This document shows positions 1 to 64,000 of a stretch of 64,000 bases of DNA, one piece after another. Each line of letters starts with the position of its first letter. The stretch's first letter is position 1. The notes beneath the pieces are model-generated. The model was not told where the DNA came from. It was given only the letters and a program-made list of their open reading frames with translations, and ran no database searches. The stretch spans positions 496,001 through 560,000 of the forward strand of contig JARGXX010000075.1 of NCBI GenBank assembly GCA_030374765.1. The letters run 5' to 3'. The position numbers and the translations under genes are program-made. The DNA comes from Agarophyton chilense. Lineage: Eukaryota > Rhodophyta > Florideophyceae > Gracilariales > Gracilariaceae.

Positions 1-1283
1 TGGTGTTTGGAGAGCTGCTCGTGTGATGCGCCGGTCGTGGTGGCGGCGAGCTGCACTCGAGGTTCTATTCCTGAAAAAGAGTCTCGGCGGGGTGACTCTC
101 CGGCGATGTTGGAGAGTGATGAGAAGTTGATGGCAAATAGAGGCCATGTTTGTAGCGGTCAGTTGAGAGTTTTTTCCACGTAGAACTTATTTCAAAGTTG
201 GCAAGTGTTTGAAACGGTACTCGGAGAAAGATACATATCATTTCCGTGGTATTTTCGCGAACTAAAGTGAAATGTACGTATTATTTCGCGTGGACTAGTT
301 TATGTTTTCAGGAATCCTCCATTATCAAATAAAAGGGGTTTTATGGGCTCACTAGTGTGCAAGTGACGAATCGATACGGTGTGGCCAACGTTAGAAGACC
401 AGCCAATCCAATCTTGAGGTTCAACTTTTGGTACCAACTACAACACCCCCGTAGGAGGTGCCTTGCCCTCCGCCCGTATATAATTGAGGCTCAAAATCTC
501 TGACGCATTTGCGTCAATCTTTTGACGACGTACTCATGCTCAGAAAAATGGCGCGCAGATTCAAACCGAAACAGCTTACGAACAAACCCTGCTAGGTGAC
601 CATCGTCCATACTATTCTTCCCATCAACAAAAGATTGAAACATACATTCGGACACTTTTCCATGACAAGTGTACTGGTTTGGGGTCTAAAAACCTCTTCG
701 CATAATCTCGAACATTAACGTAAGTTATAGCCCTTCCATCCACTGCCTTTCGTCTCCTACTGACGATGAAGGCTTTCGATGATATTGACAGCCATTTCGT
801 GCGTTTTGTTAGTTACTGCACGAGTCGGTTCGATTTCAGACGGAACGGTTGAGTTTTGAGGAGATTAAATCGACGATATTCTACACTCATTTGACTAAAT
901 TTCTCTGACATGCGCTTCACTAGCAATGCGAGCTTTCTTAGCGCTGAATCGTTCTGGAAAGCTCTTCCTACGAATTATTATTTTTCCTCTCTTCATATTG
1001 GGAGACTGGAGGATCGGGATTTTATTCTGCACATATCTATCCGACAACTGTATTCTGAACTGGTTTCCCCGCTTCTACTACATTCGATGGGTTGAAATCG
1101 TCGAGTATTCTTTTGGAGAAAATTTCACCTATATTAAGTCGCCTTCTAATTTGATATAGAATACCGCTTAGGTTATGCACAGCTAGCTGTCCGATGCCGC
1201 CAGCGAAAAGGTGAAATTCGTTGAATATTGCTGATTGTCTGACCATTTCAGAAGCTTCAGTACTTCTTTTTCCACTTCTACAT
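1..1283. other. No gene recognised; left flank
   Basis: No frame in this stretch gives a recognisable protein and all open frames are short. One perfect 16-nt palindrome, TGACGCATTTGCGTCA, lies at 501-516. The stretch may hold the downstream end of the Mutator-like element whose SWIM finger lies just to the right. I saw no clear terminal inverted repeat. Confidence 0.5.
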
Positions 1284-2061
1284 CTACCCCCTTCTGTAGA
1301 GAGCGTCATTTTTGACGTGGCTGTGTCCGGATCGCATTTGTTCTTTCAGAGCCGCCATATGAAATACATCGCACATTTGGCGAAGGTGGCAAACATGATC
1401 AAAGGAGAAAGCTTTAGGTTTAGACTTCAAGTATGGATTAAAGAACGATTGTAGCTCAATGTGGTCATCTAAAACGTCTATCAGCTTTGGTTGGTTGAGG
1501 ATAAAGTCGTTGTAGGACATGGCCCATTTGGAAATTTGACGGCAAGGAAATCCCATTGACTCCGTTTTGTTGCAGTCGCATCGCACCAGAAGCTCACAAT
1601 CACCCCTATCCTCTGTTTCTATACAATTTTGACAGAAAAGAACCTTTAAGGGTGTTGATGGTGGGATTGGCACTGGATATTGAGAAGAGCCGAGTTTACG
1701 AATGAGGTGAAGGCTGCATGTGAGATCGACGAACGCGACAAGACCCATGCTAATTTTATTCTCAAGAACAAGCTCAGACCAGTGTGTGTTGTGGTATTCT
1801 ACTAAAGACCGTAGAGGTCTCGGTGCAGTGGGTATCCACATAAATAACCGCGAAGAGCGGATGTCACCTTGCGAGCGACGGTTCTTAGGTAAGAAGAGAG
1901 TTTGCAGAAAGCAGCCAGGTGGGCCTGAACAATGGGGATGATACGTGTATTCATAAAGCGGATGTCCATATACGGTGGTATGTAATGCAGACAAGATCGG
2001 CTCGACAACCCTTGTGATAACACAAATAGCCAGGTAACAGTAGAGAAAACAACAAAGAAAC

Positions 2062-2128
<67 letters not shown>

Positions 2129-2572
2129 TGCTGTACAAAAAGGGCGGTAAATGCGCAACAGTAGGGGGTATCCTCTGAACAAGAGCTATAGCTCAGAACG
2201 GTTAAAAACTGATACTATAGGTTCCCCTTTGTGGTGAACCACTTTAGGATTTCTAGGACTCATCAAGATGGTGTTTAGGTTGGTTGTCGGTTGGCCTGCT
2301 GCCGTCCTCACCTGGGCCTTGCGCCCTTTAATGTGCGAAGAGGCAAAGCAAGTACCGTACAGTAATGCATACAAGTGGCGTGCCACTACAAAACTATCTA
2401 AATAATACCAAATAAAATATTGGTGATGGCACCTTACAGTGTACACTAAATACAGTACTTCCTAATTAAATTTCTCCTGTCCAAACCTTTCCATGAAGTA
2501 ATTCTTCTCATAACCTCTCCTAATCGAGTATTGCCCAAGCAATAGCTTATGAATGCCGTCTCGCGACTTCGT
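1284..2572 (-). pseudogene. Mutator-like transposase remnant, C-terminal SWIM zinc-finger part
   Basis: On the minus strand around 1590-1535 a frame reads C-D-C, then about ten residues, then G-F-P-C-R-Q-I. This is the signature of the SWIM zinc finger (CxC...CxH) at the C-terminus of MULE/FAR1 transposases, here with the final His replaced by Gln. The frame continues for about 85 residues after the finger. Its upstream end runs into a CA microsatellite that translates as alternating Cys-Val, so the true N-terminus of this piece is not visible. The catalytic half of a MULE transposase lies on the same strand at 33.4-34.4 kb. The two are separated only by the nested retrotransposons inserted at 2577/2578, so they are probably one gene split by insertion. 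That is inference; the SWIM motif is seen directly. Confidence 0.6.
2063..2125. repeat. (AC)n microsatellite, about 31 units
   Basis: An uninterrupted AC/GT dinucleotide run. It produces artificial Cys-Val open frames on the minus strand. Confidence 0.98.
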
Positions 2573-2577
2573 AGTAT

Positions 2578-3022
2578 TGTGAAAGAGCGATAAAAACGGC
2601 TGAGCCCAGTAAGCCTCCGGGCCTAGAAGGATCTTGCAGGTGACACGTGTACGGGTCGACCTCAGGTGGACTCATGTAGATTATTAATTTAATTTAATTA
2701 TTGTAATAGATTACCACTACAGTGCCAAAGAGATCTCAGCGCCTCGCCAGTAGTAGTCACTTGGCTCGAGTGACGCTTCTCGCTTAAAGTACGATAGGCA
2801 CCATTAGGATACTAAATAACCCTCTTTGGTATATTAGTTCCACCCTTTGGTCTTCAAGCTATCGTTTCCGTAGCTACACCTGTAGGACTACGTAATTAAC
2901 GCCAGCCCATTGCACAAAGTACTCTGGGAGTGCCGCCGTCAAGGATTCGAACCTTAGGACCTGCTGTACCACGCTACTACCGGTCGAGACCCGTACGCTA
3001 ACCCACCAGTCATTGCGTTACG
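2578..3022 (+). repeat. E1 5' LTR (445 bp)
   Basis: Aligns end to end with 11091-11167 joined to 32452-32805 (431 bp). The 14-bp length difference is one deletion near 32608 in the right copy. Starts TG and ends CG, a mutated CA. On the minus strand near 2975-2935 it contains a GGTTCGAATCC T-arm-like block preceded by a D-arm-like block. Confidence 0.93.
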
Positions 3023-3025
3023 TTT

Positions 3026-3041
3026 TGGTCTCCCAACTTAG
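3026..3041 (+). other. E1 primer-binding site
   Basis: TGGTCTCCCAACTTAG lies 3 nt after the 5' LTR. It begins with the TGG that pairs with a tRNA CCA end. It differs by one base from the same site in E2 and E3. Confidence 0.8.
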
Positions 3042-3057
3042 AAACCTCAAGGAATAA

Positions 3058-5261
3058 TTGAAAGGACCACTGGAACGAAGAATTATCCGGATTCTAACCT
3101 TTGATTTCATTCCCCAACGGACCAGAAGTACAGAAGCAACCGCCATTATGGATGTAGGAAACGCACCCAACCGATCATACTATAGGACTCCTACAGCAGG
3201 ACAAAGTGCGACTACAACGCCGGCGATGTCACCTGACCCTCTGGTCGATACCTCTAGCGACCGCAGGAGCATGAGGGGCCAGCTGCAAGAAGTACTGACC
3301 CCACTGGATAACACTGAAAGGATTCGCCGAGAACCCACGGTGTCAGCATGTTTACGAGAACGCCTCGGGTACACCATAAGGAGAAACTCACCTGACCGAA
3401 GGAATTAGTGAAAACATACCCGCAAGGCTTGCCGACCTTCTCTGGCCCCGTCTCCGTGAGCTCTGCTCAACCCAAGTGGATTCCATTATGGACGTGCGAC
3501 TCGCTACGGCGATCGCTGACCATGCGGATTACCTCATCGCGCGAATCGTCCCTAAGGTATTGGAGTCTGACTTATTCATAGACTCCCTCCTACAGACTGT
3601 TCAAGGAGCCGTCACTCGCCAGGCAGGCAATTTGGTCCCTAGGATCACCCCACCACAAATTAACCATCCGGTCTCCATATGGCGACCCCCTACTGAACCC
3701 CAAGGAGAGGCAGAATTATCCGCCCCTCGCCGGGAATAACATCAGGAAAACCCCACCGTGGGACAATCTAGGAGCAGAAGAGAAGCTCCGCGTCTAGATG
3801 AGAGACAGGTTGCCAATTAGGAGAATCCAAGGGAGGGACAAGCGAGGAGCAGAAGAGAAGCTCCACGTCTAGAAGAGGGACCGCTTGCCCCACCCGACGG
3901 ATTATACCAGATACAGCGACCTCAGGGCTCCATCGGATCTGATAGAGAGACCGATCTTTTAGGTACCTATTCCGCTGGAAAGAAAAGAAGCAAGCGCAAA
4001 AGAAAGAAGAAAAGAAGTAGCAAAAGAAGAGACCTTTCGGAGACGAGTGATTCCGAATCGGCCTCGACCGAAACGACCGACTTCGAAGCGAATGAGGCTG
4101 CCGTTCGAGGCCTCAGACCACTGACAACCACAAACGAACTTTTCCTTAAGGTTCTAGACTACCAGAATTACCGGCTGGCCGACAGGTCCGCGAAATATTC
4201 TGGTTTGGTGGCTCGCAGAGTCGCCAAATGGGCCAAACGGATGCAACCAACTATTACGGGCAAGTTCTTGGGTTCCGATCCCATTGCAGTCCTTAGGTTT
4301 CTCAGTTTGTTCCGTAAGGCTTGCGATCAGAACGGTGTCCACGAGGGCGCCGCTCTGTACCTTTTCCAATTCTTCCTTACAGGACAGGCGCGTGACCGAT
4401 TGGTTTCGAAGAAAGCTGGCACAACTGACCTCGTGGATGCTCAAGACCATGAGCCTCTCAGGTCATACCCCCAGGTTGTTCACTTCCTCTCGGAAACTTA
4501 CGCCACGGATGAAGATATAATGGATGCCCACGAGGAATTAATATACTTTAGGCAGAATTTCAACATGACCGAATCGGCTTTCGCAGACGACCTATGGAAG
4601 AGAGCTTACCGATGTGGAAACGTGGTCTCCGAAAGACGGCTTTAACGTCACTTCATCACTGGATTTCTCTATGCCATTCGGACACATGTGCGCAATTATC
4701 ACACGGAAAACCCGCAATACTCATTCCGAAGGCTCGTTACCCACGCCGAGGGTTATTGACACAACCTACAGGACCTCCAGGCGCAACTCTGATATACCCA
4801 GAGGACACACAACTCCATTGCATAAACCCAACCAAGCCCATTTGGTTAGCTCTACGGAGTCGGACATGGATGCTTCACTCAGTCACGCCGATTCGGGAGA
4901 TGTCCTCGCGGTCAATTTCAGTGCTCCGCCGTCCGGGCCCCCTTCATACACTTCCCAGGGAACTACAGCGACCACTGGACCACACACACCTAAGAATTCT
5001 CCCTTTCCGCCCCGCAAGGACGTTTTCGTTCGCTCCCCAAAGAACTGCTTCCTCTGCCTGTCACTGACCCCACCTTGCGACTGTACGAGGTATCTGCCTG
5101 AGGACGCACGAAAAACCCTCCTAGCCCTAAGGGAAGAGAATTACCGGCTGCGGAGATCCGAAGCAACGTATAACAGGGCACAGCAACGAACCACAGGGAC
5201 CCCTGGAAGCTCACGCTATGCCACGCCTCCGGGCACTCCGATCAAAGCCCCACAGGTCTAA
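3058..5261 (+). pseudogene. E1 gag, degenerate
   Basis: Three main open pieces survive: 3058-3408, 3476-3739 and 4205-4645, followed by a piece in another frame to 5261. The 4205-4645 piece matches the central gag region of E2 and E3, including the G-S/T-D-P-I...V-L-x-F-L and A-Y/F-R-C-G-N-V blocks. The last piece contains C-F-L-C-L...C-D-C followed by a helix corresponding to the zinc-knuckle region of E3 gag, with the knuckle His lost. A frameshift near 4640 breaks the frame between capsid-like and zinc regions. The product would be the structural shell protein of the element. No full-length product is possible from this copy. Confidence 0.8.
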
Positions 5262-5392
5262 GCCATTGTAGATCCTACGGACGACCCCGTGGAAGAACCC
5301 TATCCTGAGGAAGAAACGTAAACCCCATCGGAAAACTTCTAGAGAGACGACTCGAGGCAAATACTACCTCTTTAAGCCCCTGTCTCAACCAA

Positions 5393-8300
5393 TTGGACGG
5401 TCATGAACCAAAGAGCTCCTCACCTTTCATTACAAACCACCCACATTGGACCACTCACGGTGAACCACAATTGAAACACAGTAACGACCCCGTCTGTATC
5501 CTCAGAAAAGAGAACTATAAAGTTCGAGTAACCGTAGGACTTCGTTCCAACAACTCTCGAGTGACCATAGCTGTATTGGACACAGGCGCTGGTCCCAACT
5601 TGGTCCATCCTGAGCTGCCCCCACTGGGTTGGCAAAGATTTCGTTGGGACAAGGAAGACCCTAAGGATTATCGATGCGTCTCGTAGACCAATGTACATGA
5701 AAGGAATAGTACCACTTTACCTCCAGGCAGGACAATTGAAAGTCCGCATGTGGTTCCTCGTATGTCCTAACTTAGGCGCGGAAGCAATCTTAGGGACCTC
5801 CTTTATCGATCGACACATTAAGGCCATTTATCCAGGCCTTAGGAAAGTCGCGTTTTACCGCGCACCTTCCATCTCCATAACTGGTTCAACCACAGGGCCA
5901 GAAGCTAACCGCAAACGGGCGCTTTTCTCCGAAAACACTAAGTCCAATAAGGTTCGCCTTTCAAAGGCTATAACGATACCGCCGACCACCCGAATCGCTG
6001 TATCGGTCCATTTCCAGTCCTCAGGCCTTGTAACAATTCAGAATCACCCGAGAACGGTTCTGAAGCACCTTACCTTGATGGCAAATGGAGTAATGGACAT
6101 CCACCCCAACAGGTCCTTTTTGGTCACAATCAGCAACTTCCGAGATAAATCCGTGCGGTTACCTAAAGGTACAGTGATTGGTATCACTCTACCCGCGTCC
6201 GTGGCCATTATGGAGGCCCAAATGGATAATCTTGCGACTCCAACTCCCGACGAGGACGTCGACTCTTGAGAGGGGACGGTCGCCATCAGCGAAGAATTTG
6301 AATCCTATAGGCCCCAGGTACTTGATCTCCTCAAGGAATACCAGGCCATGTGGTCAGGTAGATTGGGCACAATCAGAGCCACTACAAACCGCATTGACCT
6401 TCAGGGTGATGCTAGACCACAGCTCCAGCACCCATACCGTACCGGCCTTAAAGGTAGGGAAATTGTCGCCGAGAAGATGGAAAAGATGCGCAAAGCTCAA
6501 GTTATAGAGCCGGTGACTCTAAACCAATCCGAATGGGCAAGTTCCCTTGTCCTTGTGTCGAAGAAAGATGGCTCCGTCAGGTTCTTTGTCGACTACAGGA
6601 AGTTGAACGCAGTAACCAAGAGGGAGTCATACCCGATGCCCCACATGGATGACTGTCTGGATTTCTTAGGCGAAGCTGTCGTATTTACCACACTGGACGC
6701 TAACTCTGGATATTGGCAAATCTTTTTAGCCGAAGACGCGAGAGCGCTGACAACCTTTACCACCCATGAAGGTCTGTTCAGGTTTACTCGCATGCCCTTT
6801 GGTTTGAAGAATGCACCAGCCACGTTCCAACGGGTAGTGGACATTAACCTGTACAGAGTCAAATGGAAGTTCGCCCTGGTCTATTTGGATGACGTTATAT
6901 TTTCTCACGGACCGTAAAGGAACACTTTTGCCACGTGAAGAAGGTGCCAACAATTCTACAGGACGCTGGGGTAACACTGAAACTCCGTAAATGCGCTTTC
7001 TTCCAGGCCTCAGTGAACTATCTCGGTCACGTCGTCCTCCCAGGAAAGCTAAAGGTGGCCATACGGACAACAAATGCGATTCTCCAGGCTAAGCCTCCTA
7101 CGACCCACACGGAACTACAATCCTTCGTGGGCTCGTGCAACGTTTACCGACGGTTCGTCCAAGGGTTTGCTAAGATCTCGGCCCTGCTCAACGCGATGCT
7201 GAAGAAGAGAACACCCTCCGAGTTCGAAGCTCTTACGGACGACCAGTACAAAGCATTTCCGACCCTAAAGGACAAATTTCTGAACCCATCCATATTGGCC
7301 TTACCAAAGCCCAATAGGCCTTTCGTCCTGGACAAAGATGCCTCTGATGTCTAAGTGGGTTGTGCATTGCTACAGAAACAAGAGTCACTGAAGGACTATC
7401 GACCTATTGGGTACTAGAGCAGAACGCTCACCAGCGCGGAGCGAAACTACAGTACGACCGAAAAGGAATGTCTACCCATCGTATGGTCCGTATTGACACT
7501 CCGTCCGTACCTCTAGGGAACCAGGTGTACCATTAGGACAGACCGTGACTCACTCCGCTGGCTACTCAATATGACCGATGCATCGAGTCGCCTCGCTAGG
7601 TGGCGCCTCAGGCTGTCAGAATATTACTACGAGATAACCTATAGGCCAGCCATCAAGCAGCAGGCAGCAGATGCCCTCTCGAGAATCATTACCGACGGAA
7701 CTGATGACAACACATTGAACGACCTAATTCCCACCCTCTTTACAGATGATGGACCTCAGGACTACACGGAAACAGATGACGTTATGGATAAGTTGGAATC
7801 GGAGGATCCTGAGGTAATGAAGAACGAAGTATACCTATTGGACTAGGAGACTGTACCGCCCAGTTCAGCACCACCTCAGGTTAATGCGATAGCCTGGGAG
7901 GAAAAAGAGCTCCTCCCTATAACTATTGAGGAACTCCTACAGCCGCAGGTCGAAGACGAATACTGCAAGGAAACAGCCAAATTGGTAGGAACCCCAGGAT
8001 GCCTGTTCGACTATGACTGATTTGGACTACTATATCGCCGCTCACCGCTGGATGGCGCACTCCAACGGGTAATACCAACTTCGCTAAGGGCGCAATTCCT
8101 ATACCTCGCCAATTTCCCCCGCTTGGCTGGCCATCCTGGAGGCCGACCAATGTACCAGACCCTAAGAAAGTTCTTCAACTGGCAACTAATGGCGCAGGAC
8201 CTATGGCAAACCGCAGGGAACTGTGCATCGTGCGCACAGATCCGAGAGTCTCGCGGCAACCATCAGGCCAAACTGAAGCTCTTCCCCGCCGCAGGTTCAA

Positions 8301-8839
8301 TGGGATTTGTCTCAATGGATATACTTGGCCCTTTACCCAAGTCGTCCCATGGGAAACGGTTTGTTTCGGTCATAACCGATAGGTTTACCAAACTTACCCG
8401 AGCCTTACCCCTAGGAAAGATAACGGCCACGGATGTCGCCACGATCTTCTTGTCCCACTGGTTATATCCATATGGCATGCCACTCTACCTCCTCACGGAT
8501 AACGGCAGCCAGTTTGTATCCAAAGTCTTCTCGAATTTATATGCTACCTTTCGTATCAAACATGCGACCATCACGGCGTACCACCCGCAGACCAATGGCC
8601 AAGCCGAACGCTTCAACCACAGCCTTCTGGACCGATTGGCGCACTACGTTTCGGAGCACCAATTGGACTGGGACGAATACGTTGAGCCACTGGTTTATGC
8701 CTACAACACGCAGGTGCACGATTCCACAGGGACAACGCCCTTCGACTTAACGCTAACGATAGAGCAGCCGCCTATAGCTGTTGACCTTCAGGATTCTATC
8801 ATACTCCAGGACACAACCGAAGGGATGACTCCTACCTAG
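5393..8839 (+). pseudogene. E1 pol: protease, reverse transcriptase, RNase H, integrase, decayed
   Basis: Domains occur in Ty3/gypsy order. The protease (5393-6269) has V-L-D-T-G-A near 5575-5592 and a frame break near 5685. The reverse transcriptase (6348-6917) keeps the L-D-A-N-S-G-Y-W block and the Y-L-D-D active site, then breaks right after it. The thumb and connection (6935-7354) stop at a TAA near 7352, and RNase H continues in pieces to 7846. Integrase (8123-8839) keeps the H-C-C part of its zinc finger and all three catalytic acids: S-M-D-I-L-G, L-T-D-N-G and G-Q-A-E-R. It ends at a TAG just before the C-terminal domain. Stops and shifts make it non-functional. Confidence 0.88.
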
Positions 8840-9121
8840 GCGAAGCGCTACTCGCGCCGACGCATCGACCGCATTCTCCAATCGACCAGAACTGTACTAA
8901 CCAAAGCCCAACGGCGCTACAAGTGCTATTTCGACAAAGCTGTAGGGAATACACCCACCTTTGGGAAGGGAGACCTGGGTTACCTGGACCGGCCACCAAA
9001 GGACAGTGAGGAACTCGAGGATACTACGCGAAAGCTCTTACCCCGCTCAACGGGACCATAAAAAATCCTTAAGGCCAATGATCACACCATCACTTTACTC
9101 ATTGACGGCCTACAGGACACT

Positions 9122-9520
9122 GTGTCTATTGACCGCGTGACACGAGCTCCTAGTTCCTCCGGACCACGAACGTCCCAGCCCCCTGGCCCAGTGGAAGCAC
9201 CGCGACCTCAGGTAGACACTCAAGTCTCCACACCCCCTAAGGCAGTTACGGAGGACTCGACTAGCCCCACGGACACGATGGTCAATGCCAACTACTATGA
9301 ACCATCGCTCCCAACCGACTCCGATGGATTCGCCCCTCTGGACGACACTCTCCTTCCGGAGGATGAACACCAACCGGAATATGTGATTGAGCGCATCATC
9401 TCCGCCGGTATGGGAGAAGATGGAACTATGGGATATCGCTTCCGTTGGTTCGGGCTACACATCTGAGGAAGATACTTGGCAAGAGCCTCAAACCATTCCG
9501 GCTAATTTTATCGCCCGCTA
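9122..9520 (+). pseudogene. E1 chromodomain, frameshifted
   Basis: A frame ending at 9466 reads E-Y-V-I-E-R-I-I...Y-R-F-R-W-F-G. The continuation S-E-E-D-T-W-Q-E-P lies in another frame after a single-base shift near 9460. Together they match a chromodomain of the chromovirus type, which in related elements binds modified histones and guides integration. It follows a proline-rich linker, as in E2 and E3. Confidence 0.75.
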
Positions 9521-9619
9521 TTGGCGCAAAATCAGCCACTCGGAGCGCGGCCTTCAGGAGGGGGCAACAATTGGCGCAGAATCAGCCACTCGGAGCGCGG
9601 CCTTCAGGAGTGGGCAACC
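9520..9619 (+). repeat. Tandem duplication, 2 x 50 bp, in E1
   Basis: Two adjacent copies (9520-9569 and 9570-9619) differ at about three positions. They begin ATTGGCGCA. A 50-bp tandem pair also occurs in E2 near its chromodomain, with unrelated sequence. Confidence 0.95.
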
Positions 9620-9946
9620 ATTGGTTCGAATAATCCAACCATTGGCCCAAATAGTCCCAAACCGCCTCCCAAACCGCCTCCCGACACGACGGTTCTCTAG
9701 AGCACGACGGTTCGTCGTAGCTCCCGCATCAGGGAACAAAGTCATTCCTTTGGAGACACCTGAGGAAGACCCGGGACGCTCTCAAGATGGGACGCCGTCC
9801 TGGGGCACGCACATTTGAGATACAAGAAACACCTTGGGAAAGCATAAGCACTACTTTATTATAACTTACTCGAGTAACTAACAGAGTCCTAACAGCCCTC
9901 GGTATTACCTCAAGGTTTGCGGAACCGCTCCGAACACCAACTGGAC

Positions 9947-11010
9947 TCACTGGAGTGGCGTAGGTGTAACTCCGTCGTCCTCATTGGAGTCTGCAGGAGC
10001 GAAACCGGGAAAACGCTCACCCAAGGAGCCAACTGGACCACCGAAACCGGCCCCAGACAGCTGAGCACGCTTCTTCGGCGGAGATTCCCCTGAGGAACTA
10101 TTGTCACCATCGGAAACCTCCCGGTCACTCAAATTGAGCCCATACTGGGCATCCAAGTCGGCAGTAACCCTCTGGGACAGCAACTGCGCATTCTGCCGTA
10201 GGATATTGACCTTGACCATAGCGGTCTTCAGATCCTGACCTTGTTGGACAACCGCTGCGTGACACACCGAGCGACGCGCCCAGGAGCAAGCATTCGCCAG
10301 GACTGTCGCAATGTCCATCAAAGCAGTAATACCAACGGTACGGCATAATGAATTGACGCACTGCCCGTGGATTCCGTCTGATGATATGTTCATAGAGGCC
10401 CCCGGGGCGTTCATAGGCCACTTGGTATCCAGATGAGCTCCCCGCTTGTTTGTTCGAAGCCATGGTGCCGCCGCCCACAGGTTGGTCCGCCGGGAAATGG
10501 ATAGGAAAACCGACGGAAGCGACATAGTCCGGAGGGAGAATGGCATATCCGACGGGCTCATAAAGCGATCGTGGCATCGCGCGCGACCAATGGAGGAATA
10601 CCGCGAAGGGAAGAAGAAAAGATGAAACCGAATCGGGCAGGATGACTGACGTGACCTTGAATGGACGAAACGCCCACCGTGGTTCACGGCGAACAACGCG
10701 CGTAGGGTCGCCAAAGAAGTACCGAAGGATAGGAAAAGCGTCAAGGAACCCCCCCCCGGTGCGCGTGCAGTACCCTAGGTGAACTAATTGCCAACCTGGC
10801 GCCAAGGATCAGCTCCTACGCACTGGTACCCCCGAGGATGGTGGCGATGCCACCCTCCGTCGCGCCCACTGGTAACGAGAACAACTAACCCCCGGATTGG
10901 TCATAAGACGCCGACATGTCGGGCACGGAATTGCTCGTGTCCAGGCTATTAGGACGCTGAGGATCACGACGCTCCGGCCCCGAAGGCAAGATTGGAGGTT
11001 CACCCATAGG
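9947..11010 (-). pseudogene. E1 antisense accessory reading frame, degenerate
   Basis: Minus-strand frames occupy the interval between the chromodomain and the 3' LTR, the same place and orientation as the accessory genes of E2 and E3. A frame opens with ATG near 11008 and stops after about 40 codons. Later pieces (10805-10125 and 10744-9947) end in an acidic, Ser-rich tail with a P-P-K-K-R basic patch. I could not align these pieces convincingly to the E2/E3 protein. The call therefore rests on position and orientation. Confidence 0.35.
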
Positions 11011-11076
11011 TCCAACTAGAGCCAGACCTCCAGAAAGGTGTGAGGCAATTTGGACTTCGCCGTGACGGTCGAATCC

Positions 11077-11090
11077 TAAGGAGGGAGATA
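11077..11090 (+). other. E1 polypurine tract
   Basis: TAAGGAGGGAGATA directly abuts the TG of the 3' LTR. It would prime plus-strand DNA synthesis. The same design occurs in E2 and E3. Confidence 0.8.
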
Positions 11091-11167
11091 TGTGAAGGAG
11101 CGATAATAACGGTTGAGCCCGGTAAGCAGCCAGGCCCTGAAAGATCTTGCAGGTAACACGTGTACGG
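11091..11167 (+). repeat. E1 3' LTR, left fragment
   Basis: The first 77 bp of the 3' LTR, cut by insertion of E2 after TACGG (11163-11167). The remainder resumes at 32452. Confidence 0.92.
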
Positions 11168-12085
11168 TGTAGAGCAACGCCCAGTTAGGGGATACTTGAA
11201 GATGCAACTCATAGAATGAGGATTGAACCCTCCGAGGGTTATGACTATGATTCCCTCTAAGGTGTGCTGAGGTGGTACTGTTTTTTGGTTAGAGTTCGCC
11301 TATGGCGTGAAGATTCGGATGGCCCATGGTTGGATTGCCCCCCGTGATACACGTGGCTTAATTTTGGCACCGATTTTTCGGATATTTGTTAGAACGTTGG
11401 ATTTTGGGGCCCTGACAGTGGGATCTCCACGTGTATGGCCCTGAGCAGGTGTGCACTACTGTAGAGTTTAGTTAGTTGGCCCTACTTCGGGAGACGAGAT
11501 CTGACAGTCCGAAGCTCAAAGTAAATGGGAACCAAGGTTGGTCTTCGATACCTTTAGAGGTTCTTCGTCGCCATCGTTTCGGCCTTACAACCCGGAACGG
11601 GCTCTGGTTAGCAACGCCTGCGTAGGGACACGACTCCACTTGGAGAGTGCCCACGTTTGGGTTCCGTGCAACCACCCCCTTGGGACCGCTCAGACGACCT
11701 GCGTGCACGATACCCCGTGGGGGTTCTGCTTACTTGTTGCGTGCTTTTTGTGCTTCCTTTCGAGGATAGGTTTTCGCCCCTGTATTGGGTTTCTTTTGTG
11801 GTTTCGCCCCTTTTCTGGTTCTCTGGTCCGGTGCCTGTTAGAGCCCGACCCTCGCCCCGTTTTTCCTCTTCGCCGGATTTTCCCCCATTCTTTGGGATAC
11901 CCATACCCATTCCCGACCCAACGGTTTCTACCCCTCACCTCCGTCGGTACTGCCGGAATCTCCCGTGGGAGTTACACCACACACTACGGGTGGAACGGAG
12001 GGCTCTGTCTTTGAGTCTGCCTCCCCCAGGGAGCAAGGCTTCGAACACCTTGAGAGCACTTCCTGTCGCCGGGTTTTGCTCCACA
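11168..12085 (+). repeat. E2 5' LTR (918 bp)
   Basis: Matches 22055-22468 plus 31944-32446 along its full length. Starts TG and ends CA. It shows no obvious similarity to the LTRs of E1 or E3, so E2 belongs to a separate family despite related coding regions. Confidence 0.95.
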
Positions 12086-12087
12086 AG

Positions 12088-12103
12088 TGGTCTCCCGACT
12101 TAG
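12088..12103 (+). other. E2 primer-binding site
   Basis: TGGTCTCCCGACTTAG lies 2 nt after the 5' LTR. It is identical to the E3 site. The implied tRNA would have a C1:G72 pair and A73. Confidence 0.82.
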
Positions 12104-12313
12104 AATCCGTTTTCGGACTTTTGGGTTGGTCATCCACGTGTTGGAATATCTCTTGGAAGAGGAAGCACCGTCGTGAAGATTTGTTGTAGTGGTCCCCTTT
12201 TGGAAAGGGTGGAATTGGTTTTTATTTTTGTTTTGTGTTACGTCATCCGTTTTCCGGGAATCTCGTGATCGAATTTCATCGTTACCACGAATCGTCGGTG
12301 TCGTGTCTGCAGC

Positions 12314-14344
12314 ATGTCGCCGCCTACCCGTGGTTCCAGGACTGGATCGAACGGTCAAGCGGATTCAGTGCCCCCTGCCCCGCCTAGGTCGAGGAGCTCA
12401 ATTCCCGAAGATCGGAACGATTCCGGTATCGATCCGGACACTCGGAGAGCACCCTCAGTGGTTTCAGGTCCTCGAGAGGTCGTGGCTGTGGGCCCAGCTC
12501 CAGTGGTGGAGACCCTTTCAGCAGCACCCCGAAGACGGGCCGACCCTGAATTACAGCGCCTGGAGAGTCGAATCGATATCGCCAACGCGGCTCACGTCGA
12601 GCTCCTTCAGGAAGTTACTACCCTCCGCTGCAAGGTGGAGGACGCCCAGGAGCGGGGAGTCGCCGATGACCTTCGTACCCTGAGGAGGGATGTGAACTCC
12701 TTTTTGAAAAGCTTTGGTACCCCTCGGGTCTTTGTCCAGGAGTACCGGAGCCTCGTGGAGGAATACCGCGTGCAAGCGGAACGCTTCCGAGCTCGGCTGG
12801 ACACCCTCGAGGCCATTATCCGTATGGACGGAGACACAGAAGCCTCGAAGGATAAACCCGACGTTTCGGAAGACGAAGAACACCGCTCCGCTAAACGGGA
12901 CCGCCGCAAGTCCAAGAAGAGGGTTCACCTCCAAGAGGATTTATCGGATTCCGATCCCAATCGCTCGTCATCGAGTTCGTCCTCCGAATCTTCGGATAGT
13001 GAAGATGGACGCCGGTCATCCCGGGCGACTCGGTCGAAGGCTACTTACACCTCTCAAGGGGCAATCCGTACCTGGAAGAAGGGTAGGAAACACCTTGGAT
13101 TAAAGGAGCTGAAGCCGACGAATCCTCTCTATCGGAAGCTGCTATCGTACCGCTATTACCGGTTCGATAACCCTTCGGGAGATCGAACATCCCGCGGAAC
13201 GGGTAAGGTCAAGGACTACATCAAAAGGCTGAGCATCACCCTACAGAAGAGGGAGTTCACAGGAACAGACCCAATTCTGGTGCTCGATTTCCTTGCGAGG
13301 TTCGTCCAGGAGGCTGACATCCTCGGTATGAGTGAAGCGCAAGCGTATATTGCATTACCCTATTTCTTAAAGGGGATGGCTGAAGACCAGTTCAACTCCG
13401 TCCGTGGATCATCCCGAGCCTCGGAGGGGGGAGTCACGTGCTGGCCCGAAGCGGTGCAGTACCTCTTGAGGTCGTACGCTACTGGAAATGCGATTCAGGA
13501 AGCAATCCTTGCATTAAGGGATACGCGGCAGAAGCCGATGGAAACCGAAACGGTGTATTCAACTCGCTTGAATAAAGCGTTTCACCGATGCGGGAATGTA
13601 TTCCCCGCCTACGAGAGATGCTCCATGTTTGTGGATGGTTTGGACCCCTCGATAAGGGCATTGGTTGCCCGACATCGGGAAGAGAAGCGCAAGCTGACCT
13701 ACTTGGAACTGGTTCAGTACGCCCAGGCTGAGGGGGATACTCTCCGTGCCCGGCAGAACCGAAAGAGTCGGCCGACACGTGCACTCCTCGCCGATGGAGG
13801 TAACTCGTCTTTGTCACTCGCAGGAGGCCCTGCCCCTGTGGGGGTCAATGATAACATTCACTTCATGGGAAGTAACCCCGAATCTATGGGTACGTCTGAG
13901 TTGCCGTTGACATCCGCTCCGACTACGGATGAAGACCCTGCACTCTATACCCAAGGACGGAGGGTGCCAGCCGCATCGCTACCTTTTGCGAATACCGCTG
14001 CTCGGTTCTCTCGCCCCGGATGGAGGGATACAGCACCACGTCGAGTGGATTCACGTCCACAACCGAACCCGGCAGAGCTGATTTTCTATTTGTGTTACCT
14101 CCGTGGTCACAAAGCACCAAACTGCACATTTCCCCTGCGGGAGGGTTCACGAATTATCGCTCAGTACGAGGCTCTGACCCCTGAGGAGAAAGCTCGAGTC
14201 CCGAGTAGGTCCTATGAGGAACAAAGGATACTCCGAGCTCACCTTGCTGACAGGGATACAAAACTTGTACCCGCGAACGGGGAACAACCGGTCCCCTTCG
14301 AGGCAGCTGCACCGAATTCGGTGGGGTCCGCTTCGAAAAACTAA
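12314..14344 (+). CDS. E2 gag polyprotein (676 aa)
   Basis: An intact frame opening with ATG 228 nt after the 5' LTR. The N-terminal ~120 residues are Ser/Pro/Arg-rich. A helical coil follows, then an acidic and basic Ser-rich stretch (about residues 180-245). A conserved capsid-like region (about 255-470) matches E3 gag closely and E1 gag in part. Near residue 595 there is Y-L-C-Y-L-R-G-H-K-A-P-N-C. This matches the CCHC zinc knuckle of E3 except that the first Cys is Phe, so RNA binding by this knuckle may be impaired. The pol frame begins in -1 relative to the gag stop. The last codons before the stop, TCG AAA AAC TAA, could be a weak slippery site. Confidence 0.9.
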   Translation: MSPPTRGSRTGSNGQADSVPPAPPRSRSSIPEDRNDSGIDPDTRRAPSVVSGPREVVAVGPAPVVETLSAAPRRRADPELQRLESRIDIANAAHVELLQEVTTLRCKVEDAQERGVADDLRTLRRDVNSFLKSFGTPRVFVQEYRSLVEEYRVQAERFRARLDTLEAIIRMDGDTEASKDKPDVSEDEEHRSAKRDRRKSKKRVHLQEDLSDSDPNRSSSSSSSESSDSEDGRRSSRATRSKATYTSQGAIRTWKKGRKHLGLKELKPTNPLYRKLLSYRYYRFDNPSGDRTSRGTGKVKDYIKRLSITLQKREFTGTDPILVLDFLARFVQEADILGMSEAQAYIALPYFLKGMAEDQFNSVRGSSRASEGGVTCWPEAVQYLLRSYATGNAIQEAILALRDTRQKPMETETVYSTRLNKAFHRCGNVFPAYERCSMFVDGLDPSIRALVARHREEKRKLTYLELVQYAQAEGDTLRARQNRKSRPTRALLADGGNSSLSLAGGPAPVGVNDNIHFMGSNPESMGTSELPLTSAPTTDEDPALYTQGRRVPAASLPFANTAARFSRPGWRDTAPRRVDSRPQPNPAELIFYLCYLRGHKAPNCTFPLREGSRIIAQYEALTPEEKARVPSRSYEEQRILRAHLADRDTKLVPANGEQPVPFEAAAPNSVGSASKN

Positions 14345-17300
14345 ACTTGGGAGTCTCCCCTGCGGGAGGGGCGTCTTCTAAGCCGGAGTTGAAGACGCCC
14401 GAGGCGCTCCAGCTTCGCTCCCCAGCTGTGACTATCCTTTCAAGGAGAACGGCTGACACCGACGTTAACTCGGGATACTTTAGTGTCCTCCGTCGCCCGT
14501 GGATACGGTCCCGTAATCTCCGTATTCCGGATCGATTTATGGTAATGGCCAAGCGGAATTATAAAGTATTCGCCGACTTCGGCCTGTCCAACCAGTTTAT
14601 GGTTCGTCAAATATCTGTCCTGGATACAGGAGCCGCTCTTAACTTAATTCATGTTGAATTGTTACCCCCGCTGCTCCGGGTTCAAGTTCGTACCGGTCCA
14701 CGTTTGGGTATCGCCGATGCGAACAACAACTCGCTACGGACGCTGGGTACAATTTCCCTCATGGTGAGGTTAGGCTCCTATCTCGTTCAGCTATAGTTTA
14801 TTGTATGCAAGTCACTTGCAGCACCAGTCATACTGGGTTGTGACTTTTGCGACCGCTTCGTGGAAGCCATCCGTCCTCGGAATAGAACTGTGGAACTCGA
14901 AGACGGGTCTACGATCCCAATCGTTCGTAAACCCTTACAGGGAGCAGCGCTAACACGCGTTCCTCTCCCTGTCGCGCAGGAATCTGTGAAGAAGGACCCG
15001 TTGTCTACACGGGTATAGGTTGCGAAGTCAGTGGCTATCCCGCCAGAAACCCAGGTTTGGGTCACAGTTATCACCAAGCAAATTGGTGTCCATGTGGTAC
15101 AACCGAATCCGTCCCTGTATATGCGGTGTCAACTCGCCCTTGCGAGTGGGGTTGTCTCCGTGGAACCGGATAAACCTTTCAAGGTTTTGGTAGCCAACTT
15201 TGGGAAGACAACGCAGCATTTGGTCAAACACCAGATCCTGGGTTCTGTTCTTCCACACTCGCACGCGGTCGTACCTACAAAGATCTCTATCGCAGAGGTT
15301 CTTGGTGTGGCGGACCCTAAGGAGGGGGAGGACACTGCCAAAATCGCGGAAGACGGTGAGCATACGACTGTAGCTCCACACCCTGAACACTTTAAACCTC
15401 AGGAGGTTACGGCCCCTATCACAGGAGCAGACCAGACGGATCCTGTTCAGGAATTGGAGAAATGGGATCTCAACCATGTACCCGCATCTCATCGGGAGAA
15501 GCTGAGGCACATGCTTCGTGAATTTACCCCCATGTGGGATGGTTCCCTTGGAACAATTGGGATTACAGAACACCGCATCGACTTGTTACCGAACACTCGG
15601 CCTATTGCCCAACATCCTTACAGGGCTGGACCGAAAGCTCGGGAAGAGGAGAAATCTCAGGTGGAGAAGATGCTTAAAGCGGGCGTAATTGAACCTGCCC
15701 AGTCCGCTTGGGCCTCACCCGTGGTGTTAGTTCCGAAACCAGATGCATCGTGGCGTTTCTGCATCGATTACAGACGCCTGAACGAGGTAACCATTAAGGA
15801 TGTGTACCCGATCCCTCGGATGGACGAATACATCGACTCCCTTGGGAGCGCTACTGTTTTCTCTACCCTCGACGCCAATTCGGGCTACTGGCAAGTCCCT
15901 ATTATGGAGAAAGATCGAGACAAAACGGCTTTCGTGTGTCATCAAGGACTTTTCCGATTCCGGAGGATGCCTTTTGGGTTGACAAACGCCCCCGCAACGT
16001 TTCAACCGGCGATAGACATTCTGTTGGCTCCCTCCAAGTGGAGGACGTGCCTAGTGTATTTAGACGACATTATTGTCTTCTCTAACAACCTGGATGACCA
16101 CCTCGAACACGTCAGGGACGTAATGAAGATACTTTGCGACGCGGGAATCACCTTGAAACTCAAGAAGTGCGAGTTTTCACCGATTCGGTTAAGTATCTGG
16201 GTCATATCATCCGTCCCGGACAGCTTTCAATCGATGAAGTACGAGTGTAATCCTTGAAGGAAGCAAAACACCCGAATACTCAAACGGAGTTGCGATCCTT
16301 CTTAGGTCTGTGTAACGTGTATCGCCGATTCGTCCAGAACTTTGCGGATATTGCCACCCCCCTCAACAGGCTCCTGACGAAAGGACAACCAGTTGAACTG
16401 GAACCTTTTGGCGACGCGGAAGCGTCTGCCTTCACGGCACTGGTGAATGCCGTAACATCACTGCCAATCTTGGCTTTACCCAATCCTGGGCTCCCTTATG
16501 AAGTGGACACCGATGCTAGTGCAAACCAAGTAGGGTGTGCACTGTTCCAATCCTCTGAGGATGGTGAACGTCACCCTATTGGGTACTGGTCACGTTCCCT
16601 GAATGTCCATGAAAGGAACTACTCGGTCTCCGAGAAAGAATGTTTAGCCGTTGTGTGGGCCTTAGCTACACTTCGCCCCTATCTGATGGGTACTCGTTTC
16701 AAAGTCCATACGGACCACGCATGCTTGCGTTGGCTCCTGGAGATCTCCGAACCCTCGGGCCGCCTTATGCGCTGGCGTCTCCGACTGTCGGAATTTGACT
16801 TTGAGATCCTGTACAAGAAAGGGAAGCTGAACACTCAGGCTGATGCACTATCCCGCTTGGGAACCACAGCGGAAACGGAACCCTACGAGGGCGATGACAT
16901 CTCATGTTTTATGGTATCGGACCTCGAGGGAGGAGCTCAACCGCTGACGGATGATGTTTGTGACGATATACTCGTCAACGAGAGTCTGGATTCGCCGACC
17001 GGCTCTTTTATACCTATCTCTCCAGAGGAGATGATACGCGAGCAGCAGCTCGACCCATTCTGTACACGGATTCGGGCTCGCCGCAACGGAGGATTTTAGT
17101 TACCTTTCGAGGACGACGATCGGGGTTACCTAATCAGGACCGTTGGACCTCGCCCGAGGATAGTGGTGCCGCACACCCTACAACAGAGGGTATTACACCT
17201 CACTCACTATGTGAAGGTTGGCGCCCACGCCGGGGGAAGAAAACTGTACCTCACGTTGAGAAGGGACTTTCACTGGCCGGCAATGGCATTCGATTGTTAC

Positions 17301-18452
17301 GCCGTCAGACGGGCCTGCACCAATTGCGCCAAGAATGACGTCAAACTTCGGAAGCACTCTAAGAAGTTGACGCTGTTCCCGGCACGGGCTCCACTCAAAT
17401 TCGTGGCCATAGAAATCCTAGGGGAGTTTATCAGGACGCCCCGAGGTCATCGGTATCTGCTTGTCATTTCTGACAGATTCTCTAAGCTAACGAGAACTGT
17501 GCCGCTGAAGCGGATCACCGCCGCAACCGTCGCGCAAGCGTTCGTGACCCATTGGGTGTTCGTATATGGACCGCCGGTGCAGTTGTTATCCGACAACGGA
17601 GGGCAATTCGCATCAAAGTTCTTTCAGGATGTATGTCGAATCCTTGATGTAAGGAATTTATTTGTTACTACGTATCACCCTCAGGGTAATGGCCAGGTGG
17701 AGAGGTTTAACCGCACGATACTCAACGCTTTGAGATCGTATGTTGCGGATCACCCCAAAAATTGGGACTTGTACACAGACGCTATCACGTATGCATACAA
17801 CACCCAGGTACATCGGGTTACATCGCTATCCCCATTCGAACTGGTACTGTCGAGGACACCGCCGCCGGTCGCCATTGAGGCTCAACCGACGCTGTCGACG
17901 TACCCGTTACCGGGATTGTACCGAGAAGCCTGGAAAGAGTGGCTTACAAAGATGGTGCCGATAGCCCGGAAAGCAATGGACAAAGCTCAACGCGCCTACA
18001 AGAAGGACTTTGACAATCGGGTTCGCAAACCTCTACCTCAGGTGGAGCCCGACGACTTCGTCTTCCTTCGAAAGGAATACTACAATCCTGAAAAGGAACG
18101 TAGGCACAAGCTTTCGCCAATTGTGGACGGACCCTATCGTGTGGTTTCTGTAGACCCGGACACGGTGGTATTGGATATCGCTAACCGCCACGAACGGATC
18201 TCCAGGGACCGCATCACACGAGCGCCCAACCCAAATGTGGAAGTGGTGTCGGCACCAACGCCCTCCACAGGGGATGATTCAACGGAAGTTAACCCGTCAA
18301 GCGGAGATTCGAACACCCGCCCCGTTATACTTCCGCACCCGGAACGTGGTTTACCGACCTACCGGAAACTTTGGATACTCCCGAACCTGGGCCCGCTCCC
18401 TCAAGGGCCCAGTCAACGAACTCTTACAGAGTTACTCCCCAACCGGAGGTAG
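14338..18452 (+). pseudogene. E2 pol: protease, RT, RNase H, integrase with three TAG codons and a frameshift
   Basis: The frame lies in -1 relative to gag. The protease has V-L-D-T-G-A near 14617-14634. In-frame TAG codons occur at 14794 and 15016 within or after the protease. The reverse transcriptase (15031-16200) has L-D-A-N-S-G-Y-W and Y-L-D-D (16057-16068). A single-base deletion in a T run near 16175 shifts the frame, which resumes at 16254 with the thumb and RNase H. A third TAG lies at 17097. Integrase (17163-18452) has its zinc finger, L-S-D-N-G and G-Q-V-E-R, and a C-terminal G-P-Y-R-V motif. The first catalytic Asp is Glu (A-I-E-I-L-G). The copy cannot make a normal polyprotein without several suppressed stops and a shift. 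Confidence 0.9.
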
Positions 18453-19040
18453 TCAAGCCTCCTGGCTCTCCGCCTAAGGAGGGGGAGGAGGACTTAGTTC
18501 CTTCGCAGGACCTCGTTTCGGGGTCAGCCAGTCGCCCTAACAGGGAATCTAGTTCTCACAGTGAGACGGCGAGCCCGACCGAGCCGGCGACAGAGAAGTC
18601 ACAACCCCAGCGTATGGGTAGCGACATCACCGCCGACCCAGCCGAGCACGACGTCAGAAAAGATGACGAAACCCCGCCTAGGGAGAGTCGTGTGGAGAAC
18701 TCCGCACCCGGAACGCCTACAGAGCCGACGATCACCCGCCGCCGCGGACGAGACACTGAGGTGTCGCACACTCAAACCCCGCTTTCTCGGGAACGAGCTG
18801 TGTCAGCGGACCCGCACGGGGAAGATCTCGACGACGAGGTTGACCAAATTTGGCTCTCCGTTATGGAATGGGAATAGGAAATCCTATGGAGACACTGGAA
18901 CCCTCAGGAATGGGAAAGAAATGAGTGACCCGTCGGGGACAGCTCAGGAGAGTGCTAGCGCGTGTCGAAAGCGCCACCTCACATCCGCTTGCGGAGTGGC
19001 AACCGGCGCCCGCGCATTTATGTGGCACACGTCGAATGGC
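18453..19040 (+). other. E2 linker between integrase and chromodomain
   Basis: A Pro/Ser/Thr/Glu-rich open frame (18371-18877) overlaps the integrase end in another frame. It corresponds to the proline-rich linker in E3 pol, so a second frameshift near 18370 is likely. The 28-nt sequence at 18983-19010 recurs at 20261-20288 inside the antisense gene. Confidence 0.6.
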
Positions 19041-19140
19041 ACCGAGCCAATCAAAAGGCTCTGACGACCAACCGTCGCGCAAACCGCCTCACCGAGCCGA
19101 TCAAAAGGCTCTGACGACCAACCGTCGCGCAAACCGCCTC
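19041..19140 (+). repeat. Tandem duplication, 2 x 50 bp, in E2
   Basis: Two adjacent 50-bp units (19041-19090 and 19091-19140) begin ACCGAGCC and differ at one base. Confidence 0.96.
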
Positions 19141-19424
19141 TGTCGCACAGCGCGTTGCACGAGAGCAACCTTCGTCCCCGTAGCTCGGGTTGACGTTGAA
19201 GTCCTACCCCCCTGAGATTGGAGACGCTATTGCGTCGCGGTTTCTCAACCGTCACGGAATCTAAGAAGACCGTTGTTATCGGGAAGATCTCAGCTTTAAG
19301 AAAAATCAAAAACTGGGCCATTTTGACTCCGTAGACGGAAGTTACAACGTAGCCCATAGGCCACTCGGCGCCGTTTGGACGAAGTGCTGAGACCCGCTCG
19401 CAACACGGAAAAGAACCCACCGGG

Positions 19425-19715
19425 GTGTGTCTAGACCCTACGTTGACACCCTCAAGGGAACTAGAGCGTTCCAAGATGGAAGAGAAGCCCGAACAGGGAA
19501 AACTGTACCCGCAGGAATTCGTCATCGATCGCATCGTGCGTCACATCTACACCCCCGAGGGAGAAGTTCGCTACCAAGCCCGATGGTACGGATTCTCGCC
19601 TGATGAGGATACAGTGGAACCCATTGAGCACCTTCCGAGGTCTAAGGTTTTATCCTATCACCGACGCGCTCGGGTAACCATGCCTCCAAATCTGGATCGT
19701 GCCCAAGTCGGGTAA
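19425..19715 (+). pseudogene. E2 chromodomain segment
   Basis: The frame reads Q-E-F-V-I-D-R-I-V-R-H...Y-Q-A-R-W-Y-G-F, then D-E-D-T-V-E-P-I-E-H-L. This is a chromodomain of the kind at the C-terminus of chromovirus integrases. It is cut off from the upstream pol frame by stops. E1 and E3 carry the equivalent domain. The usual Trp after D-T is Val here. Confidence 0.8.
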
Positions 19716-20116
19716 GCCACCACGGGAACTGGTGTGGATGGGACCTCGAAGTGAGGAAGATGTTGGACCTCTGAAGAGGAATTGAGGAGAGTATCCCGAA
19801 GACCACGTATTGAGAGGGAATGTCTACTGGACCTCGGCCTAGCGCCGTTAACCGGGGAACACAGCACCGGTTATCGGGACAGTTTATGATGAAAAAGGAA
19901 AAGAAGACCCACGAAGTGGAGAAGAAGATTAAGAAGAAGATTGGACCCTAGGAAAGGAAGAAGATGAAGACGAAGATGAAGAAGATCCTAAGAAGGAATG
20001 TAGAATATGAAGTAGAAGTTAAGATCCTAGGAAGGAAGAAGAAAAGAAGTTATGCAAATATCAGAAGTTTACTATTGTCGCCAAGCTATGGACTCTACAA
20101 TTACCCGAAGGCGGAA
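19716..20116. other. E2 purine-rich spacer
   Basis: The plus strand at about 19885-20060 is dominated by A and G (repeated GAAGAAGAT and GGAAGAAG motifs). It lies between the convergent ends of pol and the antisense gene. No protein is recognisable. It could be an internal polypurine tract or a transcription-termination zone; neither is shown. Confidence 0.5.
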
Positions 20117-21973
20117 CTACGGAAAGCCCGAGGAGGGACCCGCCCCACCGTTGGGATTCTGACCCTGATGGTACGCCGAGGCGAAAGCCAACATCTGGCT
20201 CACATCCGTCATACCCGGGGGAATCGGAATGCCTGCGTTCACGAGGCCTTGTCGCACACTATCCGCTTGCGGAGTGGCAACCGGCGCCTGCGCAAGGGTG
20301 TTCACACCCCACCCGGAGGGAGCAGATGGACCGCCACCGGATGCATTCGCCGCCGCAGCTGAGGTCGTTCCCACTGGTTGGAAGGGTGCAGATGGATCCA
20401 CAGGGAGTACTCCACTAGGAGCTGGCATGTCGTTATCCAACGCTGGATCGTCCAGGTCTACTGAGGGCTCGTGCTCCTAATCGTCGGTATAAATGAACCC
20501 CGTCGGGTGTCCCACCGGCATCGGTCGAGGCGAGTCAATCAGCGCCCGTGCTTGCGCCGCGCTGATGCGAACCACTTCGAAGGGATTGTAACAGACCCAG
20601 TTAACGGAGCCCGGATCGTACCGGCCAGGAGACTTGTCTCGCGCGGATCATTCCCCTGCGGGCTGATTTTCCACTGGAACTCGATCCCATTGGGTGTTGT
20701 CGATCACGTCTAAGATTGGATACAGGTCTTGCACGTTGCTGACCGAACCCAACGCTGGGACAAGGTCGATCTGACGCATGAAGGTCCGTAGCATCGGAGG
20801 AATATACCAGACACGGAAATGGTCATGAGCATCCCAGAGGAGGTGTGCCGCTACGCGGGCTGCCCACTCGGCTGCAGCGAGGGCCCAGTATCCCGAGTTC
20901 GGGTCGTGCATCAAACGAGACCCGATATAGTAGATGCACGGGGGCAGTTCAGCAAAGCACCCTCGGGGGACCTCGACCTTACTCCACCAAGCTGGAAGGG
21001 GCACGAATCGCCCAACCTTCGCCGTGTTACGGATACGCTCCAGTTCCACGTGAGGATATGGGACAAGGAACCCGAAACGGGAGCGCGAGCGGCGCTCGAA
21101 GCGCACGCGTCAATCGAACCCATACTGGGTAAACTGCCGTTGAAGGTACCTGAATTCAGCCCGAAGGATGGGACGACTCCATTGGAGCATATCTTCTCGG
21201 AGAGGAAAACCCGGTCCGCGGAACTCGGCTTCGGGAAAGGCTGCCAGGTTATCCTTGTAGGAGACCTCACCGTACGTGCGGTAATAGGCGACATCGAACC
21301 CGTACTCCGGGGGAACCAGATGGTCAAAGCGTGATCTCTCCAATCGCTGGTAGGCCAGAGCCGCCATCGCTGCGCACGCCTTGTCCAGGGACTCCCCGCG
21401 ACCGCAGTATAGATACTGAGGCTCTATGGCTACTCGCGCCCTCCAATCGGGAGAACGTACAACCTCGACAGGTAGGCCACCCGGCAATAAGCCGTCCTCC
21501 ACGTAGGAGTCGATGAGCTCATCGTCGCGAACCGCTGTCGGATGGAACCACGGAGCGCGGGAATATATCACTGGATCGGTAAGGGGACTCCACCTTCGAA
21601 AGGATTCGTTTGAGATCCAACCGCTGGAGTTTGCTACCAAGGGCATCGCATGAGCGGAGTTCCACGCCACCGCGTTAATGTCCAAATCCTCCTGAGGATG
21701 TCGGTTGCTCGCCGAGGCGGAAGGTTCGGTACCTGACGGAGCCGCATCCAAACCGGAGAAATATCCACCCTGCTGGGGAGTTTCGTTTTCCGCCGGCGCG
21801 GAGGCCGACGGCCCCGAGAGTGGGTTGGTGACGTATGGGTTCATTCCCTTGAGAGGGTTGGTTGAGACTGCCGTTGCGAGAAGTTGCTTATCGCCGAAAG
21901 TCGGAGGAGTAGGAGAAAGTTGTACCGATGTGCCGGTTTTGTGGCGATCCTCAGAAGTGGTGAAAGACCCCAT
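20117..21973 (-). pseudogene. E2 antisense accessory gene (aORF), homologue of the E3 protein, with stops
   Basis: Runs opposite to gag-pol, with its first ATG at 21973, 82 nt inside the 3' LTR boundary. It aligns by eye along its length with the intact E3 protein. Shared blocks are P-W-F-H-P-x-A-V-R-D, Y-R-T-x-G-E-x-S-Y, R-P-I-L-R-A-E-F-R-Y, G-C-F-x-E-L-P-P, S-G-x-W, E-W-A-x-R-x-A-A and W-Y-x-P-P. An in-frame TGA lies at 21110-21112 in the middle, where the flanking frame continues unbroken. A frame change follows 20648 and a TAG lies near 20478. The C-terminal piece (20440-20117) keeps the Pro/Gly-rich end. No signal peptide, membrane segment or known domain is seen. Function unknown. Confidence 0.75.
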
Positions 21974-22039
21974 TGGGAGAGCAGTATATATAGCGACCGG
22001 AACGCGAGACACCCGCGGCTCGGAATGTTTTTCCTCGTC

Positions 22040-22054
22040 TTAAGGAGGGGGAGA
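22040..22054 (+). other. E2 polypurine tract
   Basis: TTAAGGAGGGGGAGA directly precedes the TG of the 3' LTR. Confidence 0.82.
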
Positions 22055-22468
22055 TGTAGAGCAACTCCCCGTTAGGGTTTACTTGAAGATGCAACTCATA
22101 GAATGAGGATTGAACCCTCCGAGGGTTATGACTATGATTCCCTCTAAGGTGTGCTGAGGTGGCACTGTTTTTTGGTTAGAGTTCGCCTATGGCGTGAAGA
22201 TTCGGATGGCCCATGGTTGGATTGCCCCCCGTGATACACGTGGCTTAAATTTTGGCACCGATTTTTCGGATATTTGTTAGAACGTTGGATTTTGGGGCCC
22301 TGACAGTGGGATCTCCACGTGTATGGCCCTGAGCAGGTGTGCACTACTGTAGAGTTTAGTTAGTGAGCCCTACTTAGGGAGACGAGATCTGACAGTCCGA
22401 AGCTCAAAGTAAATGGGAACCAAGGTTGGTCTTCGATACCTTTAGAGGTTCTTCGTCGCCATCGTTTC
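22055..22468 (+). repeat. E2 3' LTR, left fragment
   Basis: The first 414 bp of the 3' LTR, matching 11168 onward. It is interrupted by E3 after GTTTC. Confidence 0.95.
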
Positions 22469-23333
22469 TGTAGGACAATGCCCCCAAGGGGGAAAACCCA
22501 CGAAGACGTCCGGATCTTCCTCTCACGAGGTGACCGGCGCGGTAGAGCCCTCCCAGGGATCGGCGCGCAATGCCGGATGTAAGCCGGAGCCGAACCGTCG
22601 CGACGGGCGCAGGGAGGCTGAAAGAAGCCGAGAATATCCGCCGAAGCGGTGCTTGCGTATCCTCTGAGGAGGCAAAATCCACGAGAGTGGCGGGCACGAC
22701 AGGCGTCAGTGCGAGCCGCAAGAGCGGGAATTGCCCAATGAACGGGAGGAAAAGGGAAGGAAAATGGGAACGGAGGCAAGAGGGCGAGGTTGACCACGAG
22801 TCGCAAGAGGAGACTCGGGAATAGCCGGCACTGCCGGGTGTAGCAAACCGTATACACGGGCGGAACCACGAAAGTAGGAATAGATACCCAACACACGAAG
22901 GCTGCTTGAACGTCCAAGGGGGTTGGGAAGCCGTGCACCACGGCAAATCCCTCCGTAAGGAGTTGTATATCCGCGCAGGCGGTTCGACCCAGAGCCAAGA
23001 TCTGGAAGACCAAGATCACCCTTGTTGGGCAGACTTTACTGGACCGGCGGCCGCGAGGCCGGCGGCCTAAGTACTGTAGTCACCGTAGAATAGAATAAAT
23101 AAAGTCTATCCTAAATAGCTAAATGTCCGTCTAATAAAAGGGGCCAATCTGGCGGCCACGTGTCGCGCGGGCGCTCCGGCCACGTGTATGGCACCCGGTC
23201 CCGCCGGTGCATCACCGGGGTTCCGGCCATCGCCGTGAAAACGGATTACTCCTACTCATAACGAGGTTGCACGCCGGAGGCTCCGGAAAAAACTTAAGTC
23301 CCTAAAAACCTCCCTGGAGGACGTTGCTCTTCA
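22469..23333 (-). repeat. E3 3' LTR (865 bp)
   Basis: Same length as the 31074-31938 copy and about 98.5% identical. In plus orientation it starts TGTAGGACAATG and ends GTTGCTCTTCA. Confidence 0.97.
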
Positions 23334-23348
23334 TATCCCCCCCCTTAA
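23334..23348 (-). other. E3 polypurine tract
   Basis: On the minus strand TTAAGGGGGGGGATA abuts the 3' LTR. It matches the tract design of E1 and E2. Confidence 0.82.
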
Positions 23349-23380
23349 GACAGGGCGAACACCTCGAAGAGGAAGTCGGC

Positions 23381-25174
23381 ATGGCAGCTCGTCATGATAA
23401 GAGCGCGTCCGACACCGGGTCTCCGGAAACCAACACACCTTCACCAAGGATCCCACGCACGCCCTCCGCATCCGATTCCAACCACAGCACACCAACAAAC
23501 ACCATGTCCAACCCCGACTGTCATAACACATCTGCGACTCCCGCGCTTGGCGGTTCCACCGGCTTCCGGTCCGCGCCCCACCCGGGGGATGTTACCAACC
23601 GAACTCCGGCCGTCAACCTCCCGTACGAAGACCGCCGTATTGGCGCCCGCTTTCGCGGACAGGCGGACCCACCGCAGTGGCCGACCTACGACGCCCTTGT
23701 GGGTGCAAATCCAAGAACTCGGCATGGCTCCGCGAGGTTGCGGTATGAGCCTTGGTTTCACCCATTGGCTGTCCGCGACGAGGATTTGATCCAATCCTAC
23801 ACCGATAATTCGGAGATGCTCCCGGGCGACCTGCCCGGCGTGGTGACCCTGTCCTGGGATTGGCGTAATCGTATCGCCATCCCGGTACACCACATACTCC
23901 GCCGACGCGGTGAATCCTCTGCGGAGGCCCAAGCCGTGCTTGTGCGGATCGCTTTTCTCAGGCACCATCGGGCGCCTTTCGAGTTCCCGATACCGCCAGA
24001 GGTCGAATTCGACGTCCACCTTTACCGCACTTGCGGGGAAATGTCGTACTGTGACCGTCTTAACGGATTGGAAACCCTCGCTTGGAGGGGCACACCGATC
24101 GCTCGGCAAGAAGCCCTTTGCTGGGCACGACCGATTCTTCGGGCAGAGTTCCGCTACCAACCGCGGCAGTCGCGCTCGAACTTCCTTCAGAACTTCATCC
24201 GCGATGAGCGGCGTTGGCGGGCCCGGACCGGGTTTTTCGTACCGTACCAGAACACGGAGATTGAGCGCATCGCGCCTGCTCACCGACGTGGTCGGTACGT
24301 CAGTCTCCCAGACTGGTGGTCCTCCTTGGAGGCGTGCTGGGGTTGCTTCGTTGAGCTGCCCCCAGTATTCACCTATGTAAGGTCGTCGTTCTTGAACGAT
24401 TCCCAGTCGGGGTGGTGGTCCGTCGTGGTAAGCGAATGGGCCGTCCGCACTGCGGCTTTTATCCTCGCTGAGGCGTACGACCAATACCGATGGTGGTACG
24501 TGCCACCGCGTGTGCGGGCTGCGATCCGTCGTTTGGACATGCACATCCCCCTCGGGGGCGAGGCGAACGAAGAAGAGATGCTGGGCCTCCTCGACTTTGT
24601 GGAGGGGGTCCAGTGGGATGAGGTCCCGCTGGGGAACTCCCAACGCATTCAACCGCGTCGCGGGTCTGGCCCCGGACTCGGGAGGAATACCGCGCTAGCG
24701 GGGGATTTCGTCTACTTCGACCCCTGGGAGTACCACGAGATCAGCCGCGAGGAAGCAGAAGCCAACCGGCATGCGCCGCGTGAAGTCCCGGCCGACCACC
24801 CGCGAGGGTATGTCGACTCGAGCGACTATTACCGCGACGATGCGGATGGTGACCCGATGGTCGACAACGAACCGGAGGATCCGGGTTACGCTCCGATGGA
24901 GGATGACGGGTCCGGCGAGGCCGGTGAGGAGTCCGTTGAATACGGTGGTGCGGCTCCATCCGGGGCTGCTGATGCCGTGCGAACGGATTCCTATCCGACT
25001 CCATCGGTGGCGGGCCCGCCCGCAACCGTCGCTGGCGCGGAGCGGGGCGCGGTCATCGCGCGCTTCCTTCGGGAGGTGGGGCTTCGCCCTTCCGAGATCT
25101 CGGGTGATGTGGCCGCCATGCAGGATGCCTTAGCCAACCGCCTGGGCGGAGGTCCACGTCGTGCGGAGGAATGA
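23381..25174 (+). CDS. E3 antisense accessory protein (aORF, 597 aa), unknown function
   Basis: An intact frame running opposite to E3 gag-pol. Its first ATG lies 48 nt inside the 3' LTR boundary. The first ~70 residues are Ser/Thr/Pro-rich and likely disordered. The middle (about 90-420) is rich in Trp, Arg and Tyr, with blocks such as P-W-F-H-P-L-A-V-R-D, R-P-I-L-R-A-E-F-R-Y, G-C-F-V-E-L-P-P and W-W-Y-V-P-P. The C-terminal third is acidic and ends in a short helical segment. The E2 counterpart has the same blocks. I see no signal peptide, membrane segment, zinc finger or enzyme motif, so an envelope function is not supported. Extra genes antisense to pol in this position are known from plant Tat-lineage Ty3/gypsy elements. 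I cannot tell whether this protein is related to them. Confidence 0.85.
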   Translation: MAARHDKSASDTGSPETNTPSPRIPRTPSASDSNHSTPTNTMSNPDCHNTSATPALGGSTGFRSAPHPGDVTNRTPAVNLPYEDRRIGARFRGQADPPQWPTYDALVGANPRTRHGSARLRYEPWFHPLAVRDEDLIQSYTDNSEMLPGDLPGVVTLSWDWRNRIAIPVHHILRRRGESSAEAQAVLVRIAFLRHHRAPFEFPIPPEVEFDVHLYRTCGEMSYCDRLNGLETLAWRGTPIARQEALCWARPILRAEFRYQPRQSRSNFLQNFIRDERRWRARTGFFVPYQNTEIERIAPAHRRGRYVSLPDWWSSLEACWGCFVELPPVFTYVRSSFLNDSQSGWWSVVVSEWAVRTAAFILAEAYDQYRWWYVPPRVRAAIRRLDMHIPLGGEANEEEMLGLLDFVEGVQWDEVPLGNSQRIQPRRGSGPGLGRNTALAGDFVYFDPWEYHEISREEAEANRHAPREVPADHPRGYVDSSDYYRDDADGDPMVDNEPEDPGYAPMEDDGSGEAGEESVEYGGAAPSGAADAVRTDSYPTPSVAGPPATVAGAERGAVIARFLREVGLRPSEISGDVAAMQDALANRLGGGPRRAEE

Positions 25175-25200
25175 CCGGAGCTTCCGGTAGAATTTAGGGC

Positions 25201-25239
25201 GGCGCCCCTAGGGCGCCCTTGCCAGTACTGAGAAATAAA
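25201..25239 (+). terminator. Possible 3' end signals of the E3 accessory gene
   Basis: A perfect 7-bp hairpin, GGCGCCC-CTA-GGGCGCC (25201-25217), is followed by AATAAA at 25234-25239, 60 nt after the accessory stop. AATAAA in this place fits a polyadenylation signal for a separate antisense transcript. Use in vivo is inference. Confidence 0.45.
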
Positions 25240-25614
25240 AGAAGAGGGTCGCCTTTCCGACGCCCTTTCCCAAGTCCACTTCTTTTTTTCCGGGGTACCG
25301 GCCTTCAACCGTGGTTCCGGCGTTGCAGGGAACCAGCCTAGCTGGGAGTTCCGTGTTTAACGGTGGGCGCTTCGCGCGCGGACCAGGTAACTGGAACGAG
25401 CACCAACGACGTTGGGATAGCGTGAGCGGTTGCTTCCTTCCCCGCGTTGGGGCATGGACGGAGATGGCGCGTGGCGCCATCAGCCATTCCATTCCGTGTT
25501 CACGGTTTATCCCTCCTGAGCGTTTACCAGCGTGGCAGGGAGTGTGGTCCCCGCAAGGCGGTGGTATCGCATTACCGCGGAGCGCGGGAGGTGCTCGATG
25601 GGCTCCGGGGTGTC

Positions 25615-28600
25615 CTACTCCGGCCCGTATCCGTACCAGCGGGTCCGGTACTGGAGCACCCCGTACCCATCGTAGCTATGTCCGACGATTCGGTCGAGGA
25701 CGTACTCCTGCACGTAAACTTGCCGGCCTTGCCGGGTGGTGGTGGCCCCAGCCTCAGCGCCGCGTGGTGCTGGGCTCGTCGTCGCCTGTTCCGGGTCACC
25801 CGGTTTGTCATTCCGCTCTGCGGTTGTTGCCGGGTTTCCGAGGCTGCCGTACCGCTTCGCGGAAGTTGCCGGCGCGGCCGGGTTGTGTTTCCGCTGGGCG
25901 GTAGGGGCTTCCCTGAAGTCCGCTCTTACCGCGAGTTTGCGGGGGTCCTTCCGTCTTGGTGACGGTTCGCCGGAGGCCTCCGCTTGATTTGCGGCATGCG
26001 GCGTTCCCATTGGTGTGCAGTTTCCGCCGTGCAGTGCGCCGCGGGCGGTGAGTGGTTCACCGTCCCGGCGGTCCGCCTCCGCGGGGTGGCTATCAGCCAA
26101 TGACCGGGATGCCGGGTGCCCATTGGTCCGATCTCCCGCCCGGGTCCCGTGACCTTGAGAACGGGTGGTCGGGCCGTCGCGGACGGTTGGCTCCGATTGT
26201 TCGGCAAGGGAGGCGGTTTTCGACTTGTCGTCGCGCCCCTTTTCCCCCATGGGGTTCGTACCGTTCTCAACGGAGTGGCTCGCTAGACCTGCTTGCGCAG
26301 CGCCCGCCGGAGTACCGGTATCGACCGAAACGCTCGGTGTACGACGGCGAATGCGCGGGGAGCCCTTAGTTGCTTCCACGCGATGCGGAGCGTTCGTAGG
26401 GTCTCGCTTCCCGGCTTCGGGTCTTCGAGCGCCTTGGTTTTCCTTGCGGGGTTGCGTGGCGGTCGGATTGACCGCCGCGTCCCGCGGGAGCGGAGGAACG
26501 TCCGGCGACGATGCTGGATGCCCGCTCGGGGGCCTTGCCCGGGGTGTCCGGTTAAACTTCCGTTGCGACGGCGATGATTCCGCGATTGAGGGGGTCCCCT
26601 CCCCCTCCTTAGACGGAGCGACGGGTGATGGTGGGCTAACCGCGTGGCGGGTATAAATACCGCTGCGCGGCGCCCGTAAGGGTAGCTGGCCGCGAGGGCC
26701 AGGTGTTTCCGGCATTGCCGGTGGTTCCGATAAAGTCGGTATATCGGAGAGACCCCGTGAGGAGTGCGGTACCACGGCGGGGCGCGGTGGCACGTTTAGC
26801 GGAGCGGCGATATCCGGGAAACTCGGTATAAACCGTCGATAGACGTTGACCAGACCTAAAAAGGATCGGAGCTCCGTTTGAGTACGGGGCTCCTTCGCCT
26901 CGCATAGGGACTTGATACGAACTTGTTCGATCATTAACCGTCCTGGACGGATGACGTGCCCGAGATACTTCACCGTGTCGGTGAAGAACTCGCACTTCCT
27001 CAACTTGAGGGTTATTCCTGCGTCTCGCAGTACGGTCATCACGTCCCGCACGTGGGTCAGGTGATCGTCCAGGTTTCTGGAAAAGACAATGATGTCGTCC
27101 AAGTAGACAAGGCACGTGCGCCACTTGAAACGCAACATCAAAATGTCTATTGCCCTTTGAAAGGTGGCCGGTGTATTGTTTAAACCAAACGGCATCCGCT
27201 TGAAGCGGTAGGAACCCGAGTGGCAAACAAACGCGGTTTTGTCTCGGTCCTCTTTTCGGACTGGGACTTGCCAATAGCCCCAGTTAGCATCCAGAGCCGT
27301 AAACAAGGTAGCGTCCCCGAGCGAGTCTATACACTCGTCCATGCGCGGAATCGGGTAGGTGTCCCTCACGGTGACGGCATTGAGGCGGCGGTAGTCAACG
27401 CAAAACCGCCACGTGCCGTCAGCCTTGAGAGCCAGCAGCACCGGTGAAGCCCAAGGAGATTGGGCGGGCTCGATGACTCCAGCACGGAGCATCTTGTCCA
27501 CCTGAAATTCTTCCTCCTCCCGAGCTTTCGGTCCCGCCTTGTAAGGGGGTTGTGCAACCGGACTTGCGTCCGGTAGCAAGTCTATCCGATGTTCGGTTGT
27601 ATTGATCTCACCCAGTGGGCCGTCCCACATTGTGGTAAACTCGCGCAGCATTCCGCGTAAGTGGTCCCGGTGTGAGACCGGTACATGACTCAGGTCCAGG
27701 TCCTCGAGGGCCTTGATCGGGTCTATCTTATCGTAGCTCGTAGGCTGTGCCCTGATGTCAGGTGTGGGAACCAACGAGGTTGGAAATGCATCCGTCTTGA
27801 CGGTTTTATCGAGCGCCAACTGCTGTGCCTCCCCGGAGGTTTCTGCACCGGATACCGGGAGACCATCCTCGGTAGAGGGAGTTATTCCGAGTACTTCGGC
27901 AGCCGTCACCTTTGTAGGGAGCATCGCGAGCGGGTGCGGCGTCACAGACCCAATGACTTGGTTCTTTGCCAGCGTCTGGGGAGCCTTTCCTAGATTGGCA
28001 ACCAACACCCTGAAAGGGGAATTCGGCGTGACTGGCACGATTCCGTTCGCAACGGTTAACTGAAATTTCTCGTACAACGAGGGCAAGGGCTGAACAACCC
28101 GAAGACCGTGTTTACGGGAATTGACTGAAACCATAACCTGGCTCTCCGGGGGTATGGTGACTGACGAGGCAACGCGTAGCTTCGTAGAATCCCGGTTCGC
28201 CGGTGTGGGTTCCTGCGCAGCAGGTAGAGGAACGTGTTTCCTCGATGCCCGCTTCAGCGGTTGACGAACAATGGGGACGGTCGATCCGTCCTCAAGTTCC
28301 ACCTGCTTAAGGCGTGGGCGGATGGCGTTGACAAACCTGTCGCAGTAGTCACATCCCAGTATAACTGGCGCGGCCAGCGAGCGGCACATAATAAAAGTTA
28401 GTTTAACCACCATCCGCCCTAGCCTGACGACCAGGTCGATCACACCAGCCGTTTTCAACGGGTTGTTATTGGCGTCCGACACGTCGGGTACCGTTTCAGA
28501 ACGGATGAGTGACCGCAATGGCGGGGGTAAAACCGATTCCACAATAAAGTTCGGCCCAGCACCTGTATCCAGGACAGTGAGATGTCTCACCATAAACTGC

Positions 28601-28803
28601 GTGTGCAGACCAAGGTCAGCGTAAACCTTGTAGTTACGCTTGGCCATTACCAAGACTCTATCCGGGATCCGGTTATTTCTAATTCGTATCCACGGTCGAC
28701 GGAAAACACCGAGGTGTTTAGAGTCCGCGTCTGCGGTGTCCTTCCTTGTCAGCATTTTCACCGGGGAGCGAGGCATCGGCGCCTCGGGCGTCGTCAGCCT
28801 CAA
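25615..28803 (-). CDS. E3 pol: protease-RT-chromodomain, RNase H and integrase deleted
   Basis: An open frame of 1062 codons in -1 relative to gag, probably entered by frameshifting at 28851-28845. D-T-G-A of the protease is at residues 79-82. The reverse transcriptase occupies about 430-640, with Y-L-D-D at 567-570. The motif-A region reads L-D-A-N-W-G-Y-W where relatives have Ser for the Trp. At about residue 670 the thumb/connection sequence D-I-A-A-P-L-N passes straight into a proline-rich linker that follows integrase in E2. The missing segment corresponds to about 1.95 kb of E2. The chromodomain (about 1029-1062) is cut by a TAG at 25615-25617. The same frame continues beyond it with D-T-P-E-P-I-E-H-L-P, so this stop is a recent mutation or a read-through codon. 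Confidence 0.88.
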   Translation of the reverse strand: MRLTTPEAPMPRSPVKMLTRKDTADADSKHLGVFRRPWIRIRNNRIPDRVLVMAKRNYKVYADLGLHTQFMVRHLTVLDTGAGPNFIVESVLPPPLRSLIRSETVPDVSDANNNPLKTAGVIDLVVRLGRMVVKLTFIMCRSLAAPVILGCDYCDRFVNAIRPRLKQVELEDGSTVPIVRQPLKRASRKHVPLPAAQEPTPANRDSTKLRVASSVTIPPESQVMVSVNSRKHGLRVVQPLPSLYEKFQLTVANGIVPVTPNSPFRVLVANLGKAPQTLAKNQVIGSVTPHPLAMLPTKVTAAEVLGITPSTEDGLPVSGAETSGEAQQLALDKTVKTDAFPTSLVPTPDIRAQPTSYDKIDPIKALEDLDLSHVPVSHRDHLRGMLREFTTMWDGPLGEINTTEHRIDLLPDASPVAQPPYKAGPKAREEEEFQVDKMLRAGVIEPAQSPWASPVLLALKADGTWRFCVDYRRLNAVTVRDTYPIPRMDECIDSLGDATLFTALDANWGYWQVPVRKEDRDKTAFVCHSGSYRFKRMPFGLNNTPATFQRAIDILMLRFKWRTCLVYLDDIIVFSRNLDDHLTHVRDVMTVLRDAGITLKLRKCEFFTDTVKYLGHVIRPGRLMIEQVRIKSLCEAKEPRTQTELRSFLGLVNVYRRFIPSFPDIAAPLNVPPRPAVVPHSSRGLSDIPTLSEPPAMPETPGPRGQLPLRAPRSGIYTRHAVSPPSPVAPSKEGEGTPSIAESSPSQRKFNRTPRARPPSGHPASSPDVPPLPRDAAVNPTATQPRKENQGARRPEAGKRDPTNAPHRVEATKGSPRIRRRTPSVSVDTGTPAGAAQAGLASHSVENGTNPMGEKGRDDKSKTASLAEQSEPTVRDGPTTRSQGHGTRAGDRTNGHPASRSLADSHPAEADRRDGEPLTARGALHGGNCTPMGTPHAANQAEASGEPSPRRKDPRKLAVRADFREAPTAQRKHNPAAPATSAKRYGSLGNPATTAERNDKPGDPEQATTSPAPRGAEAGATTTRQGRQVYVQEYVLDRIVGHSYDGYGVLQYRTRWYGYGPE

Positions 28804-28816
28804 CTCTGAGGACGCC

Positions 28817-28851
28817 TCTCCCGAAGGGGAGACTCCCTCTATTCTTTTCCC
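28817..28851 (-). promoter_or_regulatory. E3 gag-pol -1 ribosomal frameshift signal
   Basis: In the gag frame the codons read CAG GGA AAA GAA TAG. G GGA AAA (28851-28845) is a canonical X XXY YYZ slippery heptamer, two codons before the gag stop. Slipping by -1 enters the pol frame. Twelve nt downstream a perfect 6-bp hairpin follows, TCTCCC-CTTC-GGGAGA (28832-28817). The spacer is longer than the usual 5-9 nt, so a larger fold may be the real stimulator. Confidence 0.65.
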
Positions 28852-30950
28852 TGTACAGGGTCCTGATCGGGCGAAGGCCCGACTTCCTCGGCAACGAGTG
28901 CATGATTCCGTTGCACGGTAGCTACCGCAGGAGCGGGTGGAGATCCACCAGCGTGGTTTGGCGCTGGTGCGGCGCGTGCCGGCTGAGCCGGTTTGTACCG
29001 AGAATTCGGAGTGTGAGCCAATGCCTTGGGGAAGTCCGTCTTCGCGCGGAGATATGACGTGAGTGGCACGGAGCGCTTCTCCTGCGGGGAGAGGGCTTCG
29101 TAATTATCCACCACTCGCGCCATATCGCGTAGCGATAAAAGGCATTGCGGGGAAGTGTGCCCGCGCTCGTAGCACAAGTGGCACACCAACGTCACTCCCG
29201 CGTTTCGCGGTACGGCATTCCGAGCATCGGTGTATCTTCCGGGTTCCCGGTTTCCAACCCATCCAGGGCGCTGAATTCGTATCATTCCGTTCGAGTACGG
29301 CATACGGGGGGCCGGAGTGCGGCGGTCATTAAGATAAAAGACCTGCCCGTTCTCCGTGTCCCTTGCGGTTGAGTCAACCGAGCCATCCGTCGTAGACGGT
29401 AATTCCGTTGTCGGAATAGATACACCATCGTGATGGATGACATTCATATTGTCATAACCTTGTTTGGGGATGCCATCCGTCGCAAATGACGGTGAAGAAG
29501 AGTCTGACTCAAGCAGCAATGCTTTAGCGGCCTTCGACCGGGTTCCCGGATTGCGTGCACGTAGTGCATCTCCCTCTGCGCGGGCAAACTGTACGAGTTC
29601 AAGGTAGGTCACCTTCGGCTCTTGTTCCCTGTAACGGGCGACAAGAGTCTTGATGGCTGGATCCAAGCCATCAAGGAACATCGTACAGCGTTCCCCAGCG
29701 GGGTATACATTACCACAACGGTGGAAAGCCTTATTCAGGCGTACCGAGTAATCGGTCTCGAGCTCGCCGGAGCGTTGTCGAGTGTGTCGCAAAGCGGGTA
29801 TCGCCGCTTGTATCGCGGAGTTGGTTGCGTAGGAACGCAGGAGGTACTGCACGGCCTTGGGCCAGCAGGTCACACCTCCTTCGGAGGCTCGCGACGAGCC
29901 CCGGACCGACAAAAACTGATCTTCAGCGACACCCCGCAGAAAGTAGGGTAGCGCCAGGTAGGCTTGTCCTTCGTTCATTCCGAGTATATCGGCTTCCGCT
30001 ACAAAGCGGTGTAGGAAATCCAAGACCAGAATTGGATCATCCCCAGTAAACGACTGGTTACGAAGTGAAAGCTGCATCCGCTTGATGCAGTCTTTCACTT
30101 TACCCGTGTCACGCGGTATCCGACCTAAAGAGGAATCTTCTAGCCGGTAATACCGGTAAGACAGAAGTGTCCTGTACAGAGGGTTGGTGGGCTTCAAGGG
30201 TTTGAGGCCCGGATGTCGCCGACCCTTGGGGCGCGACCGGATGGCCTCGTAGGTGGCAGAGGACCGCTTTGAGCGGGAAGAGCGCCCATAACGATCCTGT
30301 GGGTCATCGCTCACCGACGAGTCGGAACTCTCCGAGTCACTCCGTTTACCGTCCGACTCAGATGATGAGTCGGATGGGTGTCCGTGCTTACCGTTAGAAT
30401 CCCGGTTCTTCCGGCTCTTCCGGTTCCGCGACTGGGTCTCTCTATGAGAGACAACCGGTCTAGCCGCGTTTGCGGGCAAGGTTAACGTCCTCTCGACCGA
30501 CTCAAGTCGGCTTCCGAGACACTCGAAGCGATTCTCCAGACCTTCTGCGAAGGAAGACGGAGCGCCAAAACACTCGAGTAGCGTATTGACGTCCGACCGC
30601 AATACGCGGATATCCTCGGCTAACTCACTTGTAGGGGGGTTAGCGAGGCTTCCTCGTAAAGAGGTGAACTCCCTCGAGAGGGTATTGTGAGAAGCCCGCA
30701 GGGAGCGGAGCTGCTCTTCCAAGCGTACAATCCGCGCTTGGTCGACCAACCGCGGAGGCGGAGAAACCACCGTTGCGACGGTCGTTAACTCGGAATCGGG
30801 CTGCGGGTCTTCAGTGCCGGTGACCGGTATCTCCCGGGAATCCGGTGTTGGAGCCAGGGCCTGTGGAACATCAGTGCCCCTGGCATCACCGCTTTGGCGG
30901 GAACGGCTGCGTGTTGCAGGACGCTCCATGCTAGGCGGTTTCCTTGGCAT
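28839..30950 (-). CDS. E3 gag polyprotein (about 703 aa)
   Basis: The open frame extends upstream into the LTR (31106), but no ATG is found until 30950, which lies inside the element. A second ATG at 30929 is also plausible. Features follow E2 gag: a Ser/Pro-rich N-terminus, a coil, a Ser/Asp/Arg-rich stretch, then the conserved capsid-like region. A complete zinc knuckle C-H-L-C-Y-E-R-G-H-T-S-P-Q-C fits CX2CX4HX4C. It ends at TAG (28839-28841), just after the slippery site. It should form the particle and bind genomic RNA. It looks functional. Confidence 0.9.
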   Translation of the reverse strand: MPRKPPSMERPATRSRSRQSGDARGTDVPQALAPTPDSREIPVTGTEDPQPDSELTTVATVVSPPPRLVDQARIVRLEEQLRSLRASHNTLSREFTSLRGSLANPPTSELAEDIRVLRSDVNTLLECFGAPSSFAEGLENRFECLGSRLESVERTLTLPANAARPVVSHRETQSRNRKSRKNRDSNGKHGHPSDSSSESDGKRSDSESSDSSVSDDPQDRYGRSSRSKRSSATYEAIRSRPKGRRHPGLKPLKPTNPLYRTLLSYRYYRLEDSSLGRIPRDTGKVKDCIKRMQLSLRNQSFTGDDPILVLDFLHRFVAEADILGMNEGQAYLALPYFLRGVAEDQFLSVRGSSRASEGGVTCWPKAVQYLLRSYATNSAIQAAIPALRHTRQRSGELETDYSVRLNKAFHRCGNVYPAGERCTMFLDGLDPAIKTLVARYREQEPKVTYLELVQFARAEGDALRARNPGTRSKAAKALLLESDSSSPSFATDGIPKQGYDNMNVIHHDGVSIPTTELPSTTDGSVDSTARDTENGQVFYLNDRRTPAPRMPYSNGMIRIQRPGWVGNREPGRYTDARNAVPRNAGVTLVCHLCYERGHTSPQCLLSLRDMARVVDNYEALSPQEKRSVPLTSYLRAKTDFPKALAHTPNSRYKPAQPARAAPAPNHAGGSPPAPAVATVQRNHALVAEEVGPSPDQDPVQGKE

Positions 30951-31054
30951 TGGCCACACCCTCTCGACGGAAGAATAGAAAGCAAACTGGTGAGACCGGA
31001 GAAAACCCGTTAAACGGAAAACCACCTCAGAGAGGACACAAGCGGTCTTGACTT

Positions 31055-31070
31055 CTAAGTCGGGAGACCA
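31055..31070 (-). other. E3 primer-binding site
   Basis: On the minus strand TGGTCTCCCGACTTAG lies 3 nt after the 5' LTR. It is identical to the E2 site. Confidence 0.83.
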
Positions 31071-31073
31071 ATT

Positions 31074-31938
31074 TGTAGGACAATGCCCCCAAGGGGGAAA
31101 ACCCACGAAGACGTCCGGATCTTCCTCTCACGAGGTAACCGGCGCGGTAGAGCCCTCCCAGGGATCGGCGCGCAATGCCGGGTGTAAGCCGGAGCCGAAC
31201 CGTCGCGACGGGCGCAGGGAGGATGAAAGAAGCCGAGAATATCCGCCGAAGAGGTGCTTGCGTATCCTCTGAGGAGGCAAAACCCACGAGAGTGGCGAGC
31301 ACGACAGGCGTCAGTGCGAGCCGCAAGAGCGGGAATTGCCCAATGAACGGGAGGAAAAGGGAAGGAAAATGGGAACGGAGGCAAGAGGGCGAGGTTGACC
31401 ACGAGTCGCAAGAGGAGACTCGGGAATAGCCGGCACTGCCGGGTGTAGCAAACCGTATACACGGGCGGAACCACGAAAGTGGGAATAGATACCCAACGCA
31501 CGAAGGCTGCTTGAACGTCCAAGGGGGTTGGGAAGCCGTGCACCACGGGAAATCCCTCCGTAAGGAGTTGTATATCCGCGCAGGCGGTTCGACCCAGAGC
31601 CAAGATCTGGAAGACCAAGATCACCCTTGTTGGGCAGACTTTACTGGACAGGCGGCCGCGAGGCCGGCGGCCTAAGTACAGTAGTCACCGTAGAATAGAA
31701 TAAATAAAGTCTATCCTAAATAGCTAAATGTCCGTCTAATAAAAGGGGCCAATCTGGCGGCCACGTGTCGCGCGGGCGCTCCGGCCACGTGTATGGCACC
31801 CGGTCCCGCCGGTGCATCACCGGCGTTCCGGCCATCGCCGTGAAAACGGATTACTCCTACTCATAACGAGGTTGCACGCCGGAGGCTCCGGAAAAAACTT
31901 AAGTCCCTAAAAACCTACCTGGAGGACGTTGCTCTTCA
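31074..31938 (-). repeat. E3 5' LTR (865 bp)
   Basis: Partner of 22469-23333. The plus strand near 31700-31745 has AATAAA-rich sequence and the minus strand has a long open frame. Both occur in the other copy as expected for an LTR. Confidence 0.97.
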
Positions 31939-32446
31939 GTTTCGGCCTTACAACCCGGAACGGGCTCTGGTTAGCAACGCCTGCGTAGGGACACGACTCT
32001 ACTTGGAGAGTGCCCACGTTTGGGTTCCGTGCAACCACCCCCTTGGGACCGCTCAGACGACCTGCGTGCACGATACCCCGTGGGGGTTCTGTTTACTTGT
32101 TGCGTGCTTTTTGTGTTTCCTTTCGAGGACAGGTTTTCGCCCCTGTATTGGGTTTTTTTGATGTTTCGCCCCTTTTCTGGTTCTCGGGTCCGGTGCCTGT
32201 TAGTGCCCGACCCTCGCCCCGTTTTTACTCTTCGCCGGATTTTCCCCATTCTTTGGGATACCCATACCCATTCCCGATCCAACGGTTTCTACCGCTCACC
32301 TCCGTCGGTACTGCCGGAATCCCCCGTGATAGTTACACCCCACACTACGAGTGGAACGGAGGGCTCTGTCTCTGAATCTGCCTCCCCCAGGGAGCAAGGC
32401 TTCGAACACCTTGAGAGCACTTCCCGTCGCCGGGTTTTGCTCCAAA
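31939..32446 (+). repeat. E2 3' LTR, right fragment
   Basis: The remaining part of the E2 3' LTR, starting with the duplicated GTTTC and matching E2's 5' LTR from about 11577 to its end. Confidence 0.95.
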
Positions 32447-32805
32447 TACGGTTCGACCTCAGGTGGACTCATGTAGATTATTAATTTAATTTAATTAGTG
32501 TAATAGATTAACACTACAGTGCCAGGGAGATGTCAGCGCCTCGCTAGTAGTATCCACTTGGCTCGAGTGACGCTTCTCCCTTAGAGTACGGTAGGCATCG
32601 TTAGGATACTAAATATTAGTTCTACCCTTTGGTCTTCAAGCCATCGTTTCCGTAGCTCCAACCCGTAGGACTACGCAGTAAACTCCAGCTCATTGCACAA
32701 AGTACTCTGGGAGTGCCGCCGTCAAGGATTCGAACCTTAGGACCCGCTCTACCACGCGACTACCGGTCGAAACCCGTACGCTGACCCACCAGTCACTGTG
32801 TTACA
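32447..32805 (+). repeat. E1 3' LTR, right fragment
   Basis: Starts with the duplicated TACGG and matches the E1 5' LTR to its end at TTACA. AGTAT follows as the E1 target duplication. Confidence 0.93.
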
Positions 32806-32810
32806 AGTAT

Positions 32811-33232
32811 TTCGAACGGTCGAATTCAGATGCATCCAGAATGTTACATATGTCTTCGAGTTTGGCCACGTATGCGCGCCGAACGGCGTAGTTTCGGGTC
32901 CGTTCTATGCTTATTTCTCGAAACTTCGTCAACGCACAAGCTGTGTATTCATAGATGAGCTCATCAAGTATCTCAGGCGGGAGAGTTTGTCGACAAGTTT
33001 GAATCGCACGATACCACGAATTTAATGGTGACATTGACCTTATACGAGTCTCATTGCGCTGATCCGCCCGTTTGTGTGTCAGACTCTTCAGCTGTTTCGG
33101 GGTGTCTTTGAACGGGCCCTTTTTGGACAATTTATACGCCCTGTAGCCCGAATTGGAGGCTTCCGTATATTCGGTTCCCTGGAAGAGGAAGCGCTTTGGC
33201 ACAGCCAAATATCGAACGCAAGAGACGAGCAA
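32811..33232 (-). pseudogene. Open frame truncated by the E1 insertion; possible continuation of the MULE gene
   Basis: A basic frame of about 140 residues with predicted helices, not recognised on its own. It lies between the DDE part of the MULE remnant (upstream on the same strand) and the insertion point. Across the E1 insertion the frame would run eight more codons into 2572-2550 before a stop. It may be part of the MULE transposase or a separate small gene disrupted at its very C-terminus. Confidence 0.35.
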
Positions 33233-33399
33233 CTGCGGTCTATATACATATATATATGTGTGTACCAGACTTGCAGTTTCTCGGTGATATTCATGAATTA
33301 CTTTTCCTGGAATTCATCATGGCGTTCTATGAATATTGCAAATGTCTTAATCTGCGTAAGTTAAACAGGTACTTCGACATATCATCACACCAACTAACT

Positions 33400-34373
33400 C
33401 TTCCTATTTGTGCGCACCATGCCGCACGGTCTTCACTTGGTTCTGATTGATTTGCCACTCGTCAAGCACAATGAACGACTTTTCGAAGGCTTTTTCCGTC
33501 GCCGCTATACAAGCCGCACTCTGATCCATGGTTACGAGTGCTGGGGAAATTAGGATCATGGACTTAAACTCCAAAAGTACTTCTACAAATCTGCTCCTGT
33601 CTCTCCACTAATGAACCCCACAGAGAAGGTTAAAGCAAAGCTGTCGCTTGTTCTTCTATTAATAATTATTGGAGGACAACAACAGCGGTTCGCGAATGCT
33701 TTACAATCAACAGATACACAGGGCACCTTACAGAACGATTTGTAGTCCTCGATCTATTAGTCAAAGGCCCAGCAAGCCGACGTCATGCGACTCTCCGAGT
33801 CGTGACTGATATAATATCTATTCTCAACGTCGTCTTGATTCAAAGCCACCAAAGCTTTATACAGTTTGGTGCATTCTAATTACTTTGGGTTGCTATACAG
33901 GGTCTATATCCAATCTTCTTGGGTACTGATTCTGGATTTATGAAAATGTTATATTTGTCTTTCAGATACCTCGCAGTATCTGGAAGAGACATGTGAAGGT
34001 TGTTTGGTTTATGTATTGCCTCTCTGCGAAGTTTGGGAGGCAAATTTCTAATTGCAGCTCTGTTACTGGAGGGGGGATGATTGTACATGGCGTGTCTGAA
34101 GTCTCCCACATGGGATCTACATTTATCTTGTTTCGCTCGGTCTAGTGTTTTTATAGTCATAGAATAATAACAACACATATCCTTTCACTTCTCGTTATAC
34201 GTTTTAAACTTCAAGATGCTCTTCTTGAGAATGCGAATGTCACTAGCTACCCCAGTGTTCCGTTGTTTTTCCTTTTCACCCGGGGAGATTTCGGTCCTAC
34301 ACCTTAAGTTGTAGCCCATGCTCTCTGCAATGAACTGAGCCTCTTTGATGACCCCACTTCCCGGAGCATTCAC
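33400..34373 (-). pseudogene. Mutator-like (MULE/FAR1-type) transposase remnant, N-terminal and DDE part
   Basis: In minus-strand order I see a FAR1-like start (34373-34185, F-I-A-E-S-M-G-Y), then Y-N-H-P-P-S followed by R-N-L-P-P-K-L-R near 34090-34030. Next come Y-Y-I-S-H-D...C-W-A-F-D, V-S-V-D-C-K-A-F near 33711-33694 (first catalytic Asp position) and V-G-F-I-S-G-E-T-G. M-D-Q-S-A-A...W-Q-I-N-Q-N near 33535-33450 is the second Asp and the W-H-I-N-K-N-like block. These are the hallmarks of MULE transposases in order. Several stops and at least one frame change show it is dead. The matching SWIM finger lies at 1.5 kb on the same strand. Confidence 0.75.
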
Positions 34374-36200
34374 GGGCAGGCTTCAGAAGTACGCGATAAC
34401 GGCCGCTTTAAAAAAGTCATTGACGGCGTAGTCTTCTTCATTATCGCCTATGTCACTACCCTTTCTTCTTCCACATTCTTCTTTGCATTCCGAAAACGCT
34501 GTGGCGTTTGAAATCTGTATCTCTTCCTTGCTTGGAACATTGATGAGCTCGGTAGGTAAATCTTCGTCATCATCGACAGATAAAAATCGTTCGATGAGCT
34601 CAGAAACTCCTTCTCATTCCGTGCACGGAAGCCTTTCGACTATTAACTTTGTCCCGTCGTCCTCGTCCTCAGCTATTTTACAAATAAGATTCTTCCGCTG
34701 CTGAGAACTAAAGTTCAGCACTGGGTTCGAGGTTTTGTCAATCTCTTCCACCTTCCATGTTGTCAAAGATTTCGAAAATATGCGCACGTAAATAGCGCCA
34801 ACATTAACTTCACTGAAATGGGCTCCATCAGCGTTTTTTACGCCACCCACATCTCTTCTTTCTATATCTCCCTCAACATATAAGCTTTCTTTCTCCTCTG
34901 GCCTTTCGAAGTGGGTTAAATCTCTCAACCCCAATGGAAGTGTGTGTACAACTTCGCTCATACTGCATGCTAATGGTCGTGGAGCTGGAGGAGCGCCTGT
35001 TATGTTTGCAATTAGCATCCCGGACTGCAGGGGCCTGGCCTGTGAAGACCTTGACTCTGTAAGTGCAGATGGACATTGGGGAGGGCTTCGAAAAGGTAGA
35101 AATCCAATATTAGAACCTTTTAGTATAGTACTTACATCCTGGAAGAGAGTTACAGTCTCTGAAGTCTGCCTTCTTACTTCCACAAATGTTGAGACCTCAC
35201 GGCAGCATTTCTTGTACAACGATTCCCAGTAATCTTGGTTCTTTCCCTTCTTTTTGTCCTTCCAGGTATTTAAGCGCTAATTCATGGTGTCCTTAAGCGC
35301 ATTGCACAGCTGCTGGATGTCTTCTTCGTTCAGCGAAAGAAAATAATGTGAATGGTTGAGATTCAAAGAATCATTCCAGTTCGCGTTAAGACTCTTTAGC
35401 CACACCATGATTTTGGGTTGACGTGAACTGTAGAATTTGGTATGCCTTGAACGGCGAAACCGGGCGTTCATAAAACGATGATTATCTTTCGTACGACGTA
35501 AGACATACCTGAAATAATGTATGCCGTACATATATCCTGTGCTGTGGCGAAAAGCATGAATCAAACCAGCACATCATCTACCTTTCTATTTAGATGCATG
35601 GAGCCCTTCTGTTATTTAAGACGTAGGAAGAAAATCATATTCATGCCTCTAACATTTGATTTTGCATCGATTTGCCTGAACATATCCTTTAGGACTATAT
35701 CTATGACGTTCTTTCCAACCCAAAAGCTTTCCAGAAATCTAATCATCCGTACTGACTTGATGTGAGGCACCAAAGACAAATTGGCGTTCATATAATGCGC
35801 AATTGATCTTGTTCTCGTCAGTTGTGCTGTTTGCCTGTCTTGGACTCAAGAGATATCCACATTTGGCGTAGAAATTACAATACTGGTGACAGTTTCTTCA
35901 TCATCCTCGTCACAATTGACCTCTCTCACTGGTGTAACCCCAACAGTAGGTTTCATGTTTTTGTTAGAGGAGTAGTAAGGACAGAAAATGTTCATTACTT
36001 TCGATTTTACTTCATCCCCATTGGTCACAGCCGTGAATATCTCCAATGTTGGATCTTCCTTGAGAAAAGACTCACGCATTCCGAACCCAAGCATAGAACT
36101 GTCCGTCTTCAAAGATTTCAGGATTTTCTGTTTTCAATATGGAGATCCAATCGCTTTGGTACGTCATTTCACATCTTCTTAAGGCGCCGGTAAAGCACCG
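34374..36200 (-). other. Cluster of broken minus-strand frames, not recognised
   Basis: Frames at 36112-35846, 35564-35277 and 35219-34614 (201 aa) lie on the same strand as the MULE remnant and just upstream of it. None has a motif I recognise. The 201-aa piece has an acidic C-terminal end. They could be a second, decayed gene of the MULE, a captured host fragment, or an older pseudogene. Positions between them are closed by stops. Confidence 0.35.
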
Positions 36201-37253
36201 AAAGCTGTGAGCTGCTTACTGATTTGAACGACTTATTTGGAGCAAATCCAGTGTCTACGGCCAACTAAGTTGTAACAGCAATAAAATGACAGCCGCAACT
36301 AAATGACTCAAGTGTTTTTCAAAACCTCAGACGCTGAGAAAGTAGTTTCTCTTCGAAAAGTAAGGATATGCGTTTACAGTCTAGAATAATATACAGAAAA
36401 GCTTGTTTGAAGAATTGCATGACATTTTTGAGACGTTTTCAGTTAAGAGTATTCCCAAAATAGACTGTTGGTTGCTCTGTAAGATCATTTTTGGAACGCA
36501 TAAACCTGTCGTGGCCACATGTGCCACGTGTTTAGGGTTACACCGTCGTCGCCACTGCCGACCGCTGCGTCACCCGGTTCGATTCCGAGGTGCGCGGGTC
36601 TTGGCGCTGCGCACGGTGCACTTATAATGACCCATTCGGGGTCCGCCCTAAAGTAAATGAGGTAGCATCGCCTTGCCGACATTTCTAGCCCTCACAAAAC
36701 CGTTTCCAGATTATAACACTTCATCTCTGTCTATTCCGATTGATGGGAACCAACAATGTGTGTATATTGCGTTTGTTTCCAGTCGTATTCACAGTAAATA
36801 AAATTTTGCAGATTGGAAAGAAACGCTTTACGCTGCGAATTGAAAGCTGATAGGCATATAGAGTACCATCATAGAGCCACGTCTGTGTCGGTTGTACAGA
36901 AACAAACACCAGAAAGTGGTTTTATGTCCATTAAATGTGCGGTAGAGAAAAGAATTACAGTGGGGTGGAGGAGGGGAATGGCTTGAAGTAGGAGACAATA
37001 TGTGGAAGGAGAGGACGAACAACGACCATGTCGTCGCTGACGCTTCTCGTTTGAACTTTTGGCGCGCACATTGACGTCGCACGCAGTGAGTTGATTGGGT
37101 GGTCTTGTAACGTCGGGCACGCCGTGTCGATTCGGCACTTGCCCCACAAGTGTGCTTTGTGATGATGTTCAAGTTGGCCGTACAGTGTGAAAGTAGCGCA
37201 ATGTCGCTGGGGTGCCACACAATAACTTGAGTTGCGCAAAAAGCGGGCGCCGC
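36201..37253. other. Intergenic; no gene recognised
   Basis: AT-richer sequence that changes to GC-rich towards the PRP4-like gene. A GGTTCGATTCC box at about 36577 resembles a tRNA T-arm but no acceptor stem pairs around it. Confidence 0.5.
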
Positions 37254-38648
37254 ATGGAGGGGGCGTGCCACGCGCGCGAGCAGCAGCAGCTCGTGCCCAC
37301 TGACGACACCGCCGTACGCGCCGCGCTGCGCCGCCGCCGCCACCCCGTCTGTCTCTTCGGCGAGGATGCGTACGACCGTCGCGCCCGCCTCCGCGCTCTC
37401 TACGCCGCCGCCGTCGCCGTCGCCGCCGCCTCGCCGCCGTCCTCGCCGCCGTCCTCGCCGCCGTCCTCGCCGCCGTCTTCCTCGCCGCCTTCCGCGCCCC
37501 CGGCGCCGCGCGACGACGGCGCGCCCGCGACCGAGTTCTACACCGAGGGCGCGCCGCGCCTGCGCCAGCTGCGCGTGGCCGTGGCGCGCGCGTCGTTGCG
37601 CGCCGCCGCCGCGCGTCTGCGAGCCGAGCGCGCGCGCAGTGGAGACGCAGACGCCGCCGCGCGGTGGCGTTGTCGCGATGCCGTCGTGCTGGAACAAGTG
37701 CGTCGCGCCGCGTCCATAGCGTCGCACGCGGCCGGAACACGCCCGCTGTCGGCCGCGTGCTACTGTGTCACCGAGCGACACGGCGACCTCGTCGTCACCG
37801 CCGACTGGGCCGGCGAGCTGCGCGTCTGGCGCCAGACACACGGCTCCGACGCCCCCGCCACGCTGCTCGCCACGCTTCCGCTGCATGAGGGCCGCGTGTC
37901 GGCCGCGCGCTTTCGCGCCGGTCTGCTCACTACTGCGTCGGCTGACGGCACCGCCGTCGTGTGCGAGCTTCGCGACACTGGCTTTGAGCGAGTTGCCACG
38001 CTTGTGGCACATCGCGCACGCGTGACGGATGCGCGCGTGTGTCCGGTGCGACGCTCAATGGTTGCAACGGCCGCGCTGGACGGCGACTTGTGTCTGTGGG
38101 ATGGCGATGTGTGCGTGTTACGTCAACACACCGGCCATTGTGGCGGCGTGTTCGCCCTCGCCTTTCACCACGATGGCGGACTGCTTGCGTCTGCTGGTTG
38201 CGACGCCGCCCTTCGTTTGTGGGACATGCGCTCGGGGCGCGCCGTACGCACTCTGCCCAACGCGCACGCCGACGCGCTTACGGCCGCGCACTTTGTGCCG
38301 CGCGCCTCGTGGCTCGTGTCCGCGGGAAAGGACCACTGCGTGCGAGTGTGGGACGTGCGTACCATGCGCGTGTTGTATACCGTTGCGGCGCACGCTAACG
38401 TCGTCTCCGACCTTGCGCTCGATGAACACGGCCATGTGCTGTTTTCGGCCGGGTTCGACTGCTGTGTCAAGGCGTGGGCGCTGCAGCGCGAGTGCGCCCT
38501 GGTTGCGTGCTGGCCGCGCTTCGACGACAAGATCCTCGCCCTGGCCTGTCGTCCCGACGCCTCCCGCGTCGTCGCCGCCTGCTACGACAAGACTTGGCGC
38601 CTGTGGGGCTGCCCCACGCGCCCTCCTCCCCCCGATCACTCTGCCTAG
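37254..38648 (+). CDS. PRPF4: PRP4/PRPF4-like U4/U6 snRNP WD40 protein (464 aa)
   Basis: The N-terminus has the splicing-factor motif of PRP4 proteins: V-P-T-D-D-T-A-V-R-A-A-L-R, then H-P-V-C-L-F-G-E-D and R-R-A-R-L-R (about residues 13-50). A low-complexity Ala/Pro/Ser linker follows, encoded by tandem TCGCCGCCGTCC-like units at about 37430-37490. About seven WD40 repeats then run to the end, with W-D and W-R-L-W-G closures, for example R-L-W-D-M-R and R-V-W-D-V-R. In other eukaryotes the protein holds the U4/U6 part of the tri-snRNP with PRP3. The start is the first ATG of the frame, 12 codons before the motif. The gene is intronless and strongly GC-rich, unlike most of the window. Confidence 0.9.
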   Translation: MEGACHAREQQQLVPTDDTAVRAALRRRRHPVCLFGEDAYDRRARLRALYAAAVAVAAASPPSSPPSSPPSSPPSSSPPSAPPAPRDDGAPATEFYTEGAPRLRQLRVAVARASLRAAAARLRAERARSGDADAAARWRCRDAVVLEQVRRAASIASHAAGTRPLSAACYCVTERHGDLVVTADWAGELRVWRQTHGSDAPATLLATLPLHEGRVSAARFRAGLLTTASADGTAVVCELRDTGFERVATLVAHRARVTDARVCPVRRSMVATAALDGDLCLWDGDVCVLRQHTGHCGGVFALAFHHDGGLLASAGCDAALRLWDMRSGRAVRTLPNAHADALTAAHFVPRASWLVSAGKDHCVRVWDVRTMRVLYTVAAHANVVSDLALDEHGHVLFSAGFDCCVKAWALQRECALVACWPRFDDKILALACRPDASRVVAACYDKTWRLWGCPTRPPPPDHSA

Positions 38649-38852
38649 TAGTAAAAACTGCCTAGTACAGTAGCCCTCCCAACCGCGTGCGCCCCCCCCC
38701 TTTAAATCGAGTCCCCATTTCAGTCCTTCCCCCTCGTCCACCGACGCTCCACCCGCTCCTCCCCCCCCCCCCCCCCCCCCCTCCAACTCCTCAATACGCT
38801 CCCCCCTCCCCCTCCCTCTCCCTCTCCCTCTCCCTCCCTCCGGGCCCACCCC
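38649..38852. other. Short C-rich spacer
   Basis: 204 bp between two same-strand genes. It holds a run of 21 C (38761-38781) and CTCCCT-type pyrimidine repeats just before the next ATG, probably in its 5' leader. Confidence 0.7.
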
Positions 38853-41800
38853 ATGGACCACTCCCCGCTCCGCGCCCTGTGGCACTTTCCAGCCACCACC
38901 GCCGCGCTGGCGCTGCTGTCCGAGCCGCTGTCGTTTCCGCCCCCCTCGCCGTCCGCGCTCGAGACCGCCCTGCACCGCCCCGCCGAGCACTCCGCCCTGC
39001 TCGCCGATCTCCACGGCCGTCTGCTGGGGCTCTCGCTCGGCCGCTCGGCCGCCACCAAGTGGCTCACCGCCACCGCCCGCTTCGTGCGCACCCACGCCGC
39101 CCACTTCACCCACGCCCTGGCCGCCTGTGTCGGCTGCGACGCCCCGCACCACTCGCCCCAATGCCCACCCGTCTTCCCCACCGACGAGCCCGCCTACGCC
39201 CGCCTTCCCGTCGTCGCCCGACTGCTCGTGCTGCACACCGTCGCCGAGCTCGTCATCGCCCACCACGACACGCTGCTGTCCGCCGGCACTTTCAACAACC
39301 TTGCCCTCCATCGCCTCCGCCTCGCCCCCTTCGCCACCGACGCCGTCGGAAACGCCTACTGGTACTTTGACGATTGCGAGCGCGTCTACCGCGAACCGTC
39401 GCACGCAGCCCGCGAAAACGCCCAAAAGCTGCTCCACGCCCAACAGCACGCCCGCGAAAAACACGCCCAGCGCCAGCAAAAGGAGCACAGGCGACGTGTC
39501 GCCCAACAGAAGAAGCTCGACCAGCAGAAGAGAAAGGAGGAAAGGCTCCGCAGAAACGCCCAAAAGTGGGCCCCCAGGGTCGCCGCGTCGCGCGTCACCC
39601 GCGCCGCAAAACGCGCCCAAACCGCCCAGTCCGAGCCACAACCGCACCTCCAACAACAACAACAACAACAACAACAACCACAGCAGCAGCAGAAAACCCC
39701 CGCTGCCAGCAGATCGTCTACACGGCGCAAGCGATCGTCTGCCCCCGCAGAGCCCCAGGTGGAACTCGCCTCGCAATCATCGAGTCGAACAGGCTCCGCC
39801 CCGCCGCCGGAGCTGCAGCCGCATAGTCTTGACCACCAGCGCGAGCACGCTCCCGCCAGAGGCCGCAGAGGTCGTCGGCGGAACGCCCCAGCCGACCCGC
39901 CCACCCACAGAGCATCGAAAAGGCCTCGCAACACCGAACCTGCCTTCTCCGACCCGCATCTGCGCGTGTGCACCCAGTGGCAGCTTTTGACCTCCGATGC
40001 GGCCAGCCTGCGCGACATCATCCACCGGTTCAACGGAGATGAACACCCGTCGCCCGCGGAGCGCGCGCTGGTCAGGAAGCTCACCGAGCACATTCTGCCA
40101 GAAATTGAGCAACTCGAAGCCAAGAGAAGACGCGAGCTCGAAAAGAAGCAGCGAGCCGAATTCATGATGATGAACCAGAAACGCTCCTCCAGAGTGCAGG
40201 CCATCACCGAGCGAAAGCAGATGCAGGCGAGACAAGCAGCGCAGCGAGAGGAACAGCAGCGCTTTGAAGAAGAACGCATCGCTGCCCATAACGCCAAAAT
40301 AGCCAACACCCTCGCCCTCGAGGAAAAGGAGCAGAGCAATGACATTATGCTGGCAAGAAACAGGTTTGGCCTCGAGCACCAAGTAGCGAGAGATGAAGAA
40401 CAGATTCAAAAGAACGAGGTGCGAACAAACAAGCTTCTTGCTGTCCAGGTGCGCAGGAGCTCGCGCTCCACAAGGGGTGTGCGCAGCGCCTCGAAAGAGC
40501 GTGTTGAGCACTCCGAGCACACCGGAGACGTCAAAGACGAGATCCCGTCCGCCGTAGCGAAGCACGAGGCTGAATCAACTCTCAACACCGCAATGTCAGA
40601 GTCCGCAGAGCGCAGCGAAAAGAAGCGCCCGGAAACGGAACAATCGCTGGCACCTGAAGAGACATCTCAGTTTGAGCAAAAGACTTCAGTCTCGGCTGAT
40701 GGACTCGCTGGCAGCCAGCACGCCAAAAGAACGGAAAACGGGGCGTTTTCGGAGAGCCCCAAGGCCGTCCCCGCAGAATCGGTTTCAAAGACAAGCAGCG
40801 GCAGCGGCAGGAAGTCCGAGCACGTGGAGAGGATTTCCAGTTGTCCTCTGGAGACTGCGGTTGGGAAGGAATATCAATGGGACTATAATCACGACGATGG
40901 TATGCCTGTTTTTGTTCTCGACAAGTTCTTTTTTGCGTATCGCGAAAACTTTGGCGATGCCCCCTTGGAAGAGAGCGAGTTTCGAGGAGCTGACATGTTT
41001 GGACTGGGGGTGCTCATACCCCCGTCACGGTCTGAGCCGCAAGCATCTCGGGTGGAGATTCCGTCAATCATGGACTGGGTTATTGAATATGGATCGAGCC
41101 CAAAATTGTGGGTCAAGTCCAAACGCGCGTGGTACGAACTGCGTAGCCCGGCAGTTGAATACCGTGAGGTGTTCGCAACGGCTCGGCGAAAGTATGAACT
41201 ATGTGTGAGAATTGCTATAATCGGCGAGACAATGAGAGGCTCGCAGTTGGATTACGATTCCATCATTAGCTTTCTTGGCATGCGCTACGGGGACATGAAG
41301 TCGTACAGGGAGGCTGATGTTTTAGAAGAGAGGATGTTCATAATGGCGCAAATGGCAACCCTGAACAGGCGCTCATTGCAGCATTCGGGTTTCATAAAAT
41401 CTTTGAACAAAAAGATCCGAGAGGACAAGAGAAGGGAACATCTTGCCCGAGCTCGAGTGCGGTCGCAGAAGGCGACAGCTGCTGCCGATGAGATGGGCGA
41501 TGTGCAAGATGGACCGGACTCAAGGCAATCCCCAGAGCCTGTCGTCAAAGAACAAAGTCCAAAGATAACTCTGAAAGAAAGCGCTGATTCTGATGCCGGG
41601 GCCGCAGTTGCACCCAGAGAGAAAGAGGAAATGGCTGCTCCGAAGAAACGGAGGCGGCGACCAAGTTCGACTGGAAAGGTGGCTGTGCCGCGAGCAGTCT
41701 CAAGTATAATGACAAGTCTGTTAAATGCTGCGACAAAGTCATCCAAGCCAGCTCGGAAGCGAAAGAGGGCGACTGCTGCGCGGAACGGAGCCCCAACTTC

Positions 41801-42467
41801 GAAATCATTGAAGCGTGAAGCGGATTCGCTTCAAGGAATCGCCTCTCATGAAAAGGGACCCACAGTGCCAAAGGACAGAACTGTTACAAGTGCCGCAGCT
41901 CCCAATCAGGAGTTCTCAAACGGCTCCAATGTAAAGAAATGTGAGCTGCAGCTTGGTACCTCCCAAGTTAATCCGAACGCGTCGGTTTTAGAGCCACAGG
42001 TACCAAAGAAATTGGACCCCGCATCGACGGATCGTAAGAGTTCTTTCCACCGACCGGAAAACGGAAAGACTGTACCAGAGACAAAGAGCGGCCCTACCGT
42101 CGTGAATGGAGAACACACACCGACACCCACTAAACACGAAGCAAAATTGATAGAAGCCAAGCCCATGTGCAACGGACTATTGAAAGGAAAAGAAATGCAC
42201 GATTTCTGTCGTACGGAAAAAGAAGCTCCTCAAGGCCGGTCGCATGTTCCGAGCTTCGAAACGAACGGGATGACATTGCACCGAACGAAGGATATCGTCG
42301 CCAAAACAAACAAGAATCATCCCAATCATCACGCCAGTGATTCTCGAAACTGCAAGGCGGCCGACCGCTTTGCAATCGAACACGCAAGCGAAAAGACAGG
42401 CGCTTTGTCCAGGAACCCCGAAGTGAACGGAGTTTGTGACCCCGAACCTCGAGCTACGAGTCGGTGA
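38853..42467 (+). CDS. DDT/WHIM-type chromatin-remodelling protein, long disordered tail (1204 aa)
   Basis: The N-terminal ~200 residues look like a DDT domain, a helical bundle of ISWI-type remodelling partners (CECR2, RSF1, BAZ families). It is followed by the WHIM1-like end L-A-P-F-A-T-D-A-V-G-N-A-Y-W-Y-F and R-V-Y-R-E near residue 180. A long Gln/Arg/Lys-rich coil follows (about 185-240), then a poly-Gln stretch from a CAA repeat at 39651-39678. A second conserved helical part lies at about 370-540 (W-Q-L-L-T...E-H-I-L-P-E-I-E). Another ordered part lies at about 670-870 with many Trp and Tyr. The last ~330 residues are Lys/Ser/Pro-rich and look disordered. I see no bromodomain or PHD finger, so it is not a full CECR2. 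The 5' third is very GC-rich and the 3' part is not. Confidence 0.7.
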   Translation: MDHSPLRALWHFPATTAALALLSEPLSFPPPSPSALETALHRPAEHSALLADLHGRLLGLSLGRSAATKWLTATARFVRTHAAHFTHALAACVGCDAPHHSPQCPPVFPTDEPAYARLPVVARLLVLHTVAELVIAHHDTLLSAGTFNNLALHRLRLAPFATDAVGNAYWYFDDCERVYREPSHAARENAQKLLHAQQHAREKHAQRQQKEHRRRVAQQKKLDQQKRKEERLRRNAQKWAPRVAASRVTRAAKRAQTAQSEPQPHLQQQQQQQQQPQQQQKTPAASRSSTRRKRSSAPAEPQVELASQSSSRTGSAPPPELQPHSLDHQREHAPARGRRGRRRNAPADPPTHRASKRPRNTEPAFSDPHLRVCTQWQLLTSDAASLRDIIHRFNGDEHPSPAERALVRKLTEHILPEIEQLEAKRRRELEKKQRAEFMMMNQKRSSRVQAITERKQMQARQAAQREEQQRFEEERIAAHNAKIANTLALEEKEQSNDIMLARNRFGLEHQVARDEEQIQKNEVRTNKLLAVQVRRSSRSTRGVRSASKERVEHSEHTGDVKDEIPSAVAKHEAESTLNTAMSESAERSEKKRPETEQSLAPEETSQFEQKTSVSADGLAGSQHAKRTENGAFSESPKAVPAESVSKTSSGSGRKSEHVERISSCPLETAVGKEYQWDYNHDDGMPVFVLDKFFFAYRENFGDAPLEESEFRGADMFGLGVLIPPSRSEPQASRVEIPSIMDWVIEYGSSPKLWVKSKRAWYELRSPAVEYREVFATARRKYELCVRIAIIGETMRGSQLDYDSIISFLGMRYGDMKSYREADVLEERMFIMAQMATLNRRSLQHSGFIKSLNKKIREDKRREHLARARVRSQKATAAADEMGDVQDGPDSRQSPEPVVKEQSPKITLKESADSDAGAAVAPREKEEMAAPKKRRRRPSSTGKVAVPRAVSSIMTSLLNAATKSSKPARKRKRATAARNGAPTSKSLKREADSLQGIASHEKGPTVPKDRTVTSAAAPNQEFSNGSNVKKCELQLGTSQVNPNASVLEPQVPKKLDPASTDRKSSFHRPENGKTVPETKSGPTVVNGEHTPTPTKHEAKLIEAKPMCNGLLKGKEMHDFCRTEKEAPQGRSHVPSFETNGMTLHRTKDIVAKTNKNHPNHHASDSRNCKAADRFAIEHASEKTGALSRNPEVNGVCDPEPRATSR

Positions 42468-44556
42468 AGGGTTGTTCCACTTGAATCTGGTTTACGTTCT
42501 CAAGTGAAAGCTGTACACATGACTTGACACGGAACTTGCAGAATGCTTGTATCCCAAGCCATGAAGGTAACCCCAGGCCGACGGGCAGAGTATTCAGTTT
42601 TGAGGGCATTGTAAAATTCTTGTTACAGACAATGCATGAAATGGCATAGTTGTTCATTCATAATCTTGGGATTCTCTTCAGTTCCCCGGAACAAGCTCTC
42701 GGTACGAAGGTAGAGCATCAATCAAAACTACGAAAGAAATCAATCTCAAGTATCTAGTAGAAAGTGCGCCTGTGTCTTTCGGTGGAACTCTAAAGTGAAC
42801 GGATTGGCAGTAGTGCAGTAAGCTTGTCAATTAATCGCGATCCTCCTTGCCCAACGCTGTAGTTCTCCACTGCGTACATGACAAGGTACACTTCCGAAGA
42901 GTTCCATTATTTGTCATAGGCTCATCATTACTGTAGCCTCATGACAACGTCCTGCAAAACTCTTCCCCGACAACCAATCCTATCACCACAACTGAGGCCG
43001 TTCAAAGTATCATCCATGCCGGGCACATGGCCCATGAAGGGCGAAAAGGCTGTCGGTTATATCGGTGGTATCGGTGATGGCCCTTCGCCTGTACCTCCTT
43101 TTAGCCTTCCGCACGCCGCTTTTCACCAAGAACACTCAGTGCGAAGGGCACTGGAAAGTTCTCAGTGTACGGACAAGGGCACCCTGCATTTTCCTGTATT
43201 CGTTCTTTCGGTGTCATCATTTTCTCTGGTGGGAGTGTATCTTTCGTTCGTGTATGGCTGATTGCTTGAGTTTTGCAAACCAATGAGGGAACAAAAAGGT
43301 TTCCAGACCACAAAAAACCTTTTACAGAACCTTTGATTCCCGAGATGAATGGAAAGAGCTTGCTGTTGCCAAGCCCGTGACATAAGCAAGGGTAATTCGT
43401 CTTTCTCCCTTGTTTCCAATTGCAAGGGCTATCTACCAATCGGAGGGGGTGTAGGAAGCTTCTGTTCTCTCTCTATGAAAGCACTTGCTTGATTACAACA
43501 TAGTGCAAAACGTTTCTATTCAAAGAAACGTTCTCTCACAAGAACGACCGACAGACAATGAGGCCATTTTCTCATAATATCAGAAACGACTAGGCTCTGG
43601 CGCACTCCGGAGTGGCGGAGACCACAAACGTCAGGGACCAATGTTGTCCAAGACATTCGTCTGCAACACACACAAGTTGCTTTCCATACTGACATGGTCC
43701 AAGTGGGTGTGAGACGTGGCCAAGTACAGTAAACCCGAGGTGTTGATTCCTCTCTTTTGAAGCAACAATGCTTTCAAATGCTCCGATTTCTGCAGTGTCA
43801 TAGAATTTCTTTGTATTTCAAAGACACATTTCTGTTAGAAAAGTATGCCTCTTGCGAGGAAATACTTTCGAAGGCCGCAGTCAGATAACGTCTCCGCGAC
43901 GAATTCCTTGCGCCCCTTCCCTTGTTCCCGTGCTTTTGAGCTTGGTCCAAATTCATCATTTCATGCACTTTCCACAAACACGAAGATGACGTTGACAGAA
44001 TACCAAGATTGACGATCCGCACTTTTTCGGACCGTTTTGAAAAACGAAATTGGTGATGCCAGAAACGTAACACCGAACACCGAGCTAAGTTCAGAGCTTC
44101 ACTTGACGTTAGGATGCGTTTCAAAATTTTCCATGCGGGGCGCATGCGTTAGAGTAATGCCAGCAGCTTTTGACCCCGGCCAGGCTCAGAACCAAAAATA
44201 CCCAATCAATAGTAGTCATTTGCAACGTGCTCATGCTTCTCTCCTTTTACAAAGCTGAGCGTCAGTTGGCACGCTCATGCTGGGGCTAGAAATTGCTATC
44301 CCCACCAAAATGAGTCAAACAATATATGAAGCTTTCCTCCACCCCGTGATTCTAGGCTTACTTTTGTAACGACAGAACGAACCTTCTCCTTACAGTTGAA
44401 GAAGGTACATTCTTGAAGAGACACCTTCTTGTCGCGCAAGTCATAAGGGGGAACACTGGAAATGTTTTACGATATGGGGGAAGATTAGAACATTTTGCTA
44501 CCAGAATCCGAATAGCTTGGAATTCTACTTGGTGTTTGAGGGAGGCTAGCTTTTTA
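42468..44556. other. Intergenic; no gene recognised
   Basis: About 2 kb with only short open frames on both strands and no recognisable motif. It holds the 3' end of the DDT gene and the promoter and leader of the glutaminase gene. A 5' exon with a targeting peptide for the latter cannot be excluded. Confidence 0.5.
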
Positions 44557-46398
44557 ATGAGTTTATCGAGCCTATTGGATGCACTAAGCCTCGAGTGCAC
44601 AAACGAAGATGTCATGGTAGGTCTGGGAGGTACGAATTCCGGCGTACATGTCCAGCGCATCCGAGATGTTGTTGCAGAAACAGGGATAATTGTGGAAGAA
44701 AACACACCAGATCCAAGATTGCAACAGCTGTGGAAGGCCCTGGAGAAATATAAACCAGACCATGAGCTTTCTGAACACGAGTTCATAAATATTGCTTCTG
44801 ACAATCTTATGCTCTTGCATCGTATCGCCTCGAAAGAAATGGTTATTAAAAACTTCAAGGAGTTCAAGGGACACCTGGATTCTTTGAAGTCAATTATTGA
44901 ACCAATAGAGGCGGGTAAGAACGCAGACTACATTCCCATATTGAAAGATGTTGATCCGAACAAGTTTGGGGTTGCTTTCTGTTCGGTTGATGGGCAGTTC
45001 TATGAATCTGGGGACACTAGAGAGATGTTTAGTGTTCAAAGTACTTGTAAGCCAATCATGTTCGCTCTCGCCCTAGAAAAGCTGGGACAAAGAAAGATAC
45101 TCGAATGGTGTGGCGTTGAACCGAGCGGCCGACCCTTCAACGACTTGACTCTTATGAGTGACGAGAGACCCTTTAACCCTATGATCAACAGTGGTGCGCT
45201 TATGATAGCTGGACTTTTGGCAACTGCCTTTCCGGACATCGCCAACGGCGATGGACCTTATGGGGAAGATAACACTTATGCTCAACGAGTATGTGAAGAG
45301 GTATTACTGCCGCTATGGGCTCGCTTAGGTGCGGCTGATATTTTTGAGCGACTCAACGTTGGATTTTCTCAGGAGACGTTTTTGTCTGAGCGCGGAACAG
45401 CCAACAGGAATATTGCAATCACTCACAATATGAAAGCCACAGACAAGGGCTTACCGTCCAATGTGGACACTCAGTACATGATTGACTTTTACCTTCGTTC
45501 TTGTTCTATCACTTCTAATGCTGCTGCAATGTCAGTTGTTGCAGCAACTTTGGCAAACGGTGGCAAAAACCCGATCACGGATGACCAAGTGTTTAGGGTG
45601 GACGTTGTGAAGAGAACGCTCTCCGTGTTGAGTCTGTGTGGGTTCTATGACAACTCTGGAGAATTTTTTTTTGACACGGGGATTCCTTCAAAATCTGGTG
45701 TGAGTGGTATCGTTATGATGGTCTTGCCCAACGTTGGTGGATTTGCAATATTCTCTCCTCGCCTCGATAAATACGGAAATTCAGTTCGCGGATCTTTGTT
45801 CGCGAAAGAATTGGTAAGAACTTTTACATTCCATACATTCGATAATTTGTCATCGCTTTCAACAGGCTGCAAGCTCGATCCTCGTTTTAATTGTGATGCA
45901 TCTCGTCAAAGACATTTGTCACGCCTGCGTTGGGCAATTAAAGCAAACGGAAAACAGGCCATCAGATTTGACGAGCTCCTTGTGTATATCTGCTTCCGAA
46001 TCGCCTTGGTTGATGGAAAACTTGGGGATAAGGAACGAAGAATAATTGAAGATTCGTATAGAGAAGTCATGCATCTCGATTTGTCTCAAGACCGTATTGA
46101 TAAGATACTGAAGATACTTGACGTGCCATCCAACGAATTGCAAAACCTGAAAAGTCACGTTGAGGAAGAAGCTATGCACCTCAATGATACTGAAAAAGAA
46201 GTGATTCTTGCCGTCGCCGTCAAAGTTGCAACAGCAGATGGAAAGGCGTGTAGTTCCGAAAGAGATGTGCTCCGAGAACTTGCGGATGCATTGTCCATCC
46301 AGCAATGGGTTCTGAAACTCCGGTTGGACGGTTGGAGTACAGAACTTGCTCAACAGGGACAAAGCAATGCAGCCCGTGCTGGTTGCTGTCTCTCTTAA
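44557..46398 (+). CDS. GLS: Glutaminase with C-terminal TerB-like domain (613 aa)
   Basis: Hydrolyses glutamine to glutamate and ammonia. The N-terminal helical part (L-S-E-H-E-F, then D-N-L-M-L-L-H-R) resembles the four-helix region before the catalytic domain of animal kidney-type glutaminase. The catalytic domain follows with A-D-Y-I-P, G-V-A-F-C-S-V-D-G-Q, the serine/lysine active site S-T-C-K, E-P-S-G-R-P-F-N, P-M-I-N-S-G-A and G-F-Y-D-N-S-G-E. From about residue 490 to 600 there are two halves of a helical repeat, each with A-D/V-D-G-K and a conserved Glu. This fits a TerB-like domain in place of the ankyrin repeats of animal enzymes. The frame is open 48 codons upstream without an ATG, so I chose the ATG at 44557. 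Intronless as read. Confidence 0.88.
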   Translation: MSLSSLLDALSLECTNEDVMVGLGGTNSGVHVQRIRDVVAETGIIVEENTPDPRLQQLWKALEKYKPDHELSEHEFINIASDNLMLLHRIASKEMVIKNFKEFKGHLDSLKSIIEPIEAGKNADYIPILKDVDPNKFGVAFCSVDGQFYESGDTREMFSVQSTCKPIMFALALEKLGQRKILEWCGVEPSGRPFNDLTLMSDERPFNPMINSGALMIAGLLATAFPDIANGDGPYGEDNTYAQRVCEEVLLPLWARLGAADIFERLNVGFSQETFLSERGTANRNIAITHNMKATDKGLPSNVDTQYMIDFYLRSCSITSNAAAMSVVAATLANGGKNPITDDQVFRVDVVKRTLSVLSLCGFYDNSGEFFFDTGIPSKSGVSGIVMMVLPNVGGFAIFSPRLDKYGNSVRGSLFAKELVRTFTFHTFDNLSSLSTGCKLDPRFNCDASRQRHLSRLRWAIKANGKQAIRFDELLVYICFRIALVDGKLGDKERRIIEDSYREVMHLDLSQDRIDKILKILDVPSNELQNLKSHVEEEAMHLNDTEKEVILAVAVKVATADGKACSSERDVLRELADALSIQQWVLKLRLDGWSTELAQQGQSNAARAGCCLS

Positions 46399-47512
46399 GC
46401 GAGGGTATCTGAATGAGAGCTAGCAAGAGTTATACAGGACTCTCCTTGTTTTGGGTTGTTGGATGTAGAATAAAAACTGAACACACTTTGATGCTCAGGC
46501 TTGGTGGGACCACCTGCGACTGGGAAACATGAATGGCAGATCGCAGAGCAAAAGTTTTGCTTTCTGCGTTCTCCACATTGTATTGGACATGTTTCCGCAC
46601 TGCATCCCGTTTCTGCACACGTAGGAAGGAAGTTTCTCCCCGGCAGGTATGCAATATAAGCAAGGAAAGACGTGGCACGCTTTGAGCTTAGATGTCTATC
46701 GGCGAATGGTTCCCATGGACAAGAACTAGAGAGCCCAGAATAGATAGGACACCACCACACTACAGAAGCATATGTCGACAGTGGTCGAAACGGGTTTCAG
46801 CTTTCTGAAGGAGAGAAGGGCTTCATTTACCGAATCTTCCGCAGCCTCGGAATAGGGGACTATAAACTATAAAAAAGAACAAGCGCAACAGAGAGGGCCA
46901 TCTCCGTCTAAGTAAAAATCAGAAACGAATCGTGAGACGCCATGCCACATGGACATGGGTTCCCTGACTTGGTTTGTCGGGTTCGGAAGTGACGCACATC
47001 CCAAACGTCGGACTTTAGGGATGCTGATGTCCGAGCAGTCCAGTCCTTGGTTGGCAGCGCTATGATATCTCAGTCGTTTGGGTGTTATAACAAGTCGCGC
47101 CTTTATTCGTATGCTCAGGTATTCACAGGCTACGTAGGGCTTACATAGTAGAATTAAGCATGTAGTGCGCCCCCACCATCCTTTCACTCGTACGATTTGA
47201 ATGTAGATGTAAGCATGCTGACTTCAACTGCAAGGTGCAGAAACACCCAGGAACGTCAGTTACCCTTCGTAGTACACGTATACAGAGCCGTGAGGGAGAA
47301 ATTGGAAAAAAATGTAGACCTGTGCAATGTGCATCCAGAGGCTGTAATCTGCACCACCGCATCCTCTGGGCCGCTGTCCTCACCAATGCCATATGCTCGA
47401 ACCTCCGTCATCATTGGACGCGTTTCGAAGTAGAACTCGTGCGCCGTAATCTCTCATCACTCCCTCCCATTGTCACCGCCTTCCCTACGACCGCATTTCT
47501 GTTTAGCGAATA
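46399..47512. other. Intergenic; no gene recognised
   Basis: Short open frames only. Importantly, no iron-sulphur domain is encoded here that could complete the complex I subunit immediately downstream. Confidence 0.55.
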
Positions 47513-49087
47513 ATGGCGTCACGATCTGGAGCCCTCAGCGTCGTTCGCAAGGCACTTGTGTCCGCGTCTGCACCAACTACACAAGGCTACCCAATTCAAG
47601 CCGTGGGTGCTCTCACTTCCAAGCCGTACGCCTTCAAAACCCGCAGTTGGGAGCTCAAATCAACCGAGTCTATCGATGTGTTCGACGGGGTAGGTTCCAA
47701 CATTCGAATTGATACGCGAGGATCAGAGATCATGCGCGTTTTGCCTAGATTGAATGAATACGTCAATGAGGAATGGATCTCAGATAAGTCGCGTTTTTCG
47801 TACGACGGATTGAAAAGGCAACGACTCAGCACTCCGATGGTGCGCGACGGAGATGGTAATTTGATTCCTGTGCCTTGGGAGCGTGCTCGTGCATTTTTGA
47901 AGAACTCTCTTCTTTCGTTGCATCTCGACAATCCAGACGGCTTTGAAAGCCATGCTGTTATTGGCCCGTACGTCGATGCGAACGCAGCGCTTGAATTGCG
48001 ATCCCAGTTCTATAGATGGTTCCCCTCCGGACAGATCCATGTACAGGAACAGCCGAATAACATCCCCACCGATTTCCGCCACGTTTATCTCCACAATCTT
48101 ACACTTCCACAACTAGAAGAGGCGGATGTTGCACTACTTATTGGCTCAGATCCACGAAAAGAGGCGCCTTTGTTGAACGCGCGTCTAAGAAAGGCGTCGC
48201 TTTATGGCCGACTCATTACTGGAGTTGTCGGGTGCAACGTAAATCTTACTTACCCTTCACAACATCTTGGTAACTCGATCAGCACCCTTGCTGAGATCGC
48301 GCAGGGCTCGCATCCGTTTGCCCATACAATTGCATCCGCCCAAAGACCAGTTGTGATCGTTGGCAATCGTGCACTCCAACGAATCGATGGAAGCACAGTT
48401 TTCAAGTTGGCGGAAGATATTGTTCGAAATTGCGATGGTGTTAAGGACGACTGGGACGCGTTGTGCGTCCTGCATCAAGGAGCTAATACTGTTGGAAATC
48501 TGGATATTGGGTTTGAGGACAAGTATGCTGGCTTACGTGCTCTCGATGCTGGTTCATGGTCAGCTACCAAAGTTCTGTTCCTCCTTGGTGCGGATGATAT
48601 TGACAACATTGATGTACCGAATGATTGCTTTGTCATCTATCAGGGACACCATGGAGATCGCGGTGCAAGCATTGCCAACGTTGTCCTTCCAGGAGCTGCT
48701 TACACTGAGAAGGACTCTATTTACGTGAACATGGAAGGTAGAGTTCAGAAATCTAAGCTTGCGTTCTTCCCTCCAGGTATTGCGAAAGATGATTCGCAGG
48801 TGCTACGTGATTTGCTTGGTACGGAGGAACAGTTGGAGGGGAATAGAGAAGCTCTCAAATCGCCTGGGCTGGATGTTTTGGCGCCACATTTGTTGAAGGT
48901 CAACTATGTGCAAAAGGCTGATCGGGTTTTCGGCGCAGAGAGCGTGTTACCGGCGGGAAGTCTACAAGCAAGTAATAGTCCTTTCCAAGCACCTGTAGAT
49001 AATTTTTATATGACGGACCCTATCACGCGTAGCTCGAGGACAATGGCCAAATGCACACGTGTCAGGGATAAGAACAATTTTGCATGA
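47513..49087 (+). CDS. NDUFS1: Complex I 75-kDa subunit, C-terminal part only, with its own mitochondrial presequence (524 aa)
   Basis: The frame starts with an Arg/Ser/Ala-rich N-terminus without acidic residues (residues 1-25), typical of a mitochondrial presequence. It then joins the family at V-G-A-L-T-S-K-P-Y-A-F and E-S-I-D-V-F-D-G-V-G-S-N-I. It continues through the molybdopterin-oxidoreductase-like domain (E-E-W-I-S-D-K, Y-D-G-L-K-R-Q-R-L) to the family C-terminus F-Y-M-T-D-P-I-T-R-S-S-R-T-M-A-K-C. The usual protein of about 700 residues has 2Fe-2S and 4Fe-4S domains before this point. Those ~200 residues and all their Cys ligands are missing, and even the Cys normally before P-V-G-A-L-T is absent. 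The iron-sulphur half must come from another gene if complex I is complete. Confidence 0.9.
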   Translation: MASRSGALSVVRKALVSASAPTTQGYPIQAVGALTSKPYAFKTRSWELKSTESIDVFDGVGSNIRIDTRGSEIMRVLPRLNEYVNEEWISDKSRFSYDGLKRQRLSTPMVRDGDGNLIPVPWERARAFLKNSLLSLHLDNPDGFESHAVIGPYVDANAALELRSQFYRWFPSGQIHVQEQPNNIPTDFRHVYLHNLTLPQLEEADVALLIGSDPRKEAPLLNARLRKASLYGRLITGVVGCNVNLTYPSQHLGNSISTLAEIAQGSHPFAHTIASAQRPVVIVGNRALQRIDGSTVFKLAEDIVRNCDGVKDDWDALCVLHQGANTVGNLDIGFEDKYAGLRALDAGSWSATKVLFLLGADDIDNIDVPNDCFVIYQGHHGDRGASIANVVLPGAAYTEKDSIYVNMEGRVQKSKLAFFPPGIAKDDSQVLRDLLGTEEQLEGNREALKSPGLDVLAPHLLKVNYVQKADRVFGAESVLPAGSLQASNSPFQAPVDNFYMTDPITRSSRTMAKCTRVRDKNNFA

Positions 49088-49786
49088 GGTGTAGGTTAGA
49101 TTGCTAACCAGGAACCTGAGTTGCAGGTGTGATCACTTGCGACCGAGTGTCTTTGGTTTCAAAAGTTCTTGAATAACACTTTTCTTTCATGCAAGAGTAT
49201 TTGGTCTTTGAACTGCAGATTAGTACATCTTCTTCGAGATTGAATTTGATAAACCGAGGCTTCTGTAGATTGGCTCTACAGGTTTTTTTGAGCAAGCTCT
49301 TCCAAGACTTAATTTGACGAGAAACTGTATGCTTTCGCTATGATTTTGCCAAAATGAAATCCCTCTCTTTCCACTCCATTAAGCTACCCTTCGTGAATAC
49401 CCTTCTATCCCTTATAGCAGTCGTACCCTCGTATATGTGAATATTGTTCAAGATGGGCCACATTGTTCTCCAACGCCTCAGAAGATTCAAAGAATACAAA
49501 AGAGAGAACACATTCAAATGAGCATTTGCACTTGTTATTACACGTGCTATATAGGTACACGCACAGGGATGACATAAACTTTTTAACGTGGTGCATTTCG
49601 TCAGATCATACGAATATTAGCCAAGACCAGCTGACCTCGACAAACTCATGATATTCGACCTGGTTTGGGCACGCGAACTTGACGGAACGCAGTTTTACGC
49701 GCGTAGAAACCGACTTCAAAGCAGGGGAGCTCGTGAGGGCTTAGTCTTCTCAACAAAGTCGGGGCAGTCAAAATTGTCACCATACG
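49088..49786. other. Intergenic; no gene recognised
   Basis: AT-rich 700 bp between same-strand genes, with no open frame of note. Confidence 0.55.
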
Positions 49787-51529
49787 ATGGCCGCGTTTGT
49801 TTTTCCAATCCCATGGGGTGTGACCAAAACACGAAGGCCTTGGGTGTGTCCATATCGTCCAAAACGCACACATCCGCGTAGTTGTGCAGGGCCTGCAGAA
49901 CCCCCTCGCCCCGCAGATGTCCGTGCTTTGATTACTTCCAAAGGCAAAGCAGACCAACAACGGGGTCTTCTTCTGGTCCGCCAACTACCGGCGCGCATGG
50001 CTCTTGAGCTATTAAAACTCAGCGTGCAAACTTCAAACAACGAATTCATTCGGTCAACTGCTGTCATTTCCATCGGGCAGCTTTCATTTGACGATGACAA
50101 TGAGACAATGGAAGCTGTGCGCCTTATGACTGATTTGTTGGCCACAGACGAGGACTACTCTGTACGCGCGGCAGCCGGTGCTGCTATGGGATACGCCACC
50201 GAGGTATCTTCCACTGCGAAATCAGTTTTGTTCGATGCTCTCATGCGCGCCATTATAGAAGATTCGGAATGGCAAGTTCGATTCAGCTGTCTTGCGTCTT
50301 TAGGAAGCCAACGGGACAAGAGAGCTGTACCAATCTTGGTCAAATGGCTCAGTTCTGATAACGACTTGATCGTACAGGCGGCAGTGGGAGCGTTGGGAGA
50401 TATCGGAGATACCAATGCAATTCCGGAACTGCTTCAGCTTTTGGGAAGCGCCGATATGATGACCAGACAACGACTGGCACACGCCCTTGGGTACATTTCG
50501 CAAGCAAAGAGTGAGCCATCAGTAATTGATGCGTTGCGAACCCTTAGCAAAGACCAATCATTCGCGGTACGAGAGGCTGCTGGTGAGGCTTTAAAGGGCT
50601 TAGGATGCAGTAATCCGGCGAAGGAAGAAAATAGAAGCGATGAACAACTGATCGAAGCAGAGGTCAGTAATTTGAAAAAAGGTGATGAATCCGGCTCGGC
50701 TGTGGAGTCTGCTTTCGATGCTTTGCGAAGAGGCCTGGAGCGTTCCTTCGACAAGGAATATATTCATCCGTCTGTATTCGAGAATGTTCCGAGACAAGAA
50801 ATGCCTGGCGATATGCAAGTGTTTACGGAGTTAGTGGAAGATCTTAAGACTGGGAGCCCTATGGCGCAAGTTGTGGCTGCGATTCGACTCCGGAAATTTG
50901 ATAGAAAACTTGCCTCAGAAGCGGTCCTATCCTCCAATGCTTTGGACTCAGATGTATCTACGGAGCGATTGCGGGCCATATGCGTCGGTTTACTTGCGAG
51001 AGGCGGTGAACGTGAACGGGTAATTGGCATCCTGAAGACCGATCCTGATCCAAACGTCAGGAGCGCATGTTGTGATGCTCTTGTAGACCTTGGGGAAGAC
51101 CTTTTGGCTGTGGAGACATGCATGGACACTTTTCAAAATGATCCGCATTGGTTGGTAAGGATCAGTGCAGCAATTGCTTTAGGCGCAATCGGGAAGGGAA
51201 ACGAAGAAGCGGAAAGAGTGCTGATTCAAGGCTTAAGTCCCGGTGGTGTAAAAGGCTTAGGTCCCCCACAAGATACTGTGATCCATAGGCACGTGGTGAC
51301 AGCTCTTGGTTTTCTCGGCTCAAAGAAAGCCCTGATTCGTTTTGAAGAACTAATACGTTCGAATGATACTGATGATGCTATTCGGTATCGTATCGCTGCA
51401 GCAATGCGAGGTATACACTGTGAGGAAAGCGCTGCGCTCGTACGCTTGCTCATCAACGATGAAAATGACTCAGTGGCAGAAATAGCACAGGGAAGTTTGG
51501 ATGCGCTTGCACAGATTGGGTTCGTCTAA
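49787..51529 (+). CDS. HEAT-repeat protein, phycobilin-lyase/NblB-like, probably plastid-targeted (580 aa)
   Basis: The first residues, M-A-A-F-V-F-P-I-P, then Arg/Thr/Pro-rich sequence, fit a red-algal plastid transit peptide, which typically has Phe near the start. Two blocks of HEAT (PBS-lyase type) repeats follow, about residues 60-270 and 360-575. They carry motifs such as V-R-A-A-A-G-A-A, V-R-E-A-A-G-E-A-L and V-R-I-S-A-A-I-A-L-G-A-I-G, separated by an acidic linker. Such repeats occur in phycobilin lyases (CpcE/F), phycobilisome-degradation proteins (NblB) and related scaffold proteins. Which of these it is cannot be decided by eye. The gene ends 79 bp from the convergent COQ7 gene. 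Confidence 0.75.
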   Translation: MAAFVFPIPWGVTKTRRPWVCPYRPKRTHPRSCAGPAEPPRPADVRALITSKGKADQQRGLLLVRQLPARMALELLKLSVQTSNNEFIRSTAVISIGQLSFDDDNETMEAVRLMTDLLATDEDYSVRAAAGAAMGYATEVSSTAKSVLFDALMRAIIEDSEWQVRFSCLASLGSQRDKRAVPILVKWLSSDNDLIVQAAVGALGDIGDTNAIPELLQLLGSADMMTRQRLAHALGYISQAKSEPSVIDALRTLSKDQSFAVREAAGEALKGLGCSNPAKEENRSDEQLIEAEVSNLKKGDESGSAVESAFDALRRGLERSFDKEYIHPSVFENVPRQEMPGDMQVFTELVEDLKTGSPMAQVVAAIRLRKFDRKLASEAVLSSNALDSDVSTERLRAICVGLLARGGERERVIGILKTDPDPNVRSACCDALVDLGEDLLAVETCMDTFQNDPHWLVRISAAIALGAIGKGNEEAERVLIQGLSPGGVKGLGPPQDTVIHRHVVTALGFLGSKKALIRFEELIRSNDTDDAIRYRIAAAMRGIHCEESAALVRLLINDENDSVAEIAQGSLDALAQIGFV

Positions 51530-51608
51530 ATGTACATAAAAATGGACCTGTAGATGGATTGCCTGTGAAGGAACGAAAGAGGTTAATTTTGGCCTCGCCA
51601 TCTCGTGG

Positions 51609-52274
51609 TTACACTCGCTCTGTTATGGTTATAGCTGCACGACATCCTGCTTGGATAACGTTGCTCATTGCGCGGTAGAATGGGGCTTTTTCAGCTTCAT
51701 ATTCTATTCCAGTGTCTTTATGTTCGAGTTCGTCATCTCGGAATTCTCGGAATAGTTCGCGCAGTTCCCCCTCATCATCCCATTTCAATAGTGTCCTGAC
51801 TTGGTCATTGTAATGCTCTGCAATAACCTCTTCTACGGCGACAGTGCAAGCCATAGCAGCTTCTTTTCCGAGTAACGCAGTGCCAAGACCTAGCGCATAG
51901 CCAGCGACGTTCCAAATGGGTAGCATTGCGGTGGGACGTACACGCCGATTCTTTATGAGCTTATCGAATGCATCCAGGTGCTTCTGCTCTTGGTCAGCCA
52001 TCTCCTTGATTACGTTTCCAACGGGAGTGTTTCGAAACACTGCCAGTTGCCCGGCGTAAATCTGTCGCGCGCCTATTTCCCCAGCATGGTCAACACGAAG
52101 CATGCGGTCTATGATTCTCTTCTTTCGGAGATCAGTGAGAAATGGAGATTGAGAGCCAATGCGAGATGGTTGGGGTTTGCCTTCTTCATGACCAGCAGCA
52201 GAGCAGTACAATCGCATGGAAGATAGATAGTGTGCTTTCCTTGCCCTGCGGGTGACGGTGACGAACATTGTCAT
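51609..52274 (-). CDS. COQ7: COQ7, demethoxyubiquinone hydroxylase (221 aa)
   Basis: A diiron monooxygenase of ubiquinone synthesis on the mitochondrial inner membrane. Ligand motifs are visible in order: R-V-D-H-A-G-E-I-G-A, D-Q-E-Q-K-H, V-E-E-V-I-A-E-H and D-D-E-L-E-H-K-D. The first ~45 residues are rich in Arg, Ser and Thr and fit a mitochondrial presequence. The ATG at 52274 gives the family's usual length. Divergent from the eL8 gene; the two starts are 432 bp apart and may share a promoter region. Confidence 0.95.
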   Translation of the reverse strand: MTMFVTVTRRARKAHYLSSMRLYCSAAGHEEGKPQPSRIGSQSPFLTDLRKKRIIDRMLRVDHAGEIGARQIYAGQLAVFRNTPVGNVIKEMADQEQKHLDAFDKLIKNRRVRPTAMLPIWNVAGYALGLGTALLGKEAAMACTVAVEEVIAEHYNDQVRTLLKWDDEGELRELFREFRDDELEHKDTGIEYEAEKAPFYRAMSNVIQAGCRAAITITERV

Positions 52275-52705
52275 CTTTGCGGAAGTAGTGGCTTTGTCTG
52301 ACTGAATGTCTACGAGTTAGTGAGCCTGAAGGCAGATAGACGAAGGTGGAATGAGCTGTCTCGTCGAGGCCAGGCGATCGTTGTGAAAACGAAGACACGC
52401 CTGATTATAGCAGGAGGGGCATAAAGTTAACGTATGAAGGGGGAAACGGGATGCAGGAGCACTTCTGCATGTCATTTCAAAATCTTTAGGTAAAATCATC
52501 ACATTTATTAATTTATTTTGTTGAAGTGCTTGAATGGATCACGATTCTCGTTTCGTGATCCACAATTTGATCATTCCGGAGTGTCGACGGCGACCAGCTT
52601 GACGACCAAGTCGAGTCCAACTCTTTCGCTTTCCCCATCCGCGAAAATTGGCAGAGTTGAAACCGCCGCACTTCTGACTTAACACCTTGCGTGTTGATCT
52701 TCATC

Positions 52706-53630
52706 ATGGTAAGTAAATTCTTTTCGCAGGCGATATACAAAGCGACGAAACTATGCGACTGCCTGCAATTTGCCCATGTACCTGATCGTGTGTCTGACCG
52801 CCGTGCTTTCTTTGCGATCGTTATCATAGGGTAAGAGCAGAGGCAAGGGTCGTACTCCAGCACCACCACCACTTGCAGCTAAGCCGGTGGTGGTTAAAAA
52901 ACCTAAGAATCCTCTCTTTGAGAAGCGCCCGAAGAACTTTGGTATTGGGCAAGATGTGTTGCCAAGCCGTATTCAACTAGGTCGATACGTTAAATGGCCG
53001 AAGTACATACGAATTCAGCGTCAGCGTAAGATTCTCTTGGTTCGTCTCAAAGTCCCACCGGCAATCAATCAATTCCGTTTGCCAATGGATGCCTCCACCA
53101 CAAGTGCTTTGTTCAAGCTTATGTCGAAGTACAAGCCGGAGACCTCCATTCAGAAGGCACAGCGCTTGGCTGAACTCGGTGAAGCCAATGAAGCAGGTCG
53201 TGATGCGACTCGCACTAAGAAGCCTATCTGTTTGAAGTTTGGTATGAATCATGTTACTGAACTTGTTGAGCAGAAGAAGGCATCCCTTGTGGTGATCGCT
53301 CACGACGTGGATCCGATCGAACTCATCGTCTGGCTCCCCGCACTGTGTCGAAAAATGGACGTCCCGTATTGTATTGTTCGTAGCTCGGCTCGCTTGGGAA
53401 CTGTTATCCACAAGAAGACTGCCACTGCTGTTGCTATCACCCAGGTTCGTCCGGAGGACAAAGCAGAGCTCAGTAAGATAATTGAAAGCTGCAACTCAAG
53501 CTTTGCTGATCGTTACGAAGACGTTCGCAAGAGATGGGGTGGCGGTATTATGGGAGCCAAGTCAAACCACAAGATGGAAAAGAAGAGGAAGGCCTTGGCT
53601 GCCGAGGAGGCCAAACGTATTGGAACATAA
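52706..53630 (+). CDS. RPL7A: 60S ribosomal protein eL8 (L7a), spliced, 267 aa
   Basis: The main exon encodes [36 protein letters not shown] and L-P-A-L-C-R-K-M, all diagnostic of L7a. The main open frame has no ATG in the right place. Upstream the frame reads a basic Gly/Lys/Arg/Pro N-terminus typical of L7a and begins right after a splice acceptor at 52828-52829. An ATG at 52706-52708 is followed at once by GTAAGT. The coding parts are therefore 52706-52708 and 52830-53630, with a 121-bp phase-0 intron directly after the start codon. Confidence 0.93.
52709..52829 (+). other. Intron of the eL8 gene (121 bp)
   Basis: Donor GTAAGT, acceptor CATAG, and a CTGAC branch-point-like sequence near 52795. 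Removing it joins ATG in frame to GGT AAG AGC. Confidence 0.85.
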
Positions 53631-54616
53631 TTTATCACCTATATACGTCTTCCCTTCGTTTCTGTAGTTGGAACCGTACAGAAAAAATAAAGTCACGAAC
53701 GTGCTCAAAGAATTAAGAGATCACTACAGTGAGATTGAACCTTTCATTGCTTGAATCCCTCAGGCCGCAAGAATTAGGGTGAGTATCTCACATCTAGTCT
53801 AGCCTACTCTCCAAGTTCGTTTTGATCGCGAAAATTTATCTGTCGCATCGTGAACTCGAGCTCTGGTGGCAGAGCGCATTGACCTTGTCTACGCAGAGGA
53901 CTTCGAAATCGCTAAGAAGAGAGTTCGAACAAGCATCCAGAACCGGGAATCGATCCGCCTTCCGCCTTTGACCCAAAGGAACGTGAAAGAATTTAAAACC
54001 CCGGAAGGCGCATCCTTTCTGATTCCGTTCCTTTAACGTTTCTCACTCCACCACTCTCGAACTTAAAACTGATGTGCGTCGCCGGGCATCGGACGATCCA
54101 CAACGCTTGGGTGGACAGAGATTTGGGCTCGCATTCGTGATTGCACTGTCGTTGAAATCTGAAAACAGATGGACAAAAAATCTGCACTTCCCAAAAAAGC
54201 CCGCGGTGAGAATGAAGTCTCGACTCGGTACTCTCGAGGGGCGCACTTCGTCGATGTTTGCTATCAATGGAGCGCAGCACCATGCTCTATCGTGAAGAAG
54301 TGGCTGGGAGCAGAAACGTACGCGGTCTACATTCACCTGGACTGTTTGCAAGCTGAAGAGCATCTGGTTTAAAGATAGGTATCCTCATGCCCATGGTAAT
54401 CGAAATTCAACGACATACCCTGTAATAAGAAATTCGCGTCTTTAATCAAACTGAGAAGAAAAGAAGTACTGTAGCTTTGGATTTGACCCCATCGGACCAT
54501 CTCGATTCAGGTCTCAACAACATCCGTTTACATGTCTCACTTGTTTGCTCCCGTTTGTGAGGTTAAATACCAATCTGCATCGCGGTTGCTCAACATTACA
54601 AGAAGGATAGCTGATT
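53631..54616. other. Intergenic; no gene recognised
   Basis: Only short open frames on both strands. AATAAA at about 53685 may end the eL8 transcript. Confidence 0.55.
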
Positions 54617-56782
54617 ATGCTTAGCGTGAGATCGGGGATTGGCATTCGTCAACGCATTTCTGTGTTTCGAAAGACATTCGCTTCGAAAGCTTTAGCTACA
54701 TCCCAAGAGCAAAACGATTTCGAAGGGATCCATCGAAAGGTTTCAATTGTGCATGACTTAAGAACGGCCTCGCAATCGATAGAGGCTTTGCTTAGGTTAC
54801 CAGAAGGCACACCCGTGGCATGGAGCACTCAAGCCTTGCCTCCTCGAGCATCACCAGCTATGGTGACCATGTGCGGATATGCTGGCGACGCATTTCAGGG
54901 CGGAGCCTGGACATTTATATGCCCATCATCTACACATGAGGCTGCAGTATGGGGGCTCTTGCGTGAGTTTTTTCGTGACAGGATAGCGAAGACCGTGTGT
55001 TTTGATATAGAAAATTTCGCGAGCCATCTATATAGCAGGGGTATTCAGGCTGATGGATGCGTTCATGATGCCCAAACATTGATGCGCATCTCGGGACTTA
55101 AAGAAAAGGGCTTCGATTCCTCTGTTATAGACGTTCTCGATAAGCGTACATTGAGTAAGAGGGAATCCATGTTTGGTGATCAGGATCGACCTTGGGAGGC
55201 ACCATCACTTGAACTAAACTGTTTGAGTGATGAATGGGTTTCTTCTGCTTGTGCTGATGCACACGCAATATTCCACATCTATCAAAGAATGAGATCAAAA
55301 ATGCTCAAAAACGGTCTGATTTCAGCAGAAGCAAAGAACAGCTTCGAAGCTTACGAACAGTTTTATTCCCAGGTTGAGAGAATTCTTCCCTCTCTTGGAA
55401 AACATGCATTTTTTCTGGACGAGGTCACGCATCGTAATATTATGACGGGTTTCGAAAAAGATCGAGAGTATCAGCAGTCTATCTTCGATAGCTGGGCTCA
55501 AAAGTACTGCGATCAAGCATCACAAGTGGATGTGACCTTTTCCATGCTACGGCATATGCTATTCGCCCCGTGCCAGAATATGCGCAACAAACGAGAAAGA
55601 ATCCCAGCAGAGAAAGAGTTTTTTGTTTGTGAACGAGAGGTTCGAGGACATGACGTTGAAACTTTGCCTACACACAAAAAGCGTACAAAGAAGAAAAGGG
55701 TGTTGGTGAGAGGGGCTGGGTTAGAGGCTCAAGAATACACTACCACTGGCACCCCATCAACTAGCATTTCTGCCTTGCAGTCCCTGGTGTCAACTCTTAG
55801 CTCATCAGAGCAACCAGAACTACAAGCTGCGTGTTCGGCAATCAATGGAAAGCTGAGGGCTCAAACTTCAAGGCTAGCTGCACAAAATTTCGAGAAAAAT
55901 GTAAAGAAGGTAGTGGATCCCGATGAACAAGTTAGAGTGAAGACAAAAACAGATTTTGAGAGAGGTCGGCTTCAAAGGAGCGTCCCCTCAAGTGTTGTCG
56001 ACGTGCTACGGGCCAAAAAGGACCACGAAGTGCTGGTTCTGAACTTCGAAAATCTGAACCTCTGCGCTTTGGCAGACCTCTCTGAGTGTGAGCGTCTGAA
56101 GAAAAGACTGCGGTTCAACGATGGAGTGCATGCTTACCTCGCAAAAGAGTTTTCGAAAGAAATTTCGCACGCCCTTTACAATGGCAGGTGTGTTCTGAAA
56201 GGGGAGGGTATTACAGTTGAAAAGGCATTTCCAGAGAAGTTTCGTATGGCAAGGATGCTTGACGGCTGCATGAGCAAGGGACCGAGAATAGAAATCGTCA
56301 AAAACGCGATGAAATGTGACCAGGCTCGTGCATCGCAGCTTATAGACGGCTGGTTTAAGGTACATCCCGCAGTAGAATCATGGTGCAAAGAGGAGTTGGG
56401 AAGAATGAGAGCCAAAAAGGTAGCGCAAACAATACGCGGCAGACAAAGGGTGTTGAAAATCGGAAAAGGGAAACGGAGTGTCTTTGTTCTAAATGAAGGG
56501 CTGACTTTCGCAATTGAAGGATCTGTCGGGGATTTCATGATGCAGAGCTTACTGAAAATCGCGCAGAGCGAGAGAATCAACGCCCTCGCGTGGCGAGCAA
56601 TGTTCGCCGATGCCAACAGAATTGTGCTCCACGGGCCGAGCTGGTCAACTGAAGAAGCTGTCCCAGCTGTGATAGACACGCTGGCGTCTCCAAATGGCGG
56701 AGGTCCAATCTTAGAAAGCGCTCTGCATCAGTTGGGGATCCTTTGTGGAGAGAGTTTTCGAGCGCTGCGAAGAGTAGCATAA
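54617..56782 (+). CDS. POP-like protein, catalytically dead paralogue of the organellar DNA polymerase (721 aa)
   Basis: A complete open frame beginning at ATG 54617 that aligns along its length with the intact POP gene 265 bp downstream. It opens with V-x-I-V-H-D-L-R-T-A-S like its neighbour. The exonuclease Asp-x-Glu becomes S-T-Q (V-A-W-S-T-Q-A-L). The motif A Asp becomes Asn (V-L-V-L-N-F-E). The motif B Lys and Tyr are lost. The motif C V-H-D-E is replaced by D-A-N-R, followed by the shared I-V-L...G-P. The L-N-L-N-T-E-T-G-R-L region is also degenerate. The N-terminus (Arg/Ser-rich) fits an organelle presequence. A frame of 721 codons without stops suggests a maintained function, perhaps an accessory or scaffold partner of POP. 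That role is inference. Confidence 0.82.
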   Translation: MLSVRSGIGIRQRISVFRKTFASKALATSQEQNDFEGIHRKVSIVHDLRTASQSIEALLRLPEGTPVAWSTQALPPRASPAMVTMCGYAGDAFQGGAWTFICPSSTHEAAVWGLLREFFRDRIAKTVCFDIENFASHLYSRGIQADGCVHDAQTLMRISGLKEKGFDSSVIDVLDKRTLSKRESMFGDQDRPWEAPSLELNCLSDEWVSSACADAHAIFHIYQRMRSKMLKNGLISAEAKNSFEAYEQFYSQVERILPSLGKHAFFLDEVTHRNIMTGFEKDREYQQSIFDSWAQKYCDQASQVDVTFSMLRHMLFAPCQNMRNKRERIPAEKEFFVCEREVRGHDVETLPTHKKRTKKKRVLVRGAGLEAQEYTTTGTPSTSISALQSLVSTLSSSEQPELQAACSAINGKLRAQTSRLAAQNFEKNVKKVVDPDEQVRVKTKTDFERGRLQRSVPSSVVDVLRAKKDHEVLVLNFENLNLCALADLSECERLKKRLRFNDGVHAYLAKEFSKEISHALYNGRCVLKGEGITVEKAFPEKFRMARMLDGCMSKGPRIEIVKNAMKCDQARASQLIDGWFKVHPAVESWCKEELGRMRAKKVAQTIRGRQRVLKIGKGKRSVFVLNEGLTFAIEGSVGDFMMQSLLKIAQSERINALAWRAMFADANRIVLHGPSWSTEEAVPAVIDTLASPNGGGPILESALHQLGILCGESFRALRRVA

Positions 56783-57046
56783 AGACAGCCCCGAGGGGCG
56801 TTTTTGAACTTGGGATGGGTCTTGCCAGCGCCGTTGTATCTACCGTCGTATCCCATGTTATCTACGAAGGTACGAATGATGGCTCTTTAGCTCTAATACG
56901 TCCGTAGTTATTACCTTGGTATGTTTAGTAGCCTGGATCATGTGTCAGCTCCTGTGAGCTCAGCTGTGGGCACAGTGGTTTACGCTGATTGGCTGTATCA
57001 ATGGCAGTAGTGGTCTGCCGATTGTCGGGTGGCCACGTCGGCCACG

Positions 57047-59491
57047 ATGCGGAAGCCTTTGCCCATGTGGCCTACTCGCCGGGGCCGGTATACGCGGCCC
57101 GTAGCGCTCGGTGACCGTCAGCAATGCGCGCGACGCGCCATGCCCGGGCTCGCGCTCCCGTTTCGCGTCGGAGTGCGTTTGCCGTCCCGTCGTCTCAACC
57201 ATGCTCAGTCTGCTGCTCTCCCTACCTCGCACCCGCGATACACCCCGTGCATTGTCCCGCGTGCACCGCCCCCCTCTGAGCATGTGACCGTTGTGCACGA
57301 CCTGCGTACGGCCTCTCGAGTAGTTTCTAAGCTTTTTTCACTTCCAGGTGATACCCTCGTGGCGTGGGATACCGAGACTACGGGCGTTGATCCATCGAAA
57401 CAGACTCCCGTTGGAAATGGACGCGTTCTCTGTGCCACCGCTTATGCAGGCCATCATGTTGACTTTGGAACTGGGTCCAGAGTTTTTATAGACTGCATGA
57501 AGCCGGGCGTGCTACAAGCATTGCGACCTTACTTCGAAAGCGAGACGAGACCAAAAGTGTGGCATAACTATTCATTTGACAGACATGTGCTCGCCAATGA
57601 AGGAATCATGCCTCGTGGCTTTGCCGGCGACACAATGCATATGGCCAGGCTCGTTGACTCCTCACTTCAAAGGTATTCTTTGGAACGAATTTGCCAACAT
57701 TTCTTGGATCCTGATATGCGCAAGGTCAACATGTCTGAACGTTTTGGCCTGCTTGAAGGCAAGAAGGCCGCGCTGAACACTCTTAGCATACACAACACCT
57801 TTGAGCTCAGAAATGAATGGATTGAGTATGCAACAATGGATGCAGAGCTCACGCATCGCCTTTGCCATCGCCTCAAGAGCGAATTACAGAATATGAACAT
57901 ACACGGCAACAACAGTGTCCCGAAAATTGTCGAACAATACGGGAATCTCTACGATTTGTACACTAGCCTCCTCGTTCCTTTCGGAGAGCTATTGACCGAC
58001 ATGGAAAGCACCGGATTCAGGGTTGACACCGATTGGTTGAAGGAAGCTGCAATTAATGCGCAGAGTGAGCAACAAGCATACGAAGACAAGTTTCGACGTT
58101 GGGCTGAGAAATACTCTCCTGATGCAAAGTACATGAATGTTCATTCCGACCTTCAAAAGCAGCAACTTTTTTTTGCCCCCTGCGGCAACAAAATTGATAA
58201 GAAGGGAGCTATGCCTCGTCGAAAGTCATTCAATTTGGTTCTGACCGGCGAATTGCGAGAGAGGTATTTGAAACAACTCCAATTAAGCGATTCGGATGAA
58301 GAGCAAGAACGGTTCAAGATGTACACCGAACCCAATACAAAGAAGAAAGTGAAATGTGATGTTGTGCTCGAGGGCATGGGAAAAAAACCAGATGAATATA
58401 CAGCGAAAGGATGGCCAAGCGTTTCTGCCAGGGCCATGAAAAAGCTGGCAAAGAAAATGTCCAAAGGAGATGATCAAGATAACGAGATGAGCATCGCCAT
58501 TGAAGACTTGATCAATGCCACTTCAGTTTCAAGCCTGATGACAAGTTTTATACTCCCCCTGCAACAATGGCCCGGAAAGGATGGAAGAATCCATGCCTCT
58601 CTGAATTTGAACACCGAAACGGGGCGACTTTCCTCCCGGCGACCGAATCTACAAAACCAGCCTGCCTTGGAGAAGGATCGGTACAAAATTCGGAAAGCTT
58701 TTGTGCCTGAAAACGGAAAATCGCTTATTGTCGCAGACTACGGACAGCTTGAATTGCGCCTGTTGGCTCATATCACGAACTGCAAATCCATGATTGAAGC
58801 TTTTGAGGCTGGGGGGGACTTTCATTCCCGAACTGCAGTAACGATGTTTGACCATGTGAAGACTGCAGTTTCACGGGGGGAATGCATACTCGAACGGGAA
58901 GAAGGCATTAACGACTCGAAAAAATTGCCTCTTCTTAAGGATATGTTCCCGATTGAAAGAAGGAAGGCAAAAACTCTGAACTTCTCTATCGCTTATGGGA
59001 AAACTATCGTTGGTCTTGCAAAGGATTGGAACACAAGTGAAGAGGAAGCCGCCGAGACATTGAATCTATGGTACAAAGAGCGACAAGAAGTGCGAATCTG
59101 GCAACGACTGTGCAAAAAGTTCCTCCAAGAACATCGCTTTGTTGAGACTATCCTTGGTAGAAGAAGACATCTACCTGATGTAGCTTCTATCAAGCCATAT
59201 GAGAGATTTCGAGCACAACGGGCTGCAATTAACGCACCTCTGCAAGGCTCTGCAGCGGATTTGGTGATGGGGGCAATGCTTAAATTGAACCGAGATCGAG
59301 TGTTGAGGACTCTGGGTTGGCGTATAGTTCTGCAAGTTCATGATGAAATAATTCTAGAAGGTCCGGAAGAATCTGCCGACATTGCTCTCCCAATCGTAAT
59401 CGAGAAAATGAAAAACCCAGTGGATATCGATCTTCGAGTTGATCTGACCGTGGACGCGAACTGTGCGAAGTCTTGGTACGATGCGAAATGA
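57047..59491 (+). CDS. POP: POP, organellar family-A DNA polymerase with 3'-5' exonuclease (about 814 aa)
   Basis: Replicates organelle DNA in plants and many protists. The exonuclease motif D-T-E-T-T-G is at residues 108-113, with W-H-N-Y-S-F-D and Y-A-T-M-D-A later. The polymerase domain has T-G-R-L-S-S-R-R-P-N-L-Q-N, motif A V-A-D-Y-G-Q-L-E-L-R (Asp 564), motif B R-R-K-A-K-T-L-N-F-S-I-A-Y-G and motif C Q-V-H-D-E-I (Asp 766). The ~80 N-terminal residues are Arg-rich and should act as a plastid and/or mitochondrial presequence. The frame has further ATGs at 57065 and 57140, so the start is uncertain. All catalytic residues are present. A dead paralogue lies directly upstream on the same strand. 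Confidence 0.95.
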   Translation: MRKPLPMWPTRRGRYTRPVALGDRQQCARRAMPGLALPFRVGVRLPSRRLNHAQSAALPTSHPRYTPCIVPRAPPPSEHVTVVHDLRTASRVVSKLFSLPGDTLVAWDTETTGVDPSKQTPVGNGRVLCATAYAGHHVDFGTGSRVFIDCMKPGVLQALRPYFESETRPKVWHNYSFDRHVLANEGIMPRGFAGDTMHMARLVDSSLQRYSLERICQHFLDPDMRKVNMSERFGLLEGKKAALNTLSIHNTFELRNEWIEYATMDAELTHRLCHRLKSELQNMNIHGNNSVPKIVEQYGNLYDLYTSLLVPFGELLTDMESTGFRVDTDWLKEAAINAQSEQQAYEDKFRRWAEKYSPDAKYMNVHSDLQKQQLFFAPCGNKIDKKGAMPRRKSFNLVLTGELRERYLKQLQLSDSDEEQERFKMYTEPNTKKKVKCDVVLEGMGKKPDEYTAKGWPSVSARAMKKLAKKMSKGDDQDNEMSIAIEDLINATSVSSLMTSFILPLQQWPGKDGRIHASLNLNTETGRLSSRRPNLQNQPALEKDRYKIRKAFVPENGKSLIVADYGQLELRLLAHITNCKSMIEAFEAGGDFHSRTAVTMFDHVKTAVSRGECILEREEGINDSKKLPLLKDMFPIERRKAKTLNFSIAYGKTIVGLAKDWNTSEEEAAETLNLWYKERQEVRIWQRLCKKFLQEHRFVETILGRRRHLPDVASIKPYERFRAQRAAINAPLQGSAADLVMGAMLKLNRDRVLRTLGWRIVLQVHDEIILEGPEESADIALPIVIEKMKNPVDIDLRVDLTVDANCAKSWYDAK

Positions 59492-59817
59492 CCTTCAAAA
59501 TAGCGATCTGAAGATGGAAAAAGAATGTCAGTGTCAGTAAAGCACATGGAAGTACGTAACTAGTTCATACTCCTGGGACTGGCTTTCGTCTTCAATCGGT
59601 TGCGGGAAAAGGCTACGTGTGGCTGATTCGGAACATGGACGTTCAATGAACCGAGACGAAGTACAAAGTGACGAAATATGTTAAAGTTATTAATGACACA
59701 CCGGGGAAAAGCGAGATCAACTATTTGCTTGATGATAACTTAGGCGCGATTAGTTGTCCCTCTGCTTATTTTTCGAGGCAACATTAATCTTTATATGTCT
59801 GTGGTTCAGTGGAGAAC

Positions 59818-61569
59818 TCAACTTCTACTCTGCTCCGTCGAGTCCACCGAAATGATTTTTCCAAGGCCCTTTGTTCTCCCCTCCCGGAAAATGAATCGAG
59901 CTCCTACTTTGACATACTCTGGATGGTACATGAAGCGGAATTTGATTTTTGCTCGGTCCCCTGTTCTTATGATCGGAGCATCTATGGACAATACTCTAGC
60001 CGCTTGCCTGATGGTTTCACAATGTAGCACTGGTTCGTAACCCTGACGGATTGTTGTCCCGTGGTAAAGCACCAACACTTCGGCTGTGAATTCGCGGATG
60101 GCCCCTGGAGACACACTGGCGTCGAGCAGCACCATTCCCTTACGGACAGCGGATCGCTTGACTTTCTTGAGCGCCAACGAGCCTGCCTGGCCGGCGACAA
60201 CTCGCTTGACGGGCGTTCGCTTGTAATGGACGGACTTGACTTGGGCTTTGATAAATTTTCCGCGACCGTCTGGTCCGAGGTTGAGAACCTGTCCCAAACT
60301 GACTGCACCAGCTGTTGTTGTTCCGGCAACCACCGTTCCAACGCCAGGCACTACAAATGTTTCGTCGATGGCGAACTCGGCTGGCTCACCCATGTACTGG
60401 CGCCAATTCCGACGTGATGGTACGAGATTCAAGAAGGCTCGTAACAAATCGAGACCTTCACCTGTAACATTGGAAATGGAGAAAATTGGCACAACGCGAT
60501 CATTGATGATGTTCTGAGCGGCAAGCGTGACCTCGTCTATGCCCTTGACAAGGACGGGGAGCTTTCTTCCAGCGCTTGGACTCTTGAGTATACGTTGTAA
60601 TGTTGTGAGTGTGTGGCTGTAAATCTGGTCCGGAGCTAGATCAGTCTTGGTCACAACTATGTACACTGGCACCTTCAGCGCGAGGGCGATAGCCAGATGC
60701 TCCTTGGTCATGCGCAAAACGCCCATGTTTGCCCCTACGACAAGCATACAATAGTCCGGAGCATGGGCTGTGAGGCCGAATACTGTGGTCTTGAGGTAGC
60801 GTTCGTGACCTGCAAGGTCGAAGAAAGTTAGAACCTTGGACGACTTTTCGACGACATCGGACCAGGTGAGATGACGCACGTCGGTGTAGTTTACAATCGA
60901 ACCGGTGGAATCGAAGCCAATTATGGCTTGAGATACTGTTGAAGTGCGGCCGGATTCCATTTCGTGCTTGTGGGTAAAAATCTGGGAACGGGCAAGACCC
61001 CTTCCATTATCGAGAGCACCCGTCCCGGTAAGAACGCCAACCAGAGTGCTCTTACCGGAATCGACGTTTCCAGCAACGGCGATGCGAATGTCGACGTATT
61101 CTTCTAAGGCTTTTGGGGTCTTTCTGACAAGCACTTGAGCCACTCTGCCTTCTTTGCCGTCAGCCTCGCGAAGCACTTGTATCTCGGCTCCTAATTCATG
61201 CGCCATCTCTTTCAGAGTTTGTAAAGAAGCGTCTAGTCTGTCCTGCGTCAAGCCTTTTTTCCGACCGTTGTCCTCTACGCCTATCTCGTATATCGCTTCG
61301 CCATTTCCCTCGAATAGGCGGAAATTTAACTGCGTGACTAGCTGGGCGAAGCGCTCGCGCGACGGGGATACTAGACACCACTTGTACTCGATGAAACCTT
61401 CATCGTCCTCAGGCTGAAGGTCGGCTGACTGCCGGGTTGCTGCAGCGCGCTGTACCTCGGAGTTTGCGATTTGTGCGGCACCTTCTGGTGCGGCTGCTGC
61501 TGCGGAACGCCGCCGTCTTTGCTCAGATGCGTCCTTGACGGAGGTGACCCAGTCGTGTGTGGAAGCCAT
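59818..61569 (-). CDS. GTPBP1: GTPBP1/GTPBP2-like translational GTPase (583 aa)
   Basis: A GTPase of the EF-1A superfamily. The P-loop G-N-V-D-S-G-K-S-T lies near residue 167. R-T-S-T-V-S (switch I), D-L-A-G-H-E-R-Y (switch II) and T-K-T-D follow, then two beta-barrel domains to the end. The N-terminal ~150 residues have the helical extension of the GTPBP1/2 family. In animals these proteins help with ribosome rescue and mRNA decay. The ATG at 61569 gives the usual length. Convergent with the POP gene, with 326 bp between stops. Confidence 0.92.
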   Translation of the reverse strand: MASTHDWVTSVKDASEQRRRRSAAAAAPEGAAQIANSEVQRAAATRQSADLQPEDDEGFIEYKWCLVSPSRERFAQLVTQLNFRLFEGNGEAIYEIGVEDNGRKKGLTQDRLDASLQTLKEMAHELGAEIQVLREADGKEGRVAQVLVRKTPKALEEYVDIRIAVAGNVDSGKSTLVGVLTGTGALDNGRGLARSQIFTHKHEMESGRTSTVSQAIIGFDSTGSIVNYTDVRHLTWSDVVEKSSKVLTFFDLAGHERYLKTTVFGLTAHAPDYCMLVVGANMGVLRMTKEHLAIALALKVPVYIVVTKTDLAPDQIYSHTLTTLQRILKSPSAGRKLPVLVKGIDEVTLAAQNIINDRVVPIFSISNVTGEGLDLLRAFLNLVPSRRNWRQYMGEPAEFAIDETFVVPGVGTVVAGTTTAGAVSLGQVLNLGPDGRGKFIKAQVKSVHYKRTPVKRVVAGQAGSLALKKVKRSAVRKGMVLLDASVSPGAIREFTAEVLVLYHGTTIRQGYEPVLHCETIRQAARVLSIDAPIIRTGDRAKIKFRFMYHPEYVKVGARFIFREGRTKGLGKIISVDSTEQSRS

Positions 61570-62085
61570 GGCGATTATGGGGGGAGGGGGCGAAGAAGCG
61601 ACGTCGGGAGGGCAGTTCGTTACGATGGAACGGTTTTAGCACGTTTCGAAGGGCATCTCAGCGTCAAGTGTCGCAAAGACGACTTTGGCGAGGGGCGCCT
61701 TTGAGTGGGGCGTGTGTTGTGCGCTGTGTGTGAGTGCAGTAGCGGAGGCCTCGCGCGCTGAGGTGGCGCGCAGCGCGGGCAGGGGTCGAGAGAGGGGAGC
61801 TGGCTGGCGGAGCTGCGCTACTGTGCGACGTGGGCGAAGGCGGATGTGTGCAACGTGTGTACGTTCCATTGGGCGACGCTTCCTGCGTCGGTCACTCGCC
61901 CGGAATATGCTCTGTATCTTTGGCCCGATATCCTACACGGCGCATACGTGTGCATGTCGGTGCCTGGTGCTCGATTCATCGCGTTCCGCCAGTCGTATAC
62001 GTGTATCGTACTGTAGTCCTCTCTAGCTACAGTAGCTAGAAGAGAGCTGCGCTCTCTGGAGTGCTGTCTTTACGCGTTATCGAGG
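61570..62085. other. Intergenic spacer
   Basis: Contains the 5' leader of the GTPBP gene and the 3' end of the MetRS gene, both on the minus strand. No other gene is seen. Confidence 0.6.
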
Positions 62086-64000
62086 CTACTTCACCTTGCC
62101 ACCTTCGGCTACTCCAATTGAGCGCACGCCCAGTTTCTCGTTGCCTTGTACTGCCAGCGGATAAGCCTTGTCGAACACTATTTGCCCGTCCTTCCCGACA
62201 CGCAACAACTTGCTTAACGCTTGAAAGCCCCTTCGATCTAGACGCTTCTCCAAGTCACCCACCCCAGCACCCTTAGCAATAATTCGTTGCCCCACCTTAG
62301 CCCCGTCATCAACGCTCAGAACCTTTGTAACCTTCTTCTTCTCGCCCACCAAAATCATACCCTGAGACTCCACCCCAGCCAAATTCGCCGCCGCTAGATT
62401 ACACACCACAATTACTTTTTTTCCTTTTAGCTCGTCCATGGTGTACACATCACGCAAACCAGCCACCACTGTGCGCGCTTCTTTCTCTCCAACGTCCACT
62501 CTTCCCACGAACAAACGTTCCGATTCCTCATGTTCTCTAATTTCTACGATTTCACCTACGCGTAAATCGAGAGCAAAGCTTTTTTCCGTCTCTTTGACTG
62601 TGCTGCGTTCTGCGTTCGACGCATCGCCACTAAATTTCTGTCTAAACTCGGCGACTTGGTCTTTTGTAAGTGTAGTGAATAAGATCTGTGGCTTTCCGCT
62701 TTTCGTACCCGGTTTAATCCAGTACAATGTTTCAAACCTCTCTGGTATCAAATTGTTCTCCCCCTCTTTATATTGTAGTCCGAGTTGTGAGAATACCTTT
62801 GTCGAAAACTTTGTCCCCAAGAACGGTTCCAAAATCACTGTCACCAGTATCGCTAGGTTTGCAGCGTAGGTGAGAGCGCTGCCTGCTGTGCGAGTATCTC
62901 CGCGCTTCAAAAAATTCCATGGTTGCTTTCGTTGCAGATACAAATTTCCAGTGCTTGCAATTGCCATTGCCTTTTTCAAGCCAGCTTTGAGACTCACTTC
63001 TTCCATCAGTCGTTTGTATTCCTCCAGTTGCTTGTTCACTATGGTCGTGAATTCCTCATCTTCTTCATCGTTTTCAATTAATTCTGGTATCACACCATTG
63101 TAAGACTTATACAGGAACGTGATCACCCGATTCATAAAGTTGCCTAGCGTTTTAATGAGCTCGTCATTATTCTTTATTGCGAGATCGTCCCATGTAAACA
63201 CTGCATCGGACCCTTCTGGGCGATTAAGCAGGAGATAATATCTCCATACTTCTGAAGGAATTCCTGTGTCGATAGCATCATTTCCGAACACTCCTATGTT
63301 ACGACTCTTGCTAAACTTTCCGACCTCGTAGTTGAGATAGTCTGTGGTTGAGATGTGATGTAACATAGTCCAGTGCTCACTGGTAGCCAGCAAAGATCCG
63401 GGGAATACAATCGTGTGAAATGGGACGTTGTCTTTCCCCATGAATTGTACAAGCTTAATGTCCACACCTTCATCCGGTAGCCACCATTTTTTCCAATCTT
63501 CACCGCATAATCCAGCCGTAATAGATGGATATCCGAACGGTGCATCGAACCAAACATAGAACACTTTATCCGTGAAGCCTTCCAAAGGAACAGGGACACC
63601 CCATTTCAAATCTCTTGTGATGCATCGAGCCTTGAGTTGGTCATTCAGCCACGTACGCGTCATTGCCAACGCATTATTAGTCCATTTTCCTCTCTCAGAA
63701 GCGTCTGCCACCCAGTTCTCTAGTTTGGATTGCAGTTTGGGCAAGTCCAAGAAAAGATGTGTCGTAGATCTTGGGATTGGTTCGTTACCACATGTGGAAC
63801 ATCTTGGGCGCAACAGTTCTGCAGGGTTCAGCATACGGCCACAGTTGTCACATTGATCACCTCTGGCATCGTCAAAACCACAATGGGGACAGTCGCCGTT
63901 TACATAGCGATCTGCCAAGAAACGATGACAAACTTTTTCGCAGAACAATTGTGTAATCGTGTCTTGTGTGACGTACCCATTTTCATAAACCTTTTCAAAC
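62086..64000 (-). CDS. MARS1: Methionyl-tRNA synthetase with C-terminal tRNA-binding domain, partial (5' end beyond window)
   Basis: The frame stays open to the right edge, so the N-terminal part with the H-I-G-H motif is outside the window. Visible parts: E-K-V-Y-E-N-G-Y-V at the edge, two zinc-knuckle pairs (C-P-H-C...C-D-N-C and C-S-T-C), then Y-V-W-F-D-A-P and F-M-G-K-D-N-V-P-F-H. The K-F-S-K-S-R-N signature (variant KMSKS) follows, then the anticodon-binding helical domain. The last ~170 residues form an EMAPII/Arc1p-like OB-fold (V-G-E-I-V-E, V-V-C-N-L-A-A-A-N-L-A-G-V-E-S-Q-G-M), which adds tRNA affinity in cytosolic plant-type enzymes. The stop is at 62086-62088. Confidence 0.95.
   Translation of the reverse strand, partial: FEKVYENGYVTQDTITQLFCEKVCHRFLADRYVNGDCPHCGFDDARGDQCDNCGRMLNPAELLRPRCSTCGNEPIPRSTTHLFLDLPKLQSKLENWVADASERGKWTNNALAMTRTWLNDQLKARCITRDLKWGVPVPLEGFTDKVFYVWFDAPFGYPSITAGLCGEDWKKWWLPDEGVDIKLVQFMGKDNVPFHTIVFPGSLLATSEHWTMLHHISTTDYLNYEVGKFSKSRNIGVFGNDAIDTGIPSEVWRYYLLLNRPEGSDAVFTWDDLAIKNNDELIKTLGNFMNRVITFLYKSYNGVIPELIENDEEDEEFTTIVNKQLEEYKRLMEEVSLKAGLKKAMAIASTGNLYLQRKQPWNFLKRGDTRTAGSALTYAANLAILVTVILEPFLGTKFSTKVFSQLGLQYKEGENNLIPERFETLYWIKPGTKSGKPQILFTTLTKDQVAEFRQKFSGDASNAERSTVKETEKSFALDLRVGEIVEIREHEESERLFVGRVDVGEKEARTVVAGLRDVYTMDELKGKKVIVVCNLAAANLAGVESQGMILVGEKKKVTKVLSVDDGAKVGQRIIAKGAGVGDLEKRLDRRGFQALSKLLRVGKDGQIVFDKAYPLAVQGNEKLGVRSIGVAEGGKVK

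Follow-up and report, generated by a model that had tools for sequence, protein, structure and literature searches.

Why are genes that run antisense to gag-pol retained by Gypsy elements of distantly related hosts? The question is raised again by a stretch of 64,000 nucleotides from Agarophyton chilense (C75:496001-560000, the whole of which is hereafter called the window; the genome comprises 79.8 Mb in 135 contigs). A first-pass annotation of the window had described a conserved, unrecognised gene on the strand opposite to pol in two retrotransposon families, E2 and E3, with antisense frames at the same place in a third element, E1. We find that this antisense ORF is a genuine protein-coding gene under purifying selection, shared by two Gypsy families and probably by a third. 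The question can now be tested, as there are at least two families, many stop-free copies, one compact genome, and natural deletions that separate the gene from integrase.

Three Nested Elements

The window contains three nested LTR elements. E2 interrupts the 3' LTR of E1 and is itself interrupted in its 3' LTR by E3, with a 5-bp overlap that reads as a target-site duplication. Their features are as follows:

2578..3021, + strand: 5' LTR of E1
9950..10354, - strand: antisense ORF remnant of E1, C-terminal, matching the C-terminus of the E1-type copies L069 and L070
11091..11167 and 32447..32804, + strand: 3' LTR of E1, split by E2
11168..12083, + strand: 5' LTR of E2
12314..18452, + strand: gag, RT, RNase H and integrase frames of E2
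20120..21973, - strand: antisense ORF of E2, 618 codons, with in-frame stops at codons 288, 442 and 499
22055..22468 and 31939..32444, + strand: 3' LTR of E2, split by E3
22469..23333, - strand: 3' LTR of E3, 865 bp
23334..23351, - strand: polypurine tract of E3, between ORF start and 3' LTR, located by eye
23381..25174, + strand: antisense ORF of E3, 597 aa, intact from ATG to stop; core at about aa 111-490
25615..28803, - strand: pol ORF of E3, 1062 aa; RT by Pfam, followed by Pro/Arg-rich sequence and the beginning of a chromodomain
28839..31106, - strand: gag ORF of E3, 755 aa, named from its position, with no Pfam match
31053..31070, - strand: primer-binding site of E3, located by eye; identical 18-mer at 12088-12105 in E2
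31074..31938, - strand: 5' LTR of E3

The LTR pair of E3 differs at 13 of 865 sites and that of E2 at 28 of 914. The E3 gag aligns with an E2 frame at 47.5% identity over 612 columns. RNase H and integrase are missing from the window E3, which is an internally deleted copy, and its chromodomain start (13.3 bits, below the cut-off) is cut by a stop. The order RT, RNase H, integrase and the C-terminal chromodomain of a Gypsy element were found piecewise, over different copies: the first three domains in E2, an E3-type integrase in another copy (L073), and a Chromo match (E = 3.6e-6) in an E1-type copy.

Some further observations concern the surroundings. About 350 Pro/Arg/Ala-rich residues stand ahead of the chromodomain in the E3 pol (25618-26793, - strand), and their DNA is common to all 30 E3 loci read, within the 1.5-kb limit of the comparison. 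Just outside the nest, a 1204-aa ORF (38853-42467, + strand) with a DNMT1 replication-foci domain is a possible host DNA methylation gene. Two adjacent ORFs (54617-56782 and 57029-59491, + strand) match family-A DNA polymerase, the first just below the Pfam cut-off. Elsewhere in the genome, 14 of 15 phycobiliprotein matches lie on contig C39, which is probably plastid, and light-harvesting proteins lie on other contigs, as befits a red-algal host.

The Antisense Reading Frame of E3

The first-pass annotation is right about an intact 597-codon gene in E3 on the strand opposite to pol: the ORF lies on the + strand, gag-pol on the - strand. The frame is open from 23324. A gap of 47 nt, which holds the polypurine tract, separates the ATG from the 3' LTR, and the other end of the ORF faces the end of pol tail to tail at a distance of 440 nt. 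This is the arrangement of the antisense ORFs called aORF-3R, which lie between pol and the 3' LTR on the opposite strand. The proposed placement between chromodomain and 3' LTR holds for position and strand, but in the window copy the domains in front of it are incomplete, as described above. Over 23324-25314 the longest open frame has 616 codons, compared with 441 at most in six frames of 1000 dinucleotide-preserving shuffles. In many E3 copies the antisense frame is open well into the LTR (up to 685 codons), and an earlier start is possible.

Homologues in E2 and in E1-Type Copies

A full-length, interrupted homologue had been seen in E2, and the 618-codon frame with its three in-frame stops bears this out. 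It starts 81 nt from the E2 3' LTR and is covered end to end, in one tblastn stretch, by the protein of another copy. BLASTP of the E3 protein against the E2-type protein of another copy (L067) aligned residues 124-507 of E3 in 394 columns, of which 41% are identical (E = 1e-80), and both sequence blocks that had been named as shared, RPILRAEFRY and GCF.ELPP, are present in the E2-E3 alignment. The LTRs of the two elements had been called unrelated. They indeed show no significant similarity (best E 0.067), but their first 15 bp are 87% alike. Compared by eye, the primer-binding sites agree at all 18 nt, and the polypurine tracts are nearly identical.

The antisense frames of E1 required a different approach. 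The window copy is decayed and readable only in a C-terminal stretch, and BLAST of its region revealed no homology to the E2 and E3 antisense proteins. Because this blank reflects the decay of that one copy, better kept copies were needed. E1-type copies elsewhere carry a long antisense ORF, which in L071 is a single frame of 682 codons from ATG; most E1-type copies among the matches listed contain stops. In L069, a chromodomain frame lies beside the ORF on the opposite strand. Near the C-terminus, E1-type copies share a basic stretch, PKKRTRL or PKKRARL, which we take to resemble a nuclear signal.

When a profile of 31 E2/E3 proteins was compared with one of four E1-type sequences by hhalign, a score of 49.2 was obtained (P = 1.7e-5, probability 78%), with a collinear alignment of E3 residues 275-474 to E1-type residues 200-418. 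The best of 100 column shuffles reached 27.8 and the reversed control 19.2; with one E1-type sequence only, the score was 28.6 and the probability 5%. From these profiles, the E1-type antisense ORF is probably a remote homologue of the E2/E3 gene. The original observation on E1 is thereby extended to better kept copies, while the window E1 itself contributes the C-terminal remnant only.

Distribution across the Genome

At least 71 copies of the E3-type ORF were found at 92-100% identity, 49 of these 71 being stop-free. E2-type matches number at least 131, with the first 300 aa of the E2 protein as query, and copies of the E3 gag (755 aa) at least 59, 30 of the 59 stop-free. For a closer reading, 30 loci of each family were fetched by protein similarity to the query, those of E3 via the ORF. 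All 30 E3 loci, that of the window among them, have one and the same LTR on one side of the ORF, partly matched in L033, and one and the same pol end on the other. A full-length frame from the usual ATG occurs in 21 of 30 E3 loci and in 10 of 30 E2 loci. Seen from the other side, the best 40 matches listed for the pol end comprise 23 with an ORF match in register among the matches listed and 17 without; some copies may have lost the ORF. Length variants of the ORF (591, 597 and 598) differ by whole codons.

Some copies are arranged in particular ways. Three ORF copies follow each other at steps of exactly 9,197 bases (C68:3138139-3158347) and two are 9,249 bases apart (C77:295832-306910), possibly as tandem elements sharing LTRs; a back-to-back inverted ORF pair (L019 and L020) is located at C117:1234742-1239619. 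A further element family close to E3 is indicated by 53 of the best 150 integrase matches, which show 78-82% identity.

Selection on the Reading Frame

Between E2 and E3, the core of the antisense protein (370 codons) reveals identities of 56.5%, 64.6% and 33.2% at codon positions 1, 2 and 3, where 27.6, 25.1 and 28.4% are expected by chance. The corresponding values are 56.9, 68.0 and 29.4% for gag and 70.0, 79.4 and 41.5% for the protease-RT part of pol, where the protease label goes by a sequence motif. By this measure the antisense ORF is conserved like gag and less than protease-RT, which places it at the level of conservation described for aORF-3R. Positions 1 and 2 of the core are kept and position 3 is near chance, as in gag, which marks the ORF as a protein gene that purifying selection maintains. 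For the E2-E3 core, the BLOSUM score averages 2.21 when read in the coding frame, whereas none of the other five frames exceeds 1.08; the two tails are weaker, with 0.67 and 0.91.

Within families, we calculated dN/dS between copies, a check that the first-pass annotation had suggested. The sets comprised full-length frames only, from 21 of 30 E3 loci and 10 of 30 E2 loci, near-duplicates included. The ratio is 0.548 for E3 (202 of 210 pairs of 21 sequences below 1), 0.571 for E2 (45 of 45 pairs of 10 sequences) and 0.33-0.38 in four of four comparisons of the E1-type ORF.

Variants were further separated by frequency, in 28 of 30 E3 loci (L018 and L019, near-duplicates of neighbours, being excluded) and in all 30 E2 loci. 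Positions were dropped if they had three or more alleles or less than 80% coverage, and the p values are nominal, from several tests. Singleton variants of E3 appear neutral (w 1.00; 249 N and 109 S), and among those in three or more copies amino-acid changes are depleted (w 0.46; 18 N and 17 S; p = 0.036). For the E3 core the contrast is 1.14 against 0.32 (p = 0.009). Shared variants of the E3 C-tail go the opposite way (w 2.07; 5 N and 1 S, at 6 sites). The same contrast is not significant in E2 (0.84 against 0.58, p = 0.28) and amounts to 1.10 against 0.63 for the E3 pol end (p = 0.13); E2 and E3 pooled give p = 0.032.

The strand needs separate consideration. On the opposite strand, the frame whose third positions coincide with those of the gene also scores low, and in E2 it scores as low as the gene itself, both in dN/dS (0.562 versus 0.571) and in shared variants (0.44 versus 0.58), so that within-family ratios alone leave the strand unsettled there. 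This opposite frame contains 16 stops in E3 and 21 in E2, and its low ratio is therefore read as wobble shared with the gene. The argument for coding is carried by the between-family result and the open frames. That the gene is an old, retained part of the lineage, as had been proposed, is supported by the E2-E3 homology, the probable E1-type homology, the gag-like codon conservation and the dN/dS values.

Integrase-Less Copies of E3

Among the matches listed, the ORF and gag were paired in 33 cases, two of which, at 12.4 and 13.6 kb, were excluded. By the gap between ORF and gag, the remaining 31 pairs form classes of about 5.6 kb (13 pairs), 4.3 kb (9 pairs) and 3.0 kb (4 pairs), with five others including the window copy. 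Copies with the 4.3-kb gap occur on contigs C77, C1, C68, C88, C4, C96, C6 and C22, and those with the 3.0-kb gap on C88, C6, C115 and C111. A 491-base probe from a 5.6-kb copy proved to be integrase, 74% identical to that of E2. Within the best 150 matches to it (97 at 90% identity or more), from which a partial or weaker match could be missing, integrase is found inside 13 of 13 copies with the 5.6-kb gap and in none of the 18 shorter ones. The antisense ORF is stop-free in 14 of the 18 shorter copies and in 7 of the 13 that bear integrase.

Apparently, deletion classes were amplified that have lost integrase and kept the antisense gene. The pattern is suggestive only, because a pair required both ORF and gag among the matches listed, gag was kept as well, and the short classes may be young. 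That E3 might be non-autonomous as a family, an idea which had arisen from the window copy and from the pol 3' end common to 30 loci, is ruled out by the integrase in all 13 longer copies.

Protein Features and Database Searches

The core of 380 residues contains 16 Trp in E3 and 13 in E2. It is flanked by tails that consist to 50-55% of Pro, Ser, Gly, Ala and Thr, the C-tail being acidic. In line with the first description, neither a membrane segment nor a zinc motif is visible: hydropathy over 19 residues reaches a maximum of 1.17 in E3 and 0.93 in E2, no segment being strongly hydrophobic, and one Cys is invariant among seven aligned E2/E3 sequences. No nuclear signal was noticed in the E2 and E3 proteins.

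With E values of up to 10 allowed, Pfam yielded no match to either the E3 or the E2 protein, a bZIP domain included; PHROGs yielded none to the antisense protein, and PDB sequences none to the E3 protein. Under the same limit, the profile PF04195 (TRP28) matched neither these two proteins nor the E1 frames of the window, and at 0.01 it did not match the E1-type ORF of L071. The sole PF04195 match listed genome-wide (C115:1611170-1611286, 20.2 bits at a cut-off of 26.2) coincides with no listed ORF place. Homologues were absent from viral_contigs and genome_contigs, both poor places for an algal element, and no host homologue appeared among the best-scoring genome matches listed.

Possible Functions

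Our preferred reading, held tentatively, is that the antisense product regulates the LTR or chromatin of its own element and is transcribed antisense from the 3' LTR. The short distance from start codon to LTR in both E3 and E2 leaves little promoter room outside the LTR, and the gene would be driven by an antisense promoter within that LTR or next to it. The antisense mRNA would then arise only from an integrated copy, never from packaged sense RNA, which would suit a regulator of the element's own expression. The product would be soluble, with a Trp/Arg-rich core and disordered tails, and might serve as a transcription or anti-silencing factor that is specific to its element and acts on that element's LTR or chromatin. 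Element-specificity is suggested because integrase-less derivatives would borrow integrase in trans and yet keep their own antisense gene.

A cofactor that works with Gag in structure, packaging or nuclear import is less likely, although it has several points in its favour. The ORF is conserved at the level of gag, the two are kept together in integrase-less copies, and a protein with disordered-looking tails and no transmembrane segment would fit such a role. However, a message presumably absent from packaged RNA would be an odd supply route for a particle protein, and no Pfam domain, Gag-like or other, was found.

Somewhat less probable again is a captured host gene that was kept as an accessory gene and is possibly enzymatic. 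A core between low-complexity tails is compatible with this origin, and red algae are thinly represented in protein family libraries. Against it, each of the 30 E3 loci read is part of an element and, as a weak point, the best-scoring copies listed include no host homologue.

That the antisense RNA alone matters, for example in double-stranded RNA control, with an incidental reading frame, is very improbable. Overlap with the sense transcript is unavoidable, and such RNAs are discussed for other elements in PMC7264820; as the sole function, this explanation is refuted by the constraint at codon level and the whole-codon length variants. An RNA effect could hold in addition. An env-like or cell-exit protein has still less to commend it, since the position between pol and 3' LTR is usual for env-like genes but the strand is wrong and the hydropathy maxima are low. 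A chance open frame in GC-rich DNA, for which one might cite a frame of 403 codons on the opposite strand, is refuted by the shuffles, by the E2-E3 homology, and by that rival frame itself, which has 9 stops in E2 and a w of 1.02-1.21 in E3.

If the reading as a regulator is true, an LTR antisense promoter coupled to a control protein arose more than once.

Comparison with Known Systems

As a working model for the action of such a regulator we use HBZ, the antisense product of HTLV-1. The likeness has its limits: HTLV-1 is a retrovirus and HBZ a bZIP protein, in contrast to the product described here, in which no Pfam domain was found. In HTLV an antisense promoter is located in the 3' LTR (PMC7264820).

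The closest parallels are plant Gypsy elements. According to PMC7264820 and PMC11963269, the aORF-3R of Grande (GENE23), RIRE2 and Retand (ORF4) is a long ORF between pol and the 3' LTR, antisense to gag-pol, which occurs in most copies of a family, is conserved about like other element proteins and has no clear similarity elsewhere. The ORF of E2 and E3 resembles it in position, strand and gag-like conservation; GENE23 is likened to it by description. In Grande, a separate promoter lies upstream of the antisense gene, which encodes a nuclear protein (PMC7264820). In contrast, Retand belongs to the non-chromoviruses of flowering plants and carries TRP28 in 97% of clusters (PMC11963269), while the elements studied here have a chromodomain, reside in a red alga and lack a TRP28 match. 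Tandem arrays are common in Retand elements.

Outside plants, Boty of Botrytis and Sclerotinia has an antisense ORF at the same place (PMC7264820), and our protein is set beside it by description. LTR elements of bdelloid rotifers likewise carry extra genes, the family-specific ORF3, whose types include env, DEDDy, GDSL, CC and TM; these are not called antisense in the sections of PMC5408684 consulted.

The gene had been thought possibly new. In the open-access literature, subscription papers being mostly outside the scope, we found no antisense ORF in a red-algal LTR element, and the protein is unmatched in the searches made, but the arrangement as such is familiar from plant and fungal Gypsy elements (PMC7264820 and PMC11963269). 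Judged from sequence comparison, protein family and host lineage look new and the arrangement known. It is conceivable, though we consider it doubtful, that the gene represents an independent origin of an antisense regulator besides the TRP28- and Boty-type ORFs, with a previously unseen fold and an action on its own element only, for which integrase-borrowing copies would keep it.
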